In this document: piece after piece, positions 1 to 64,000 of the stretch
How positions within the stretch are numbered: the stretch's first letter is position 1
How the letters are laid out: each line of letters opens with the position of its first letter
From: Strigamia acuminata
Taxonomy: Eukaryota; Arthropoda; Chilopoda; Geophilomorpha; Linotaeniidae
Assembly (NCBI GenBank): GCA_949358305.1
Contig: OX442323.1
Location: 1,488,001-1,552,000, forward strand
Length of the DNA: 64,000 bases
Reading direction: 5' to 3'
Program-made: the position numbers and the translations under genes
The notes under the pieces: generated by a model
Databases searched by the model: none
Told to the model about the DNA's origin: nothing
Seen by the model: only the letters and a program-made list of their open reading frames with translations

Positions 1-1216
1 AACATATTGGCTCAGACTCCTTTGAGTCCAGAGCTGGGAATCGAACCCAGATCCCACATTTGTCAGACGAGTCCATATATTTTGCATCTGTAATCTCAGA
101 AAGTAGATATGTGATTAGGGGGAAAAATGAAACTTCAGAAGAGCTGTTAATTTCCCACAGGTGTGGGGCTGTAAGTCTCTGCGTGGTGTGGGTGGTTTGT
201 ATCATGTGAGGTGCGGCACAAAAAATTATGAACACATGGGATTTGTACGTTTGCCACCAGGTCCACCGACCTGAGCCTGGTGCCCGCGCCATGATCGCTG
301 ATACGACTCGCGCTGCGCACTCGTCCCTGGGCCTGGAGTACTGGGCGTAGTTAACTGGTTGGCTCTGTCACGATCTCTTTGTAGGAATATGATTGCATAT
401 TTATGATCGATTATCTGCTGTATGTTTCATCACAGTGTTTGCGGCTTAGCGTGATGTCATTGTGATTTAGTAACATCCGGTCCAGTGTAGCATTTCGCCG
501 ATCCAAAGTCAAGAGTTCAATAATATCGGCGTGTGTTATACTGTATGTCGTTTTGTTGTATCCAATCATATAGTAATGCATTTTGAATTGTTTACAATGT
601 CGATGTCGAATAGCTGTTGTACTTTATTTGTGAGAATTTTCCGCAAATGTTCCTAATGCATTACTGTACATTGTACAGGATTTATTCTTTTGTTATTATG
701 GTATCTAGTGTTTTCTAAGGACCAAATGTATTCCCTTAGCTTTTGTATACGATTTGTTCTGTATCTGCTCTTAAGTTCACTTGCTTTCATGCCTTAATAA
801 AAGTTAGGCAGCCATTTTGTTTTGGCTATGTTTCGCCACATTAAAATCATGTTTTGGCCGACTCTTTTCACCAACAATGCACGGTATATTGACAACACTC
901 TTTGTGTTCCACGTCTCCCACGAGTTGACAACTGCAAAACCGCTGATGATGACCTGCCCTTTTCCTAATCAGAATCCGTAAATGGCAACAGCTCCTCAAC
1001 TCCAGATGCTGCGACGTGAGCCATCTCATGGGCTACATGGTCATATCATCGCTTGGTCATATCTGCCGCCGACATCGGCATGTTTAGTAAAATATCGCGT
1101 TCCAAGACAGCATTACATGATCAAAGAACGACCTGGTCCACAATCGCCCCATCAGTTTCATCTTTTGTGGCAATTCCACAACGTTGTGACAAAACTTGTA
1201 ATTCAAGCAGTTATAT
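1..1216. other. Left flank, no supportable gene
   Basis: Host or old repeat DNA left of element A1. At 34-51 the minus strand reads like a tRNA T arm (B-box GGTTCGATTCC with a CTGGG/CCCAG stem), but no A box or acceptor stem follows. Near 950-1216 the minus strand has a coding-looking but stop-broken stretch. An AATAAA sits near 796-801. The last four bases, ATAT, are the target duplication of A1. Confidence 0.4.
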
Positions 1217-1719
1217 TGTTACGCGGTTGGCGAGCACACTGTAAGCCAGTTGTCGCCACCACGCTTCCGTACTCATTTGATCTGAATTAACTCATTAAAT
1301 TCCCAATAGAGTTCGCCTTAAGCGAATGAGGTAATCAGTTTACCTATCAATCACTAATAGAACAACCCAAACCTATTTAAGTCTGGGTTTGACTCAGAGA
1401 TGACACAGAGCTTGTCAGGCAGTTATTGCAGTGGCATCTCAAGGTTTTAATGTGATAGAATTTAGTGTTATTCATCCTCATAGAATTAAGATAGTTTTAG
1501 TTTAGTCTTAAGTTATTCTTTAGTTTATTATTATTTGGAATTGCTTTATGTTTTATAACAGAATAAATATATTTTATATAATTTAAACATAACCAATGAG
1601 TCCTTCTTATTTACACCCCAAGTCAAGTCATTAAATAAATGCAATTAGTCTTTGATAAGACACAGTCCAAACCTAAGTTATTTACGTGGTCAAACAGTAG
1701 TCAGTCTGGCCACGTAACA
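1217..1719 (+). repeat. 5' LTR of element A1
   Basis: 503 bp direct repeat of 36004-36505. By eye the first ~455 bases match exactly; the final ~45 bases differ clearly between the copies although both end CACGTAACA. A TATTTAAG TATA-like motif lies near 1373 and AATAAA near 1562, giving the expected promoter and polyadenylation signals. Confidence 0.92.
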
Positions 1720-2122
1720 AAGTGGTGGAGATTGCGGTTCTTTCTATTTGAGACCCATTAATTGGCTAAAAGTAGTGAAAATTAGTAAAAAGTAAAGTGA
1801 AATTGGCCAGTTATTTGCTAAAAATCAGATGATCCAGTTAAAATCCGTACAAAATTGCATTAAAAGTTATAAAAATCTCTTATAAAATTTGAAATCAATG
1901 CATAGTAATTTGCATAAGTGATAAGAAAGAGAGGTGACTCATTGTAAATGTTTGAGTTATATTTTTTTTTACAGATTAGCTGATTGAATATTAAGTAGAG
2001 TGAAGTTGAATATTTAATTATAGTACACTAAAAAGATTTACATGTTTGAATTTGTTAAAAATATTTACCCAAGTTGAATTTATAATAAAATGAGGTTGTT
2101 TTGGAGGTTAAGAGTGGTAAAT
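1720..2122 (+). other. A1 leader, first part, with candidate primer-binding site
   Basis: Noncoding leader after the 5' LTR. TGGTGGAGATTGCGG at 1723-1737 is the likely primer-binding site, since it starts with TGG just after the LTR and matches the same place in A2 (38525) with a one-base difference. I could not match it to a particular tRNA. The leader resumes at 29218 after the insertion of B. The last four bases, AAAT, are B's target duplication. Confidence 0.6.
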
Positions 2123-3800
2123 TATGACGGTTACGTCATAATGACTAAATTCACCGATAGATGGCGTTTTCTACTTTTAGCGGCAGATTTAACCAGAATA
2201 GAAGATGTAGTGCTAAAACTACATAAAACTGAGTTTTATGTGGAGCTAACATTATATCCTTGTATATTTATTAATTTAGAGGCCTTTCGGACCGTTTATG
2301 ACATTATTCCGAGAATATATCATAAACCCAAGTTGAAAGGTTACTCACCTTTGCGCACCTGCACCAATTATGGACACCCTGTGGATTTGAGTCAAAGACT
2401 TAATCCAAATTGTGTCCCCGCTATCCAGTTCCTGTCCTGACCTAGGAGAGAGCTAAGTCCTGGGTATCCAGTTCCTGTTTAGCATCTGGAAGTCATCTAA
2501 TTGAGCAAGTGGCCTCAGAATCCGACCTCTCACTCAGTGATTGGAGGGATTCCGAGGACTCATGTCCCCATTGGAGCATTGGAAGTTCCATTGTGCTCTA
2601 AGAGCATATATTCCCTTGCAACCGGAAATACAACGCTCTTGTCATGATATTTGTTGAACACTTACTTACTTGAGCCCGCATATATATTTATATGCATTCC
2701 CCGCCTTAAATGGTGCTGCTTACCATGACCTGTGGTGAAATGCGGATTGTTGCAAGACAATCTTTGGGTGCTATCGAAACGATAGCGCATCACCAACCTT
2801 TGATTGAGGTTGAAGCCACGAATAATGTTGTGTTTCGTGAGTACGACCCTGGGTGAAGAAACCTCCATCTTTGCCTGTGGTCATGACCATCCGGACTGGC
2901 GAGGAATCAGGCCTGGACGGGCATTTAGTACTCGCTAGGCTAGGTGACGCCGCGGGATTGGGCGATGGATGATGTTTGCCGCCAAATCCTGTGAGGCAGA
3001 CGGCGACTGTGTGATCGCGAGGATACCGGGCTGAGCGATGGATGACGCTTACCGTTCGGACCCGGTAGGATTTCATATTTGTGCTTTTACAGTTTGGATT
3101 TAATCAACTCAGTTGCATAAATCATTTCATCGTATCATGATGTAAAACAAAGTTTTACTCACGATAAAGAACTCATTCTACGTAGAACCGGAAGTAAACA
3201 TTACAGCAAACAAATGATAACCAAATTTGCTTGTTGTAATCCAGATGACAACATAATGACCTTTGGCTCACGACATATACTCATCGAGTTATGTGTGACG
3301 CCTGAATATCATTAATTCCCATATGATGAATTATTTACGTCATACTTGATAACAAAAGTATGCGTAATCCAAACAGCGTAACAGCAATACTCTATGCAAA
3401 TATCTTAGATATTTACATGAGATTGTGACAATGTGGAATAAGTCAACCGCACAGCCTCGGATACCGCCATTACAGAACCGAACCAGAGACCAGTCAGCCC
3501 GACGATAGATGACATCTTTTCTCCATGCGAATACGATGTATTGACCCATCTATTTCGGAGCCAAGGACACCAATCGTATTATCACTGGCCATCTTTGTAG
3601 GCCATTTTATTTATATAACGGAGTTATACTAAATAAATGTCATATGATTTGAGAAAACCCACGACTCTATTTTATTTACACCGTTGCAATAATTCACTTT
3701 CATTTATTGTTAAACTTGTTCTCGTGAGCTTTTAGTAGTTTGACATAGCTTTTCTCGACCAAGTATTGTTAGATATTTGCGCCGAAAGAACATTGTCACA
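2123..3800 (+). repeat. 5' LTR of element B
   Basis: 1678 bp. It begins TATGACGG rather than the usual TG and ends ATTGTCACA; the first six bases and the reverse complement of the end differ at one position. AATAAA in the context ACTAAATAAATG lies near 3631. Differences seen against the 3' copy are single bases near 3065, 3150, 3322 and 3667. Small open frames inside are not conserved genes. Confidence 0.92.
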
Positions 3801-3802
3801 CG

Positions 3803-3820
3803 TGGAGGTTCCACCGAGAT
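3803..3820 (+). other. Primer-binding site of B, tRNA-Gln
   Basis: TGGAGGTTCCACCGAGAT, two bases after the LTR, is the exact complement of the 3' end of eukaryotic tRNA-Gln including CCA, as I remember that tRNA. Confidence 0.85.
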
Positions 3821-4636
3821 AGGTTGCAAGATTTGAAAGTTGAATTTTAGTGAGTGTAAAAAATGGAAATTTTATCTGTTCATCTTTTGATATTTCTTAG
3901 AAATAATAAAAGAATTAACAAGATTGTTATGTTCGAATTGTTCCTGTCTTTTGCAAGACTTGAATCGTTTACCATCCCTCTGCTATTTAATATTTCCAAG
4001 AAATATTAGATAAAAGAGGCAAGGAGGAAAATTCCTATTTCCTTTCTCAACACGAAGAAGGGTGAAACCACAGGAGATCTTCCAAGAAAGTGAATTTCCA
4101 GTTAGGAATGCACAGGTGACTAACGTCAACTGTGTCACTCCTTGTCCACCCAACCCATTCGCGGAAAAGACAATAGGCCTGGATTAGGACGATTATCGAG
4201 TTTGATGCGAGAAGTGACCATTGCTTCCTTGCAACCCGACTGACCAAGACGTCTCCAGACCGTTCCTGTGTGCCACCATCCTTTGTGACCAGTTGACCAG
4301 TTTTCGAGCCGTTTTAGCTGTAAAGTTAAGTAGTATTTCGGTTATTATTAGTTTAAGCGTGTTCCTTATAAACGCCAGTTTAAAATTTAAAAGTGTAAAT
4401 TTTTTCATTTGATAGTGAGTTTAAGTGTGTTCTTTTTACACACCAGTTTAACGTAAAGCTTTACATTCAGTGTAACGTTAGTATCAGAATCAGTTAGACG
4501 AATATATTACGATATATTCTTTCTTCCGCTAGTTGAGTTCTTTTGTAATTACATTTTTTCTTAGAAAAACGTGATTACGTTCGTGTATTTAGACAGATTA
4601 GTTAAGTCAAGGATTTCAGCGCTAGAAACGTTAGTT
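3821..4636 (+). other. Leader of element B
   Basis: About 0.8 kb of AT-rich untranslated leader. It holds short inverted repeats centred on TTCTTAGAA (3894-3902) and TTCCAAGAA (3994-4002), which fit the STAT-type TTCNNNGAA pattern. No credible open frame before the gag ATG at 4637. Confidence 0.5.
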
Positions 4637-5827
4637 ATGTCTCGTAGTCACCCCGAAATGTTTGCTTCCATGAACCAAGGCGCTGAAGACGATATTCACC
4701 ATTCATCGGATGATTCTGACGACGAGGGAAATCCTCGAAACGTGGCGTACGGCCTGAAAACGTATTGCCGCCATTTCAAGTTAGACGCTATACGCTTCGC
4801 CACGCTGGCAGAAGCCAAGCACTACGTAGCGTTGAATCAGCCAGCTGAAAGTTCGCTGAATCACTCAGCCACTTCGCCCGATGAATTGATCTTGAATAGG
4901 GGGAAATCAAGTGGAAATGCGCCTATTACTTATGCGCAACCACGGGATTTACCCTTATCTCGAGAAAATTTGTCACCTCGAGACACTAACCCGCTTCCGC
5001 CACGTGTTTCTACACCGATTAAGCCCGTTTCACAGGCCGTTGGAGGGAACACAGACGGCGACGCAGGGTTAGATTTATCGATAAGGGGGAGTCCGACGGA
5101 ACCCCCATCGATCCTACGGACAAATAATCAAAAATCGCAAGGTAGGCGCCACTCAGTGTCGCCTACTCGATATAGGTTAACTGGTCCCCCAGTCACTGAA
5201 AGAGTGGTTTTCGACTCAGATCAAGACTGTTCTCGTTCAAACCCTCGTCACAGAGAGGAACATCTCCAACTGACTTGTCACCAAATAACCAATGGTGGTC
5301 AAGATCGCAGTGAGCGAGCTGAAGACACTCAACAACAGCCAACTCGTCGGGAACCGTATGGTCAGAGACCACGACAGTTCACGGCGAACGCTACTCATCA
5401 ACCTAACGGCGAAGATTTTTATAATCATGGTAACGGTTCTCAGACCAATCATGGTTATAATTCTCCGAGCCAAGGGGGACGAAGGAGTTCGACAACTCCT
5501 CCCCCCTTTGTTCGCCCTCGCCCAAATTTTCGACCTATCTCGCCACACGGAGTGAGAAGTGATAGACGTAACGACTCGGACCAAAATTCGAATTTTGTGC
5601 CAAGTCTTTCGCGGGAAAATTTGACCGCCATTATTCAGGGGTTGACGGGTCAACCCCCGAGGAATGAGTCCAATTATCGGCGCAACATCTGTAAGGGATT
5701 AGACATCCCTGCATTTGAAGGCCGGCAAGAGGACGTAGCAAGATTTTTAGAGATTACTAAATCTGTCGCTAGTTTAAAGAGAGTTCCACTTGACGAGATG
5801 ATCCATGACGTAGTACCCGGCTACCTA

Positions 5828-6256
5828 CCGTATTACCTCACATTAAGCCGCATGCCGGTATAATTCGAGTTATACCGGCATGCCGATAAACCTCGTTTAT
5901 AACGGCATGCTGGTGTAAGCGAGTACGAATTTTTCTGCATGAGAATTCAGCCAAAACAAGCATAAAATCCTTTTTAGATCTTCAAAATGTAAGAAATTGC
6001 CTTAAATTTTTATAAATTTACCCAGATTTTAGTAAAAGTCTACTGAAAATAAGGAAAACTTAAATTTTAGGCCCAAAAACCAACATAATTATTCATCCGG
6101 GCTCTTTAAAGTAAAAAAAACAAAAAGCCCGCTTTTTCACTTACACCGGCACGTTTCGCTTTATACCGGCATGCCGGTATAAACTTTTTGCACGCAATTT
6201 TAAAAACCTGGTAAACCCATGCCCAACGGCATGCCGCTTTATGTGAGGTAATACGG
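5828..6256. mobile_element. 429 bp MITE with palindromic interior
   Basis: Terminal inverted repeats of about 30 bp begin CCGTATTACCTCACAT at both ends, with one or two mismatches further in. It is flanked by TA duplications (5826-5827 and 6257-6258), as for Tc1/mariner-type elements. No transposase is encoded. The interior repeats a palindromic module built on ACCGGCATGCCGGT; a perfect 22 bp palindrome lies at 6161-6182 and related copies near 5848-5885, 5900-5925 and 6141-6170. Confidence 0.85.
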
Positions 6257-7109
6257 TACTTGGACATGCTCAAACGTGGTACAAAAAAGAATCGCATCGC
6301 TTCTTGAGTTGGGATATTTTCGAGGATGCGTTCTTAGAACGCTTCGATCTAGTCCCTCTCACCAGAGCGCGACGGTTGAGTAACGTAATTCAACGAGCCG
6401 ACGAAAGTCTTTATGACTTTCTCTTGCGGTTTTCACAAGCTCAAGGGAAAGTACCTGAAGGCAGTCAAGAGGGAGTGACCCATCTGTACGACAATATCAC
6501 CCCCGAAAGCTTCGCTCTTTTAGTTAACAAGGGGCTTTATGGAAAGAAGACGGTCGACGAAATTATTCATTTCGTCGGTCGCCATCGTTGTATGTTCGAG
6601 ACGAGAGCGCAACACACCGCGCGTCTCAAATACGACAATAGCGACAAGACTTCGACAAATACTCCCGTAAATGCCAAAGACAGTCGTTTTCCAAATAAAG
6701 CCGCTCTTCGAGCTTCTAAGGTTGATTACCCGTCTACGACTGGTAATGAATCTAAAAGCGAAGAAGAACTGGAGAGTGAAGATGACATGGAGAGACTATT
6801 CACCACTTATACGGAAAATAAAACGGGCAAGTGTTTTTATTGCCATGAAACTGGGCATTTCAAACGTGAGTGCCCTAAGTGGTTAAATAAGAACAAGATG
6901 GGTGATGGCGCTAAGCGCCCAAACCCTTCCAACACCTTGCCAGAAGAGAATAAACGGCCTAAACCGAATTGGGTCACCGTCGATTTACTAGACAACAAAC
7001 TAGGAGCTTTTCAGTCAAATATACAAAGCACAATGACTGAGTTGTTGTCCAAGTACTTGCACCCACCTGCAGCCACCCCAGCTCCATCTATTGAGAAAAA
7101 GGAAACGTC

Positions 7110-7116
7110 AAAAAAC
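7110..7116 (+). promoter_or_regulatory. -1 ribosomal frameshift heptamer, B gag to pol
   Basis: A AAA AAC in the gag frame, followed immediately by TAG. The pol frame is -1 relative to gag. This is the classic slippery heptamer of MMTV-type gag/pro junctions. Confidence 0.8.
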
Positions 7117-7118
7117 TA

Positions 7119-10100
7119 GTGCAGGGGGTTGCGACTTTATCCCAACCCCCCACTAATAATTGCCTCCTTCCTTTCTCTGAGTTCACCGATGATTTGTTTT
7201 CACCTCGAAGAGTTGAAATACCAATTATGGACGAACTGGCCGAGGTATTAGGCCAACTTGAACTTTCAGATGAATTAATTCCGATCCGAGATCGCGCAAC
7301 TAGTTCCTCCGGAGGGGTTCAGGAAGGTATTGACTCTATGACAAAACAAATGGAGCATATGACTATCTTTAAAGGTCCGTGGAATCGTAAAAAATTCTGC
7401 AACCTCAAAAGATTACATCATGGAGACTCTGTCGAATTTGTAAATGCAGTAAATGGTCGGACTTCCGATACACCTAGGATGCGAATCGAAATCGGAGGAC
7501 TCACCTATAACGCATTAATGGACTCTGGAGCTACTCAATGTTTCATTGGGGCACAGCTTTTGTCTCAGACAAGAGCCCCCAGTGATTATATACAGGAGTG
7601 CCCCCGAGGAATGCGAGTCTGCGCAGTGGGAGTGGATCATCGACCCATTGGACAAATCACTCTGTGTGTCAAATGGGGAGACGAGAAACAGTTTACACCC
7701 ATTAACTTTGTCGTACTGAAAGAAAATGTGTGCGATCTCATAATCGGCCATAATTTCATGCGGCGAACGGGCATCAACTTAAACCCCATGCGGGCAGTAT
7801 TCACCTGCGACAGGCTGCCTGGCTGGACCGCGCCTTACGAAATCGGAGATTTCGAGAGCACACTAGCCGGGTTACACACACTCGCCATTGGCAAAACAGA
7901 GACTCATACACCAGAAAACTGGGCCGATTTATTAGTCCTAGACTGTGACGGCTCAGACGAGCAAAAGGAACAACTTCGGGCTGTAATTTTAGAGGCTAGA
8001 AATGCACTTCGCGACGAAGTCGGTTGTACGCATTTGGCCACACATAGCATTACTTTTAAAAAGGATGCTAAGTGGAAAATTCAGCCATATCGTATGTACA
8101 ACCCCCAGAAGAAAGCGATCATGACTCGTTTGGTCGAGGAACTAGAAGCGGACAACCTGATTGAACCCGTGATAGGCTCTTGTCCATACGTTAGTCATCC
8201 CGTTATCGTTGCAAAACCTGGCGGGAAGTACCGCCTGTGTATTGACTATCGTTGGCTGAATGCCATAACGGAGGTGGATGCAATTCAGATGCCTAGCATC
8301 GACTTGCTCATCCATCATACCAATCACGCGAAGTATTTCTCCTCTCTGGATTTAACCAAAGGATACTACCAAATGGCGATGAATGAAGCTGACAAAAAGG
8401 AAACCACTTTTTACACCCCTAAGGGGAAGTTTCAATTCAAGCGCATGCCGTTTGGTCTATGCAACGCTCCAAGCTCCTTTCAGCATTTGATGACTCAAGT
8501 GATGGGAGAAGCTCTACACGAACACGTTTTAGTTTACCTGGATGACCTGATAATTTTCTCAGAAAATTGGGAGGACCATGTTAAACATGTAAAAGACGTA
8601 TTGGAGAGATTAGATAAAGCCAATCTGACGGTCAATAAATCCAAAACCAAGTTGGGACGAACGTCACTAAAGTTTTTGGGTCACCTCATTACACCCGAAG
8701 GGTTAATGGCGGATCCAGATAAGTTAGTGTCGGTAAGGAAGTTTCCTACACCAACGTGCTCTAAAGATATCCAGCGCTTCCATGGTTTGGCAAACTTTTT
8801 TCGTAAATTTATACCAAATCATGCGGAGATTGCGTTACCTTTAACACGTATGATGCACACTAATGCCGTCTTTAACTGGGGCGAAGAGCAAGAAACTGCT
8901 TTCAATCAAATAAAAGATATTCTGTGTGATGAGCACCAAGTGCTCCACATGCCGGATATGCTGAAACCTTTCGTAGTCATGACAGACGCGTCACATACGG
9001 GACTCGGTGCCATGTTGTGCCAAGATGTCAATGTATTTAACGAAAGGACGCAGAAGTGGGTTCCTTCGCCAAAACCTGTTGCTTACGCAAGTAGAGTTTT
9101 GCGAGGAGCGGAAGTTTGCTATTCAACACCAGAGTTAGAATGTCTAGCTGTAGTGTGGGCTATAGATTGCTTTAGGCCTTACCTAGAGTATACTACGTTT
9201 ACTCTAGAGTCAGATGCACAAGCACTTGGCTGGCTCATGTCAACGCCTGAACCATCGGGACGCTTTGGCCGTTGGGCGGTCAAAATTCAGTGCGGCGCCT
9301 TTAAAATAGTGTTCCGAAAGGGTGCTATGAATCAAGTTGCGGACGCACTGTCTAGAGCACCGCTCTCAGCCTTAGACACACCTGTTACTGACTACCTGGA
9401 ACCGGAGGAAATTCATCAATTTTTCCCGACCTGGGTAGGCAACAGGAACACGAGTGTTGTCCCAGACGAGCTCCCACATCCCTTTCTCGCCAACGTTAAT
9501 GTCCGTTTTGATGATTTCTCCGAGCCCAATGAAATCGAAGATTTAATTGATCTTGGAGAAAAGGGGGAAGGAGTAGATAGAAAAGAAACTCTTTTTAGCG
9601 CCCTTACTGACGTGCTGAACGAAGTCCCGCCAACGCGTGCAGAAATCGTAGCAGAACAGCTAAAAGATGCTTTTTGTAATAGAATTTTAATTTATTTAAA
9701 ATCTAACGAAAAGAAACGAAAAGAATACACTGACCAAGAATGGATTATGTCCATTCAAAGTTACTGTCTCGACGAGAGCGGAGAAGATGGCAGTAGGATG
9801 CTCATCTGTTTCCAACCAACTTTTGAGGAGGAACTCAATGACTCGGGAAACGGGTTCAAGGCGGTAGTTCCTCGATCTCTCGTGAGACGAGTGCTATTTG
9901 CTTGCCACGGACATCCACTCAGTGGACACGCGGGCATGAGCAAAACACTTGACAGAGCGAAACAAACATATTTTTGGCCTAAGATGAGCAAAGACACGAG
10001 ACATTATGTCCGGGGCTGTGTTCACTGCCAACAATATAAACCAGGGCAACATCGCCAGCGAAGGGCACCTTACACGCCTCACAATATGACGACGCCCTGG

Positions 10101-11207
10101 GAGACAATTTGCATTGACTTGATGGGCTCGAAACCCGCAGGTCGATCGCAATTACAGTGGATCTTTGTAGTGATAGATCAATGCACTAAGTGGATTGAGC
10201 TATTTGCACTAACAAAAGCTACCAGCGAGTCAATCGTAAACAGACTCAGTGAAGTGATTCATCGTTGGGGTTACCCCAAGAAAATCCTTTCTGATAACGG
10301 CAAACAGTTCGTCAGCACTATTTATAATGACTTTTGCAAAAAACATCATATAAATATTTCACACGTGAGCCCCTATCATGCAGCCGCTAATCCAACCGAA
10401 AGGGCCAATAGAAATATCAAAATGATGCTGGCTCTTTATTCTGATATTCATTCTAAATGGCCAAGGTTCCTAAACGAATTTGCGTTCGCTTCGCGAACGG
10501 CAAAATCGGAATCATTAGGATTTTCACCAATGATGTTGAATACAGGAAGATCGGTTCCCTTGCCGTTTGATCCACGTGTTTTACAACACGCTATCAAATT
10601 CGATAAACATAATCCTGAGGAATATGTTTACAGTATTCTTGATGTGCTCCGACGAGCGCATCAAGAAATGCACCGGAGAATCCAACTTAATTACGAGCGT
10701 CATGATAGAATACACAGGAATAAGTTTTACATTTGTGAATTCAACATAGGCGATCTAGTTTGGAAGGCGACCCATATCCTGTCCAATAAAGAGAAGGGAA
10801 TCACGGCGGGCTTCGCCGAGAAACGCGACGGCCCTTGGGAGATCACGGCGGTATTAGGAGGTGGCGCCTACACTCTTCGAAAATTGGCGGATGATTCTAT
10901 CGAAGCATCCATTAATATTCAAGATTTGTGTCCCTATATCCCGTCTTATCCTGTAGAAACTTGGTCGACAGATCAAATTGAAGGTACGGACGATGTACAC
11001 CCCACCCCGAGTTGGATGGAGGAACATTTCCCTAATTCTCTCGAAAAAGGAGATGTCCCCCCGATAACTACGGAAGAGCGTACTCTCGCACCCAACAAAT
11101 CCGTAAAAAGAAAGAATTCGTCGCCTGTCAAAAGGTCGAAACGCGTTGCTAAACCCAACAAGAAATATGATGATTTTGTATCAAAAATCCAGATCGGTAA
11201 ATTATAA
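7119..11207 (+). CDS. Gypsy Pol polyprotein of element B
   Basis: Open frame of 1362 codons in the -1 frame after gag, probably made by frameshift at 7110-7116. Domain order is the Ty3/gypsy one. Protease has DSGA near residue 134. Reverse transcriptase has the FGLCNAPSSF block and YLDD near 473. RNase H has MTDAS near 621. Integrase has an HHCC finger (H-H near 930-937, CVHC near 967), then Asp in CIDLMG near 998, Asp in SDNG near 1057 and Glu in PTERAN near 1092. A GPY/F-like DGPWEI lies near 1237 and the tail is basic. All catalytic residues that I checked are present and no stops are seen. It copies the RNA and integrates the DNA. It would be active only if Gag came from another copy, since B's gag is broken. 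Confidence 0.95.
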   Translation: MQGVATLSQPPTNNCLLPFSEFTDDLFSPRRVEIPIMDELAEVLGQLELSDELIPIRDRATSSSGGVQEGIDSMTKQMEHMTIFKGPWNRKKFCNLKRLHHGDSVEFVNAVNGRTSDTPRMRIEIGGLTYNALMDSGATQCFIGAQLLSQTRAPSDYIQECPRGMRVCAVGVDHRPIGQITLCVKWGDEKQFTPINFVVLKENVCDLIIGHNFMRRTGINLNPMRAVFTCDRLPGWTAPYEIGDFESTLAGLHTLAIGKTETHTPENWADLLVLDCDGSDEQKEQLRAVILEARNALRDEVGCTHLATHSITFKKDAKWKIQPYRMYNPQKKAIMTRLVEELEADNLIEPVIGSCPYVSHPVIVAKPGGKYRLCIDYRWLNAITEVDAIQMPSIDLLIHHTNHAKYFSSLDLTKGYYQMAMNEADKKETTFYTPKGKFQFKRMPFGLCNAPSSFQHLMTQVMGEALHEHVLVYLDDLIIFSENWEDHVKHVKDVLERLDKANLTVNKSKTKLGRTSLKFLGHLITPEGLMADPDKLVSVRKFPTPTCSKDIQRFHGLANFFRKFIPNHAEIALPLTRMMHTNAVFNWGEEQETAFNQIKDILCDEHQVLHMPDMLKPFVVMTDASHTGLGAMLCQDVNVFNERTQKWVPSPKPVAYASRVLRGAEVCYSTPELECLAVVWAIDCFRPYLEYTTFTLESDAQALGWLMSTPEPSGRFGRWAVKIQCGAFKIVFRKGAMNQVADALSRAPLSALDTPVTDYLEPEEIHQFFPTWVGNRNTSVVPDELPHPFLANVNVRFDDFSEPNEIEDLIDLGEKGEGVDRKETLFSALTDVLNEVPPTRAEIVAEQLKDAFCNRILIYLKSNEKKRKEYTDQEWIMSIQSYCLDESGEDGSRMLICFQPTFEEELNDSGNGFKAVVPRSLVRRVLFACHGHPLSGHAGMSKTLDRAKQTYFWPKMSKDTRHYVRGCVHCQQYKPGQHRQRRAPYTPHNMTTPWETICIDLMGSKPAGRSQLQWIFVVIDQCTKWIELFALTKATSESIVNRLSEVIHRWGYPKKILSDNGKQFVSTIYNDFCKKHHINISHVSPYHAAANPTERANRNIKMMLALYSDIHSKWPRFLNEFAFASRTAKSESLGFSPMMLNTGRSVPLPFDPRVLQHAIKFDKHNPEEYVYSILDVLRRAHQEMHRRIQLNYERHDRIHRNKFYICEFNIGDLVWKATHILSNKEKGITAGFAEKRDGPWEITAVLGGGAYTLRKLADDSIEASINIQDLCPYIPSYPVETWSTDQIEGTDDVHPTPSWMEEHFPNSLEKGDVPPITTEERTLAPNKSVKRKNSSPVKRSKRVAKPNKKYDDFVSKIQIGKL

Positions 11208-12190
11208 ATTTCTAAGAAATATATAATTTTATCGAGTTGAGCATGCAAAATAATTTACATAGATGCGCTTACCCCCTATTATTTCTTTGAAATAATTGGA
11301 GTTAAAATTAACAACCAATCAGAGTAGTCGCCGATTATCGAGACACCTGTTTGGAGAGTTATGTCCAGTCACTCTCGTTTTACGAAACGGCTGAACAAAC
11401 ATCTTCTTGAGCGACTTCTCGTAGATTATCATCGTCAATCTTATGTAAGATATTCGTACTATATTTCTTTCAAAGAATATGAGACAAATATTCACTTATT
11501 TATTTAGCAAACTCAACGTAAAGGATTTTAGTCAAGTTTTCACCGGCCACGACCTTCGACCTAGTTACTGTCAGCTGACTATCGGCACTTCGCTCGTTAG
11601 TCACCAATTCGGAATTTCGCCGTAAGAATAACATTGTTTTATATATATATTTCGTATTATATTCGACAATTATGCTCAGACTTTTGCTTTGAAAAATACG
11701 TAGTATTTTCCGGTAATTACGACGAGACGACTTCTTACGAGACCAACACGTGTTCAAAAGTTTCAACGCACTTTGAACTGAATTCTTTTTGCTATCAACG
11801 GAATCATGAGTGGTAAATATTGTTTAAATCTCAGAGTTAAATAATACATGCAAAAGATTGAATAAGGTTATGAATTCACGAACGGGAATATTTTAAATTA
11901 CGTGTCTCAGTTATTAGTGTCGAAAATCCTCACTAGAGGACGCCGACAGATAAATGAGCATCTAAGATTGAGATAACCCGATTTGTTTTCTGCCATTTAT
12001 TTTCCATTTTTCGGAATAAGTTGGTTATGTTGTTTTAGTCTTGGACTTATACAGAATAATCAATACACTTGCTTAGTATTCCTTTTTCTCTCTCGGAATT
12101 GTATTATGCATCCTTTTAAAGAATTCATAAGGCAATTTACGACTGTCTGAATTTAATTAATAATTCTGAGAATTATTAATATTTCTTTAG
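11208..12190 (+). other. B pol-ORF3 spacer with hairpins and a putative intron
   Basis: AT-rich noncoding DNA. It holds TTCNNNGAA inverted repeats at 11210-11218, 11283-11291 and 12164-12172; the last is the centre of a perfect palindrome, 12157-12179 (11 bp arms, one-base centre), ending about 10 bases before the acceptor AG at 12189-12190. The putative intron runs 11813-12190 from GTAAAT to TTTAG. Confidence 0.5.
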
Positions 12191-14055
12191 GTAGAGATAA
12201 AGATTATCGCGGAGACGGGAGTAAGCGCAGGCGAGAGCCTTACGATCACTCACCTTCCTCAACTGACTCAAGCGAACGAAGGCGGAATGAGAATAAAAAT
12301 CCGCGCGCTTCGGACTCCTCAACGGAAAGGAATCGTGCCATCATAGATTGGGCACAGAGTAATGTGCCGAAACTCCCGTTACACCTTCAGTACATAGTCA
12401 AGAAACAGGAGGAACCCAAGCCGACTAAAGCGTCGTCATCCCACGTCTCGAAACACGAAAAACCCCCGCGAGATAAGTTTTACTGGGCGCATCAATATCG
12501 ATCGACTTCACGCGGGTACAACACTAAGCGGTATTATGATCAAGACAATAAGGCATCGTCATCAAAAAAGGAGAACAGGCCCAAGACTCCACCCAAGGCA
12601 GAACCTTCGCGAGCAACCACCCGTCAGCGATCCCCTGCTCGTTACGTGACTTACACAACGGACACTGTCACCGAGCCGGCTGCTGTAACCAGCAAGAGAG
12701 CGATCCACCATCATGGCGGATTTCAGGGACCAGACGCCACGGTGAAGGTGACCATCCCTAATCCCGAGTTCATCACCTTGGAGGCACCCAAAGTCGAGAA
12801 TCCTCAACACATTATGGATGTATTGACCAACGCCGCCAAGGGATTAAAGCTGGAAACGGGAAGAAAGCGCAAGCAAGAGCGTGCCAGGCAGGATATCGCT
12901 GCTGGTGTACCACAAGGACGATTGGTGACGGCAGAAGACGAAGCCTGCTGTCCCTTTTGCTCGGGAACGGGCTGGGCAGTTGGCGCCGCGATTGGAGCCC
13001 ACGCCATTTTATGCCCCAACTGCGGTGGCTTTAAGAAGAGACCCAAGGATGCCATTTGGAATCCAGAAGCAATTCCTTACATTGTGCGTGGATTGAGCAC
13101 GATGACACCAAGGGTATGGGCCACTTGTGACCCATGCCAATTGGTGCATAATCAATTAGGAGAGGCTATCTTCATAGATCCCAGATTTATAGGCCTCATG
13201 GACACGCCCGATGGTACCGCTACAGTGAAGTGGACACGCGAGGATGTCCGTCGCTTAGCGACGGAAACCATCGCGTTAAAAAAGAAACAAGTCCAACAGC
13301 AGCAGGTTCAACCCGCCAAGAAGGAAGACCCGAGCGTCAATTTGGGAGCATCGTGCAGTCACGTCGAGACACCAGAGATGATCGACGTCACGACACTCGA
13401 AGCGTCATTCGCCGCCCAGGCTGCATTGCCAAAGGAAAACTCAACGAAGTTGATTTTCCCCTCGACATCTGCGAAGGTCAAACGACGTCCACGGACCCCC
13501 GTCGTCATTTTGGCTCCTTTCGTCAAGCCCGAAGGACTGACCAACGAGGAGGCAGCGAAATTGGAAATTCGTCACTATGTACCAACACTGTGGGAAACAG
13601 CTGCCGAGATCTCTTTCGACCTGTCCAAAGGACGACAACCGAGCTTCCAAAATGCGGTATTAATTATGCAATGGATTCTAAATCGTGAGCGTGAGGAATC
13701 CTTCGACGTCTTATCCAATATATGGATCAGCTTAGCTAACCATATCTCGGAGAATAGAGATGAGGACATCAGGGCCGATTGGTACCAAGGTTTGCCAGAT
13801 CCCAGAACCGTGTACGACCGTTTTCCCAGGGCGGACAGAATTCCCCTAGCCAGTCTTCGCGTGGCACCGCCACCAATCACCGGGCCTTTTTTAGTCGATC
13901 CACCACGTCTAACTGAAGAAGAACTGAGGGCGGTATCTCCGAATTCAGTCGCATCCACCGATTTAGTCATAGATTTGACTGCCCCACCGTCAGCACCTCT
14001 GGCGGAAAGCGAGGACTCAGACGTGTCGGCGAAAGCGGAACCCGAATTACCGTAG
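11806..14055 (+). CDS. ORF3 of element B, proline-rich zinc-ribbon-like protein, probably spliced
   Basis: The frame is open from 12191 to the TAG at 14053-14055 but has no early ATG; the first usable codon inside is a GTG. A tiny exon, 11806-11812 (ATG AGT G), before a GTAAAT donor joins in phase to 12191, giving about 623 residues. The N-terminal third is Arg/Ser/Lys-rich. Near 12945-13032 there are paired CXXC motifs (CCPFC, then CPNC about 18 residues later) resembling a zinc ribbon, and CDPC lies near 13128. A Trp-containing helical region covers about 13570-13800. No signal peptide or membrane segment, so it does not look like an envelope. Function unknown. The region around 13640-13720 resembles ORF3 of C. 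Confidence 0.6.
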
Positions 14056-14658
14056 ACAGGGATTCGAGTTCACCGCCAACCTCGACGACAGACGGACCGA
14101 CTTGGAATCACCCTTGCTATTTTGTTTAGCGTTTCCTTTTTTATTTGAAGTTAACCTTTAATCAGTTCTAGTCTAACCTGTTGTTTTATAATAATTTTTA
14201 GTCTAACCAATTATTATTGTCTTTTTGATTTAAGATTTATTTTGTTTGATGTAATCTTTGGAACTTCTGTTCAATTTTCTAACCTTAAACTATTTTGTTT
14301 TCGATGTGGATCCATCGCTGAATTTCAGAGAAAAACAGGACGGCCGCACCAACTATTTAATTGTGTTAACAGTTTTCTAATTTCTAGAATTATGTGTTTG
14401 TTTCTTGAGAAAGAATAAAGAGTTTTTAGTTTTTGTTTGAACATCCCAAAAGTGATAGCTATACTTTTTTCGTAGAAAAAATTAAAGCAGTATCTATTAA
14501 GATAATTCTTACAAATAATTAAAGGAAGATTTAACACTCGCAGATGAAAGCCGCGCCGGAACCCCAACAACTTATAAAGCGATTAAACCGACATTTAGTC
14601 ATTTATAAAGATTGTATCAATCAGGAATTACAGAGTAGTTCCATTGATAAGGGGGACG
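14056..14658 (+). other. B 3' noncoding region and polypurine tract
   Basis: AT-rich, with no gene seen. The purine run near 14647-14656 (GATAAGGGGGA) lies just before the 3' LTR and is the likely plus-strand primer. Confidence 0.6.
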
Positions 14659-14936
14659 TATGACGGTTACGTCATAATGACTAAATTCACCGATAGATGG
14701 CGTTTTCTACTTTTAGCGGCAGATTTAACCAGAATAGAAGATGTAGTGCTAAAACTACATAAAACTGAGTTTTATGTGGAGCTAACATTATATCCTTGTA
14801 TATTTATTAATTTAGAGGCCTTTCGGACCGTTTATGACATTATTCCGAGAATATATCATAAACCCAAGTTGAAAGGTTACTCACCTTTGCGCACCTGCAC
14901 CAATTATGGACACCCTGTGGATTTGAGTCAAAGACT
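14659..14936 (+). repeat. 3' LTR of element B, left part
   Basis: Matches 2123-2400 of the 5' LTR. It is cut by element C after GACT (14933-14936), which is repeated at 27810-27813. The LTR continues at 27814. Confidence 0.93.
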
Positions 14937-15758
14937 TGTGGTGACCCAGTTGGATAAGTGTCCCCCCAGGGCGGATACTTGTCCTATGAGTCACTATGAT
15001 TAAAGAGTCGTTCCCCCCCCCGAGTTGGCTCCACCTCCCCATGGCAGGTGTGTGCCCCGAGGGGGAGGAAGCGGCTGGTGGTCAGCCCCCATTGGTTGAT
15101 CGCCGGCCCTTCACCCCACTGCATAAAAGGCTGTGTTTCCCGCCTAAAGTCAGAACTTACACAAACGACACCAAGAACACAGCAACTACCTCACCGTCAG
15201 GCCAACTTCAACTACAAGTTAGGATTGATCGAGGATCGCTGAGTAAAGTGCAAACTGTAACTCTCACGAAGTCACTTGCGAGCTATTCCTGCGAAAGCAC
15301 GAGAATAGCCCTTGTGAAATCACCCAGAATAATCGCCCAGACGATTATTCGCCGAAGTAAGTGTCCGAGTGCTTTGTAGGGAACCCCAAAGTTCCTAGAC
15401 GAGGCCTCTGCGACGCTAAACAAACCCTAGACAACAGGCACGGATAGAAGACTCGAAAGAGCATTCCACCGCGTCCGTGAAGACGAATCCGTGACGAATT
15501 AACGACAACTCGAGACGCCGCCTTTGTTCCGCCGACCACGCGGAATCGACGACGCCATCTTGAGAAATCCTTTGTTCGACGCTGACCACGTCGACTCTAG
15601 AATTATTACTGAGTGTATTTTAAAGGCATAAAGCCTGGTGAATAAATTACCTGTTTATTTACATACATTTGGTATTCATTTGGGTATTTACATAATTGAT
15701 CACAGGTAAAGTATTACACGTTAGCGCTATTTAAACCTATACCAAGTAGGACGCGACA
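14937..15758 (+). repeat. 5' LTR of element C
   Basis: 822 bp, from TGTGGTGACC to GACGCGACA. A TATA-like GCATAAAAGG is near 15121 and AATAAA near 15640. The 127-codon frame inside occurs identically in both LTRs only because the LTRs are identical; it is not treated as a gene. Confidence 0.95.
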
Positions 15759-15760
15759 CG

Positions 15761-15778
15761 TGGGGGCCTGTCCGGGAT
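15761..15778 (+). other. Primer-binding site of C, tRNA-Pro-like
   Basis: TGGGGGCCTGTCCGGGAT, two bases after the LTR, differs at two or three central positions from the tRNA-Pro site used by murine leukaemia viruses, so tRNA-Pro is the likely primer. Confidence 0.75.
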
Positions 15779-15852
15779 TTAGAAATAAATCTCAAATCTG
15801 AACTTGTGATCTCTCAATAAGATAACCCAAATCGTAGAATTACCGAAAGAAA

Positions 15853-18800
15853 ATGTCAGACAAAGACGAGCAATCCACGTCTGACACCGAGCAGAGAATG
15901 CCCGAGAAGGGAAAAAGGACCTCCGACTACCACCTGAGATCGGATGGTCCCGTCCCCGAAATGTCCGCAAAGGCGAAAGCCCGAGCGAATAAAAGGAGAG
16001 CGAAGGCGCAGAAAGAGGAGCAAGCTGCATCGCTCGCGGCCCTAGACGGGCCAGAGCGAGAGCGGGTTCCCTTGAATATGCAACCCTTCGAAGATACCGA
16101 TCCGGAAGCCATAGAAAATCGAGAAGAAATTCGCGACGTATCGCCGGGACGAGTATCGATATTAATGACCGAGGAGACGAATGAAGCTCCGAGAGAAACG
16201 GTCACGGTCGGCACAAACCCATCACCACCAACGGCTCAGACGTCCGTAGAGCAAACCCCACGGAAAAACGACGGCGGGACCCCGATAACCCCCCGAGTTA
16301 CGGCGAGTCCTGCAGTTGTTTCCTTCGAAGTATCTCACCTAATTCGGTTGACGCAGCAAGCTGCCCAGCTAAAAGCGATGATAGACATTCCAGTAGGAAC
16401 GTCAGTCTGGGAATCGATTACCCTACTCACTGACGCTATCTGTGCGGCACAAGCCCCGACGCCGGTCGCAAGACCAGCAGCGGAGACGCCCATGCCCCAG
16501 GTAACGCCCAGTGACACCGGAGGTTTCGCGCCAGACCCCAACCGAACACTTCACGAATCCAGAGAGAAGGCCCGCGAGGAAGCCAGACAAGAAGCGACTA
16601 GTCGCCAACGAAGGCTGAGCGCAGAGCGGCGAGAACTCTGGAAGGAAGAGGAAGAAAGGGAGCAACGCGAGAGAAGAACCACCGAGAGAACAGAGAAACT
16701 GGTCCAAAAAATGAGGGAAGAACGAGAAGCTAAAATTCGAAAAGAATGGAACGCAACAGTAGAAGGGCGACATCGAGAAGCTCAAGAGTACGAGGACCAA
16801 TTTCAAGCGCTAATAGCTCAAAGAAAAACAGAAAAACTACAAATGTTGCGAAAAGAGGCCATTCTACAACATCAGAAATGGGAAGAACAACATCGCGAGA
16901 GGTTGAGAGAAGAGGAAGCCAGAAAAGAAAAAGAACAGTTTCTGAAAGAGAAAGAAGAGTGGGATCGAGTCAGATGGACCGAAGAGTACAAAGCGAAGAA
17001 ACAAGCTATAATAGATGAGCAAAAAAGATGGGAAGCCGAAAACTGGGAGAAGGAGACAGAAAAGTTCCAGAAAGAGTACGCACAAGACGTCTCGGACAGG
17101 AAGAAAAATGAAGAAAACCTGAAACGGAAACCAGAACCCCCCAGCGGCTCTGATACCGACACAGGAGAAGGTGCAACAAAGCCGGCAAAAACGGCGAAAA
17201 GGGGGAAATCTCAAAAGAGAGACGAGTCGGTCCCAAAAACAAAGGACCGTCACCCCTCAAAAAGATCCGAGACGGGAGCAGCCATCGACGCGTTACTCGA
17301 AAAGAAAAACGCAAATAAAAATCGGGAACGCCCCGAAAGCGAGGAAAACAGATGGCATTCTTTTTACGAGAACAACGACGGAGGGGAGCCGCCGCCATCC
17401 GGAGGCTCGAAACAGAAGAAGGCTGGCGGAGAGACCCCACCGAGAGGGCCGAGGTTTCACCCCCAAGGAGATCCCTCCGAGCCCTCCGATTCGTCGGACG
17501 ACGACCATCCGAGTCGACCGTCTACAGGGAGGAGTCAAGAAGACAGCGATGGGCACCGGTCGAACCGGCCGAATGCTTCAGACCGCTCCTCCCGGAGCTC
17601 CAACCCTCGTTCGGAGGAGGGGAACTTTCAGGACTCATCTGGCCGACATTACACGATGTCTGAGCTAGGCCGAGCCCTGCTGAACTCTTTCAGAAGAGAA
17701 GGAATCGATCTAGGCCATCCAGGCGACGAACATAATCGCGCTGGAGAGAGGGTTAAGCGTAAATATGGCGTACGAAACGAACCAAGCAGCGAAGCCACGG
17801 GTAACATCCGTTGGCAACACTACATACAAACACGATTCGACGGTTCGTGGAAGGCCGGAGACCGCTTCCTAGACGAAGTAATGCGTATCAAGAAAGCGAC
17901 AAAAGCCACCGTCGCCGACATGCTAACCCACGGTCTAGTGGAGCTAACCACGGGGTCAGCTCGAGAATGGTATCAGGGACTGAAAAACCCAACCTGGGAC
18001 GATTTTCTCGTCCGTTTCGATCTCCGATACGGCGAGACTCCAGACGAGATCAGTAACAAATTACGTGGTCTACGGCAAGCCCCAGGAGAAACATTAGCCG
18101 ACTACGACGCCCGAGCGAAACTCCTGTTTGCAAGAGCGCCGTACGAAATAAACCCCGCTGGTTTTACGATGATCTTTTACGGAGGATTATCGGCCCACTC
18201 GCAAAGAATTCTGCTAGACATGCGTGCACCCCGCACTGGCGATTACCAAGATGTCAGTAACTATCTTCTAACAAACACGTTAGAAATAGAACAGCGGTAT
18301 TACGCCACTCTGCCCCCGGAGGAAGCTGACGCGCACGAGAAACGGTTGCAGACGAGCGCCGAACGTCACAAGACCTCAGAGAAATTAATGAGGCCAAGTG
18401 AATATTTGAGCGGCATAATGAGTCTCACCGAAGCATCCTTCGGACGAATGCTGACGCCTAAAGCAGGCAGTATTCTTCCAGCCAACCCGATAGCTGCCCC
18501 AAAGAAAGCACCGGCAGCAACGGCGATGCAGGTGACCTCGACGGACTCCACCCAGATGGAGAAAGTCGAAGAGACAACACCTCTCGCCACGGCTAAAGAA
18601 GAGGAGCCAGCATCAAGCGACGAGGAAGCCCTAAATGAGCACCTCGAAAACTTGTCGACGGGATGCGACGATCAAGGTCCCTATTTGCACCATGCACACC
18701 GGGCCTTAGCAATCGCACAATTCAGAGCACACGTGCAGGCAACAAAAGCGAGAGGGGCATTGGGAGGAAAAAGACGATTCCCGACGCCCTTCGTCCCGAA

Positions 18801-18993
18801 AAAACCGGGATTCACTCCCACAGGGGATAAAAGTAACATCAAATGTTACAGCTGCGGAGAATACGGTCACTACTCCGACAAATGCGAAAAAACCGTCAAA
18901 GAAAAAGGCATCATGCAAACCTTGATGAAAATGATGATGGAGTTAAATACTAATCTAGCAAAAAACTCCCAAGCGCAGGCGTCGCCGAAATAA
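15853..18993 (+). CDS. gag of element C, very long with a charged coiled-coil region
   Basis: 1046 residues from the ATG at 15853 (context AAAATGTC), about twice the usual gypsy Gag length. Residues ~1-200 are acidic and polar. Residues ~240-440 are dominated by Glu, Arg and Lys in a long predicted coiled coil (many RE/EE/EK repeats). Residues ~440-600 are Ser/Pro/Arg-rich. The gag core, with REWYQGLKNPTWDDF and a retro-gag-like helix set, covers about 640-830. One CX2CX4HX4C knuckle (CYSCGEYGHYSDKC) is near residue 998. The role is capsid assembly and RNA packaging. The pol frame overlaps from 18954, and the slippery site at 18960-18966 lies 24 bases before the stop. Confidence 0.93.
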   Translation: MSDKDEQSTSDTEQRMPEKGKRTSDYHLRSDGPVPEMSAKAKARANKRRAKAQKEEQAASLAALDGPERERVPLNMQPFEDTDPEAIENREEIRDVSPGRVSILMTEETNEAPRETVTVGTNPSPPTAQTSVEQTPRKNDGGTPITPRVTASPAVVSFEVSHLIRLTQQAAQLKAMIDIPVGTSVWESITLLTDAICAAQAPTPVARPAAETPMPQVTPSDTGGFAPDPNRTLHESREKAREEARQEATSRQRRLSAERRELWKEEEEREQRERRTTERTEKLVQKMREEREAKIRKEWNATVEGRHREAQEYEDQFQALIAQRKTEKLQMLRKEAILQHQKWEEQHRERLREEEARKEKEQFLKEKEEWDRVRWTEEYKAKKQAIIDEQKRWEAENWEKETEKFQKEYAQDVSDRKKNEENLKRKPEPPSGSDTDTGEGATKPAKTAKRGKSQKRDESVPKTKDRHPSKRSETGAAIDALLEKKNANKNRERPESEENRWHSFYENNDGGEPPPSGGSKQKKAGGETPPRGPRFHPQGDPSEPSDSSDDDHPSRPSTGRSQEDSDGHRSNRPNASDRSSRSSNPRSEEGNFQDSSGRHYTMSELGRALLNSFRREGIDLGHPGDEHNRAGERVKRKYGVRNEPSSEATGNIRWQHYIQTRFDGSWKAGDRFLDEVMRIKKATKATVADMLTHGLVELTTGSAREWYQGLKNPTWDDFLVRFDLRYGETPDEISNKLRGLRQAPGETLADYDARAKLLFARAPYEINPAGFTMIFYGGLSAHSQRILLDMRAPRTGDYQDVSNYLLTNTLEIEQRYYATLPPEEADAHEKRLQTSAERHKTSEKLMRPSEYLSGIMSLTEASFGRMLTPKAGSILPANPIAAPKKAPAATAMQVTSTDSTQMEKVEETTPLATAKEEEPASSDEEALNEHLENLSTGCDDQGPYLHHAHRALAIAQFRAHVQATKARGALGGKRRFPTPFVPKKPGFTPTGDKSNIKCYSCGEYGHYSDKCEKTVKEKGIMQTLMKMMMELNTNLAKNSQAQASPK
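18960..18966 (+). promoter_or_regulatory. -1 ribosomal frameshift heptamer, C gag to pol
   Basis: GC[A AAA AAC]TCC in the gag frame. The pol frame is open on both sides from 18954, so a -1 slip here gives a continuous Gag-Pol. Confidence 0.8.
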
Positions 18994-21900
18994 ATTCAGC
19001 TTCGTCTGCGCCAGCCGCGGAAATTAAAAAGAAGAAATATCACACTGGACCCGCAGGTCATGCCTTGGCAGAAGCACAGATCAAAGATCGCATGCAGACC
19101 ATTCCGAAGAAGGAAGAAACAGTGACGCTGACAAGTATGCAAGTGAGAACGAAGCCGGAGGTCGACATAGATTGGACGGACCTCCCGTTCAATCTGGAGG
19201 TTGAGCCCCAAACATTACGCGTTTTTCACTGCAATGTCACGAAAACACATTGCGAAACTCTGTGTATGCTGCCAGTGGAGATCGAAAACCAAAAATTGTT
19301 CGGTCTGCTAGATTCAGGAGCAGATCGTTCATTCATATCCGAAGATATAGTAAAGGACTTGGATATTGAAAAAAAGGTGGCACAAGTGAACGCGAACGTA
19401 GAATTGCTCACCGCCAACGGCTACGTCAAGCCGAGGGGCGTAGTTCGCATCATGATCGACTGGAAGGGGGGGAACCTGTCCCACCCCTTCATAGTCTTGC
19501 CATCCCACGACAAAGTATTCCTCTTAGGGATGGATATCATGGCAAAACTGAAAATTCAGCCAAACCCGATAACCCGTTCATGGAACTGGATAAGTCCCGA
19601 GGGAGAACGGCCAGTCCCCGTAGTTCCCCAAAAATTACTGGACGAAGCCAAGGACAAAGAGGAATACGGAAGAGGATTGCGAAAATTCGTCCAAGATTAC
19701 GATTTCGCAGCCTTCACTCTGGAATTACAGAGGAGTAACGTCGTGGACACCCTGGTCGAGGAGGCAGCACTGCGTGTTAACGAGGCATCGCTACTAAGGC
19801 GAGTGCTTCGAAAGCATGAAAGAATTCTGACCAAGACACCTGGTCGAACGACGGAAGCAACACACGAAATAGTCTTAACCACAGACAAGCCGATTCGAGT
19901 GCCTTACAAGGGGATGAACCCCCAGAAAAGAGACATCGTGACGCAAATGTGCCAAGACATGCTCGACAAGGGCATAGTAACGCAAGCCCTGGGCGAATAC
20001 GCCATGCGGATCGTCCTGGTGATGCGTCCAGGCTCGGAACCTCGACTATGCATTGATTATCGCCCCCTGAACGCGATAACGGTTATAGACCCGATTCAGA
20101 TGCCGTCTATAGACTCGATCCTCCGGGAACTGAGCCCGTTCAAGTGGGTAACCACCATGGACCTGTCAAAGGGGTATTGGCAAGTGGAGCTAAAACCCGA
20201 AGACAAACTGAAAACGGCTTTCTACTCCCCGATAGGAAGACTAATGTTCAACGTGATGCCGTTCGGGCTTGTAAACGCCCCGAGCACGTTCCAGAAACTG
20301 ATCGAAAGCGTGTTGGGAGATATGCTGCACGACTTCGTGTGGGCGTATCTCGACGACATCATAATAACGTCGGACACATTCGAAGAACATATAGACCACA
20401 TCGATAGAGTGGTCTCTCGCCTAGCCAAGGCAGGACTCCACATCCATCCAGGGAAGAGCAAGTTTTGCAGGAAAGAGCTTGCCTTCCTAGGATATCGAAT
20501 AGGAGTCGAGGGAATCGCGATTGACCCCGAAAAAGTCAAAGCAATAAACGGATTCCCCGCCCCCGAAGATATAAAAGGTGTCCAAAGATTCATGGGCATG
20601 GTCAATTTCTTCGGCCGACTACTCTCTGGTCTGGCTGAGGTGGCCGCGCCTATAACGGATCTCTTACGAACGGATAAAGAGTTTGAGTGGACGGTCCAGT
20701 GCGAGGCCGCATTTAGCACTATCAAGCAAATGCTGGCTGACGTCGAAAAGATGCCATTGCCGGACCTAAACCGACCGTTCGTGTTGCACACCGACGCGAG
20801 TAAAATCGGACTGGGTGCAGCCCTTCTGCAGACCCACGTGTACAACGGAATCTCGCAAGAAGTACCCTGTATGTTTATAAGCAGGAAAATACAGGGCGCG
20901 GAGAAAAATTATACGGCAACGGAACTAGAATGCCTAGCCGTAATTTGGGCAGTTCGGAAATTTCGCGACTATCTGGAGTACACGAACTTCGAGGTTCAGA
21001 CAGATCACCAGGCACTAAGCTGGTTGATGAAGCTCAAGGAACCTTCCGGCCGACTCGCAAGATGGCAACTGGAGTTAATGGCGTGCGATATTACAATTAC
21101 GTACCGCCCCGGGAAGTACAATCATGTGGCCGACGCCCTCTCGAGAGCCCCAGCCTCTGACCCCCAAGGACCAGACGACGACGGCGAGGACGACACCCAC
21201 CTCTTGTACTGCCCGACTCCACGGAGAATATGGCGTTTGCGAAAGGCGAACGAGCTACCAGTGATGGAGCCTGAAGATAGAACGTTTTGTGGTTTTTGGA
21301 CTCGAACATACCAGCCAGCTGGGACAAACAATTCAACATCCGAAATTCAATCTCCGCCCCCCGGAGAAACCCACAAAACACTACTACGCGCCTTCACAGC
21401 AAAAATTGAAGAAAAAACACAATACGCTCCACCCACGAGACGTGAGTTCGTCGAACACCAGGCAGCAGACACAAAATGTCAAATTATAACGCAATATTTG
21501 CTGAACGGCGAATTTCCGGAAGGGATGACAAACCCACACCGCCGGAAACAGTTCGTCAAAGAAGCAACAAGCTACCTCATAGATGATGAACTCCTGGTAA
21601 AATACCACCCGACGTTTCAAGATGACCTCAGCGGAGCGGGAAACTCGGTTAAAGTGGTCGTGCCGGCATCGCTGCACACCCGACTGTTGTGGCTGATGCA
21701 CGGACACCCGCTCGCCAGCCATTCTGGCGTGGCGAGGACCCTTTATCGAGTAAAACAACTTTTCTTCTGGCCGGGCGCGCGGCAAAAGATAACGAAATTT
21801 ATCCGACACTGCCCCCGGTGCCAAGCGTGCAGACCGCGAGATAAAGTGGCCAGAAACGCCATGTCTCTCGGACCCTACGCACCGTTTGACTGCTTAAGCA

Positions 21901-23096
21901 TAGACTTGATGGGCCCCAAGCCCACAACGGGAAACAAGAACATGTATATTCTCGTAATTATGGACGTGGCCACCCGATGGCCGGAGCTGTACGCCCTCGC
22001 GAAGCCCTCGGCTGAAAACATAGTCGAGTGCCTTTACGACGTGGCAATGCGATTTGGGTTTCCCAGAAAACTCATTTCGGATAACGGCCCCCAATTCCGA
22101 TCAAGAATATATAAAGACTTCTGTAGGAAATTTAAAATGGATGCATCGAACACCTCCACATATAATCCTCAGACAAACCCAGTCGAGAGATTAAATAAAG
22201 ATATAAAATATGCGCTGACAGTATTCACCGACATTCACAATCGATGGGACGAATACCTGCGAGAAATCGCTTTCAGCATTCGCTCAACCGTGTCACGAAC
22301 ACGCGAATTCTCACCGGCGTACCTCAACTTCGCCCGCGAATTAAGGATGCCATGGGACCCACGCGTTGCCGAAGCTGTTAACGTATTAGACCCGTCGAGC
22401 CCACATGAGTACGTGTGCCGGTTGGAACAGACTATATCCGACACGTACCAGCATATGATGGCGCATATTTTCAACATGAGAGAGAGAATCGCAGATAAAG
22501 AAGGCGATCTCGCTTTCGCGAACTTTAAAGTGAATGATCTAGTGTGGAAGGAGGCACACACGTTGTCCAATGCAGCGAGGGGCATCGCCGCCGGTTTAGC
22601 CGACAAGAGGGACGGTCCCTACGTAATTGTGGCCGAACACGGAGGCAACGCATACCAACTACGCCGCCTAGAGGACAACAAAAATTTTCAGTCGATACAT
22701 GGCCGAGATTTAAGGCCATATCTGCCAGAATTTCCACAGGAAATTTGGCTGGAAGGTCAGACACACAGCGGCCAAGGGGGCACCGTGGTCGACACGTTCC
22801 AAAAAACAAATGAAGCTGAAAATATAGCGGAGGACGAGGATGAATTCTTCGACGCCGAATCTCCGGCCGACGAGGCTCCAGCACAGCCGGAGCAAGCAAT
22901 TTCGGAGAGGGAGGAAGCAGAAGAGAGTACTTCTGAAATGGAAAATAAAAAAATTAGTAATGAGAAAAATGCCAACACATCGGAGATGAACGAGCAAGTA
23001 GAGTCACGATCTACGAGCACGTCGAAAATCAACCTTCGACCACGACGAAGCAATAATCCGTTCATTCGGGACGGCAAAGTCGTGGGGAAGAACTAA
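18966..23096 (+). CDS. Gypsy Pol polyprotein of element C
   Basis: The frame is open from 18954 to the TAA at 23094-23096 and lacks an early ATG, fitting expression by -1 frameshift. Counting from the TTG at 19065, protease DSGA is near residue 83. Reverse transcriptase has FGLVNAPSTF and YLDD near 428. RNase H has HTDAS near 576. Integrase has HGHPLASHSG near 879 and CPRC near 917, Asp in SIDLMG near 946, Asp in SDNGPQF near 1005 and Glu in PVERLN near 1038. A GPY module (DGPYVIV) is near 1184. The C-terminal 90 residues are acidic and then basic (LRPRRSNN). All key residues are present and there are no breaks, so it is probably functional. Confidence 0.95.
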   Translation, partial: LPSAGVAEINSASSAPAAEIKKKKYHTGPAGHALAEAQIKDRMQTIPKKEETVTLTSMQVRTKPEVDIDWTDLPFNLEVEPQTLRVFHCNVTKTHCETLCMLPVEIENQKLFGLLDSGADRSFISEDIVKDLDIEKKVAQVNANVELLTANGYVKPRGVVRIMIDWKGGNLSHPFIVLPSHDKVFLLGMDIMAKLKIQPNPITRSWNWISPEGERPVPVVPQKLLDEAKDKEEYGRGLRKFVQDYDFAAFTLELQRSNVVDTLVEEAALRVNEASLLRRVLRKHERILTKTPGRTTEATHEIVLTTDKPIRVPYKGMNPQKRDIVTQMCQDMLDKGIVTQALGEYAMRIVLVMRPGSEPRLCIDYRPLNAITVIDPIQMPSIDSILRELSPFKWVTTMDLSKGYWQVELKPEDKLKTAFYSPIGRLMFNVMPFGLVNAPSTFQKLIESVLGDMLHDFVWAYLDDIIITSDTFEEHIDHIDRVVSRLAKAGLHIHPGKSKFCRKELAFLGYRIGVEGIAIDPEKVKAINGFPAPEDIKGVQRFMGMVNFFGRLLSGLAEVAAPITDLLRTDKEFEWTVQCEAAFSTIKQMLADVEKMPLPDLNRPFVLHTDASKIGLGAALLQTHVYNGISQEVPCMFISRKIQGAEKNYTATELECLAVIWAVRKFRDYLEYTNFEVQTDHQALSWLMKLKEPSGRLARWQLELMACDITITYRPGKYNHVADALSRAPASDPQGPDDDGEDDTHLLYCPTPRRIWRLRKANELPVMEPEDRTFCGFWTRTYQPAGTNNSTSEIQSPPPGETHKTLLRAFTAKIEEKTQYAPPTRREFVEHQAADTKCQIITQYLLNGEFPEGMTNPHRRKQFVKEATSYLIDDELLVKYHPTFQDDLSGAGNSVKVVVPASLHTRLLWLMHGHPLASHSGVARTLYRVKQLFFWPGARQKITKFIRHCPRCQACRPRDKVARNAMSLGPYAPFDCLSIDLMGPKPTTGNKNMYILVIMDVATRWPELYALAKPSAENIVECLYDVAMRFGFPRKLISDNGPQFRSRIYKDFCRKFKMDASNTSTYNPQTNPVERLNKDIKYALTVFTDIHNRWDEYLREIAFSIRSTVSRTREFSPAYLNFARELRMPWDPRVAEAVNVLDPSSPHEYVCRLEQTISDTYQHMMAHIFNMRERIADKEGDLAFANFKVNDLVWKEAHTLSNAARGIAAGLADKRDGPYVIVAEHGGNAYQLRRLEDNKNFQSIHGRDLRPYLPEFPQEIWLEGQTHSGQGGTVVDTFQKTNEAENIAEDEDEFFDAESPADEAPAQPEQAISEREEAEESTSEMENKKISNEKNANTSEMNEQVESRSTSTSKINLRPRRSNNPFIRDGKVVGKN

Positions 23097-23474
23097 AAAT
23101 AAAAGAAAATGTGATAACATGGAGCGGAGGCCTTGTAAAATAAAAAGATTTACTTACGAGAGCTGCTGCACATGTTGAGACGCGAAAATTTGGCTAAGTC
23201 CAAACTTCGCAACGAATTGTCGCAGTCACCACTAACAGACGAGAAGTTATGACGTATCGGGCGACCACGTGACAATGAAACCACGCGGTCGACCCCGTAG
23301 CGTCATTGCCAGCACGGCGGATCTCGCAAAATACGAGACGCGTTCGAGACCCACAATTCTCAGCGTCGATAGGCCCAGTTTCCGACTGTTTTTAACACGA
23401 CGAGACGTTTTTTTTTGCTTCTCCCCAAAGAGAAAACAAAGACCTCTCAAAAAACTTCATTTTCCTAAATTGAA
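23097..23474 (+). other. C pol-ORF3 spacer
   Basis: A GC-moderate spacer. A 77-codon frame from 23269 (KPRGRPR at its start, AT-hook-like) is open here, but I saw no other support for it. Confidence 0.4.
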
Positions 23475-26400
23475 ATGGCCGATCGACGCAACCCACGATT
23501 AGAGCCGAGCGCATCGTCGAGAGACGAGAGCGACGGCCTAATCGTAAATGCAGAAGAAGATGAGAATTGGGACGAACAACCGCCGCTGCAGGTAAATTAG
23601 TGTGATTTCCCCAGAGAAATCACATAATTCTTTGAATCTGTTGCATCCAACCCAGATTGGAGCGTGACTTGTGACTGATATATTTCTTTCTGTTTTATTG
23701 TTGATTTAAGGCTGGCTAAAAACCCGAGAGTGGACCCAGATTCACCTCGGAGTCAAGGCCGCCAAAAAACTAGAACAAAGGAAGTGTTCGCGGAATGGCG
23801 TCGTGGCAAACCAAAACCAAAACTAAAGGTTTTCTTTCTTTTAAATTTAAACATCGTAATAAATTAAAATACGATTAGAGTTAAAATAAAAAAGTTTAAC
23901 GTAAGAAATTAAAATTTAACGATCGGTTTTGCCTGCGACCCCTTCCAAAAAAGCGGATCACCTGAGTTCAAAAGTAGTGTTGGATCAGCGCTACGACGGC
24001 GGAGATCATCGCAGAACTGCGAAACAAGAAAATAAGACCGACGGCCGCAACAAAAGAAAGGAGTTGCTGCCACCGTCGATCTTGAGCATATTTCTGATCC
24101 CCATCGTTGAACTGGGATTTATTATATTAATCTTGTGATCTAAAATTATTCAGGTCGACCCGCTAGAATCGTGGGACGCCCTGCCTCCGACGGCGTCAAC
24201 CGCCAACAACATCTTTCGCGGAGCCCTGCCGATCTACCTGCGGCAGGCCTATCCTGCGGAGACCAGCGCCTGGAAAATTCGATTGATGTATTCCAGGACC
24301 CTCGAAGAAAAATTCGAGCGATCGAAAACGCTGGTCGAGTGCATGACGAAGGAGATGAGGGAGCGAGTGGGGCCGCGGATCCCACCCGATGCGGATCCGC
24401 CGAGCCCCGTTTACTCCGGGTACCTGGAAGAGGCTTACCCAGGCACGGTGGCCGAGCTGCACACCTCCCATAGGTGGAGCGAGGCCCCGACCTTGGCAGC
24501 CCGCCAGAGAATAGTGGACGACGAGATCAAACGCTTAAAGCGCACCGAGACTCAAGGAGTAACCCGAGTTCTCGAGAGAAACGGTTTCTCCCCCGAAGAA
24601 ATCCGTAGATGGCTTCGCGACATCGAAGAAGATCATTTGACACCCAGATGGATACCACCGGCGAATTTTACGGCCACGCAGTCTGAGATGTGGCAGTTAT
24701 ACCACGCTGGTATCCTGGGAAGTCGCCGCCATCACAGAAGATCGAAGCGTCCGGCGGAGTCCGCCCCACGCGGACCCGCACGAAGAAGACAGGCCGTCTC
24801 CCCAACAGAGGCCGGCCCGTCAACGAGTCGCGACTACCGCAGCCGCTCGAGCAGCTCCAGTTCCCGAACTCGAGTTGTCGTGCGCTCGGAGTGTCGCCGA
24901 GTAGTAACGCTCGAGCCTGCCTCGCCAGACGACGCGCGGGCTGAGCGAACGGTCGAATCTTCCGCCCACTGGGCTGCGAGGACCGAGACACACCAAGATC
25001 GAGGAAAGAAAAGATCCTCGTTGTTTATGGCGATTACCACACAGTCGTCAGATCAATCCTCGTCGCGACGAACCGTCTCATCACACCAGAGACCGAATTC
25101 TCCGACGGACGTCCCCCAGAGGACGGCCCAACGAAGATCCGTCGCAGCCAGCACCCGGAGGAATCGAAAGCGCAAAGTACGTCAGAAGTTGCGAGCACAA
25201 TCCCTGATAGCTAAGGGATTAGAGAAGGAGCGAGAGATGGCCGCCGCGAAACGGTCCGAACCCCAGAGTCTCGGACCCACGGCTGGACCGTCCAGGCGCC
25301 AAGCAGAGATTGATTTGGGAGAGTTGACGGAAGAGCAAATGTCCCCAGATGAGTCGGACAAAGATGGGCCGGTTACAAAACAGGATCTGGCCGTAGCATT
25401 GAAGAACGCCTTCCGAGGATACGCGGCCAACCGGCCGTCGGGCTCAACACCGGCTGTGCCCACCGCGCTTGTGCCCCCACAAGTGCAATCGCGATGGCCG
25501 CCACTCCTCGAGGGTACAAACCCAGCCGTGACCGCGTGGACCCCTCCCCGGATGATTCCGGTGGGGGATCCAGCTCCGAAGCGGGTCAGATACGATAATC
25601 TACCCGGGCTGGGCCGTCCACCGTCACCCCCAACGCCACGAGTGTGTCGACCTTATCGCAACGCCGAATGGTACGCCCAGCGAGAGATGGACGCTCGATG
25701 CCGGCGTGAAGCGGCCTATCCCCCACTCGGCGAGCTACAAGAATATCTGGCCGAATACGAGAACCCCGCGATTGCCGAGTTGGCCATACGACAGGCCGAC
25801 GCCGCCCAAACTCACCACATCAATTGGGCGATCGAACAGATGCGGACGCTGTCACAACAATTCAGTGACAATCCGGACCGCGCTCACCCCTGCCATCGGA
25901 GCAGTTTGAATTTGGCTGTGACGAACGTACTGGCCCAGCTGCTGTCCCTGGGCGTCTTCTTGGACAGTCGGCAAGCTATGGCGGCCTGGACAATCGTCGA
26001 CCGTGAGGGAGTTCACCTTCCTCGGGCGTTGTACCAGGTATGGGCCGGATGGACTCCTGAGCCCGCCTCGCTGCGCTTCGACCTGGCCAGAAATACGGAA
26101 AACCCAGGCCTACAGTTTTCAAAGATGCGTTCGTTGGCATTCCGCTACCGGAACCCCGGTGTCCATCCTTCCTTGTTACGAACGATTCGGGAGGTTCCGG
26201 AGATACCGGGAACGGCGGCGAGCCTTCCACAGGCCATCGAGACCGCCCCCCCAGAGGCGGCGGTCCAACCATACATACCGACCCCAAAGCCGGTATTCCC
26301 GAAGGAGAAGCGACACGCGAATCGACCCATATTGATTCCGAAGCGTTCCAAGCGAGGACCCCGAACTCCTCCGCTGCCCTCTCCTTCACCACCAGCGGCA

Positions 26401-26940
26401 GGGCTGGCCGCTCTCTCTGTAGAGCCGGCTACGCCACCGTTGGAGAGCCCAATGGAGATTCCGCTCCCACCATCGCCTCCGCCGCCCCCAGCAGCGCAGC
26501 TTTATTTGAGGCTGGGAGTGGAATACCCCTTCCTTCAGATGTCGGAGTTCACGCGACAACGCATCGTTGACTCCGATGATCACGGCGAATCGATCCTCAA
26601 ATGGCTAAACAGAGAAGCCCGATCCACCATGGACGTCGTCTTCCATCGCCGTATCCTACGGGCCCACAGGAAACCCGGGTCGAGCGCCGAGTCACGAAGG
26701 ATCCGGCTCGTTCCAGACCGATTCCCGGCCTCTACCCGGATTTGGATCCATGAGCGTACGGGACTGATCGGCGAACCCGTCGGTGGTCACCCACAATATT
26801 TCATCAATGAGCGGCAGAATCCTGCGGATCTAACAACCTCTCTGCCCCCAGATTTACCACCGCCGCCACCGGCAGTGCCACCCGTGATCCTCCGCCCATG
26901 CAGAGGAGTGCTGCCGGCTCTTCGCAGAGGAGAGCGATGA
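23475..26940 (+). CDS. ORF3 of element C, large proline-rich protein, probably spliced
   Basis: The main frame is open from 24154, after a TTATTCAG acceptor, to the TGA at 26938-26940. An upstream exon 23475-23591 starts at ATG in the context GAAATGG and ends CAG before GTAAAT; it joins 24154 in phase 0, giving about 967 residues. A second coding-looking exon, 23711-23828, also ends in phase 0 but does not fit the 23475 frame on its 5' side, so alternative splicing is possible. The protein is rich in Pro, Arg and Ser (SRSSSSSSRTR near 24838), with a Trp/Leu region near 25900-26150 resembling ORF3 of B, and a proline-rich tail. No signal peptide or membrane span. Function unknown. Confidence 0.6.
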
Positions 26941-26987
26941 GAAAATTGAGATCGCTCCGATCCGAGATCGAAGCTGGAGGAGGGACG
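26941..26987 (+). other. C polypurine tract
   Basis: The purine-rich run GGAGGAGGGA at 26976-26985 lies two bases before the 3' LTR and is the likely plus-strand primer. Confidence 0.7.
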
Positions 26988-27809
26988 TGTGGTGACCCAG
27001 TTGGATAAGTGTCCCCCCAGGGCGGATACTTGTCCTATGAGTCACTATGATTAAAGAGTCGTTCCCCCCCCCGAGTTGGCTCCACCTCCCCATGGCAGGT
27101 GTGTGCCCCGAGGGGGAGGAAGCGGCTGGTGGTCAGCCCCCATTGGTTGATCGCCGGCCCTTCACCCCACTGCATAAAAGGCTGTGTTTCCCGCCTAAAG
27201 TCAGAACTTACACAAACGACACCAAGAACACAGCAACTACCTCACCGTCAGGCCAACTTCAACTACAAGTTAGGATTGATCGAGGATCGCTGAGTAAAGT
27301 GCAAACTGTAACTCTCACGAAGTCACTTGCGAGCTATTCCTGCGAAAGCACGAGAATAGCCCTTGTGAAATCACCCAGAATAATCGCCCAGACGATTATT
27401 CGCCGAAGTAAGTGTCCGAGTGCTTTGTAGGGAACCCCAAAGTTCCTAGACGAGGCCTCTGCGACGCTAAACAAACCCTAGACAACAGGCACGGATAGAA
27501 GACTCGAAAGAGCATTCCACCGCGTCCGTGAAGACGAATCCGTGACGAATTAACGACAACTCGAGACGCCGCCTTTGTTCCGCCGACCACGCGGAATCGA
27601 CGACGCCATCTTGAGAAATCCTTTGTTCGACGCTGACCACGTCGACTCTAGAATTATTACTGAGTGTATTTTAAAGGCATAAAGCCTGGTGAATAAATTA
27701 CCTGTTTATTTACATACATTTGGTATTCATTTGGGTATTTACATAATTGATCACAGGTAAAGTATTACACGTTAGCGCTATTTAAACCTATACCAAGTAG
27801 GACGCGACA
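26988..27809 (+). repeat. 3' LTR of element C
   Basis: 822 bp, identical by eye to 14937-15758. Followed by the GACT target duplication. Confidence 0.95.
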
Positions 27810-27813
27810 GACT

Positions 27814-29213
27814 TAATCCAAATTGTGTCCCCGCTATCCAGTTCCTGTCCTGACCTAGGAGAGAGCTAAGTCCTGGGTATCCAGTTCCTGTTTAGCATCT
27901 GGAAGTCATCTAATTGAGCAAGTGGCCTCAGAATCCGACCTCTCACTCAGTGATTGGAGGGATTCCGAGGACTCATGTCCCCATTGGAGCATTGGAAGTT
28001 CCATTGTGCTCTAAGAGCATATATTCCCTTGCAACCGGAAATACAACGCTCTTGTCATGATATTTGTTGAACACTTACTTACTTGAGCCCGCATATATAT
28101 TTATATGCATTCCCCGCCTTAAATGGTGCTGCTTACCATGACCTGTGGTGAAATGCGGATTGTTGCAAGACAATCTTTGGGTGCTATCGAAACGATAGCG
28201 CATCACCAACCTTTGATTGAGGTTGAAGCCACGAATAATGTTGTGTTTCGTGAGTACGACCCTGGGTGAAGAAACCTCCATCTTTGCCTGTGGTCATGAC
28301 CATCCGGACTGGCGAGGAATCAGGCCTGGACGGGCATTTAGTACTCGCTAGGCTAGGTGACGCCGCGGGATTGGGCGATGGATGATGTTTGCCGCCAAAT
28401 CCTGTGAGGCAGACGGCGACTGTGTGATCGCGAGGATACCGGGCTGAGCGATGGATGACGCTTACCGTTCGGACCTGGTAGGATTTCATATTTGTGCTTT
28501 TACAGTTTGGATTTAATCAACTCAGTTGCATAAATCATTTCATCGTATCATGATGTAAAACGAAGTTTTACTCACGATAAAGAACTCATTCTACGTAGAA
28601 CCGGAAGTAAACATTACAGCAAACAAATGATAACCAAATTTGCTTGTTGTAATCCAGATGACAACATAATGACCTTTGGCTCACGACATATACTCATCGA
28701 GTTATGTGTGACGCCTGAATATCATTAATTCCCACATGATGAATTATTTACGTCATACTTGATAACAAAAGTATGCGTAATCCAAACAGCGTAACAGCAA
28801 TACTCTATGCAAATATCTTAGATATTTACATGAGATTGTGACAATGTGGAATAAGTCAACCGCACAGCCTCGGATACCGCCATTACAGAACCGAACCAGA
28901 GACCAGTCAGCCCGACGATAGATGACATCTTTTCTCCATGCGAATACGATGTATTGACCCATCTATTTCGGAGCCAAGGACACCAATCGTATTATCACTG
29001 GCCATCTTTGTAGGCCATTTTATTTATATAACGGAGTTATACTAAATAAATGTCATATGATTTGAGAAAACCCACGACTCCATTTTATTTACACCGTTGC
29101 AATAATTCACTTTCATTTATTGTTAAACTTGTTCTCGTGAGCTTTTAGTAGTTTGACATAGCTTTTCTCGACCAAGTATTGTTAGATATTTGCGCCGAAA
29201 GAACATTGTCACA
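27814..29213 (+). repeat. 3' LTR of element B, right part
   Basis: 1400 bp matching 2401-3800 of the 5' LTR with about four substitutions. Ends ATTGTCACA and is followed by AAAT, the target duplication in A1. Confidence 0.93.
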
Positions 29214-29217
29214 AAAT

Positions 29218-29492
29218 ATTGAATGTTTGTTTACTAATGGAAAAGTTAATAATGATTTAATTGCAGGAAATGTTTTCTTTTTGGTTTATGTTGAAGTTTA
29301 TATTGATTTTGATGATTAATTTTGATTATTTTTCAGGAAATAATAATATTTTTTTTTGTTATTGAAATTTATTTTGAATTAGTGACTAATTGTGATAATT
29401 AATTGTGCATAAGTTTATTTCAGGGTTAGTGAAAGTTGTGAGTTGCTACAGCGGTTTGTGAATAAAGTGAAGGTATAATTTAAGGCTTAACA
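29218..29492 (+). other. A1 leader, second part
   Basis: A very AT-rich continuation of the A1 leader. Several CAGG motifs could act as splice sites. The gag frame is closed by TAA at 29481-29483, and there is no ATG between that stop and the GTG at 29493. Confidence 0.5.
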
Positions 29493-30827
29493 GTGGATCA
29501 GCCAGTTAAGTTATCACAGGCGCAAGTGGATAATCTACTGGACTTAAAGAATCAAGAATTAGAAAAGGAATTAGCAAGGACAGTGGATGATTCCAAAGTA
29601 GCGATTAGAAAGAGGAAAACAACTTCACAGTCGGAGCCTGAAATAAAGGAGGTTGAGCAAAATACTTCCACAGTGGATGATAAACTTGTTTTTGCAACCC
29701 CATTAAAATTTGCGCAATCAAAGTCTTTTCAATCAGTATTTGAATTATTAACACCAGTAAAAATAAAGGAATCCACATCAAAAGGAACTATATCCAAGAT
29801 GGCGGACCCAGCAACAGTTTTGACTGATCTTCTCAAGGGTATTTTGATACAAAAGCGCGAAGTTGTTTGTTATGATACAGAAAAAGGTAACATCGACCAA
29901 TGGCTTGTGGCTTATGAAGCTACAATAGCATCAGATGATGAACGAGTAAAACAATTGCCGTTAGCCCTTAAGACTGACGGACTGGCATGGTTTGTGGAAC
30001 AATACAAGAAGAATCCAGCCTGGACATGGACAGAATGGAAGCCACAAATCGAAACTAAGTTTAGGAAAAGCCAGGAAAACGTGTTGAACACTCTTCATTT
30101 TATGAAACATACGGACGGTAAAGCTGATGCTTTTATGAAGAAAGTCTTGGCCGAATGTGCATTTGCGCGACCAGAATTACCGGAGATTTTGAAGATCATT
30201 TATATTTTTCAAGGATTGAAGCCCGCGATGCAACAGATGTTAATTACTGTATTTCCTAAGAATTTGGCAGATATGGAAGAAAGAATTAAATTGTTTGAAA
30301 GCCATCAAATAAAGGATCCAGCAGATTTATTACTCGCCGCATTTAAAAAGGTTGTGGATGAAAAGGTGATCCCAGTGACGGCAGGTAAACTGAGTGGAGC
30401 TGTGGGGAGCCAAGCAACCCACACTGAACTCTTAGCTGAAATTGCTGATTTGAAGCAGCGATTATTGGCTAGTGAGGCTGAGGATTCGATAGATGATGAG
30501 CCTATTTTGATACAAGATAGGTGGTATAAGCCAATGAAAGGACAGTACGGTAATAGAAGTAGAGGTGGTAGACAAGGCTTTAATCCTAATTATAATAATT
30601 ATAATACTAACAATAGTAATAATTCTAATAACCGTTCATGCGGATGTTATCATCATTTCAGCTGTGAGTTTTACAATCCACCCAGGCAACAACAACAGCA
30701 ACAACAGCAACAGGATAGAGGTGGAAGTAACAGCTGGAAGTGGAATAAAAAGAGGAGAAGAGGTGAAAATCCAAGTGGAAACCCTAATCCTCAGGCGCAA
30801 ACAAAGGACCAAAATTCGAAAAACTAG
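29493..30827 (+). CDS. gag of element A1, non-AUG start
   Basis: 444 residues if begun at GTG 29493; the in-frame stop at 29481 and the lack of any ATG until 'KMADP' (residue ~104) leave GTG, or a spliced start, as the options. The first 100 residues are clearly homologous to A2 Gag (PVKLSQ versus PIKLSQ), so they are translated. The gag core covers residues ~120-270 (DQWLVAYEA, AWFVEQYKKNP, FRKSQENV). Instead of a CX2CX4HX4C knuckle there is RSCGCYHHFSCE (C-x-C-x-H-x3-C) near residue 388, followed by a polyglutamine run and a basic tail. It should form the capsid. TAG at 30825-30827 follows a slippery-like G AAA AAC. Confidence 0.88.
   Translation: MDQPVKLSQAQVDNLLDLKNQELEKELARTVDDSKVAIRKRKTTSQSEPEIKEVEQNTSTVDDKLVFATPLKFAQSKSFQSVFELLTPVKIKESTSKGTISKMADPATVLTDLLKGILIQKREVVCYDTEKGNIDQWLVAYEATIASDDERVKQLPLALKTDGLAWFVEQYKKNPAWTWTEWKPQIETKFRKSQENVLNTLHFMKHTDGKADAFMKKVLAECAFARPELPEILKIIYIFQGLKPAMQQMLITVFPKNLADMEERIKLFESHQIKDPADLLLAAFKKVVDEKVIPVTAGKLSGAVGSQATHTELLAEIADLKQRLLASEAEDSIDDEPILIQDRWYKPMKGQYGNRSRGGRQGFNPNYNNYNTNNSNNSNNRSCGCYHHFSCEFYNPPRQQQQQQQQQDRGGSNSWKWNKKRRRGENPSGNPNPQAQTKDQNSKN
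30818..30824 (+). promoter_or_regulatory. Candidate -1 frameshift site, A1
   Basis: G AAA AAC in the gag frame directly before TAG, one base off the canonical A AAA AAC. The pol frame is -1. Termination-reinitiation is an alternative. Confidence 0.5.
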
Positions 30828-33800
30828 TTGGACGGCCACAGAGAAATTGTTGCCACCCAAAGAAAAGGAAAAGACAAAAGAAGAACAGTAAGATAATTAT
30901 AGTTGACGTTCAGGTATCAGAGTCATTGTTGGAAATCCCAGTAATTGTAAAAGAAGTGGAAATAAAAGCAGTGATGGACACTGGAGCCAAACGAAACCTT
31001 CTAAGTGAAGAAGTGGCAATAGCTCTTCAATTGGAATATTCACCCAGCCCTAACATTAGGCTACGTGGGATAGGAAAGGATTTGGTAGTTCCAGTGGGTA
31101 AAGCAAAAATGAACATTGCAATTGGAAAACTGACCTATAAAGTGGAAGTGTTAATAGTGTCAGGATTTCATCATCAGCTTTTATTGGGGGATCCATTCAT
31201 GAGGTCAACGAGAACTGTCGTCGATTATGATTTACAAAAAATCTTTGTGGGCCGGAACAATGATAGTGGAGTAGAAGAAGCAGTTTTTCCAATAAATAAA
31301 ACATTTTCGGACCAGAGTTATGTCGCCAGAGTGATGAAGAATATTTCAATTCCACCAATGCATGAATGTGTTGTACCAGTTTATTTAAATACAAAACTAA
31401 CTACAGAAATGTTTATGGAACCTTTAGGAAACGTAATAGATAGGTTTGGAATTTTGTGTTGTAAAACATTAACAAATTTTGAGTATGGTAAAGGAGTTCT
31501 GCGTGTGGCTAATCCAACAAACAAATCAGTCTTTTTGAAGGAGAAATCTGCAATTGGTAAGGCGTATTACATTATTGAGATTGGGTTGTTGGATGAAAAG
31601 CAAGTGCATTGCTCTGACTCCTCAGCCAAAGCGGTTGAGTTGTTGGATGAAAAGCAAGTGCATTGCTTTGACTTTGACTCCTCAATTGCTAAAGATAAAA
31701 TGACCAAAAGCCAACAAGAGCAGATGAAGCAGTTACTTCAGAAGAACCAGGATAGATTTGCAGCCACAGACAAAGACTTAGGTAGAGTAACGACATTTAA
31801 ACACAGAATTAATACGGGGGACCATGATCCAATACATTTGCAGCCTTATAGACGTTCAATCGCGGAAAAAGAAGTAGAGGCAGAAGAGACCAGAAAGTTG
31901 CTTGAGATGGGAGTCATTAGGGAGTCAGAAAGTCCATGGAGTGCGCCAGTACTTCTCATCAAGAAGCGAGACGATAAATGGAGGTTTTGTGTCGATTGGA
32001 GGAGGTTAAACGCGATCACAAAGAAAATGGTATACCCACTGCCCAGAATTGACAATACATTGGACCAACTGACAGGGGCCCAGTATTTTTCGATGATGGA
32101 TCTTATCCAAGGATATTATCAAGTCGAAATAGATGAACAAGATCGTGAAAAAACAGCGTTTACCACTTCGAGCGGACATTTTGAGTTTAACGTCCTAGGA
32201 ATGGGATTATGTAATAGCCCAGCTGCGTTTCAAAAATTGATGAATAAAGTGCTTGGTAATCTTCTTGGCAAGGTCTGTATAGCCTATATTGACGACCTTA
32301 TTATATTTTCGAAAACATTTGATCAGCATCTTCAGGATCTCGATGCTGTCTTCAGCAAGCTGCGTTTGGCGAACTTAAAGGTTAAACTCAGCAAATGTAC
32401 GTTTGGTACTAATACCATCAAATATTTAGGCCATATTGTAGATTCTGATGGAGTGTCACCTGATCCACGTAATTTGGAAAGTGTTGCTAAATTTCCAAAA
32501 CCAACAAATTTAAAGCAGTTGAGAGGGTTTTTGGGTTTATGTTCGTATTATCGTAAGTTCATTCCAGGATTTGCGGACGTATCCAAGCCCTTAGCCAACT
32601 TAACTCGCAAAGATGAAGCTTTTGATTGGGGACCACCACAGGAAACAGCTTTTAAGGCCTTACGAACAGCTTTAGTTACGGTACCAGTTTTGGCACATCC
32701 AAACTTTGCAGAGCCATTCATTGTGTCTACGGATGCAAGTGCTTATGGGCTCGGTGCAATTCTGGAGCAGCGTATAAACAAGCAAGAACATGTGATTTGT
32801 TACGCCAGTCGATTATTAAGTACAGCGGAACAGAACTATAATGCCACCGAAAGAGAATGTTTGGCCATAATATTCGGCATTAACAAGTTTAGACCATATC
32901 TTTACGGTAGGAAATTTACGATTGTAACAGACCATTCTGCGTTACACTGGCTGAGTAGGGTGAAGAATCCCAACGGTAGGTTGGCCAGGTGGAGTTTACA
33001 ACTGGTAGATTATGACTACGATGTGGTGCACAAGTCAGGCAAGAAGCACACGGATGCAGATGCTCTTAGCCGAATCCAAGAAGAGAGTGGTGAGGAAGAA
33101 AAAGAAATTATTTCCTTATTACTTCTCGAAAAACTCAACTTACCTGTCGAACAGCGTAAGGACGAGAAAATTTTGGAAATCATCACCGCAATGGAGAATA
33201 TTGAGCAACTTCCAAGGAACAGGAAACGTCCTTTAAAACAGTTCGTTATTCTGGATAACACGTTGTTTAGAAAGAAAAATTATAATTCTCTAAACATGGA
33301 AGGAAACCTTTTAGTAGTACCGCAGCATTTACGTAAGCAAGTGTTAGAAGAAATGCATGACGGGCTCGTAGGTGCTCATCTCGGCCTAAACAAGACGTGG
33401 AAAAGAATTAGAGTAAGATTCTTTTGGCCGAGGATATATAGGGACGTAAGGAATTACGTACTCTCTTGTCCACATTGCGCAGGTAGTAAGTCCATGACCA
33501 CTCCACAAAAAGGTTTATTACAACCTTGGTCGACGATTTCAAGACCGTTCGAGAGGATTGGTATAGACACGTTAGGAAGCTTTCCAGTTTCAAATAGTGG
33601 AAATAAGTTTGTATTTGTCATAACTGATTACTTGTCGCGTGCAGTCATCGCCAGAGCGGCTCCAGCATGTACAGCGTTGGAAGCAGCGAAAACTCTTGTA
33701 TTCGAGGTAATGCTCAAAGAGGGAAGTCCACGCGAGATACTCAGCGATAAGGGGACGGAGTACAGGAACGAAATGATTAATGAAGTGTCAGCACTGTTTA

Positions 33801-34870
33801 AATCCCAGCACAAATCTACTTCCGGGTACCACCCAAGGACCAACGGATTAACGGAAAGATTCAATGCAACATTTGCCAAAATGTTGACATGTTACACGAA
33901 TAAAGATCACACAGATTGGGATGAATTTTTACCATTTGTCATTTTCTCCTATAATTCAGCAGTCCATGAAACAACTGGATATACCCCATATTATTTGTTG
34001 AAAGGTTATGAAGTTGATTTGAGTGTGGACGTGAACTTGAACCTTCCTCGAAAGGAATTCACTCTTCGCACTTCTAGATTTATGAGGGAGATGCGGAAAA
34101 TTGCCAACGAAAGATTAGAATGGCAGAGTGAGAAGAGCAAGAGAAGATTTGATTTGGACAGAATTGTGGTCGAATTCGAACCAGGAGAATTGGTTTACTT
34201 GAAAACTCCAAATAGGAAAGTAGGGTTAAGTGAAAAACTCCTGCCACCATTTTCTGGACCATATGAAATAGTTAGACGCACAGCGCCAAACAATTATGAA
34301 GTAAGGAATTCATCAGGAAAGAAAACTAGCATTGTCAATGTTGAGCGTTTGAAACCATACAAGCCACGAGAGGAAATTCCAGAAACTATTCTGCAGGATT
34401 TACCACCAAAGAAAGTAACATTTTCTGATGAAGTGCAAGAAAGTTCGCAAAAAGACGATCAAAATGCGGAAATTGTGAAGAAGGACGAAGATTCGCGAGA
34501 TAAGCCTAAATTAGGTGCGAAGGAAAGGTTTATTACTGACGAGGACCAGATATCATTGAAATCACTCTTTGAATCTGAAGACAAGACGTCGGATTTCCCG
34601 ATTCCAACTGAAAGGGAACGATTGAAGGCACTCTACGGGCCGAAAGAAATTGAGGAACGTCGAGTGAAAAAGGAAGTTGATTTAGAACAGCAAAATCAGT
34701 TGCTAAAATCGTCGCCAGACGAAAGCAAGAAGAATCGGTCGCAGAAGCCATCACCAGGTGTCGCAAATGCTGTTAGCGCTGATACGCATGCGCGACGTCC
34801 TGCTGAAAGTGATTTCCGGTCACGCCGACTTAGATCGCAACCACGCCAGGATTACACTGCATTTTACTAG
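30827..34870 (+). CDS. Gypsy Pol polyprotein of element A1
   Basis: The frame is open from the gag stop (30827) to the TAG at 34868-34870, and its first ~35 codons match A2 Pol (GRPQR, then a basic HPKKRKRQKK block). Counting from the TTG at 30926, protease DTGA is near residue 17. Reverse transcriptase has YIDD near 454. RNase H has STDASAYGLG near 601. Integrase has HDGLVGAHLG near 811, CPHC near 849, Asp in GIDTLG near 879, Asp in LSDKGTE near 939 and Glu in LTERFN near 976. GPYEIV is near 1111 and no chromodomain was recognised. A 54 bp tandem duplication repeats LLDEKQVHC. The tail is charged and ends in RSQPRQDYTAFY. The frame is intact. Confidence 0.95.
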   Translation, partial: VGRPQRNCCHPKKRKRQKKNSKIIIVDVQVSESLLEIPVIVKEVEIKAVMDTGAKRNLLSEEVAIALQLEYSPSPNIRLRGIGKDLVVPVGKAKMNIAIGKLTYKVEVLIVSGFHHQLLLGDPFMRSTRTVVDYDLQKIFVGRNNDSGVEEAVFPINKTFSDQSYVARVMKNISIPPMHECVVPVYLNTKLTTEMFMEPLGNVIDRFGILCCKTLTNFEYGKGVLRVANPTNKSVFLKEKSAIGKAYYIIEIGLLDEKQVHCSDSSAKAVELLDEKQVHCFDFDSSIAKDKMTKSQQEQMKQLLQKNQDRFAATDKDLGRVTTFKHRINTGDHDPIHLQPYRRSIAEKEVEAEETRKLLEMGVIRESESPWSAPVLLIKKRDDKWRFCVDWRRLNAITKKMVYPLPRIDNTLDQLTGAQYFSMMDLIQGYYQVEIDEQDREKTAFTTSSGHFEFNVLGMGLCNSPAAFQKLMNKVLGNLLGKVCIAYIDDLIIFSKTFDQHLQDLDAVFSKLRLANLKVKLSKCTFGTNTIKYLGHIVDSDGVSPDPRNLESVAKFPKPTNLKQLRGFLGLCSYYRKFIPGFADVSKPLANLTRKDEAFDWGPPQETAFKALRTALVTVPVLAHPNFAEPFIVSTDASAYGLGAILEQRINKQEHVICYASRLLSTAEQNYNATERECLAIIFGINKFRPYLYGRKFTIVTDHSALHWLSRVKNPNGRLARWSLQLVDYDYDVVHKSGKKHTDADALSRIQEESGEEEKEIISLLLLEKLNLPVEQRKDEKILEIITAMENIEQLPRNRKRPLKQFVILDNTLFRKKNYNSLNMEGNLLVVPQHLRKQVLEEMHDGLVGAHLGLNKTWKRIRVRFFWPRIYRDVRNYVLSCPHCAGSKSMTTPQKGLLQPWSTISRPFERIGIDTLGSFPVSNSGNKFVFVITDYLSRAVIARAAPACTALEAAKTLVFEVMLKEGSPREILSDKGTEYRNEMINEVSALFKSQHKSTSGYHPRTNGLTERFNATFAKMLTCYTNKDHTDWDEFLPFVIFSYNSAVHETTGYTPYYLLKGYEVDLSVDVNLNLPRKEFTLRTSRFMREMRKIANERLEWQSEKSKRRFDLDRIVVEFEPGELVYLKTPNRKVGLSEKLLPPFSGPYEIVRRTAPNNYEVRNSSGKKTSIVNVERLKPYKPREEIPETILQDLPPKKVTFSDEVQESSQKDDQNAEIVKKDEDSRDKPKLGAKERFITDEDQISLKSLFESEDKTSDFPIPTERERLKALYGPKEIEERRVKKEVDLEQQNQLLKSSPDESKKNRSQKPSPGVANAVSADTHARRPAESDFRSRRLRSQPRQDYTAFY
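31585..31692 (+). repeat. 54 bp tandem duplication in A1 pol
   Basis: The segment encoding LLDEKQVHC occurs twice, 54 bp apart (copies begin 31585 and 31639). A2 has one copy. It lies in the linker between protease and reverse transcriptase and keeps the frame. Confidence 0.8.
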
Positions 34871-35389
34871 CTTTTCTCGAGTGAACGCAAGTTATTTGCA
34901 GTGAGCGAAGGGAATTGTCATTCTTCAGGGTGTGATTGACGGAAATTTCGTGTATTTTCAGTGAAAGTAGGTACTTTTATTTGACGAAAGTCGAGATGAA
35001 CGTTGACGAAACGTGATGTGATTTTGAAGTTGTATTTTCTTGTTTTCGAGGCGAACGCAAGTTATTTGCAGTAAACCGAGAATGACTTGAATTTACTTGA
35101 TGATTTGAAGAAATTTAAGACATTTTTTTCATGGATTTTGGAGGATATTAATAAAAGTCCCGAAAGTGAACAAAACGAAACGAATCTATCGCCATTTTTC
35201 CTGCGAATAAAGCGAACTTGGCACATTTTCGAGATGTTAACTTGGCATTTAATTTTAAAAGTTAATAGAAATAGCTTTGAATATTTAATTGGTTTAGATA
35301 AAATAATTTGAATATTGTATAAAGTTAGAGACTTGATGAGATTTAGACAAATCGATTGTATACATGAATTATATTAGTCATTAAGGAAT
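34871..35389 (+). other. A1 pol-ORF3 spacer, deletion region
   Basis: Noncoding. A 20-base motif, GAACGCAAGTTATTTGCAGT, occurs at about 34881 and 35052. Relative to A2, about 90% of ORF3 is missing here. Confidence 0.5.
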
Positions 35390-35521
35390 TTTGCACGTCG
35401 ATATATCGAAGACAGGGACAACATGCGCCATGGCCACCCGATCGATTTGCGCCAGCGTATAGTGTACGAGATCTTACACGAGAAGTTGATCCCATTCGAG
35501 AAGGAGGAAAACCAGCCTTAA
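35390..35521 (+). pseudogene. C-terminal remnant of the Ulp1-like ORF3 in A1
   Basis: In-frame relic with ARRYIEDRDNM near 35393-35425, matching VRRYVEDRDLM just downstream of the catalytic Cys in A2 ORF3, then LRQRIVYEI and LIPFE against LRLRFVYEI and ILPFE, ending in TAA at 35519-35521. The catalytic His, Asp, Gln and Cys regions are absent. It shows that A1 descends from an element that carried this gene. Confidence 0.75.
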
Positions 35522-36003
35522 TCGGACATTAAGTGTTGTGTGAAATTATTTTTTTTTTGTATATTATTTGTTTTTATTGTTTTGTCGATGATGTGAGCCC
35601 AGGTGTACTGGAGCGAGCAGAGACATCGTATTTCTTTCATTATTTGAATTTGATATTGTTTTTTTTTTGATTTTGTTATTGTTTTCATTTTTCATTCACA
35701 TTGAATGTAATGCGTTATTTCTTTGAATTAGTTTGTATAGAAAATTGGAAAACTGTAAACAAAAAAAAGAAAGTAATATAAGCATGTAAAAATACCAAAA
35801 AGTGTTGATGTTGAAAGTGTATTTTGTAATACTTGAAACGATATTCTGAATTTCAGAGTGTGAATTTGTTTTAATTTACCTTTAATTTGAAGTGTATATT
35901 ATTGTAAATGAGCATGGATAACACATCCCAAGAGAATGAATAACACGTTATTGATTGGATTTAGTATATTGTTTTTGGGGTCCAAAAAGCTAAAAGAGGG
36001 GGC
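35522..36003 (+). other. A1 3' noncoding region and polypurine tract
   Basis: AT-rich. The purine run AAAAGAGGGGG at 35992-36002 ends one base before the 3' LTR and is the likely plus-strand primer. Confidence 0.6.
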
Positions 36004-36505
36004 TGTTACGCGGTTGGCGAGCACACTGTAAGCCAGTTGTCGCCACCACGCTTCCGTACTCATTTGATCTGAATTAACTCATTAAATTCCCAATAGAGTT
36101 CGCCTTAAGCGAATGAGGTAATCAGTTTACCTATCAATCACTAATAGAACAACCCAAACCTATTTAAGTCTGGGTTTGACTCAGAGATGACACAGAGCTT
36201 GTCAGGCAGTTATTGCAGTGGCATCTCAAGGTTTTAATGTGATAGAATTTAGTGTTATTCATCCTCATAGAATTAAGATAGTTTTAGTTTAGTCTTAAGT
36301 TATTCTTTAGTTTATTATTATTTGGAATTGCTTTATGTTTTATAACAGAATAAATATATTTTATATAATTTAAACATAACCAATGAGTCCTTCTTATTTA
36401 CACCCCAAGTCAAGTCATTAAATAAATGCAATTAGTCTTTGATAAGACACAGTCCAAACCTAAGTTAAACACGTGGGTAAACAGTGGTGATTTATCCACG
36501 TAACA
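36004..36505 (+). repeat. 3' LTR of element A1
   Basis: 502 bp, TGTTACG to CGTAACA, followed by ATAT. Nearly identical to 1217-1719 except for the last ~45 bases. Confidence 0.92.
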
Positions 36506-36509
36506 ATAT

Positions 36510-38020
36510 GTAGTGCAGGTCAACCGTACCAAGTTCGATTTTCATCACATCTTTCAGATGGGTCCATTGCTTTATTTTGTGAAACATCGGAATCCCTATA
36601 ACAGTCAATAGCAAAGGAACTTGCTTGTTCACCACAACATAATCGAGCAGGACAAATTGTTGATAAGTTTGCTTTCAGCTGTTCCATTCATGTAAAATGG
36701 CCCCAACAAATGGTGGAATGCTCCAGAGCATCACCTGCTCCATCTTCACCAAACGCACGATCAAACAAAACGTTCGATGAGCGTGTTTGAAAACTTGCTA
36801 GGACGCCTCCCTTGTCGCAGAAACTTCACACGTACACGCCCAATTACACCTTGAAACAACCCAAACACAACACAAAACACCGGAGCGGCGAATCAACTCT
36901 AAACGTCGTCCACGTACAATCCACACGACCAAAATTGCACAATATCACCAAAATTAATCAAACACTCACACAGAGAAATCTACACTGTCCCACTGCACAA
37001 CCATAATATATCATGGATACCACTGATAAGTTCTTGTAGACTTATATAATTCCAAATTGGGCCATTCGAACTCATACACACGTTTATTCATGAGATCTCG
37101 TCTCTACTACTCTCTGTTGCACATTACCGTGGCAACCACGTAAAACAATGTATAACAGTTTGATTGGATTTGAATATTAGCATAATAAAAGAAGTATAAA
37201 CTTCTTGTAGTATAGACTTCAGCCCACAACTAATATTTAATACTCCGTATATATTTAATTGAACAATGTATACATATTTTCAACACCCTTAGTAACCCTT
37301 CTTGTATTGTTGGGCCCGTTTTATTGATATAAACTCGGTATAAACAGAATGGACATCAAAACTGCCAAAATCCATATTCCATCACCAAAAACAGTTTTTC
37401 AAACTATTACCATTTTTCCAATCCATTACTAGGACGAGGAAATAACAACCAGCCTCGCAATCAGCACATGTTGAACCAAAGATATAAAATTCGAGCAAAA
37501 TTCAATTCCCGAATTCGAAATTTAGCCTTGAGAAAATGTGAAATATGGTTTGTGTCTAAATTATAATTTGTGTGTGCAAAGATCACCATATTGTAACAAA
37601 CTAACAAGTAACAACCATCACAAGTGAAGATGACGTAAGATTAGGCTACAATTTTAAATGCATTTAAATTTAAAAAAAAATATGCACCTTAATTGAATTC
37701 AAGTAATTTTAGAAAATTGTTCTTTTAGTTAGGAACATGATCAAATGTGTTTCAATTGAGATTTACTTTGGAACTGAAATTATGAACTCAGAATGACAAA
37801 CAAAAGTTTAAGTTTGAAAATCGAAATTGAGTCACCTCGTGCGAAGTTAAAATCAATGTATCTCGTAGACAGCTTTCGATTAGTTAGAAACTTCATGCGG
37901 TAAATAACAAAAAAATAATGTTAGTTTACAGTAAACTTTACTATTTAAAACAAACAAACGCAAAGTAGAAATACAACAAATTTTCAGTATAAAAACGTGT
38001 AAGCTATGTTGCAATTATAT
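36510..38020. other. Intergenic DNA between A1 and A2
   Basis: No gene supported. The minus strand near 36540-36690 is open and Cys-rich but ends in a stop near 36531 and has no splice context I trust. The rest is AT-rich. ATAT at 38017-38020 is the target duplication of A2. Confidence 0.4.
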
Positions 38021-38522
38021 TGTTACGCGGTAGAGCCGTACCGTGTATCGGCTGGCTCTGCTCGCTCTGTTTAGGCATTTAATACAATGAATTCTCACTA
38101 GACGGCGCTGTGCACCTAATTAGATGCACAGACCGTTCAACTTAGTTGATAGGGGGAATAGGAGTTTACTTAGTGAGTTGATTAAGCCAGAGAGCTCAGA
38201 TCTCTTTTGAGTCTCAACCTGTTACCTTCACCTACTACTGCCAGCCGGTTGACGGTCAGGCAGGACTAGGTTTTCTAAACTGAATTGAATTGACAACAGC
38301 ATCATCCTTATTTAGTTATTTATTTGATTTGAATGAATGATTTATATTTTAGGTTAATAAATGAACAAATGTAATAAGAGCTGTTGACCGAACATTTACA
38401 TTAGTAAATGTCCGACTTTGAATAATAAAGCCAGTAGGCATTTTACATATAAAACCCTGTGTCATTCTTGATCAAATTCATGTCACGTAGGACTAAATCA
38501 ATCCCCATTTAGCCACGTAACA
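38021..38522 (+). repeat. 5' LTR of element A2
   Basis: 502 bp, TGTTACGCGGTAGAG to AGCCACGTAACA. Contains the hairpin ACATTTAC-ATTA-GTAAATGT near 38389-38408 and AATAAA near 38420. Shares only its ends with the A1 LTR. Confidence 0.95.
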
Positions 38523-39066
38523 ACTGGTGGAGATGCGGTCTCGATTGTAGCCCGTTTAGATTTAAAATCCCATTAAAATTGGATTAAAATTGCCAAAATA
38601 ATTTAATAAAAATCTAGAAATAATTAGTGAAAATTGCTGATTTTATAGCAATTATCTTGAATGACTCAGAGTTGGTAAAAACAAGTGAAGTCACAGCTTG
38701 AATATTTAATGTCATTGTGTGAAATAATTTGCATTTTGGAAATGAAAATAGAGTTTAATTGTTGATTAGGGATTAATAAATTGATTTACAATTGTTATAT
38801 TTAGAATAAATAAAATATATAGTGTATAAATACTAATTTTGATATTTATTTACAGGAAATTTTGTGAATTTATAGGAATTGAAAAAATTGTTTTGAAATG
38901 TTATTGATGGATTATTTTCTTTGTAATTTTGAGTGTAATATTTATGTATTATATGCTAATAACACTTTAAGTTTTCAGGTAATGAATTCGTGTTAGTGTA
39001 GTCAGTGTTTAGAAAGTGAATCAGTGCTAGTGAAAGTGATAAAAAGCGCAATATAAAGGCTTTAGT
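38523..39066 (+). other. A2 leader with candidate primer-binding site
   Basis: TGGTGGAGATGCGGTCTC at 38525-38542 is the likely primer-binding site; its tRNA was not identified. The rest is AT-rich. A CAG/GTAATG donor-like site near 38979 could feed the ORF3 acceptor at 44727. The gag frame has TAA at 39040-39042 and no ATG before GTG 39067. Confidence 0.55.
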
Positions 39067-40398
39067 GTGGCTAAGCCAATAAAATTGTCGCAGTTCAATA
39101 CGGATAATCTTCAAGATTTGCAAAATTGGGAATTGCCCGAACCGGATTTGAAATTTATCGCTACTAGAAAGAAAAGGAACACTGGATCTGAATCTGACAC
39201 TGAACCTCAGAAGGAAGATAAGGAAGTCCGATCTCAACCTCAATCAATCCTACAGAAGTTGGATTTCGCTACTCCGTTAATAAAATTAATTCCACAAAAA
39301 GGTTTAGAAGAAATAATAAAGACATTTACACCAGTAAAGACTAAACCAGTTCCAACACCAATTGAACCAAATTTTCCAAAAATGACATCATCACAGACTC
39401 CAACGGACGTATTGACCGACTTACTGAAGAGTTTGGTAGTGCAGAAGCGACCTGTTGTCACTTATGATACAGAAAAGGGCAACATCGACCAATGGCTTGT
39501 GGCATATGAAGCTACAATAGGAACAGATGATGAGAGAGTAAAACATCTAGCATTAGCCTTAAAGACTGATGGATTGGCATGGTTTGTGGAACAACTAAAG
39601 AAGAATCCGACATGGAAATGGACGGATTGGAAACCACAGATCGAGAAAAAATTTAGAAGAAGCCAAGAAAATGTTTACAATACTCTCCACTTCATGAAAC
39701 ACAAAGAGGGTACAGCAGATGCCTTCATGAAGAAAGTCTTGGCCGAATGTGCGTTTATTCTACCAGAAATGACTGAAACTCAGAAAATAAATTATGTTTA
39801 CCAAGGTTTGAAGCCTGCAATGCAGAAGATGATGATAACGGTATTTCCATCGACGTTAGAAGAAATGGAACAGAGACTTAAATTGTATGAAAGTCACAAA
39901 ACAGAAGAACCAGCGGATCTACTGCTCACAATGTTCAAAAAAGTTGTAGATGAAAAGGTGAACCCTACGACAACAGGTATACTGTCTGGAACAGGGGGAT
40001 CCCCAGTAAGCTACGCCGAGTTATTAGCTGAAAATATCAAATTAAAACAGCAAAAGCTCGTAAGTGAGTCAGTAGAGCCACAACAATTGGTTCCATTATT
40101 CATACAAGGCGAGTGGTATATTCCAGCATTGCAGCGCGGACAGAACTTTAGAGGTAGATACAACAGAGGTAGACAGCGGTCAAATAGCAGTCCGACAACA
40201 ACGCGTTCATGTGGATGTTGGCATCGTTATGGTTGTGAACATAACACATCAGCGCCACAGGAGCAACAATCTCAAGAAAATAGAGGGAACCCAAACAACA
40301 GAAGGTGGTTTAAGAAGAAAAGGACACAAGGGGGTGGTAAAACTAACCCTAATCCTAAGCAGAACCCACAACAAGGTCAACAAGAAGAGGAAAACTAG
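39067..40398 (+). CDS. gag of element A2, non-AUG start
   Basis: 443 residues from GTG 39067; the first in-frame ATG is about 108 codons in (FPKMTSS), yet the preceding region is homologous to A1 Gag, so initiation must be at GUG or through a spliced leader. The gag core has DQWLVAYEA, AWFVEQLKKNP and FRRSQENV at residues ~138-205. The nucleocapsid region has RSCGCWHRYGCEH (C-x-C-x-H-x3-C) near residue 380 in place of a standard knuckle, with Asn/Arg-rich flanks and a basic tail. It should assemble the particle. TAG at 40396-40398 overlaps the start of the pol frame. Confidence 0.9.
   Translation: MAKPIKLSQFNTDNLQDLQNWELPEPDLKFIATRKKRNTGSESDTEPQKEDKEVRSQPQSILQKLDFATPLIKLIPQKGLEEIIKTFTPVKTKPVPTPIEPNFPKMTSSQTPTDVLTDLLKSLVVQKRPVVTYDTEKGNIDQWLVAYEATIGTDDERVKHLALALKTDGLAWFVEQLKKNPTWKWTDWKPQIEKKFRRSQENVYNTLHFMKHKEGTADAFMKKVLAECAFILPEMTETQKINYVYQGLKPAMQKMMITVFPSTLEEMEQRLKLYESHKTEEPADLLLTMFKKVVDEKVNPTTTGILSGTGGSPVSYAELLAENIKLKQQKLVSESVEPQQLVPLFIQGEWYIPALQRGQNFRGRYNRGRQRSNSSPTTTRSCGCWHRYGCEHNTSAPQEQQSQENRGNPNNRRWFKKKRTQGGGKTNPNPKQNPQQGQQEEEN
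40389..40395 (+). promoter_or_regulatory. Candidate gag-pol junction signal, A2
   Basis: G GAA AAC directly before TAG, at the same place as A AAA AAC in B. It is a poor heptamer by the X XXY YYZ rule, so slippage or stop-restart at TAGTG are both open. Confidence 0.35.
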
Positions 40399-43300
40399 TG
40401 GGTCGGCCACAAAGAAGATGTCACCATCAACAAGGAAGATGTTGCCATCCAAAGAAGAAAAGAAAAAGTAGAAGAGAGAAGATAATCGTAGTCAAAATGA
40501 ACATTTCAGAATCTCTATTGGAAATTCCAGTAATAGTGAACAACATGGAAGTCAAGGCAGTTATGGACACTGGAGGAAAACGCAACGTTATCAGCGAAGA
40601 GCTTGCTGAAGCTTTACAGTTGAAGTACCCGCCAAGCCCAAATATACGATTACAAGGGGTAAGCGGAGAACTCGTGACTCCAATAGGAAAAGCCAAGATG
40701 AACATTACAATTGGTGAATTAACATACAGGATCGAGGTCCTGATTGTTAAAGGATTTCATTATGAATTACTGCTAAGTGACCCATTCATGCTGTTCGCGA
40801 AGTGCGTGTTAGACTACGACAAACAAAAAATCTTTGTGGGCCGAACTAGTGGAAAGGAAGTGTCATTTCCAATGAATAAAACTTTTGTTGATCAGAATTA
40901 TGTTGCGAGGGTAATGAAGAACATCACAATTCCACCAATGCATGAGTGCATTGTTCCCATCTATTTGAATAAAGCAATAACATTGGACATGTTTGTACAA
41001 CCATTACATAATGTCACTGATAGATTTGCTGTGATAGGTTGTAAAACTTTAACAGATTTCAAGAACGGAAAAGGCATCATTCGAGTGGCTAACCCAACCA
41101 AGAAGACAGTCTTTCTGAAGGAGAAGTCAGCAATCGCAAAAGCTTATTATGTGGTTGATGTTGGGGTGTTTGACGAAAAACAGGTACACTGTTTTGACTT
41201 TGACTCCTCAATAGCAAAAGACAAAATGAATAAAGACCAACAAGAGCAAATGCGACAACTTCTTCAAAAGAATCAAGACAGATTTGCTGTTTCTGACAAG
41301 GATTTGGGAAGAGTTCAAGTGTATAAGCATAAAATCGATACTGGAGACCATGAACCAATACATTTGCAACCGTATCGTCGTTCTATGAAGGAAAAAGAAG
41401 TCGAAGCTGAGGAAACAAAGAAATTGCTTGATATGGGAGTGATAAGGGAATCAGAAAGTCCCTGGAGCGCGCCTGTATTGCTAATAAAGAAAAGAGATGG
41501 TAAGTGGAGATTTTGCGTTGATTGGAGACGTTTGAATGCGATAACAAAGAAAATGGTGTACCCATTGCCAAGAATAGATGACACTTTAGATCAGCTGGCA
41601 GGTGCACAATTCTTCTCCATGATGGATCTTATTCAAGGATATTATCAAGTCGAAATAGATGAACAAGATCGCGAAAAAACAGCATTTACCACTTCAAGCG
41701 GACATTTTGAGTTTAACGTCCTAGGAATGGGATTATGCAATAGTCCAGCGGCTTTTCAAAAGTTAATGAATAAAGTTTTAGGCAACCTCCTAGGCAAAGT
41801 TTGTATAGCGTACATTGATGACCTTATCATTTTCTCTAAAACATTCGATCAGCATTTGAAAGATCTAGACAATGTTTTCGACAAGCTTAGACAATCTAAC
41901 TTAAAGGTGAAGTTGAGCAAGTGCACATTTGGGACAAACACCATTAAGTATTTGGGACATGTCGTGGACTCTGAGGGTATATCACCAGACCCTAGGAACT
42001 TGGAATCCGTCGCGAAGTTTCCAGTTCCTACTAACCTCAAACTTCTTCGAGGATTCATAGGGCTCTGTTCGTATTACAGGAAGTTCATTCCAAGTTTTGC
42101 GGACATATCCAAGCCCTTAGTCAATTTGACGAAGAAGGACGAGAAATTTGATTGGGGCCCACCTCATGACAAGGCCTTCAAAACATTGAGGACCGCCCTT
42201 ATCACCGTGCCAGTGCTTGCGCACCCTAATTTTGAAGAACCCTTCATGGTATCGACAGACGCGAGCGCATATGGTCTTGGAGCAGTGTTGAAACAGAAGA
42301 TAAACAAACAAGAACATGTGATAGCTTATGCCAGCAGACTTCTCAGCCAAGCAGAACAGAATTACACAGCCACGGAAAGGGAATGTCTGGCTATTCTGTT
42401 TGGAATTGAAAAGTACCGACCTTATCTGTATGGTAAGAAGTTCCAGATAATTACAGACCATTCGGCACTTCAATGGCTAAAATCAGTCAAAAACCCCAAT
42501 GGCAGACTAGCTAGATGGAGCCTACAGCTAGTAGACTTTGATTTCGATGTGATCTACAAGAGCGGAAAAGCGCACAAAGATGCCGACGCCTTGAGTAGGA
42601 TTCCAGAAGATTTAAGCGAGGAAGAAAACAAAATAGTTCCCTCACTTTTACTCGAACAGCTCGACCTTTCTGCTGAGCAGCGTAAGGACAAGAAGCTACT
42701 GGAATTGATCACCGCAATGAATCAAGTAGAGCAACTTCCGAAGAAGAGAAGACGTCCTCTAAAGCAGTTCGTCCTTCTCGATAACGTGTTGTTTAGGAAG
42801 AAAAATTCTCTGAATTCCCTAGACACGGAAGTAAATCTGTTATACGTTCCACAGCATTTGAAAACGGCCGTTCTTGAAGAAATGCATGATGGACTGACGG
42901 GTGCTCACTTGGGCCTAAACAAAACATGGAAGAGAATGAGAACAAGATTCTTCTGGCCCCGGATATATAAAGACGTTAGAAATTACGTACTTTCTTGTCC
43001 ACATTGCGCGAGCTCGAAATCAATGACGACAGCGCCAAAAGGTTTAATGCAGCCGTGGTCTACGATATCTAAGCCTTTCGAGAGGATTGGAATCGACACA
43101 CTGGGAAGTTTTCCGACCTCCGACAAGGGCAACAAGTATGTTTTCGTAATGACAGATTATTTGTCGCGGACAGTGATTGCTAGAGCAGCTCCAGCATCAA
43201 CAGCGTTGGAAGCAGCTAGAACTCTGCTTTATGAGTTAATGTTGAAGGAAGGCAGTCCGAGAGAAATCCTGAGCGATAGAGGCACAGAATACAGAAACAA

Positions 43301-44342
43301 AATGGTGGAAGAAGTATCAAATATGTTTAAAGCCCTACATAAAACCACTTCAGGGTACCATCCAAGGACCAATGGCCTCACAGAAAGATTCAATGCGACG
43401 TTTGCAAAAATGTTGCAGATTTATGTTGATAAGGACCAGAGGGACTGGGATGATTTTTTGCCATTTTTGCTTTTCTCGTATAATACCGGTGTGCACGAGA
43501 CGACGGGATATACACCTTATTATCTTTTGAAAGGATATGAAGTTGATTTGAACGTGGACGTAAACCTCAACTTACCTCAAAAAGAATTTACCTTGCGAAC
43601 CTCAAAATTCATCAGAGAAGCTAGGAAAATAGCAAATGAAAGGTTGGAATGGCAAGGAGAAAAAAGCAGAAAAAGATTCGATCAAGGCCGAGTTCATGTG
43701 GAATTTGACCCAGGAGAATTAGTATATCTCAAAACACCCAATAGAAAAGTTGGGTTAAGTGAAAAACTCCTGCCACAATTCTCAGGCCCATACGAAATAG
43801 TAAGAAGAACCGCGCCAAATGACTACGAAATTAGAAGTTCAAATGGAAAGAAAACAGATATTGTTAATATTGAACGATTAAAACCGTATAAACCCAGAGA
43901 AGAAATTCCAGCGGAGATATTAGAAGAATTGACAGCTAAAAAAGTCACATTTGCTGATGAAACTGCAACACAAAGTGAAAAACAACAAGAAATTGAAGAA
44001 AACACGTCAATTTCGCCAATTCCGATCGCTAAAGAACGATTTATTAGCGATGACGATCAAATTTCGTTAAAAACACTCTTTGAACCTGAAGAAAATACAA
44101 CAAAAGTGTCAAATTTCCCAATTCCAAGCGAAAAAGAGCGATTAAAAGCGCTCTATGGACCGAAAGAAATTATGGAAAGATGGCAAAACGAAGACGAACG
44201 GAAAAACGAAGAAAATCAATTGCGAAAATCGCCGACAGGTGTCGCTGACGCAGTCGATGACGCGTCGCCACCTGAAATCGAGAGTTTCCGGTCACGTCGC
44301 CTTCGCAAACAGGCTCGTCGTGACTACAGTGGATTGTGTTAA
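40398..44342 (+). CDS. Gypsy Pol polyprotein of element A2
   Basis: 1314 codons in the -1 frame relative to gag, starting at the gag stop. The N terminus is very basic with Cys-His pairs (GRPQRRCHH, then CCHPKKKRK), resembling a nuclear localisation signal. Protease reads DTGG near residue 56, where A1 has DTGA. Reverse transcriptase has FCVDWRRLNA and YIDD near 472. RNase H has TDASAYGLG near 620. Integrase has its His pair near 831, CPHC near 870, Asp near 899, Asp near 960 and Glu near 995. GPYEIV is near 1131, and the charged tail ends RKQARRDYSGLC. The frame is intact. The only oddity at a catalytic motif is the second Gly in the protease. Confidence 0.95.
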   Translation: MGRPQRRCHHQQGRCCHPKKKRKSRREKIIVVKMNISESLLEIPVIVNNMEVKAVMDTGGKRNVISEELAEALQLKYPPSPNIRLQGVSGELVTPIGKAKMNITIGELTYRIEVLIVKGFHYELLLSDPFMLFAKCVLDYDKQKIFVGRTSGKEVSFPMNKTFVDQNYVARVMKNITIPPMHECIVPIYLNKAITLDMFVQPLHNVTDRFAVIGCKTLTDFKNGKGIIRVANPTKKTVFLKEKSAIAKAYYVVDVGVFDEKQVHCFDFDSSIAKDKMNKDQQEQMRQLLQKNQDRFAVSDKDLGRVQVYKHKIDTGDHEPIHLQPYRRSMKEKEVEAEETKKLLDMGVIRESESPWSAPVLLIKKRDGKWRFCVDWRRLNAITKKMVYPLPRIDDTLDQLAGAQFFSMMDLIQGYYQVEIDEQDREKTAFTTSSGHFEFNVLGMGLCNSPAAFQKLMNKVLGNLLGKVCIAYIDDLIIFSKTFDQHLKDLDNVFDKLRQSNLKVKLSKCTFGTNTIKYLGHVVDSEGISPDPRNLESVAKFPVPTNLKLLRGFIGLCSYYRKFIPSFADISKPLVNLTKKDEKFDWGPPHDKAFKTLRTALITVPVLAHPNFEEPFMVSTDASAYGLGAVLKQKINKQEHVIAYASRLLSQAEQNYTATERECLAILFGIEKYRPYLYGKKFQIITDHSALQWLKSVKNPNGRLARWSLQLVDFDFDVIYKSGKAHKDADALSRIPEDLSEEENKIVPSLLLEQLDLSAEQRKDKKLLELITAMNQVEQLPKKRRRPLKQFVLLDNVLFRKKNSLNSLDTEVNLLYVPQHLKTAVLEEMHDGLTGAHLGLNKTWKRMRTRFFWPRIYKDVRNYVLSCPHCASSKSMTTAPKGLMQPWSTISKPFERIGIDTLGSFPTSDKGNKYVFVMTDYLSRTVIARAAPASTALEAARTLLYELMLKEGSPREILSDRGTEYRNKMVEEVSNMFKALHKTTSGYHPRTNGLTERFNATFAKMLQIYVDKDQRDWDDFLPFLLFSYNTGVHETTGYTPYYLLKGYEVDLNVDVNLNLPQKEFTLRTSKFIREARKIANERLEWQGEKSRKRFDQGRVHVEFDPGELVYLKTPNRKVGLSEKLLPQFSGPYEIVRRTAPNDYEIRSSNGKKTDIVNIERLKPYKPREEIPAEILEELTAKKVTFADETATQSEKQQEIEENTSISPIPIAKERFISDDDQISLKTLFEPEENTTKVSNFPIPSEKERLKALYGPKEIMERWQNEDERKNEENQLRKSPTGVADAVDDASPPEIESFRSRRLRKQARRDYSGLC

Positions 44343-44734
44343 GGTTTTCTGAGACGAACCGGGTTTACTGTGTGACTCAAAGAAACCTAAAGCATTAATA
44401 ACAGCAGCAGTTGATTTGTGTGTGATTCCGTAAGTGAAGAGAGTGAAATTTAGAACGAATTTGGCGAGCAAATAGCTTAAAAACGAAACGAATAACATCG
44501 CGAAATGGAAATTTAGGCTTAAATAATTGTGTTAAAACTTCAAAATGAAATTTTAGTGTGTGCATACATTATCAAGTGACTAATTAGTTAAAAAATTGTT
44601 AAATTTAGTGTAAATTAGTGCAACATGAAATTTTAAATGAAATAACGAATGGAAATTGAAAAATTTTTGTGAAAATTTTGAATTAATGAAGTAATTTATT
44701 TTATTTTCTTTTCAAATAATATATTAGAATCCGA
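44343..44734 (+). other. A2 pol-ORF3 spacer with splice acceptor
   Basis: AT-rich. The pyrimidine-rich tract TTTATTTTCTTTTC near 44700 and AG at 44726-44727 come seven bases before the ORF3 ATG, so a spliced subgenomic mRNA is plausible. Confidence 0.5.
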
Positions 44735-46108
44735 ATGGACGAAATGGCAAGCAAATTTGATCGGATGGATGTGCGTAGTGATAGTGACAGCGATGCGGAT
44801 TCGGTTTGCTCGATGCAAGTGGGCGATCTTTTGGAACGTCAACTTAAGAAAGGCGATGACTTGGAAATTTATTTAGCAAATAAGCCGAGCACAAGTAAAA
44901 CTTTGGACGAATTGGTTAACTGCCCACGCCCGTTTACAGAAGGAAAACAAAAGGCGGAGGAAGACAAAAAGAAATATGCAGGACCATTAACAAAGGGTGA
45001 AGAAGGCTTATTGCGTCGTCGTCGTAAAAATCGACAATTGAAACGAGATAAGAAAGCACAAAAGAAGAAAGTGTTTAATGAGCAATCGAAAAGAATCCGG
45101 GAAGAAGAAATGCGTCACACCGTTGATCGAAACAAACGCCGATTAAATGATTTGCGAATGGAGCACCGGAATATGGTCAACGCCATTAGAGCCAGGAAAT
45201 TAAAAGGAGTGATGGGATTGCCCGACTATCAGTTGTGGAGAACAGGGGCGAATGCTTTGCTGATCCAGGAGGCGAAAATAAGGAAAAACATTTTAAAAGC
45301 CATCGCCTTAGCGAGAAGAGAGTCCTTCCAGGACCCTAGTGTAGTATTTCCTACTCCTATACGGGTATACCGTGTGGAGTTGGACGCTGCACGACAGGTC
45401 CAGGCTCTCGGACTTGCATTAGACTATAGTAATGCGCCAAAATATGACTTAGCATTCGACGCCGTAGGTTGTCCGCCGATTAAAGTCATGAACTATCAGA
45501 TGGCAGCATTAGGCGACCTAACGCCGGGACGACAGAGCTGGACGTATGACAGCGTCGTTGATCACTACCTCCAACTGTTAGAAGAGCGATATCCCATATT
45601 GGCACCAATTCAATCTGAGTGGGTCTTCAAAATGGTGGACCCAGCTAAACGAAAGGAAGCGATCTATTGGCTAATGAAGAGACTTCCAAGTGCTCAAAAG
45701 AAGATTTGGGTGTTTCCAGTTCCTATTGAAGAGCATTGGCAGCTTTTCATAGTGGATTGGCGGAAAAAGCCAACCCAATACGTGCTTTATGACCCAAGTG
45801 GACCAATAGAGCGCACATATCCAAAGTGGGAATCTTTAAGATACTCGTTGATGGATGCAGGAGTAAAGTTTCCAAACAAATTCATACGTTGGGACCCGCC
45901 ACGTATGCACCAATTGGATAATGACAGCTGTGGCCCAACCATACTCTACTTCGTTAGAAGATACGTTGAAGACCGGGACTTAATGCAGTTTGGGGAGCCG
46001 TGTGAGTTACGCTTACGATTTGTGTATGAGATTGCAAATCGTGAAATTCTCCCATTCGAGTTGATCAAAGAAGAGGATAAGAAGGATCAAGCGGAAGGAG
46101 GAGAGTGA
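44735..46108 (+). CDS. Ulp1/SENP-type (C48) cysteine protease, third ORF of A2
   Basis: 457 residues from the ATG at 44735 (context CCGAATGG), after a likely splice acceptor. Residues ~1-70 are acidic and Ser-rich. Residues ~85-150 are strongly basic and coiled-coil-like (RRRRKNR, QSKRIREEEMR). The C-terminal half is a Ulp1-like peptidase: His334 in EEHWQLFIVDW, Asp353 in VLYDPSG, Gln393 in HQLDNDSCG and Cys399. The His-Asp (19) and Gln-Cys (6) spacings fit the family. In cells this family removes SUMO or related ubiquitin-like proteins. A role in countering SUMO-based silencing, or in polyprotein processing, is inference. It lies inside the element, between pol and the 3' LTR and in the same orientation, so it is an element gene. 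A1 keeps a relic. Confidence 0.88.
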   Translation: MDEMASKFDRMDVRSDSDSDADSVCSMQVGDLLERQLKKGDDLEIYLANKPSTSKTLDELVNCPRPFTEGKQKAEEDKKKYAGPLTKGEEGLLRRRRKNRQLKRDKKAQKKKVFNEQSKRIREEEMRHTVDRNKRRLNDLRMEHRNMVNAIRARKLKGVMGLPDYQLWRTGANALLIQEAKIRKNILKAIALARRESFQDPSVVFPTPIRVYRVELDAARQVQALGLALDYSNAPKYDLAFDAVGCPPIKVMNYQMAALGDLTPGRQSWTYDSVVDHYLQLLEERYPILAPIQSEWVFKMVDPAKRKEAIYWLMKRLPSAQKKIWVFPVPIEEHWQLFIVDWRKKPTQYVLYDPSGPIERTYPKWESLRYSLMDAGVKFPNKFIRWDPPRMHQLDNDSCGPTILYFVRRYVEDRDLMQFGEPCELRLRFVYEIANREILPFELIKEEDKKDQAEGGE

Positions 46109-46516
46109 AGTGAACTTTAACTTCTTTAAGTGAATAAGTGTAAAATCAACACGAACTTTGAACATTTTTTTTTGTGTGTGTGTTTTTTTTATTTTATAGA
46201 AAATTGAAAACTGAAAAAAAGTAATATAAAACAAAAAAACCAAAAAGTGTTGTCATTGATGAAAAGTGTTAATTTTATTTAATTTTAAACTTTGAATATT
46301 ATTTCCAATGTAAAAGTGTAATAAAAAGTGACTATGACATTTATAAACATTGAAAAGTGAGTTATATGATATTTTTGTAAAAATAAGGATGATGAAAAGA
46401 GATTCTCAAAATTGTAAAATTGAGTTTATGATTTGAATTTTTTAATGTGAAAGGAGATGCGTTAGTTAGAACAATTCATTGTTTTTCGAGAGACCGAAAA
46501 AATTAAAGGGGGGGGC
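46109..46516 (+). other. A2 3' noncoding region and polypurine tract
   Basis: AT-rich, no gene. The run AAAGGGGGGGGG near 46505-46515 ends one base before the LTR. Confidence 0.65.
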
Positions 46517-47018
46517 TGTTACGCGGTAGAGCCGTACCGTGTATCGGCTGGCTCTGCTCGCTCTGTTTAGGCATTTAATACAATGAATTCTCACTAGACG
46601 GCGCTGTGCACCTAATTAGATGCACAGACCGTTCAACTTAGTTGATAGGGGGAATAGGAGTTTACTTAGTGAGTTGATTAAGCCAGAGAGCTCAGATCTC
46701 TTTTGAGTCTCAACCTGTTACCTTCACCTACTACTGCCAGCCGGTTGACGGTCAGGCAGGACTAGGTTTTCTAAACTGAATTGAATTGACAACAGCATCA
46801 TCCTTATTTAGTTATTTATTTGATTTGAATGAATGATTTATATTTTAGGTTAATAAATGAACAAATGTAATAAGAGCTGTTGACCGAACATTTACATTAG
46901 TAAATGTCCGACTTTGAATAATAAAGCCAGTAGGCATTTTACATATAAAACCCTGTGTCATTCTTGATCAAATTCATGTCACGTAGGACTAAATCAATCC
47001 CCATTTAGCCACGTAACA
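46517..47018 (+). repeat. 3' LTR of element A2
   Basis: 502 bp, identical by eye to 38021-38522, followed by ATAT. Confidence 0.95.
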
Positions 47019-47022
47019 ATAT

Positions 47023-48385
47023 GGTTGCGAAGGTTGTACTGTAGATAATGGCAGAAAAAAAGCAAAAGAAAAAAAGAAGCAGTAGCATCGTAAAAGGTTA
47101 AGTCAATAGTAGGAATATATTGATTTATCGCGTTTAAGCATCCATCACAAACATTGTTAACCGTTAAACTATTAATTCTGGTGACCTAGTTCCAGCAGAT
47201 AAATGACATGAATATTAAATGTACTCGTAGTTTGGTTTTTTGATAGTATACCGCACTAAAACCAATAAGCTTAGAAGGCATACAAGTACATACATTTTAA
47301 AGGAGACAGGTACACTTTTTAAAAATGTCATGCTCGTTTGCTATTACGTCGTAGCAGAAAAATGTATAATAAGATTAAAGGAGTTGGTTTTCAAAAAAAA
47401 TGCTTTGCGAGTGTTTTTATATCAATGTCATCCAGGACCGAACATGGGCTTAAAGGGCCCCAGCTCAAACCATAATTTTGCTTTTTGCATTCGCAGAACG
47501 GACACGGACGGAATGAATGAAAAATGGCTACTGTTTCAAATACAAGTAGTAGCCACGGCCGAGAGCGACGAATTGCGGAAATACGGTAAACACAAATAAA
47601 ACACTCACTTTATCAGTACTGAATAGGATTCAGGGAAAAGTTAGATCCAAAAGAAGGCATTGGATGTACTTGTATTAAATATTAGTAGAAAGGAGTTCCT
47701 TGGGAAAATTAAATTGTGGTTGATGGAGTGTGATGATATAACTTAAAAAGGGTTTTGCCCCCTACGTCTGCTTCTCTGTTGGGTGTGTTAGTCACTCTTG
47801 TGTCTTGTATTCATGGTTTATTTTGGTATCAGTGTCCTGGGGTCACAGTTATTGGAACCTTATTTACATTATATTTTTTGTGCCTAAACTTACTGACTGT
47901 TTACCGATTTGTGGTGGTGGCATTTTACCACAAGTTGAAAATGATGTTGCTACACCCACTTTTGCTTCTGGTGGTGGTTTTAGGTGGGGATGAGAGGGAT
48001 GATAGGATTGGCGCTACTAAAACCAGAAGGGCGCAATTGTTAGTTTTTGCATGTATGTCACTTGGGAAAATTGATTGGCTCTTGCCAATCACCTGACCGC
48101 AAAAAAAACCGATCGGAACGTGTGGAAAACCCCTTAAGCTGCAAAAGTGGATCAACTGCGAGGTACGAACAATGTGCAATCCCTTCTTCGCTTATTTGTC
48201 CGTGGGAATTGACAATGCAAACGAACCATTTTATCAACAAAAGGTAGGTAGGTATTCGTCTAAAATTTAAGAAATGGCATCAAGTTTTTATGTGAATTTA
48301 TGTGAATTTCTTAACTACCGTATTCCATAGTTTAAGTGCTCGTGTAAAATCGTGTGAAATTGTGCACAATTTTGTAGAATACTAC
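47023..48385. other. Region right of A2, no supportable gene
   Basis: AT-rich host DNA. Short open frames near 47240-47599 and 47755-48096 lack homology I can recognise. If the receptor gene at 48386 continued, its next exons should lie here on the minus strand; I could not find one in phase. The only near acceptor (minus, ~48263) leads into a stop within nine codons. Confidence 0.4.
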
Positions 48386-50495
48386 CTTTTTCATCTTTAA
48401 AAATGAGGACTGCATCTGTGATGGTTCTATTCTGAAGATAGTTATCAGCCGCCCGCACAAATTGGCTAATAGTCGTATCAATTCTTTGGTATGGAATTCC
48501 CAGAGTCAAACACGCTGTAGCTATTTGACTAAATCCTTTCCAAGTGAAATCAAGGACGATGGACACACCAGCCTTAATATAGTCGCAAACTAAAATTTCA
48601 AGCAAAAAAAAAAGCTAGAAATAGTTAAGCGATTTTATTATTCTACTTGTATATTATTGAATTGATTAGAACGTTTAGAAACATTTATCGTGTACGGATT
48701 TGAAAACAATACGAGCGTGCTTGTAATTTGACAAATAAGGTAAAATAAAATAGTAAAAGGTCTTTGGAGTCCTGGTTCGCGGTCAGTTGCATTTCACACA
48801 CTTTAAGCTATGTTTCAACTCAACTTTGAAAACATCTGTTTGAATTAATCACTTCCAAGTTAAAACGTTGCTGAAACGTACGTTTGCCCCCATATTTACC
48901 TTTATTCAAACATTCAATTTCTAATCTGTCCTTCAGAGTAACGCCATTTATTTTGAAGGTTAATCCATCTTTAGTGCCTCTTGCGTCGAACGCCTCTTTC
49001 AGCTTAGGAATGAACGCTTCGTCTTCGAACTGGAATATGGCAACTGCAAATAAAAAGAAAAACATTTGAGTTTAGTATTTATTGGCTCTGATCATGTCAC
49101 GGTTGTATTCCATGTATTCCATGTAATTCTAACCAATCTGTACAGTACATTCTACAGTCGAAACTCTTTACAACGAATCGTGATAATAACGAATTATCGA
49201 TATAACGAATACCTAAAAATGGCCTGTTTGGTTGACTGGCCATGGAACACCATGTTAAAAAAATTCGATATAACGACTCGATTTTTCGGGTCCCTTGCGA
49301 TTCGTTATAAAGAGTTTTGACTGTACTGTAGTAGTAATAGTAACGGACAATCGTTATTGCAAGGCTGCCACGCAACACAGCCTTGACAAGCTTGATCTAC
49401 TTTCTTAAACTGAGTTTAACCCAATGGAACGCAAGATAAAAATAAACACATCTTCCCAGGATTTTTGGAACATGTCTCACTTGCATGCATTTTCTGTCAA
49501 ACCGGCACTGAAATTGACAAAATGACAATAGTCACATATCCAGTCGTGGATATGGCAGTCAACAACAGTCACATTCATTCTCTATCAATCAAAGACAGAA
49601 AAAGAAATTTGTGATGCTAATTAATGGCAAGGCTTTTCTTTTCTGAATGTCATCTGTAACATTTGAGAGAAACTGAATAGTACTGTACTAGTATTGTATT
49701 GTATTGTTTAAGCTTCTGTCATCATTCTACAAAATGATGAATTGATAATTGAAAATGTCCCAAACTCATCTAGAGAAACATCAATACATAACAGCAGTAG
49801 CAGCAGTTTATTTTTTTTTTATTTTTTATTTTTTTTTTTTTTTTATCTTTCTATTAAATTGGAATCAAACAAAACTTGAATCAACATTCAACTTGTAATG
49901 GTCATTTGATGAAATGTTTCATGAAATGTTTCATCTGCTGTAAAATGATCACGTGTTCAAATTCCATTCGATAAATTGAACAAACTCGTTGAAAAACTTT
50001 GAACATTCACCAATGAGAAACTCACGATTAAGAAAGTGATTCTAGCTTAACCGTAGAAACTACCGTAAACAAAAACATCAGGTGCAAATAACGTAATACG
50101 AGCTATTTAACTGCCACCCTAACCTTAAAAATAAATCGATCGCATCAGTATCGTTCTATTTTTTGCTTCGTCGTTTAATACTCTGTAGATAATAATACTC
50201 GTGTCTGTCCACCCCTCCTTCGAAGGTACACACACTTCCAACCGATTATCATTCAATTGACCTACAGGTACAAATACCACCTAGCAACAATTCATTTAAA
50301 CAGAGAAAAAAGAAGAAAAATAATCTATTATGTTGTTGGTGTCGTCTGTTGTGCAGTTTCATAAATACCTCTATGAAATGTGACGACTCTCTGGTAACTC
50401 TAACACGACACTGTTAATTCAGTGATGCAAGTTATTGGAAAAAAATGAATTATGGATTTTTATCGTTTATTTTTTTCTGTTTTTCACTTACAAAA

Positions 50496-50538
<43 letters not shown>

Positions 50539-51245
50539 CACTCATTCTAAAAACGACGCGGTTTGGTGGTTTATAACTAAATGTTGGGGTGGCTGAGAGA
50601 AAACAAAACCTTAAAGACATTAAAGACAACTTTAGGATTTTGTTGCCCAAACTAAGTTTAGTAAAGGCCACAAGTTACCATATATCACCGCATCGCGTAG
50701 AATGCGAGAAATTTCTACCCCAAAACAGTGGGGCGGGGGGTCGCATTATACACGTAGCATAAAAACAAATTCTAATAAATTGTTTAGTTGTCTTTGAGCC
50801 AACTAAAATTTTTTTTTAGAGTGCACTGCGTTTCTTTTTTATTGAACTTACACTGGCTAGCGTTCATTTCCAATTATAATTTTAATTTGAATAATTACAA
50901 TATTTAAATTATATTATACCAACATACATTATAATTTTATCTAACATTACTTAAATACAACATAGCAAATGTATAAAATTATAATGTTGTATTTTTGTTA
51001 CCGGACATTAAATTGTAAATTTATAATGTTAGTAGAAGCTTGAATACTTGTAATTGACAGTTCTCATGCGTTCCAACTTTGCAAATGATTAATTTTAGTT
51101 TAATTTTATAAAGAAGGAAAAAAATGTATGGTACGGTACCTATGGTTACTTCGGTGCCACTTTCCTTGAGCTCGGGAACCACGGGGCAGATTTGCGTTAT
51201 AATTCCTACGAGAATTGTGAATGCGAAACTGGCAAGTGAAACCAT
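48386..51245 (-). CDS. Ionotropic-receptor-like gene, 5' coding exons only
   Basis: Three minus-strand exons fit GT-AG rules and phase: 51140-51245, 48900-49043 and 48386-48589 (all junctions phase 1), about 151 codons from the ATG at 51245. The first exon encodes a hydrophobic signal peptide (MVSLASFAFTILVGIITQ). Exons 2-3 resemble the start of an amino-terminal ligand-binding-like domain: VTI/VAIFQFEDEAF, then GVSIVLDFTW, GIPYQRIDTTISQFV and TDAVLIFKDE. This pattern recalls protostome ionotropic receptors (IR25a-like) and glutamate receptors, which are membrane cation channels. The S1/S2 domains and pore are not seen. Exon 3 ends at an AAAAG/GTAGTA donor, but no following exon was found before A2 at 47018. 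The gene is either truncated or has a giant intron holding the transposon cluster. Confidence 0.5.
49155..49323. mobile_element. Pogo-like MITE in the receptor intron
   Basis: 169 bp with ~26 bp terminal inverted repeats (CAGTCGAAACTCTTTA and CAGTCAAAACTCTTTA), flanked by TA at 49153-49154 and 49324-49325. Ends and target site fit pogo/Tigger-type elements. No coding capacity. Confidence 0.8.
49808..49844 (+). repeat. T-rich low-complexity tract
   Basis: Nearly pure T with three interrupting A bases; it may be the poly(A) end of a retroposon on the minus strand, but no body was recognised. Confidence 0.7.
50492..50538 (+). repeat. (AAAT)n microsatellite
   Basis: About eleven AAAT units inside the first intron of the receptor-like gene. 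Confidence 0.95.
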
Positions 51246-52036
51246 GATGTACTTGTAGTCGTCAAGACGCACTAAACGTGTGTTGGGAACGACAGATAAT
51301 GTCTAGTGTATGATCGATTTGTTACCAAGCAGCACCTCCACGCCAACAGTTGTTTGTTTGGTTTTTCTGTCAATTTTAATGTGAAGGGGTGTTTCTTCGG
51401 TCACGAAGGCCATCAAAGAGAATAGATTAAACGAAATTGTGGGGCGTGACCGTGACTAATAAAAAGAACAAATACTGTGGTGTGTTGTTTATTTATCATT
51501 TCTTGTTCATTTACTACGATATAATAAAGTTAGTTTCGTATTCAATGATTACCATAGTTGAAAACAATTTGAGTTTTGAGTCTTTTTTCGCTTTTATTTG
51601 CCATTTATGTTCTCTTTTTTTTTTAGTGAAAATAATCGAACTAAATATTTTATAAATGAAATTAAAAGTGCATTTTATTGATCCTTATTATAGACTTGTT
51701 CTCCCAATCCTACTAAAAGTTGTCACGGTCCCTCAAAATTTTTTCAAAGACTACTGTATAATCTATTTTTTTTTTTATCTTTCTTGTATCTTTCTTTTCA
51801 TCAAGTGAGATGGGTTTATTAACTATCACCCTGGCATCTTCTCATGTCAGTTAATCGAATGTAAAGTCGAATTCAACGCATTTGAAAGAAAATAAATTGC
51901 CTGTTGTGTTGTACATGTAAAAGTGGCGTAATTTGTTTTGTTTTACGCTTGTTGAAAAGAAAAAGAGCACAGAGTTAAAATGCAAAACTCAACTCAACAC
52001 AATTTGTAAATGTTTGAAGTAATATGAACTTATTAT
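51246..52036. other. Intergenic region between receptor start and transporter end
   Basis: Holds the 5' flank of the minus-strand receptor gene. No other gene seen. Confidence 0.4.
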
Positions 52037-52042
52037 TTTATT
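52037..52042 (-). terminator. Polyadenylation signal of the OATP gene
   Basis: AATAAA on the minus strand, 41 bases after the stop codon. Confidence 0.7.
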
Positions 52043-52082
52043 GAATGATTAAAAAATAATTTACATTATCTGACTACAATTG

Positions 52083-55000
52083 TCAACTCTCAACTTGATG
52101 GGAATTTTCTTTTAGTGGAATTGAAACATCCTTATCAGTTTCATCATTATCCTCAATTTCGTCATACAACTTTAAATCCTTGCATTTGTACCAAACGTAA
52201 CCCTAGAATTAAAAAAAATTAACATTAACTACTGTATATTGGTCGAAATAATATCGATGTCGGATGACACACATTCACTAGCTGCTTTCGAAAAGCCATT
52301 TAATCAACACAGCATTTTTAAACGACTTAAGCTTATTTACACCGCTTTGCTTTACCGACCGTTGTTTTCATCTAACTTCAAAAATGGATTCAAAAATGCC
52401 GATTTATTAGTCTGCTTTTAGTTGCAGTAGGCATGCATTTAACACAAGTTAAATACCGGTAGGTGTTTTCGGATGCACCTAGTGAGTTATTTTGTATTTT
52501 TGTATTAGGAACATCTGTATTAATATTAAAGTCATGGGACATCAGAAAATGTTCAAAAACGTTTTTAGGGAGATGAGGTATCGGTACTGGATATCGGTCA
52601 GTGGGTCTACGGTATATTTTGTTTTCATACCTGAAACAGCTGTGATGTTATGAGTAAACCGCCTGTTAATCCATGAAGCCATTTTCTTAATTGGTCCACA
52701 TCATACACCCAACAGTTTCCTCTCTCATTACAGCTTTCTTCCCAAACAATACATGCACTATCCACAACTGCTCCATAAATAATAGTGCAAGGCAGAAAAG
52801 CTAGAAAAATGTCAGAAATGTATAAATTACGAGTAGAAAAAGCTAAAATAAAATAAAGTAAAGTAAAATAAAATAAAATAAATTTCAAGAAATTATATTC
52901 AAAGTTTCCGTTTTGCTGTTTTTAGTATTTCCGTGGAAACCAAGAACTGGAAAAACAGAAACCATTAACAAGTAGATTTTTAACTGCTTTTTAACTGTGA
53001 CGGTTTCAGGATTTCTATTAAGTTTGCGCAACAAAATTATACATTTATGATAACCAATAGGCACATTCAAAATTTCGGTTTTTACGGTTTTTACCGTTTC
53101 TTTATACAGAATGGTATCAAAAACAGTCAAAAACCATTACCAAAAACCTCAAAAACTAAAACCATGGCTGGAGTAGTTTATGAATCGGTTTATACCGGCT
53201 TTTGGTTTTAACAACCAAATTCAAAATGGCCGCTTCGAAAGTTCGATCGATGGATCAAACTTTCAAGTGTCATAAACACTTCAGGTGAAGCAGCCAAAAT
53301 GTGAGTAAATGCTAAATTAAGTTTAAATAAGGGTCCACAACCACTATTTGTTGGTTAATTGAAAGAAAATGAATTTTTATGCACAATGTACGGTATACGC
53401 ACGATTGCGAAGCAAAAACTAAGTTATACAACAAACGGGCCTAAAAACGAACACATTCAAGGTTAAGCACGTTTTTTGCCTACTATTTTTGCCGTTTTTA
53501 TCAACGGCATAAATGGTATAAACCGAAACTTTGGACGCACCTATTGTTTTGAGACCTGTGGGATTTTGATTTGGAAGAATTGACACTCCTTTTTTTAAAC
53601 TACTGTAAGATCACAATACTAAATGAACAACTGTTTATCGATATCAGAGATGTTTTGAGGTCTTTTGAACATATCAATCAATTCAATAGAACCTCAAGAC
53701 GAGAGTTGCACCCAATAAAGTCGCAATAAAGCATACTCCTCCCCGCCCCAATCTATAGGCTCATTTTTGACCTCCATAAGGGTTTTAATTTTTTTTCTCG
53801 AAAACTAATGGAATTTTCTTTTTAAAATTTCATGTATTTTTATTAAACATAAAAACAAGGAAAAAAATTAATAGATTAAAAAATTTAAGAAAATTTTTTT
53901 TTTACGAAATTCCTCTGTTTAACCATTACTTTTGAATTCAGTTTCAATTATTTTTGTCATATTCTTTCACAAATACCGAATTGGTGAAACTGCTTCATAA
54001 ACATGAAATTGTCAAAGAATAGAATTATTTTCACACATTTTCGCAAATACTGGTCAAAATTATTTCAAACATTGCTTTCAATCGAGTTACGAAACTTTAA
54101 ACCCTCTACATGATATCTTGCCTAGTAAAGTACCGCAAGAGCTGGCCACTTACTGTTAAGGCCTGTACGAGGCGAATATAACAGAGCCTAACCTAACCTA
54201 GCTTCATGTTTGGTACATTGAAATTTATACCTTATACCTTTAAACCTGTTTCTTGTCTATTATTTATTCACTATTCACTCAAATGCTCGCGCACGTACGG
54301 TTTTATTATTAATTTGAATCTGAATCTGAATCTGATTAGAATCGATTCAGAATTGACACAAGTTTGAATTTTGACCCCCTAACAAGTACGTTAAATACGT
54401 ATAAAGAAAGAATCTTACCCAACAAGCACAAAACAGAATTCAACCATCCTAATGCCAAGCTTTTATCTCTAGGATCAATGCATCTGAAAATGAAATAATA
54501 CAAGTAATAATAAATACAGTAATACAAGTACAGTAGGTATTAGATGTCACGTCACTTCACGTCCATACCTGAAATAAATGAGCATGCCTCCGACTCTTTC
54601 CGTAGATAAAAGAAATCGCATTGCAGTCATAATAGCGACGTACCAAATAAATGCGTTGCAATGCGTAGGACATTTACCAAGTTCTAATACTCCATCTGTT
54701 AGTGGCGAATCAACACAGTTGCAATTTGAGTAACTCTGCAAGTTGGGAGCAAAGGTCAAAACCCAAGTGACAAAAATATTAATTTTAATTTTAACTAAGT
54801 TCTGCTTAGGGAGTTTTCATATACAACTAACTGCTTGTAAATCCAAATGTTCAAGTAGGTGGTGAGTGGAGGAGTAGCACAATTGTCTCGTAGCACACAC
54901 ACATAGCAGGGGCAGGAGCGGGGGATGAAATTTTAAATAATAAGATAAAATACATGGCACAACTAAATGGTGATACCTTCGAGGTAGCATTAAACGAAGT

Positions 55001-58000
55001 GCATCCTGCGTAACAAGCAGAGAAATAGGTTTGCTGCAGAGCTGGGTCACAAACTGGAGTAAATTTTTCAGTCGTACATACACAATCTGCATTGCAGTTT
55101 GTTGATAACTGCAATCTAAAATTAATGATTAATTAATTAATTAATTAATTAATTAATTCAAACAATTCAATTCAGTTGAACAATTCAGTTGTTACAAATT
55201 ATCAGCTGTGAAATTTCCTTGCACCGTAACGGTTTCTTCACAAACAATGTTCATACAGACGATAAGCGAAACAAAATGCAATACTCCGAGGGATATTGAA
55301 TAGCCAACTAAAATTCGAGGTCTTGGTTTGTAATGTTTTATGATAAAACCGCTTAATACTAATCCAATCATCATCACTGACACACTTGTAGAGCCTGTAT
55401 GAAAAAATACATTTATTCAGTATTCATGTATTCAGTATGAATCGAGTAATTAGTTAATTAGTTAATTAGTTAGTAATTAGTTACCTGTTATTAGACTGGC
55501 GGCTGATGCTGATTGGCCAAATTGTGCTTCTAAATACTTGGGCATAAAAGTTCCGAAGCCAACAATTCCCAATATGTACAAATTGGCTTCAATTGTGAGA
55601 GCAATTAAAATCGAATTATTTAAAACTCTCTTTATTGCTGCGGGGAAATCTAGAAAAGCGAGAAGAAAAACAGAAAACGAGAAAATGCACAAGCTCATTT
55701 TATTTACTCCGTATTTTATTTTATACCATCGTACCTTTAATCGAAGGCAAGTTTAAGGCTTCTGTCAATTTCTTTTTCTTTCTCTTTCTCTCGACGATGT
55801 TCGCATCTTGTTCATTTTTTGAAACAGTTGGTTTGTTTCCTCTTGGCAATTGTCTCGGGAAAAGCAACATGAATAACGATGAAAGCACGATACTACAACC
55901 AATGACAAAGAAGCCTAACCACCAAGCACCGATCCAACGAGGATCCTTTGGCCCAAAATCAGGAGTTTCTGTCAATAATAATTAGTAATTGATTGATTGA
56001 TTGATTCATTCATTGTTCATTGATCGTTTTCACTTACTTTTTGGATCATGGTACATTTTTAGAAATATGCCACCTAGCATGTAGCCAACTGATGGGCCGA
56101 TCATTCTGATTCCCATTGACACACCTAACAAAATCAAATGTCAATCCTGCATTTTGCTGATCAATCACCGATTTTTGTTTAATAACAAAAAAAAATTTCT
56201 CGGGCTTTTGGCTTCCCCTCAATGCAGTTTCCCTGCACTGGAGCTCCGTAGGGAAGCCAAATCTTATTATTACTCATCTCACAGGTTTTTATCTCACACT
56301 AAACTACGGTAGATAAATTTCAATGTAAAAACCACATTACGAGCGTGAATTGCGCGAATTGCTTTGCTTTATTTGAGACAGTGATTGGATTAATGATGAC
56401 TCACCTAGATACGCGGGCAAAGTTTTCTTCGGCACGTTATCATCAATGTAAGCGTAACCTAGGCTGTACATAGGTAATGTTCCCAAACCATAAACAAAGA
56501 GGCCTATAAAAATGAGAGCCATCGCCGCGAAGCTGTTACTACCACGTTCTTGTTCGCACAAGTTCAAGTTTTGCTCCTTAAGTTGGCATACATCTTTGCT
56601 GCTTGAATTTGCGTACGCTTGTAATAAAGCTTCATTTCCCGGAATGACGAATTCAGGAAGTGCCATTATGAAAGTGGCAAAAGCGGCCACAAACATGCCA
56701 CTTGCAATCCAACGCGGCTTGTGGCCTTGACTTCCAAAATAGGCTACGGGGATAGCAGCAATTATGGAACTGAACTCATTCCCAGTCATGATAAATCCTA
56801 GAAAGAAATTAATTGCATATTACAGTATTAGTTTCTACTCAAGAGAAATTGTTGTAATAACTCCTACTGCATTGCATGCCAACGAACGATCGAACCAGCG
56901 AATAATCAATATTTCCATTTTTTTGCTTTTTATTTTTATTTTATTTTACCCATTTTCAACAGAGTAGCATAATTATTGTACATACGGTACAAGTACATGT
57001 ACTGTATAATAGGGGGTTTCATTATATGTTTGATTTTGCAATTTTGTGATTTTGCATTAATCACAAACGCAGTATTTATTGATGCCTCCAAAAAGGAGAT
57101 TGCATTCAATTAACCCAGTCAATTTTGTGATTGTGTGATCTGGACAATTTTGTAATTTTTCGCTATTGTCACGTGATATCTGTTCTACCAATCACATTCA
57201 CATTCACTAAATTACAAGAGAGTGAAAACACAAAATCCTTTCTCCATCTTCCCCATTTAGATTTTAGAAGATGTTTGAATTCTTCTTTTTTCTCATCTTT
57301 TGCATTAAAAGGAGTTGCAACTTAACACCACGTTCACATTCAATCCTGGCTGTTTCTAGGTGCCACGATTCAAAGTTTCAATGGGCGGGAAATTGTGAAT
57401 AATTTGACCGGATTTTATCGCTCGAATACAGCCAGTGCCAGTGTTTGTGCCATCTCCGTGAAATGGTTTTGATGGAGGAAATTGTCTTTTCTTTGACCGC
57501 ATTTGAATGATCAAGTGCGGCTGCTTGCCTTTCAAATCTATCACTGGGATATACGAGAAAATCGGCATTTTTTCTTGTTTGTTGGTTTTTATTGGAAATC
57601 TGTTTTTAGATATATATTCTAAATTAATGTCAAGTCTTTAAACTGTTCCCAATGGAACAATGGTGTATCCCTAAAAATTAGCATTCTAATTAAAGAGAAA
57701 AAGCAATAAAACTTGTCTAGTCGTTTTTTGACAAAACATTAAAACTATGGTATTATTATTTGAGTATGTAGAGTACGGTTATCGTTTCAATTGTGTGATA
57801 GATACAGTATCATGTGTCAAATTCCAAAACTCGAGACATTATCGAGAAAGACATGGAGCATCGACATCGATCACACAATTAAAAGTGCAATTGTACTTTT
57901 ATTTTTCTAACCTGTGACTTTACTCGGAACTGCAAATCTTCTCTCAACTGTTGATAAAATGCTTATCATATAAGTATAAAACATTCCTTGACACATGTTT

Positions 58001-58206
58001 AAAATGCAGTATGCGACCATGTAAACATTTCGGTGAGCAAGTTTTTGCATCCATTTTGGATTGCACGCACCGATACCACAGAGGTAGTCGGGGTGGATTT
58101 GCATTTGCATTTGCGAACTTTCTGCCTCTGCTTCTTTGCTCTGCTTCATCTTGTCGACTTTGGAATTGAAATGGTCAAGCTCCTCGCCATCGCCAGTATC
58201 TGCCAT
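52083..58206 (-). CDS. Organic anion transporting polypeptide (SLCO/OATP family)
   Basis: Eleven exons on the minus strand, all GT-AG and in phase: 57912-58206, 56405-56797, 56038-56124, 55735-55968, 55485-55649, 55196-55394, 54977-55115, 54569-54735, 54419-54483, 52631-52800 and 52083-52202. They encode 677 residues, a normal OATP length. The ATG at 58206 has a good context (AAAATGG) and opens an acidic cytosolic N terminus. Family marks: CGIGACNPKW before the first membrane span, GPSVGYMLGG, and the superfamily signature DPRWIGAWWLGFF in exon 4. A Cys-rich Kazal-like loop (CNADCVCTTEKFTPVC, CYAGC, NCNCV) spans exons 7-8. About 12 membrane spans are expected. It should carry amphipathic organic anions (hormones, eicosanoids, xenobiotics) across the plasma membrane; the substrate cannot be told from sequence. 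The acidic C terminus ends HQVES. The last large intron (52801-54418) is 1.6 kb. Confidence 0.9.
55128..55158 (+). repeat. (AATT)n repeat
   Basis: Tandem AATT units in the intron just upstream of OATP exon 7. Confidence 0.9.
56207..56261. repeat. Hairpin-forming inverted repeat in an OATP intron
   Basis: Perfect 11 bp arms TTTGGCTTCCC (56207-56217) and GGGAAGCCAAA (56251-56261), with an inner GCAG/CTGC pair; it could be a small foldback element. Confidence 0.6.
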
Positions 58207-60518
58207 TTTATGAAGGATAACTAAATCAACGAGCACACCGCTTGTATTGAGTAACCGATACAGAAAGATAATTGAAAACGAAATAAATAAATACCTTCGT
58301 GTGATTGACTTCGTATCGATAAAATTGAGTGAAATAATCAATCAAATACGTATGGTAATTCCGTGCGATGTCAGTGCCATTAGAAAATGGCCCGAATAAA
58401 AACAAACAAACAATCAATCACAAGTAGCAAACCAATCTTATCACGATCGAACAATTCTATCTGTTTGATTTGACATTCTTTTTCAAAATAAGATACTGAC
58501 TGTCGATCTGTTGACTCTTTAATGTTGCAATGAGTTGAAATGAGGCCAACGGAAGTTGTCATTTCAAGTGGTTAAAGTGCCCTCTTCAAAACACGTCCAA
58601 CCATCATTTTTTTCAAATGGGACCACTAGGTGCATTCAAATTCAAACTTACCGTTTGTCTGCTTTTTCCTCAATTCTGAATTACCCTCTCACTCTAAAAC
58701 ATTTGCCCAGTTAGGCTATTTCGTTTTTGGGCCTACTGTGTTTATACTAAATTTTCACTCAACCAATGAATTGTGGTCCTGAACAAAATTACGCATGCAT
58801 TTGTAATTTGACTCACCTGAAAACACTTGATCCAACTTTGGTGGCAGCCATTTTGGATTTGGTTGTAAAACCCAAAAGCTGACGTAAACGTAAACCACTT
58901 GAAAAACCACGCCCGCTGGCTTTTTGTTTTTGCAGTTTTTGGGTGATGGTTTTTTGGCTGTTTGATGGCCGTTTTATGTACAATTCCGGCCGAAAATTAT
59001 TTTGGTCGGAATTGTACATTCTGTTTGTAGAAACTCCACAAATGATAAAAACAGAAAAATTGAACTCACCTATTATATTACTCACTTGTATTGTTGAGCA
59101 CAATGGGTCATTGCAAATACTGTAGCCCTGTACCAATTCAATTCAAACCCTAGTAGAGATGTATGCAGATTTATGCCCGTTTCACCAGGTTTGAATTTTC
59201 TCGAAAATCGAAATTCTCATTTGGCCGAAAATCAAAATATTGAATGATCGCTATTTCGTTTTCTTCCATTTTTTCTTCTATTTTTGCACGTTTTCGTATT
59301 TGATTGCAATTTTTTCCCGTTAAATTCGAATTTTCAACAGGTTTTTGCCGTTTCTATACTTTGACACCATATTTGCATGTTTCTACACTCTTTACACCAT
59401 TTATGCACGTTTCAAACATTCGATTGCCATTTTTTTCAATAAATTCCAATTCAAACTTTTTTTTTGTTTTACACTTTTACAACCGTTTTTGGCGGTTTTT
59501 GCACATTTCAATTTCAAACCCATATTTCTCAACTTTTAACAAGAGCTAACTTGCACAAGATCTAATTAATCAGGCACAAGAGCTAACAAGAAAAGAAAGA
59601 AAGGCGTATGTACAGTATATGTGGGCTGGATTCACTATCACTTTCTTTTCTTTTACCATAAAGAACTTTCAATTATTGGAACGATTCATTTTGACAGTAA
59701 CTGTGTTGTCGTTATTTTGATGAACCGTTATTTAAAAAAAAAAAACCCGCGATGTATTGTCGCCCCGTACCTTCTTCTCGCATAAAAAAAGGTGGAATGG
59801 AATGTGATCCAACAGATCAAAATAGAATAAAAGATGTACGTAATTTACTAACATCGAGCCCTGTCGGTGAACAATTGAAAAGTTCAAATTTGGTTCATTA
59901 GTCACTTTTGGATTTTCCAAATGATGAAAGTAAGGAAAGAGATTACGATTAAGGAAGGTTTTTCACAATGTTTTGCTACATACGGAAATAAAATACTCCG
60001 TAATTGCAATTCCTTAAGAAAAAAGCTATTTGTACTTTTACTTGTTAGTTGCATGCAATTGCATCATCAACATGACTGAGTATGCCCTTATTTGAAAATT
60101 TGACAAAATTTTTAAAAATGTTTATCCACAATTCGAGGAAACATACTTACTGTACTCGTACCTGCTGGTCCGTCACGGTTTGCATTCATTTTCCATACTT
60201 TTATCATCACATTCTTTTTCTTCAGTTTCTTCAATCATGGGAGTTTTTTCTATTCTAATTTTAAATGAATTTAGACAATTTGAAAACAATTTGAAAACAA
60301 TTTGAAAACCTTTGGTCATCGGTTCGGTAGTAATAACTGGGTTCGCTCATGTTTCCGGTTCGTAGTCGGGTGCAGGAGACAAGATCATTGAAAATAATGA
60401 AAATACTCAGTACTTGGCAGATTGGATTTTGCTAAGTGGCACAATAATTTCGTACAAAGTAGACATTTCCGCGTGTACTACTCTAAACTAAACTTCTTCC
60501 TTTTCCAAATTCTTAATT
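58207..60518. other. Intergenic region between OATP and KDM8
   Basis: No confident gene. On the minus strand an open stretch ends at ATG GCT GCC ACC ... TTTTCAG before GTGAGT (donor at 58816), a good first-exon shape; if spliced to the AG just before the OATP ATG it would make a short uORF. A minus-strand acceptor-led acidic tail with a TGA at 60173 is an orphan exon candidate. Tandem ACAATTTGAAA units lie near 60278-60310. Confidence 0.35.
58976..59019. repeat. 13 bp perfect inverted repeat
   Basis: ATGTACAATTCCG (58976-58988) pairs with CGGAATTGTACAT (59007-59019); a strong hairpin, possibly a foldback remnant. Confidence 0.7.
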
Positions 60519-62205
60519 TTATTCCCACCAGAAACTAACAGAAAAACTAAGTGACAATGCACGTACATAATGCCACCATTTTGGTGGTAAATATAACATT
60601 TCTCCCGGATTAAGAATGCAATCCAAATGTTTAGCCAATGCAAAATCTGGAAACTCATTCAAGTCTGGGCATTCTACATCAACCTGAAAAACAATTTCAT
60701 TTTTAAATTATTTCTACAAATTGTTGAAAAGTTAAACTTTGATTAGACTAATCAAAGTCCGAATTTACCCGGCTTGTATTAAATAACATTTCGTCTTCGT
60801 GAGGATAAACTCGCTCCGTTTCTTCGGGTGAATAAAGCCGTATGTATTTTTCCCCAACTACCTGTCATAGAAAAATGTTTTGCTTTATTTATTCATCCAT
60901 TTATTCATTCATTTTGATTTAAATTTCACCTGGCACAAAAAATTATGTTTTGGATCGAAATGGAGTGGGGAAATGGTCCCAGAGGGGCCAAACCATGCAT
61001 TAATATCGACATCTTCCTTTTCTCCCGAAGCACAATAAGTAGGCAAACAAATATCATTTCGCAATTCTGGAATCTGAACCAAAACAAAATAAACACGGCA
61101 TGGCGAAATAATAACGCAATAATTTGTTTACCTGATCAAACAATGGATGCTGAGCTAAATATGCCACGCTAGCTGTATTACAAACAATGTGTTTGTCAAT
61201 AAACTCATTGATGGTCATCAACGACTGAGACCAATTCGCGTCGGTGTATTTGGAACCGAGCTCGACAGGCACGGTGCGATTGCCAGCAACACGGCGTAGG
61301 TAATTAACGCTGTAAACAACCAATTGACTTAAGCAAAGTTTGAAAAATCAACGAGATAAACCGTCCAAATTAATGCACCGATAGATCGAGTCAATCGAGT
61401 TGTCGTTTAAATTTTAAATTTTGAATTTTGAATTTTGAATTTTGAATTTTGAATGTTGGTAATTACTTCCAAGGCCGCGTACTCATCGCTGGCCAAAAAT
61501 CCATAGCATCCTCTATGACGAGCGGTGATTTTGATTTGAAATATTTGTCTTCAAACTCAAATAGTGATGGGCATTTGACGCGCTTAACTTGATTTTCATT
61601 CAAAACCGGCACGTTGGACAACTTCAATCTCTTTATCTGAAATTAATGTGTTCGTCAAATGATTAAACTGTTCAAATAAAATGAATTACAGTACTTGAGA
61701 TTCGTTGGAAGCTTGAGAAATGTCACAATCTTTATTCAATGCGTTGGCAATTTTTCCCAAAATGTTGTCGAATATTGGCGCTCCCATTAGCAATCCCATA
61801 TCGCACGTGTGGAGACTTTCCTAATAAAAATAAGACGTCAATAGTGAACATAATTACGACATAATTGAATGCTACTTTAACAGAAAATGAATTAACGTGG
61901 CACCGTGACATGATTTTGAAAAATGATGCGTACGAATATAAATGTCTCCATTTGATGTTCACGTCTTTCCAATGACCCGTGTTTAAGATTTCCCAAGCTA
62001 TGTCAATTAGCATCGATGAATTATGTTCACATTCCTCGTATTTTTTATCGTTGAAATCTTTAAGGCAGCATCGTAACAGCGAATAAATCGAGTGTGCGAT
62101 TGAATCCGAGTTAAAATATTGGCTTAGGTGTTTATCGTCGAGATATTCGGTAAAAGGCCGCACACGTTCTTGGATTATTTTCATCGTTTCGTCGGTCGGC
62201 GTCAT
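60519..62205 (-). CDS. KDM8: JmjC-domain oxygenase KDM8/JMJD5
   Basis: Seven coding exons on the minus strand: 61876-62205, 61695-61820, 61467-61636, 61132-61309, 60930-61073, 60769-60861 and 60519-60683, giving 401 residues (human protein about 416). The N-terminal helical part has [14 protein letters not shown] and CDMGLLMGA. The JmjC part has [56 protein letters not shown] and [18 protein letters not shown], all close to animal JMJD5. Iron ligands are visible as His306, Asp308 and His385. The family uses Fe(II) and 2-oxoglutarate; the best-supported activity is arginyl hydroxylation, and roles in chromatin and cell-cycle control are reported. The start ATG follows an AG at 62218; the exon before it (donor at ~62267) has no in-frame ATG and is 5' UTR. 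The donor of the first coding exon could also be six bases earlier. Confidence 0.93.
61412..61454 (+). repeat. (TTTTGAA)n minisatellite in a KDM8 intron
   Basis: About six seven-base units next to the donor of coding exon 3 (donor begins 61466 on the minus strand). Confidence 0.9.
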
Positions 62206-62495
62206 CTTGTCAACATCTAGAAATTGAAAAGATAGATTATTTGCATCAATTAAACAAGAAAAGCTTACCGGGTGAGTTTTTTAATTGCAAGAATGACCAC
62301 GGTGCTCGAGTGGCGCTTTAATTTGCTATTTTATTAAAATTAATTACACTCATTTTCATCCGTAATATGGAAATATCCTTAAATTTTAAATCAATACGGA
62401 CCGAAGAAAAAGTAAAATTATTTTGATTTTTTTTTAAAATAATACTTAACTGTTCCGAACTAAATCCGGGATCTTTCATTCGCTCCTAATTGAAA
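62206..62495. promoter_or_regulatory. Bidirectional promoter region of KDM8 and the FCF2-like gene
   Basis: Only 290 bp separate the two divergent start codons, and a KDM8 5' UTR exon (minus, ending 62268) lies within. No TATA box was seen. Shared regulation is an inference from the spacing. Confidence 0.6.
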
Positions 62496-63473
62496 ATGGC
62501 GTCGAAAGGTGCAAGTTTCAAAGACCTTCTCGACGTGCTTTCTAAATCAGAATTGGTAAACTTACGAGCTAACTTTCTTCAGCATTTCTGTTCGCACCAC
62601 GTTGAAATTTAATATTGGTTATTTTTAGCCGTCGAAATCCGTGTTTGTGGATGGGTACATGCAGAAAGGCGCAGTGCCGGCCTACTCGACTTCGGAAAGA
62701 CGTTTAAGACGGCAGCGAAAAGTGAGAATTCAAGATTCAACTAATGCGTATTGAATGTATAGAAAGAATTGTTTGTTTCGTTTTGAATATTTAGATCGAA
62801 AGTGAGAAAACTAAAGGGGCGAAATGGTTCAATATGCCGAGAACAGAAATGACGGAAGAAAGGAAAAACGATCTGACGATTATACAAATGCGCAACGTTT
62901 TGGATCCCAAACGATTTTACAAAAAAAACGAAACTACGGTTTTACCAAAATATTTTCAGGTGAAATGACCGTTTACTTGTTATTGTTATTTTTTCAAGTC
63001 TCTTATTCATCAAGTTTTGAATTATTTTCAGATTGGCACAGTCGTCGAAGATGCAGCTGACTTCTATCACGCCAGAATACCCAAAAAACAAAGGAAACGA
63101 ACCATAGTGGAAGAGTTGCTTGCCGACGCAGACTTTTCAAAGTACATTTTTGTCGGCGCACTATTTTTGCAAAAATATTCGAGGTGTTGCTTCAAATGCA
63201 AAATTATGCCGCGTCACCTATTTGTATTCATTAGTTAAAAGTGCTTAAACTACCAATTATTAAATGCAACTAAGGCGCAGCATTTGATGTAACCCCTCAA
63301 TATATAATTTTTAATTTCACAGATGAATCAAACCGTTTTCTTTCTTTCTTTCTTTTTTCCCAATTAGAATTAAAAAGAGGTTTCAAGAGCAACAGCCAAA
63401 AAAGATGCCGAATAAATTCAGACGGAAAGATAAGAAAAAACATAAAAAATCTCCTAAAAAAGCACCCGAATGA
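62496..63473 (+). CDS. Fcf2/DNTTIP2-type pre-rRNA processing protein
   Basis: Five exons on the plus strand, all GT-AG and in phase: 62496-62555, 62629-62721, 62795-62959, 63032-63141 and 63368-63473, for 177 residues. The ATG has a good context (GAAAATGG). Exon 3 holds the Fcf2 core: KGAKWFNMPRTEMTEERKNDL, MRNVLDPKRFYKK and PKYFQIGTVVEDAADFY run on into exon 4, followed by RKRTIVEELLAD and a Lys/Arg-rich tail. Yeast Fcf2 is nucleolar and needed for early cleavages of the 35S pre-rRNA in the small-subunit processome; animal DNTTIP2 shares this domain but is much longer, so this compact form is closer to yeast Fcf2. The basic tail fits a nucleolar protein. Head to head with KDM8. Confidence 0.9.
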
Positions 63474-63512
63474 ATTGTAATGAATTTTTCTGAATTTCTT
63501 CTTTATATAAAT

Positions 63513-63518
63513 AATAAA
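63513..63518 (+). terminator. Polyadenylation signal of the FCF2-like gene
   Basis: AATAAA 40 bases after the TGA at 63471-63473. Confidence 0.7.
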
Positions 63519-64000
63519 TAAGTTATTTTTATTAGTCAGTTTTGGTATGTAATTATTGTTTTGTATCATCTGAGCACTTTTAAAATGCAAACTGGAAGGT
63601 TTTTCAAGCAGATGCAAATTGTTTCGACCATTCATGCTGTCCCGTTGGCCGATATGTATTGAAAGTTTCCACCTTTTTTTAAAATATAAATATTTTATTT
63701 TACGCCAATTTCACGTGGTGGGAAAATGGTACATTTTCGATAAAAGTCTGGATTTTCACGTTAGGATTTTCAGGTTAGGCCTCTCGTCACTAGGTGGTTT
63801 GCTACCGTAGTTATGTAGTATGACGTCATCAGAAAAAGTTGTTTGTCGCAGCGGCACCTATCGAGGAACATTCTGCATGGTTTGTGGTCTCGGTCTCATA
63901 TGGCTATAAATGTCAGTTAGCTCGCCTTTTTATCGTTGCAAACTAATTTGAAAAGTTTGCAAACATTCTAGAGCCCTCGTTACGGAATATCATCGAGGAA
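63519..64000. promoter_or_regulatory. Right edge, possible promoter beginning
   Basis: No gene in the remaining bases. A perfect CRE-like palindrome TGACGTCA (63821-63828) lies about 80 bases before a TATA-like CTATAAAT (63904-63911); together they could start a plus-strand gene beyond the window. Confidence 0.3.

What the first reader, a model, noticed from the sequence alone, without database searches (positions are those of the whole stretch)
44735..46108. A gypsy LTR retrotransposon that carries its own Ulp1/SENP-like protease
A2 encodes, between pol and the 3' LTR and on the sense strand, a 457-residue protein with the complete C48 catalytic set (His334, Asp353, Gln393, Cys399) and a basic coiled-coil N terminus. 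Ulp1-like genes are known as captured cargo in plant DNA transposons; I do not know of one as a regular third gene of an animal Ty3/gypsy element. SUMO is a major part of transposon silencing, so an element-encoded deSUMOylase would be a direct counter-defence. It could instead mature Gag or Pol. Both roles are inference.
Basis: partly seen in the sequence, partly recalled or inferred. Interest (0 to 1): 0.88.

Follow-up and report, generated by a model that had tools for sequence, protein, structure and literature searches.

The report
Jumping gene carrying a SUMO-type protease
A retrovirus-like jumping gene in an animal genome regularly carries, as a third gene, an enzyme built like the cell's SUMO-removing proteases, which may help it to escape the cell's silencing machinery; the enzyme's activity and its role have not been tested.

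The parts
38021..47018 (+). Complete Ty3/gypsy-type LTR retrotransposon A2
   Evidence: LTR pair, TSD, gag, pol, ORF3
38021..38522 (+). 5' LTR, 502 bp, TGTTACG...CGTAACA
   Evidence: identical to the 3' LTR
46517..47018 (+). 3' LTR, 502 bp
   Evidence: identical to the 5' LTR
38017..38020 (.). target-site duplication ATAT, left copy (right copy 47019-47022)
   Evidence: read
38523..38545 (+). probable primer-binding site region; primer tRNA not determined
   Evidence: position next to the 5' LTR; inference
38979..38984 (+). best donor-like site of the 5' leader (cag|GTAATG); candidate only
   Evidence: home-made matrix, score 7.9; pol holds three higher-scoring sites
39067..40398 (+). gag ORF (443 aa as listed; true start not determined)
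   Evidence: Ty3_capsid match E 7.6e-4, below cut-off
40398..44342 (+). pol ORF: aspartyl protease (DTG at residue 57), RT (YIDD 472), RNase H, integrase
   Evidence: Pfam; motifs
44726..44727 (+). AG of a 3'-splice-site-like sequence 7 nt before the ORF3 ATG; weak in A2, strong in some sister groups
44735..46108 (+). ORF3: SENP/Ulp1-like protease, 457 aa
44990..45214 (+). ORF3 residues 86-160: basic helical region
   Evidence: net charge +11 to +19 in 34 of 34; helices in model
45368..46051 (+). ORF3 residues 212-439: SENP1-like catalytic domain
45734..45736 (+). His334 codon
   Evidence: invariant in 34 of 34
45791..45793 (+). Asp353 codon
   Evidence: invariant in 34 of 34
45911..45913 (+). 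Gln393 codon (oxyanion-hole residue by recalled SENP numbering)
   Evidence: invariant in 34 of 34
45929..45931 (+). Cys399 codon (nucleophile)
   Evidence: invariant in 34 of 34
46505..46516 (+). polypurine tract next to the 3' LTR
   Evidence: read
35390..35515 (+). relict of ORF3 (C-terminal codons only) in the neighbouring element A1 (LTRs 1217-1720 and 36004-36506)
   Evidence: tblastn 54% identity, E 5.6e-9; interval shared by further loci

Best explanation
ORF3 is a regular third gene of a Ty3/gypsy lineage and encodes a SENP/Ulp1-type (C48) cysteine protease. SHOWN by sequence and model: position between pol and the 3' LTR, complete catalytic set, SENP1-like fold, presence in eight groups of elements of this genome, purifying selection, repeated loss by internal deletion. 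INFERRED: it is made from a spliced subgenomic mRNA, as env is in retroviruses; the basic N-terminal helices take it to the nucleus or to the element's RNA; there it removes SUMO (or a related modifier) from host proteins that keep the element silent. It acts in trans, so ORF3-deleted copies can live off intact ones. My split: about 0.95 that it is a SENP-class protease gene kept by selection, about 0.5 that its main job is anti-silencing deSUMOylation.
Against: No activity, substrate, localisation or transcript evidence. A SUMO-contact Asp of SENP1 as I recall it (D468, aligned with residue 272) is Asp in only 17 of 34, so SUMO is not assured as substrate. ORF3-less copies amplified, which also fits a dispensable gene. 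The splice signal is weak in A2's family (rank 46-79 in eight F1 loci), the site was chosen as the best AG in the last 90 nt, and the matrices were recalled approximations. Only intact ORFs entered the conservation and selection counts, which favours selection. The role of the Ulp1 part in plant KIU is itself unknown.
Confidence: 0.5

Rival explanations
1. ORF3 acts on the element's own life cycle rather than on chromatin: it removes SUMO or a related modifier from Gag, integrase or import factors, aiding particle assembly, nuclear entry or integration.
For: Same fold and active-site evidence; a basic N terminus could bind the element's RNA; the Ginger authors propose an active role of Ulp1/OTU domains in transposition, for example through DNA repair (PMC2836005, passages).
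Against: ORF3-deleted copies multiplied, several with open pol frames of 1310-1360 residues, though complementation in trans could explain that.
Confidence: 0.22
2. ORF3 is a maturation protease that cuts the Gag or Pol polyprotein, like the CE-clan proteases of adenoviruses, poxviruses and African swine fever virus.
Against: Pol carries its own aspartyl protease with DTG; no Gly-Gly site lies in the same context in Gag or Pol of A1 and A2 (two elements only); the SENP1 match is about ten Z units better than the viral ones; deleted copies keep pol.
Confidence: 0.1
3. ORF3 is a passenger or a gene useful only now and then, captured from a host SENP gene and on its way out.
For: 68 of 134 integrase copies have no ORF3 detected within 4 kb; at least three kinds of deletion; ORF3 changes faster than the other genes (42% identity to A2's for the F3 group, against 77% for Pol and 57% for Gag of A1, an F3-type element).
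Against: Purifying selection in six groups, invariant active site over groups at 32% identity, 80 of 94 matches free of stops, 42 of 51 close copies of A2's integrase with ORF3 downstream.
Confidence: 0.13
4. The protease domain is a binding module (for SUMO or NEDD8) and the N-terminal basic region does the work; catalysis is secondary.
For: An open 329-aa form exists at two loci; at one of them the match skips residues 252-388, the catalytic core.
Against: All four catalytic residues invariant in 34 of 34 intact proteins.
Confidence: 0.05

Closest known systems
SENP1/SENP2/Ulp1 SUMO proteases (MEROPS C48)
   Different: Encoded inside an LTR retrotransposon; basic helical N terminus without a Pfam match; substrate unknown
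Ulp1-carrying VANC (KIU/Kaonashi) genes of plant Vandal (Mutator-like) DNA transposons
   Same: Mobile element with a Ulp1-like gene beside its transposition genes, linked there with loss of silencing of related copies (review PMC13317346, passages)
   Different: Plant DNA transposon; no LTRs, no gag-pol; DNA-methylation context
Ginger1 DNA transposons (Gypsy-type integrase fused to a Ulp1 or OTU domain)
   Same: Gypsy-like integrase together with a Ulp1 domain in animals (PMC2836005, passages)
   Different: Cut-and-paste DNA element, one fused protein, no RT or LTRs
Polinton/adenovirus group Ulp1-like cysteine protease
   Same: Ulp1-like protease in elements that also carry a retrovirus-like integrase (PMC10175614, passages)
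   Different: DNA elements with capsid genes and DNA polymerase; related viral folds match far less well than SENP1
Non-env ORF3s of bdelloid rotifer LTR retrotransposons (GDSL esterase, DEDDy exonuclease)
   Same: Enzymatic third gene after pol in an LTR element (PMC5408684, passages)
   Different: Other enzymes; the authors report no significant departure from neutrality there
C48-carrying Cryptons of oomycetes
   Same: Extra C48 peptidase in a mobile element (PMC3212892, passages)
   Different: Tyrosine-recombinase DNA transposon

Membership tests
SENP/Ulp1 (C48) protease | His-Asp-Cys triad plus oxyanion Gln in the right order and spacing | tested here: met
   H334, D353, Q393, C399 line up with SENP1 and are invariant in 34 of 34
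SENP/Ulp1 (C48) protease | Catalytic-domain fold | tested here: met
SENP/Ulp1 (C48) protease | Score above the Pfam PF02902 cut-off | tested here: inconclusive
   Full-length A2 protein: no hit at E<=1; pieces E 0.05 and 0.02, below cut-off; of seven group representatives one passes (L016, 22.5 against 20.7 bits), five score below it and L027 shows no C48 hit
SENP/Ulp1 (C48) protease | Two tryptophans of the di-Gly tunnel (role recalled) | tested here: met
   W269 and W335 invariant in 34 of 34
SENP/Ulp1 (C48) protease | Cleaves SUMO precursors or conjugates | not testable with these tools
   needs protein
Ty3/gypsy LTR retrotransposon | LTRs, TSD, PPT, pol order PR-RT-RH-INT | tested here: met
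Ty3/gypsy LTR retrotransposon | Primer tRNA identified | not tested
   PBS region read only
Ty3/gypsy LTR retrotransposon | Place in an RT tree of named clades | not tested
   no tree was made
Retroviral env-like third gene | Transmembrane segment or fusion-protein homology | tested here: not met
   Highest 19-residue hydropathy mean 1.53 over 34 proteins (hydropathy only); fold is C48
Retroviral env-like third gene | Spliced subgenomic mRNA | tested here: inconclusive
   3' splice-site-like signal near the ATG, strong in F5, F9 and F10, weak in A2's family; no RNA data
CE-clan viral maturation protease | Conserved Gly-Gly type sites in the polyproteins | tested here: inconclusive
   No GG site in the same context in A1 and A2; each Gag has its own; only two elements compared
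Ulp1-carrying VANC anti-silencing gene (KIU) | Lies in a Mutator-like DNA transposon, with a VANC part | tested here: not met
   LTR element with gag-pol; a VANC part was not searched for specifically

The most novel reading that the evidence does not exclude
An animal LTR retrotransposon lineage encodes its own deSUMOylase as a trans-acting antagonist of SUMO-dependent silencing. It is shared like a public good: families that make it are exploited by deletion derivatives that have dropped it and multiplied, much as env-less retroviruses do.
Probability: 0.35. Interest if true: 0.92.

Novelty: new variant of a known kind. Interest (0 to 1): 0.77.

Why it matters
To my knowledge few animal retrotransposons carry a gene aimed at host silencing. 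A SENP-class enzyme kept by selection as a third gene would give a direct test of whether SUMO-dependent silencing is fought by elements. Intact and ORF3-deleted lineages side by side in one genome offer a natural comparison of their expression and spread.

Tried and rejected
Protein database: P0001 and its residues 205-457 found no relative at E<=0.001 and E<=1, while the pol search found 3264 proteins among 7976 scored candidates (the Pfam column of the 120 listed rows shows no C48; named rows are from a pseudoscorpion, a lancelet, spiders, a tick and Daphnia). The search needs shared 5-residue words, so this does not show that ORF3 is confined to this species. Scans of viral contigs and of prokaryote genomes with the family profile gave no relative.

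Single-sequence structure prediction was poor (pLDDT 45) and was not used for fold searches. The viral structure library gave 2 matches at E<=0.001, both phaeovirus proteins, best E 2.8e-6, weaker than Ulp1/SENP in the PDB (1.1e-8). Families missing from the VIA list are not excluded.

A retro-spliced origin of the ORF3-less copies was considered: the A1 junction is not GT-AG; for L078-L081 the left edge lies in diverged sequence and was not settled to the base. That ORF3 was gained by ORF3-less elements is unlikely, since the relict in deleted copies is the C-terminal end of the SENP-like domain.

Descent from a host SENP gene was not resolved: the profile's best scores among the genome's other C48 places were about 22 bits (L077, which also has a PHD finger; L061/L062, long ORF). 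The genome is searched exon by exon, so a host SENP may be missed. Host species not identified. Third ORFs of the nested elements gave no PDB hit at E<=1.

Counting limits: the genome tool scores only the best candidates, so 94, 95 and 95 matches and 134 are lower bounds; 35 of 68 ORF3-less integrase copies remain unexplained, 9 of them close copies of A2's. Eight of 48 loci had no intact ORF of 440 aa or more and were left out of the alignment (L009, L018, L028, L029, L030, L040, L047, L048). L082 and L083 came after the alignment and are counted apart.

Full report
WHAT IS THERE. Window 44735-46108 (+) is an uninterrupted ATG-started ORF of 457 aa. It starts 392 nt after the pol stop and ends 408 nt before the 3' LTR of element A2, 38021-47018. 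The two LTRs are 502 bp, identical, TG...CA, flanked by ATAT; a polypurine tract abuts the 3' LTR. Pol has aspartyl protease, RT, RNase H, H2C2 and rve integrase domains. The element looks complete and, by its LTRs, recently inserted. The host is an animal: exons of an OATP transporter and of a KDM8-like gene lie downstream.

HOW REGULAR. In the genome (237.5 Mb, 157 contigs) P0001 matches 94 places, 80 of 94 without a stop inside. Queries from two sister groups extend this to 106 distinct places, fragments included. I read 48 loci (8 returned, 40 fetched); 40 of 48 hold an intact ORF of at least 440 aa, giving 34 distinct proteins. I sort these into A2's family (F1) and seven other groups (F3-F7, F9, F10) at 32-42% identity to A2. 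H334, D353, Q393, C399, W269 and W335 are invariant in 34 of 34; residue 272 is Asp in 17 of 34. Of 14 loci whose upstream frame was examined, 10 (from F1, F3, F4, F5, F9 and F10) show the same Pol tail (SRRLRxQxR...) ahead of ORF3; in L026 (F6), L027 (F7), L031 (F9) and L042 (F10) the simple scan did not show it.

SELECTION. Nei-Gojobori dN/dS within groups: F3 0.06 (21 pairs), F9 0.07 (36), F10 0.12 (15), F5 0.14 (10), F4 0.19 (3); the one F1 pair in that set has a single nonsynonymous difference and says nothing. Counting two-state, single-step codons over these five groups, 410 are synonymous and 99 nonsynonymous; neutral expectation is 74-75% nonsynonymous, and each group departs from it (p 9.5e-6 to 5.4e-73; 87 codons with more than one step or state skipped; copies are not independent). 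For A2's own family I then took two older intact copies: A2 differs from L082 by 60 synonymous and 7 nonsynonymous codons (14 multi-step codons left out) and from L083 by 70 and 8 (17 left out); both keep the active site. Only intact copies were used, which favours this result. Between groups dS is mostly saturated. ORF3 diverges faster than the other genes: F3 ORF3 is 42% identical to A2's, while A1, an F3-type element, is 77% identical to A2 in Pol (RT 93%) and 57% in Gag.

EXPRESSION (INFERRED). I took the best-scoring AG in the last 90 nt before the ORF3 ATG. It lies 5-7 nt before the ATG in F1 and F3-F7 (15 in L014, whose first ATG is changed) and 26-55 nt before it in F9 and F10. By a home-made matrix it ranks first of 233-284 AG sites of the locus in three of five F5 and five of six F10 loci, 3rd-6th in nine F9 loci, 14th-33rd in seven F3 loci, but only 46th-79th in the eight F1 loci, A2's family. 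A spliced subgenomic mRNA, as for env, is plausible but unproven. Hydropathy shows no transmembrane segment, so ORF3 holds the place of env but is not one.

LOSSES. This is the main result against a simple story. A search with A2's integrase gave 134 matches (81-100% identity); 66 of 134 have an ORF3 match within 4 kb downstream on the same strand and 68 do not. Among close copies (integrase at least 91% identical) 42 of 51 have it; among those at 83-85%, 8 of 45; at 81-82%, 16 of 38. At 33 of the 68 the pol-LTR interval matches a deletion derivative, by a coarse position rule; 35 stay unexplained. All five ORF3-less copies read in detail (A1 and L078-L081) keep the last 20 to 44 codons of ORF3 and lack its start and catalytic core. 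The junctions look like at least three kinds (A1; L079/L080 with L081 close; L078); A1's is not GT-AG. The A1 interval recurs without interruption at nine loci, A1 included, at 82% identity or more, plus one at 77%, and the other type at 23 loci with 101-167 nt where two intact loci have 1423-1424. Several of these copies have pol frames open for 1310-1360 residues. So ORF3 was present before these losses, is often lost, and copies without it spread. This fits a product that works in trans, or one that is dispensable at times.

MECHANISM. The enzyme class, the invariant di-Gly tunnel tryptophans (role recalled), the conserved basic N terminus and the loss pattern lead me to a nuclear Ub-like protease, most likely a deSUMOylase, that relieves silencing. 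SUMO promotes silent chromatin in yeast, plants and animals, and Argonaute-directed silencing in C. elegans needs SUMOylated HDA-1 (PMC8131101, abstract and passages). The nearest functional parallel is plant KIU: Vandal elements with Ulp1-carrying VANC genes lift silencing of related copies, although the role of the Ulp1 part is unknown (review PMC13317346, passages). Gag/Pol maturation is less likely: an aspartyl protease is present and no Gly-Gly site lies in the same context in Gag or Pol of A1 and A2. Action on the element's own proteins remains a serious rival.

WHAT IS KNOWN. Ulp1 domains are reported in Mutator-like elements, Ginger1 transposons, Cryptons and the Polinton/adenovirus group (PMC2836005, PMC3212892, PMC13317346, PMC10175614; passages). 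This genome also has a six-copy element with C48 and weak, below-cut-off Mutator-transposase and PHD matches (L054 scanned). LTR retrotransposons with enzymatic ORF3s other than C48 are known in bdelloids (PMC5408684, passages); a review of plant additional ORFs holds none of the terms protease, peptidase, Ulp and SUMO (PMC7264820, term search). Ten paper searches showed, in titles and opening lines and in passages of the papers that I opened, no LTR retrotransposon with a Ulp1/SENP gene. The library holds open-licence papers only and I did not open every listed paper, so an earlier notice, for instance in Repbase, may exist.

VERDICT. Observation confirmed; identity and regularity well supported; role inferred. 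A new variant of a known kind: captured Ulp1-class proteases in mobile elements, here to my knowledge for the first time as the third gene of an animal LTR retrotransposon.

Noticed in passing
C1:34398664-34399602 (+) and C3:5410211-5411047 (-), own genome: Open 329-aa ORF3 forms; at the first place the match covers residues 1-251 and 389-454 of the query only, so the catalytic core seems to be missing in frame; at the second the match covers 1-279.
   Followed up: no
window 1217-36506: Nested insertions: A1 is interrupted by an element with about 1.7-kb repeats (2123-3800 and 14659-14937 plus 27809-29213), which in turn holds another with 826-bp LTRs (14933-15758, 26984-27809) (my reading of the repeats).
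   Followed up: partly
window 12364-14055 and 24283-26940: Two more ORFs after pol in the nested elements, 563 and 885 aa, without Pfam hit above cut-off or PDB hit at E<=1 and without the C48 motif set: possible third genes of other kinds.
   Followed up: partly
L054-L059: Six copies of an ORF with a C48 domain and weak Mutator-transposase and PHD matches (L054 scanned); C48 with a PHD finger also at L077 (above cut-off) and L063 (below it).
   Followed up: partly
L061, L062 (C1:22252003, C1:33635212): Two copies of a long open frame (1828 aa) with a C48 domain and no other Pfam match in the 858 aa of L061 scanned; the ORF3 profile scores them about 22 bits over two stretches.
   Followed up: no
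C3:25299725-25301383 and C3:25597924-25599048, own genome: Tandem ubiquitin-like repeats, probably polyubiquitin genes; other single Ub-like matches that may include SUMO at C9:7980929, C13:1385664, C3:1901167 and C5.
   Followed up: no
L079-L081, A1: Right-hand deletion points of ORF3 lie within about ten codons of each other in different deletion types, which suggests a hotspot, perhaps of template switching.
   Followed up: partly
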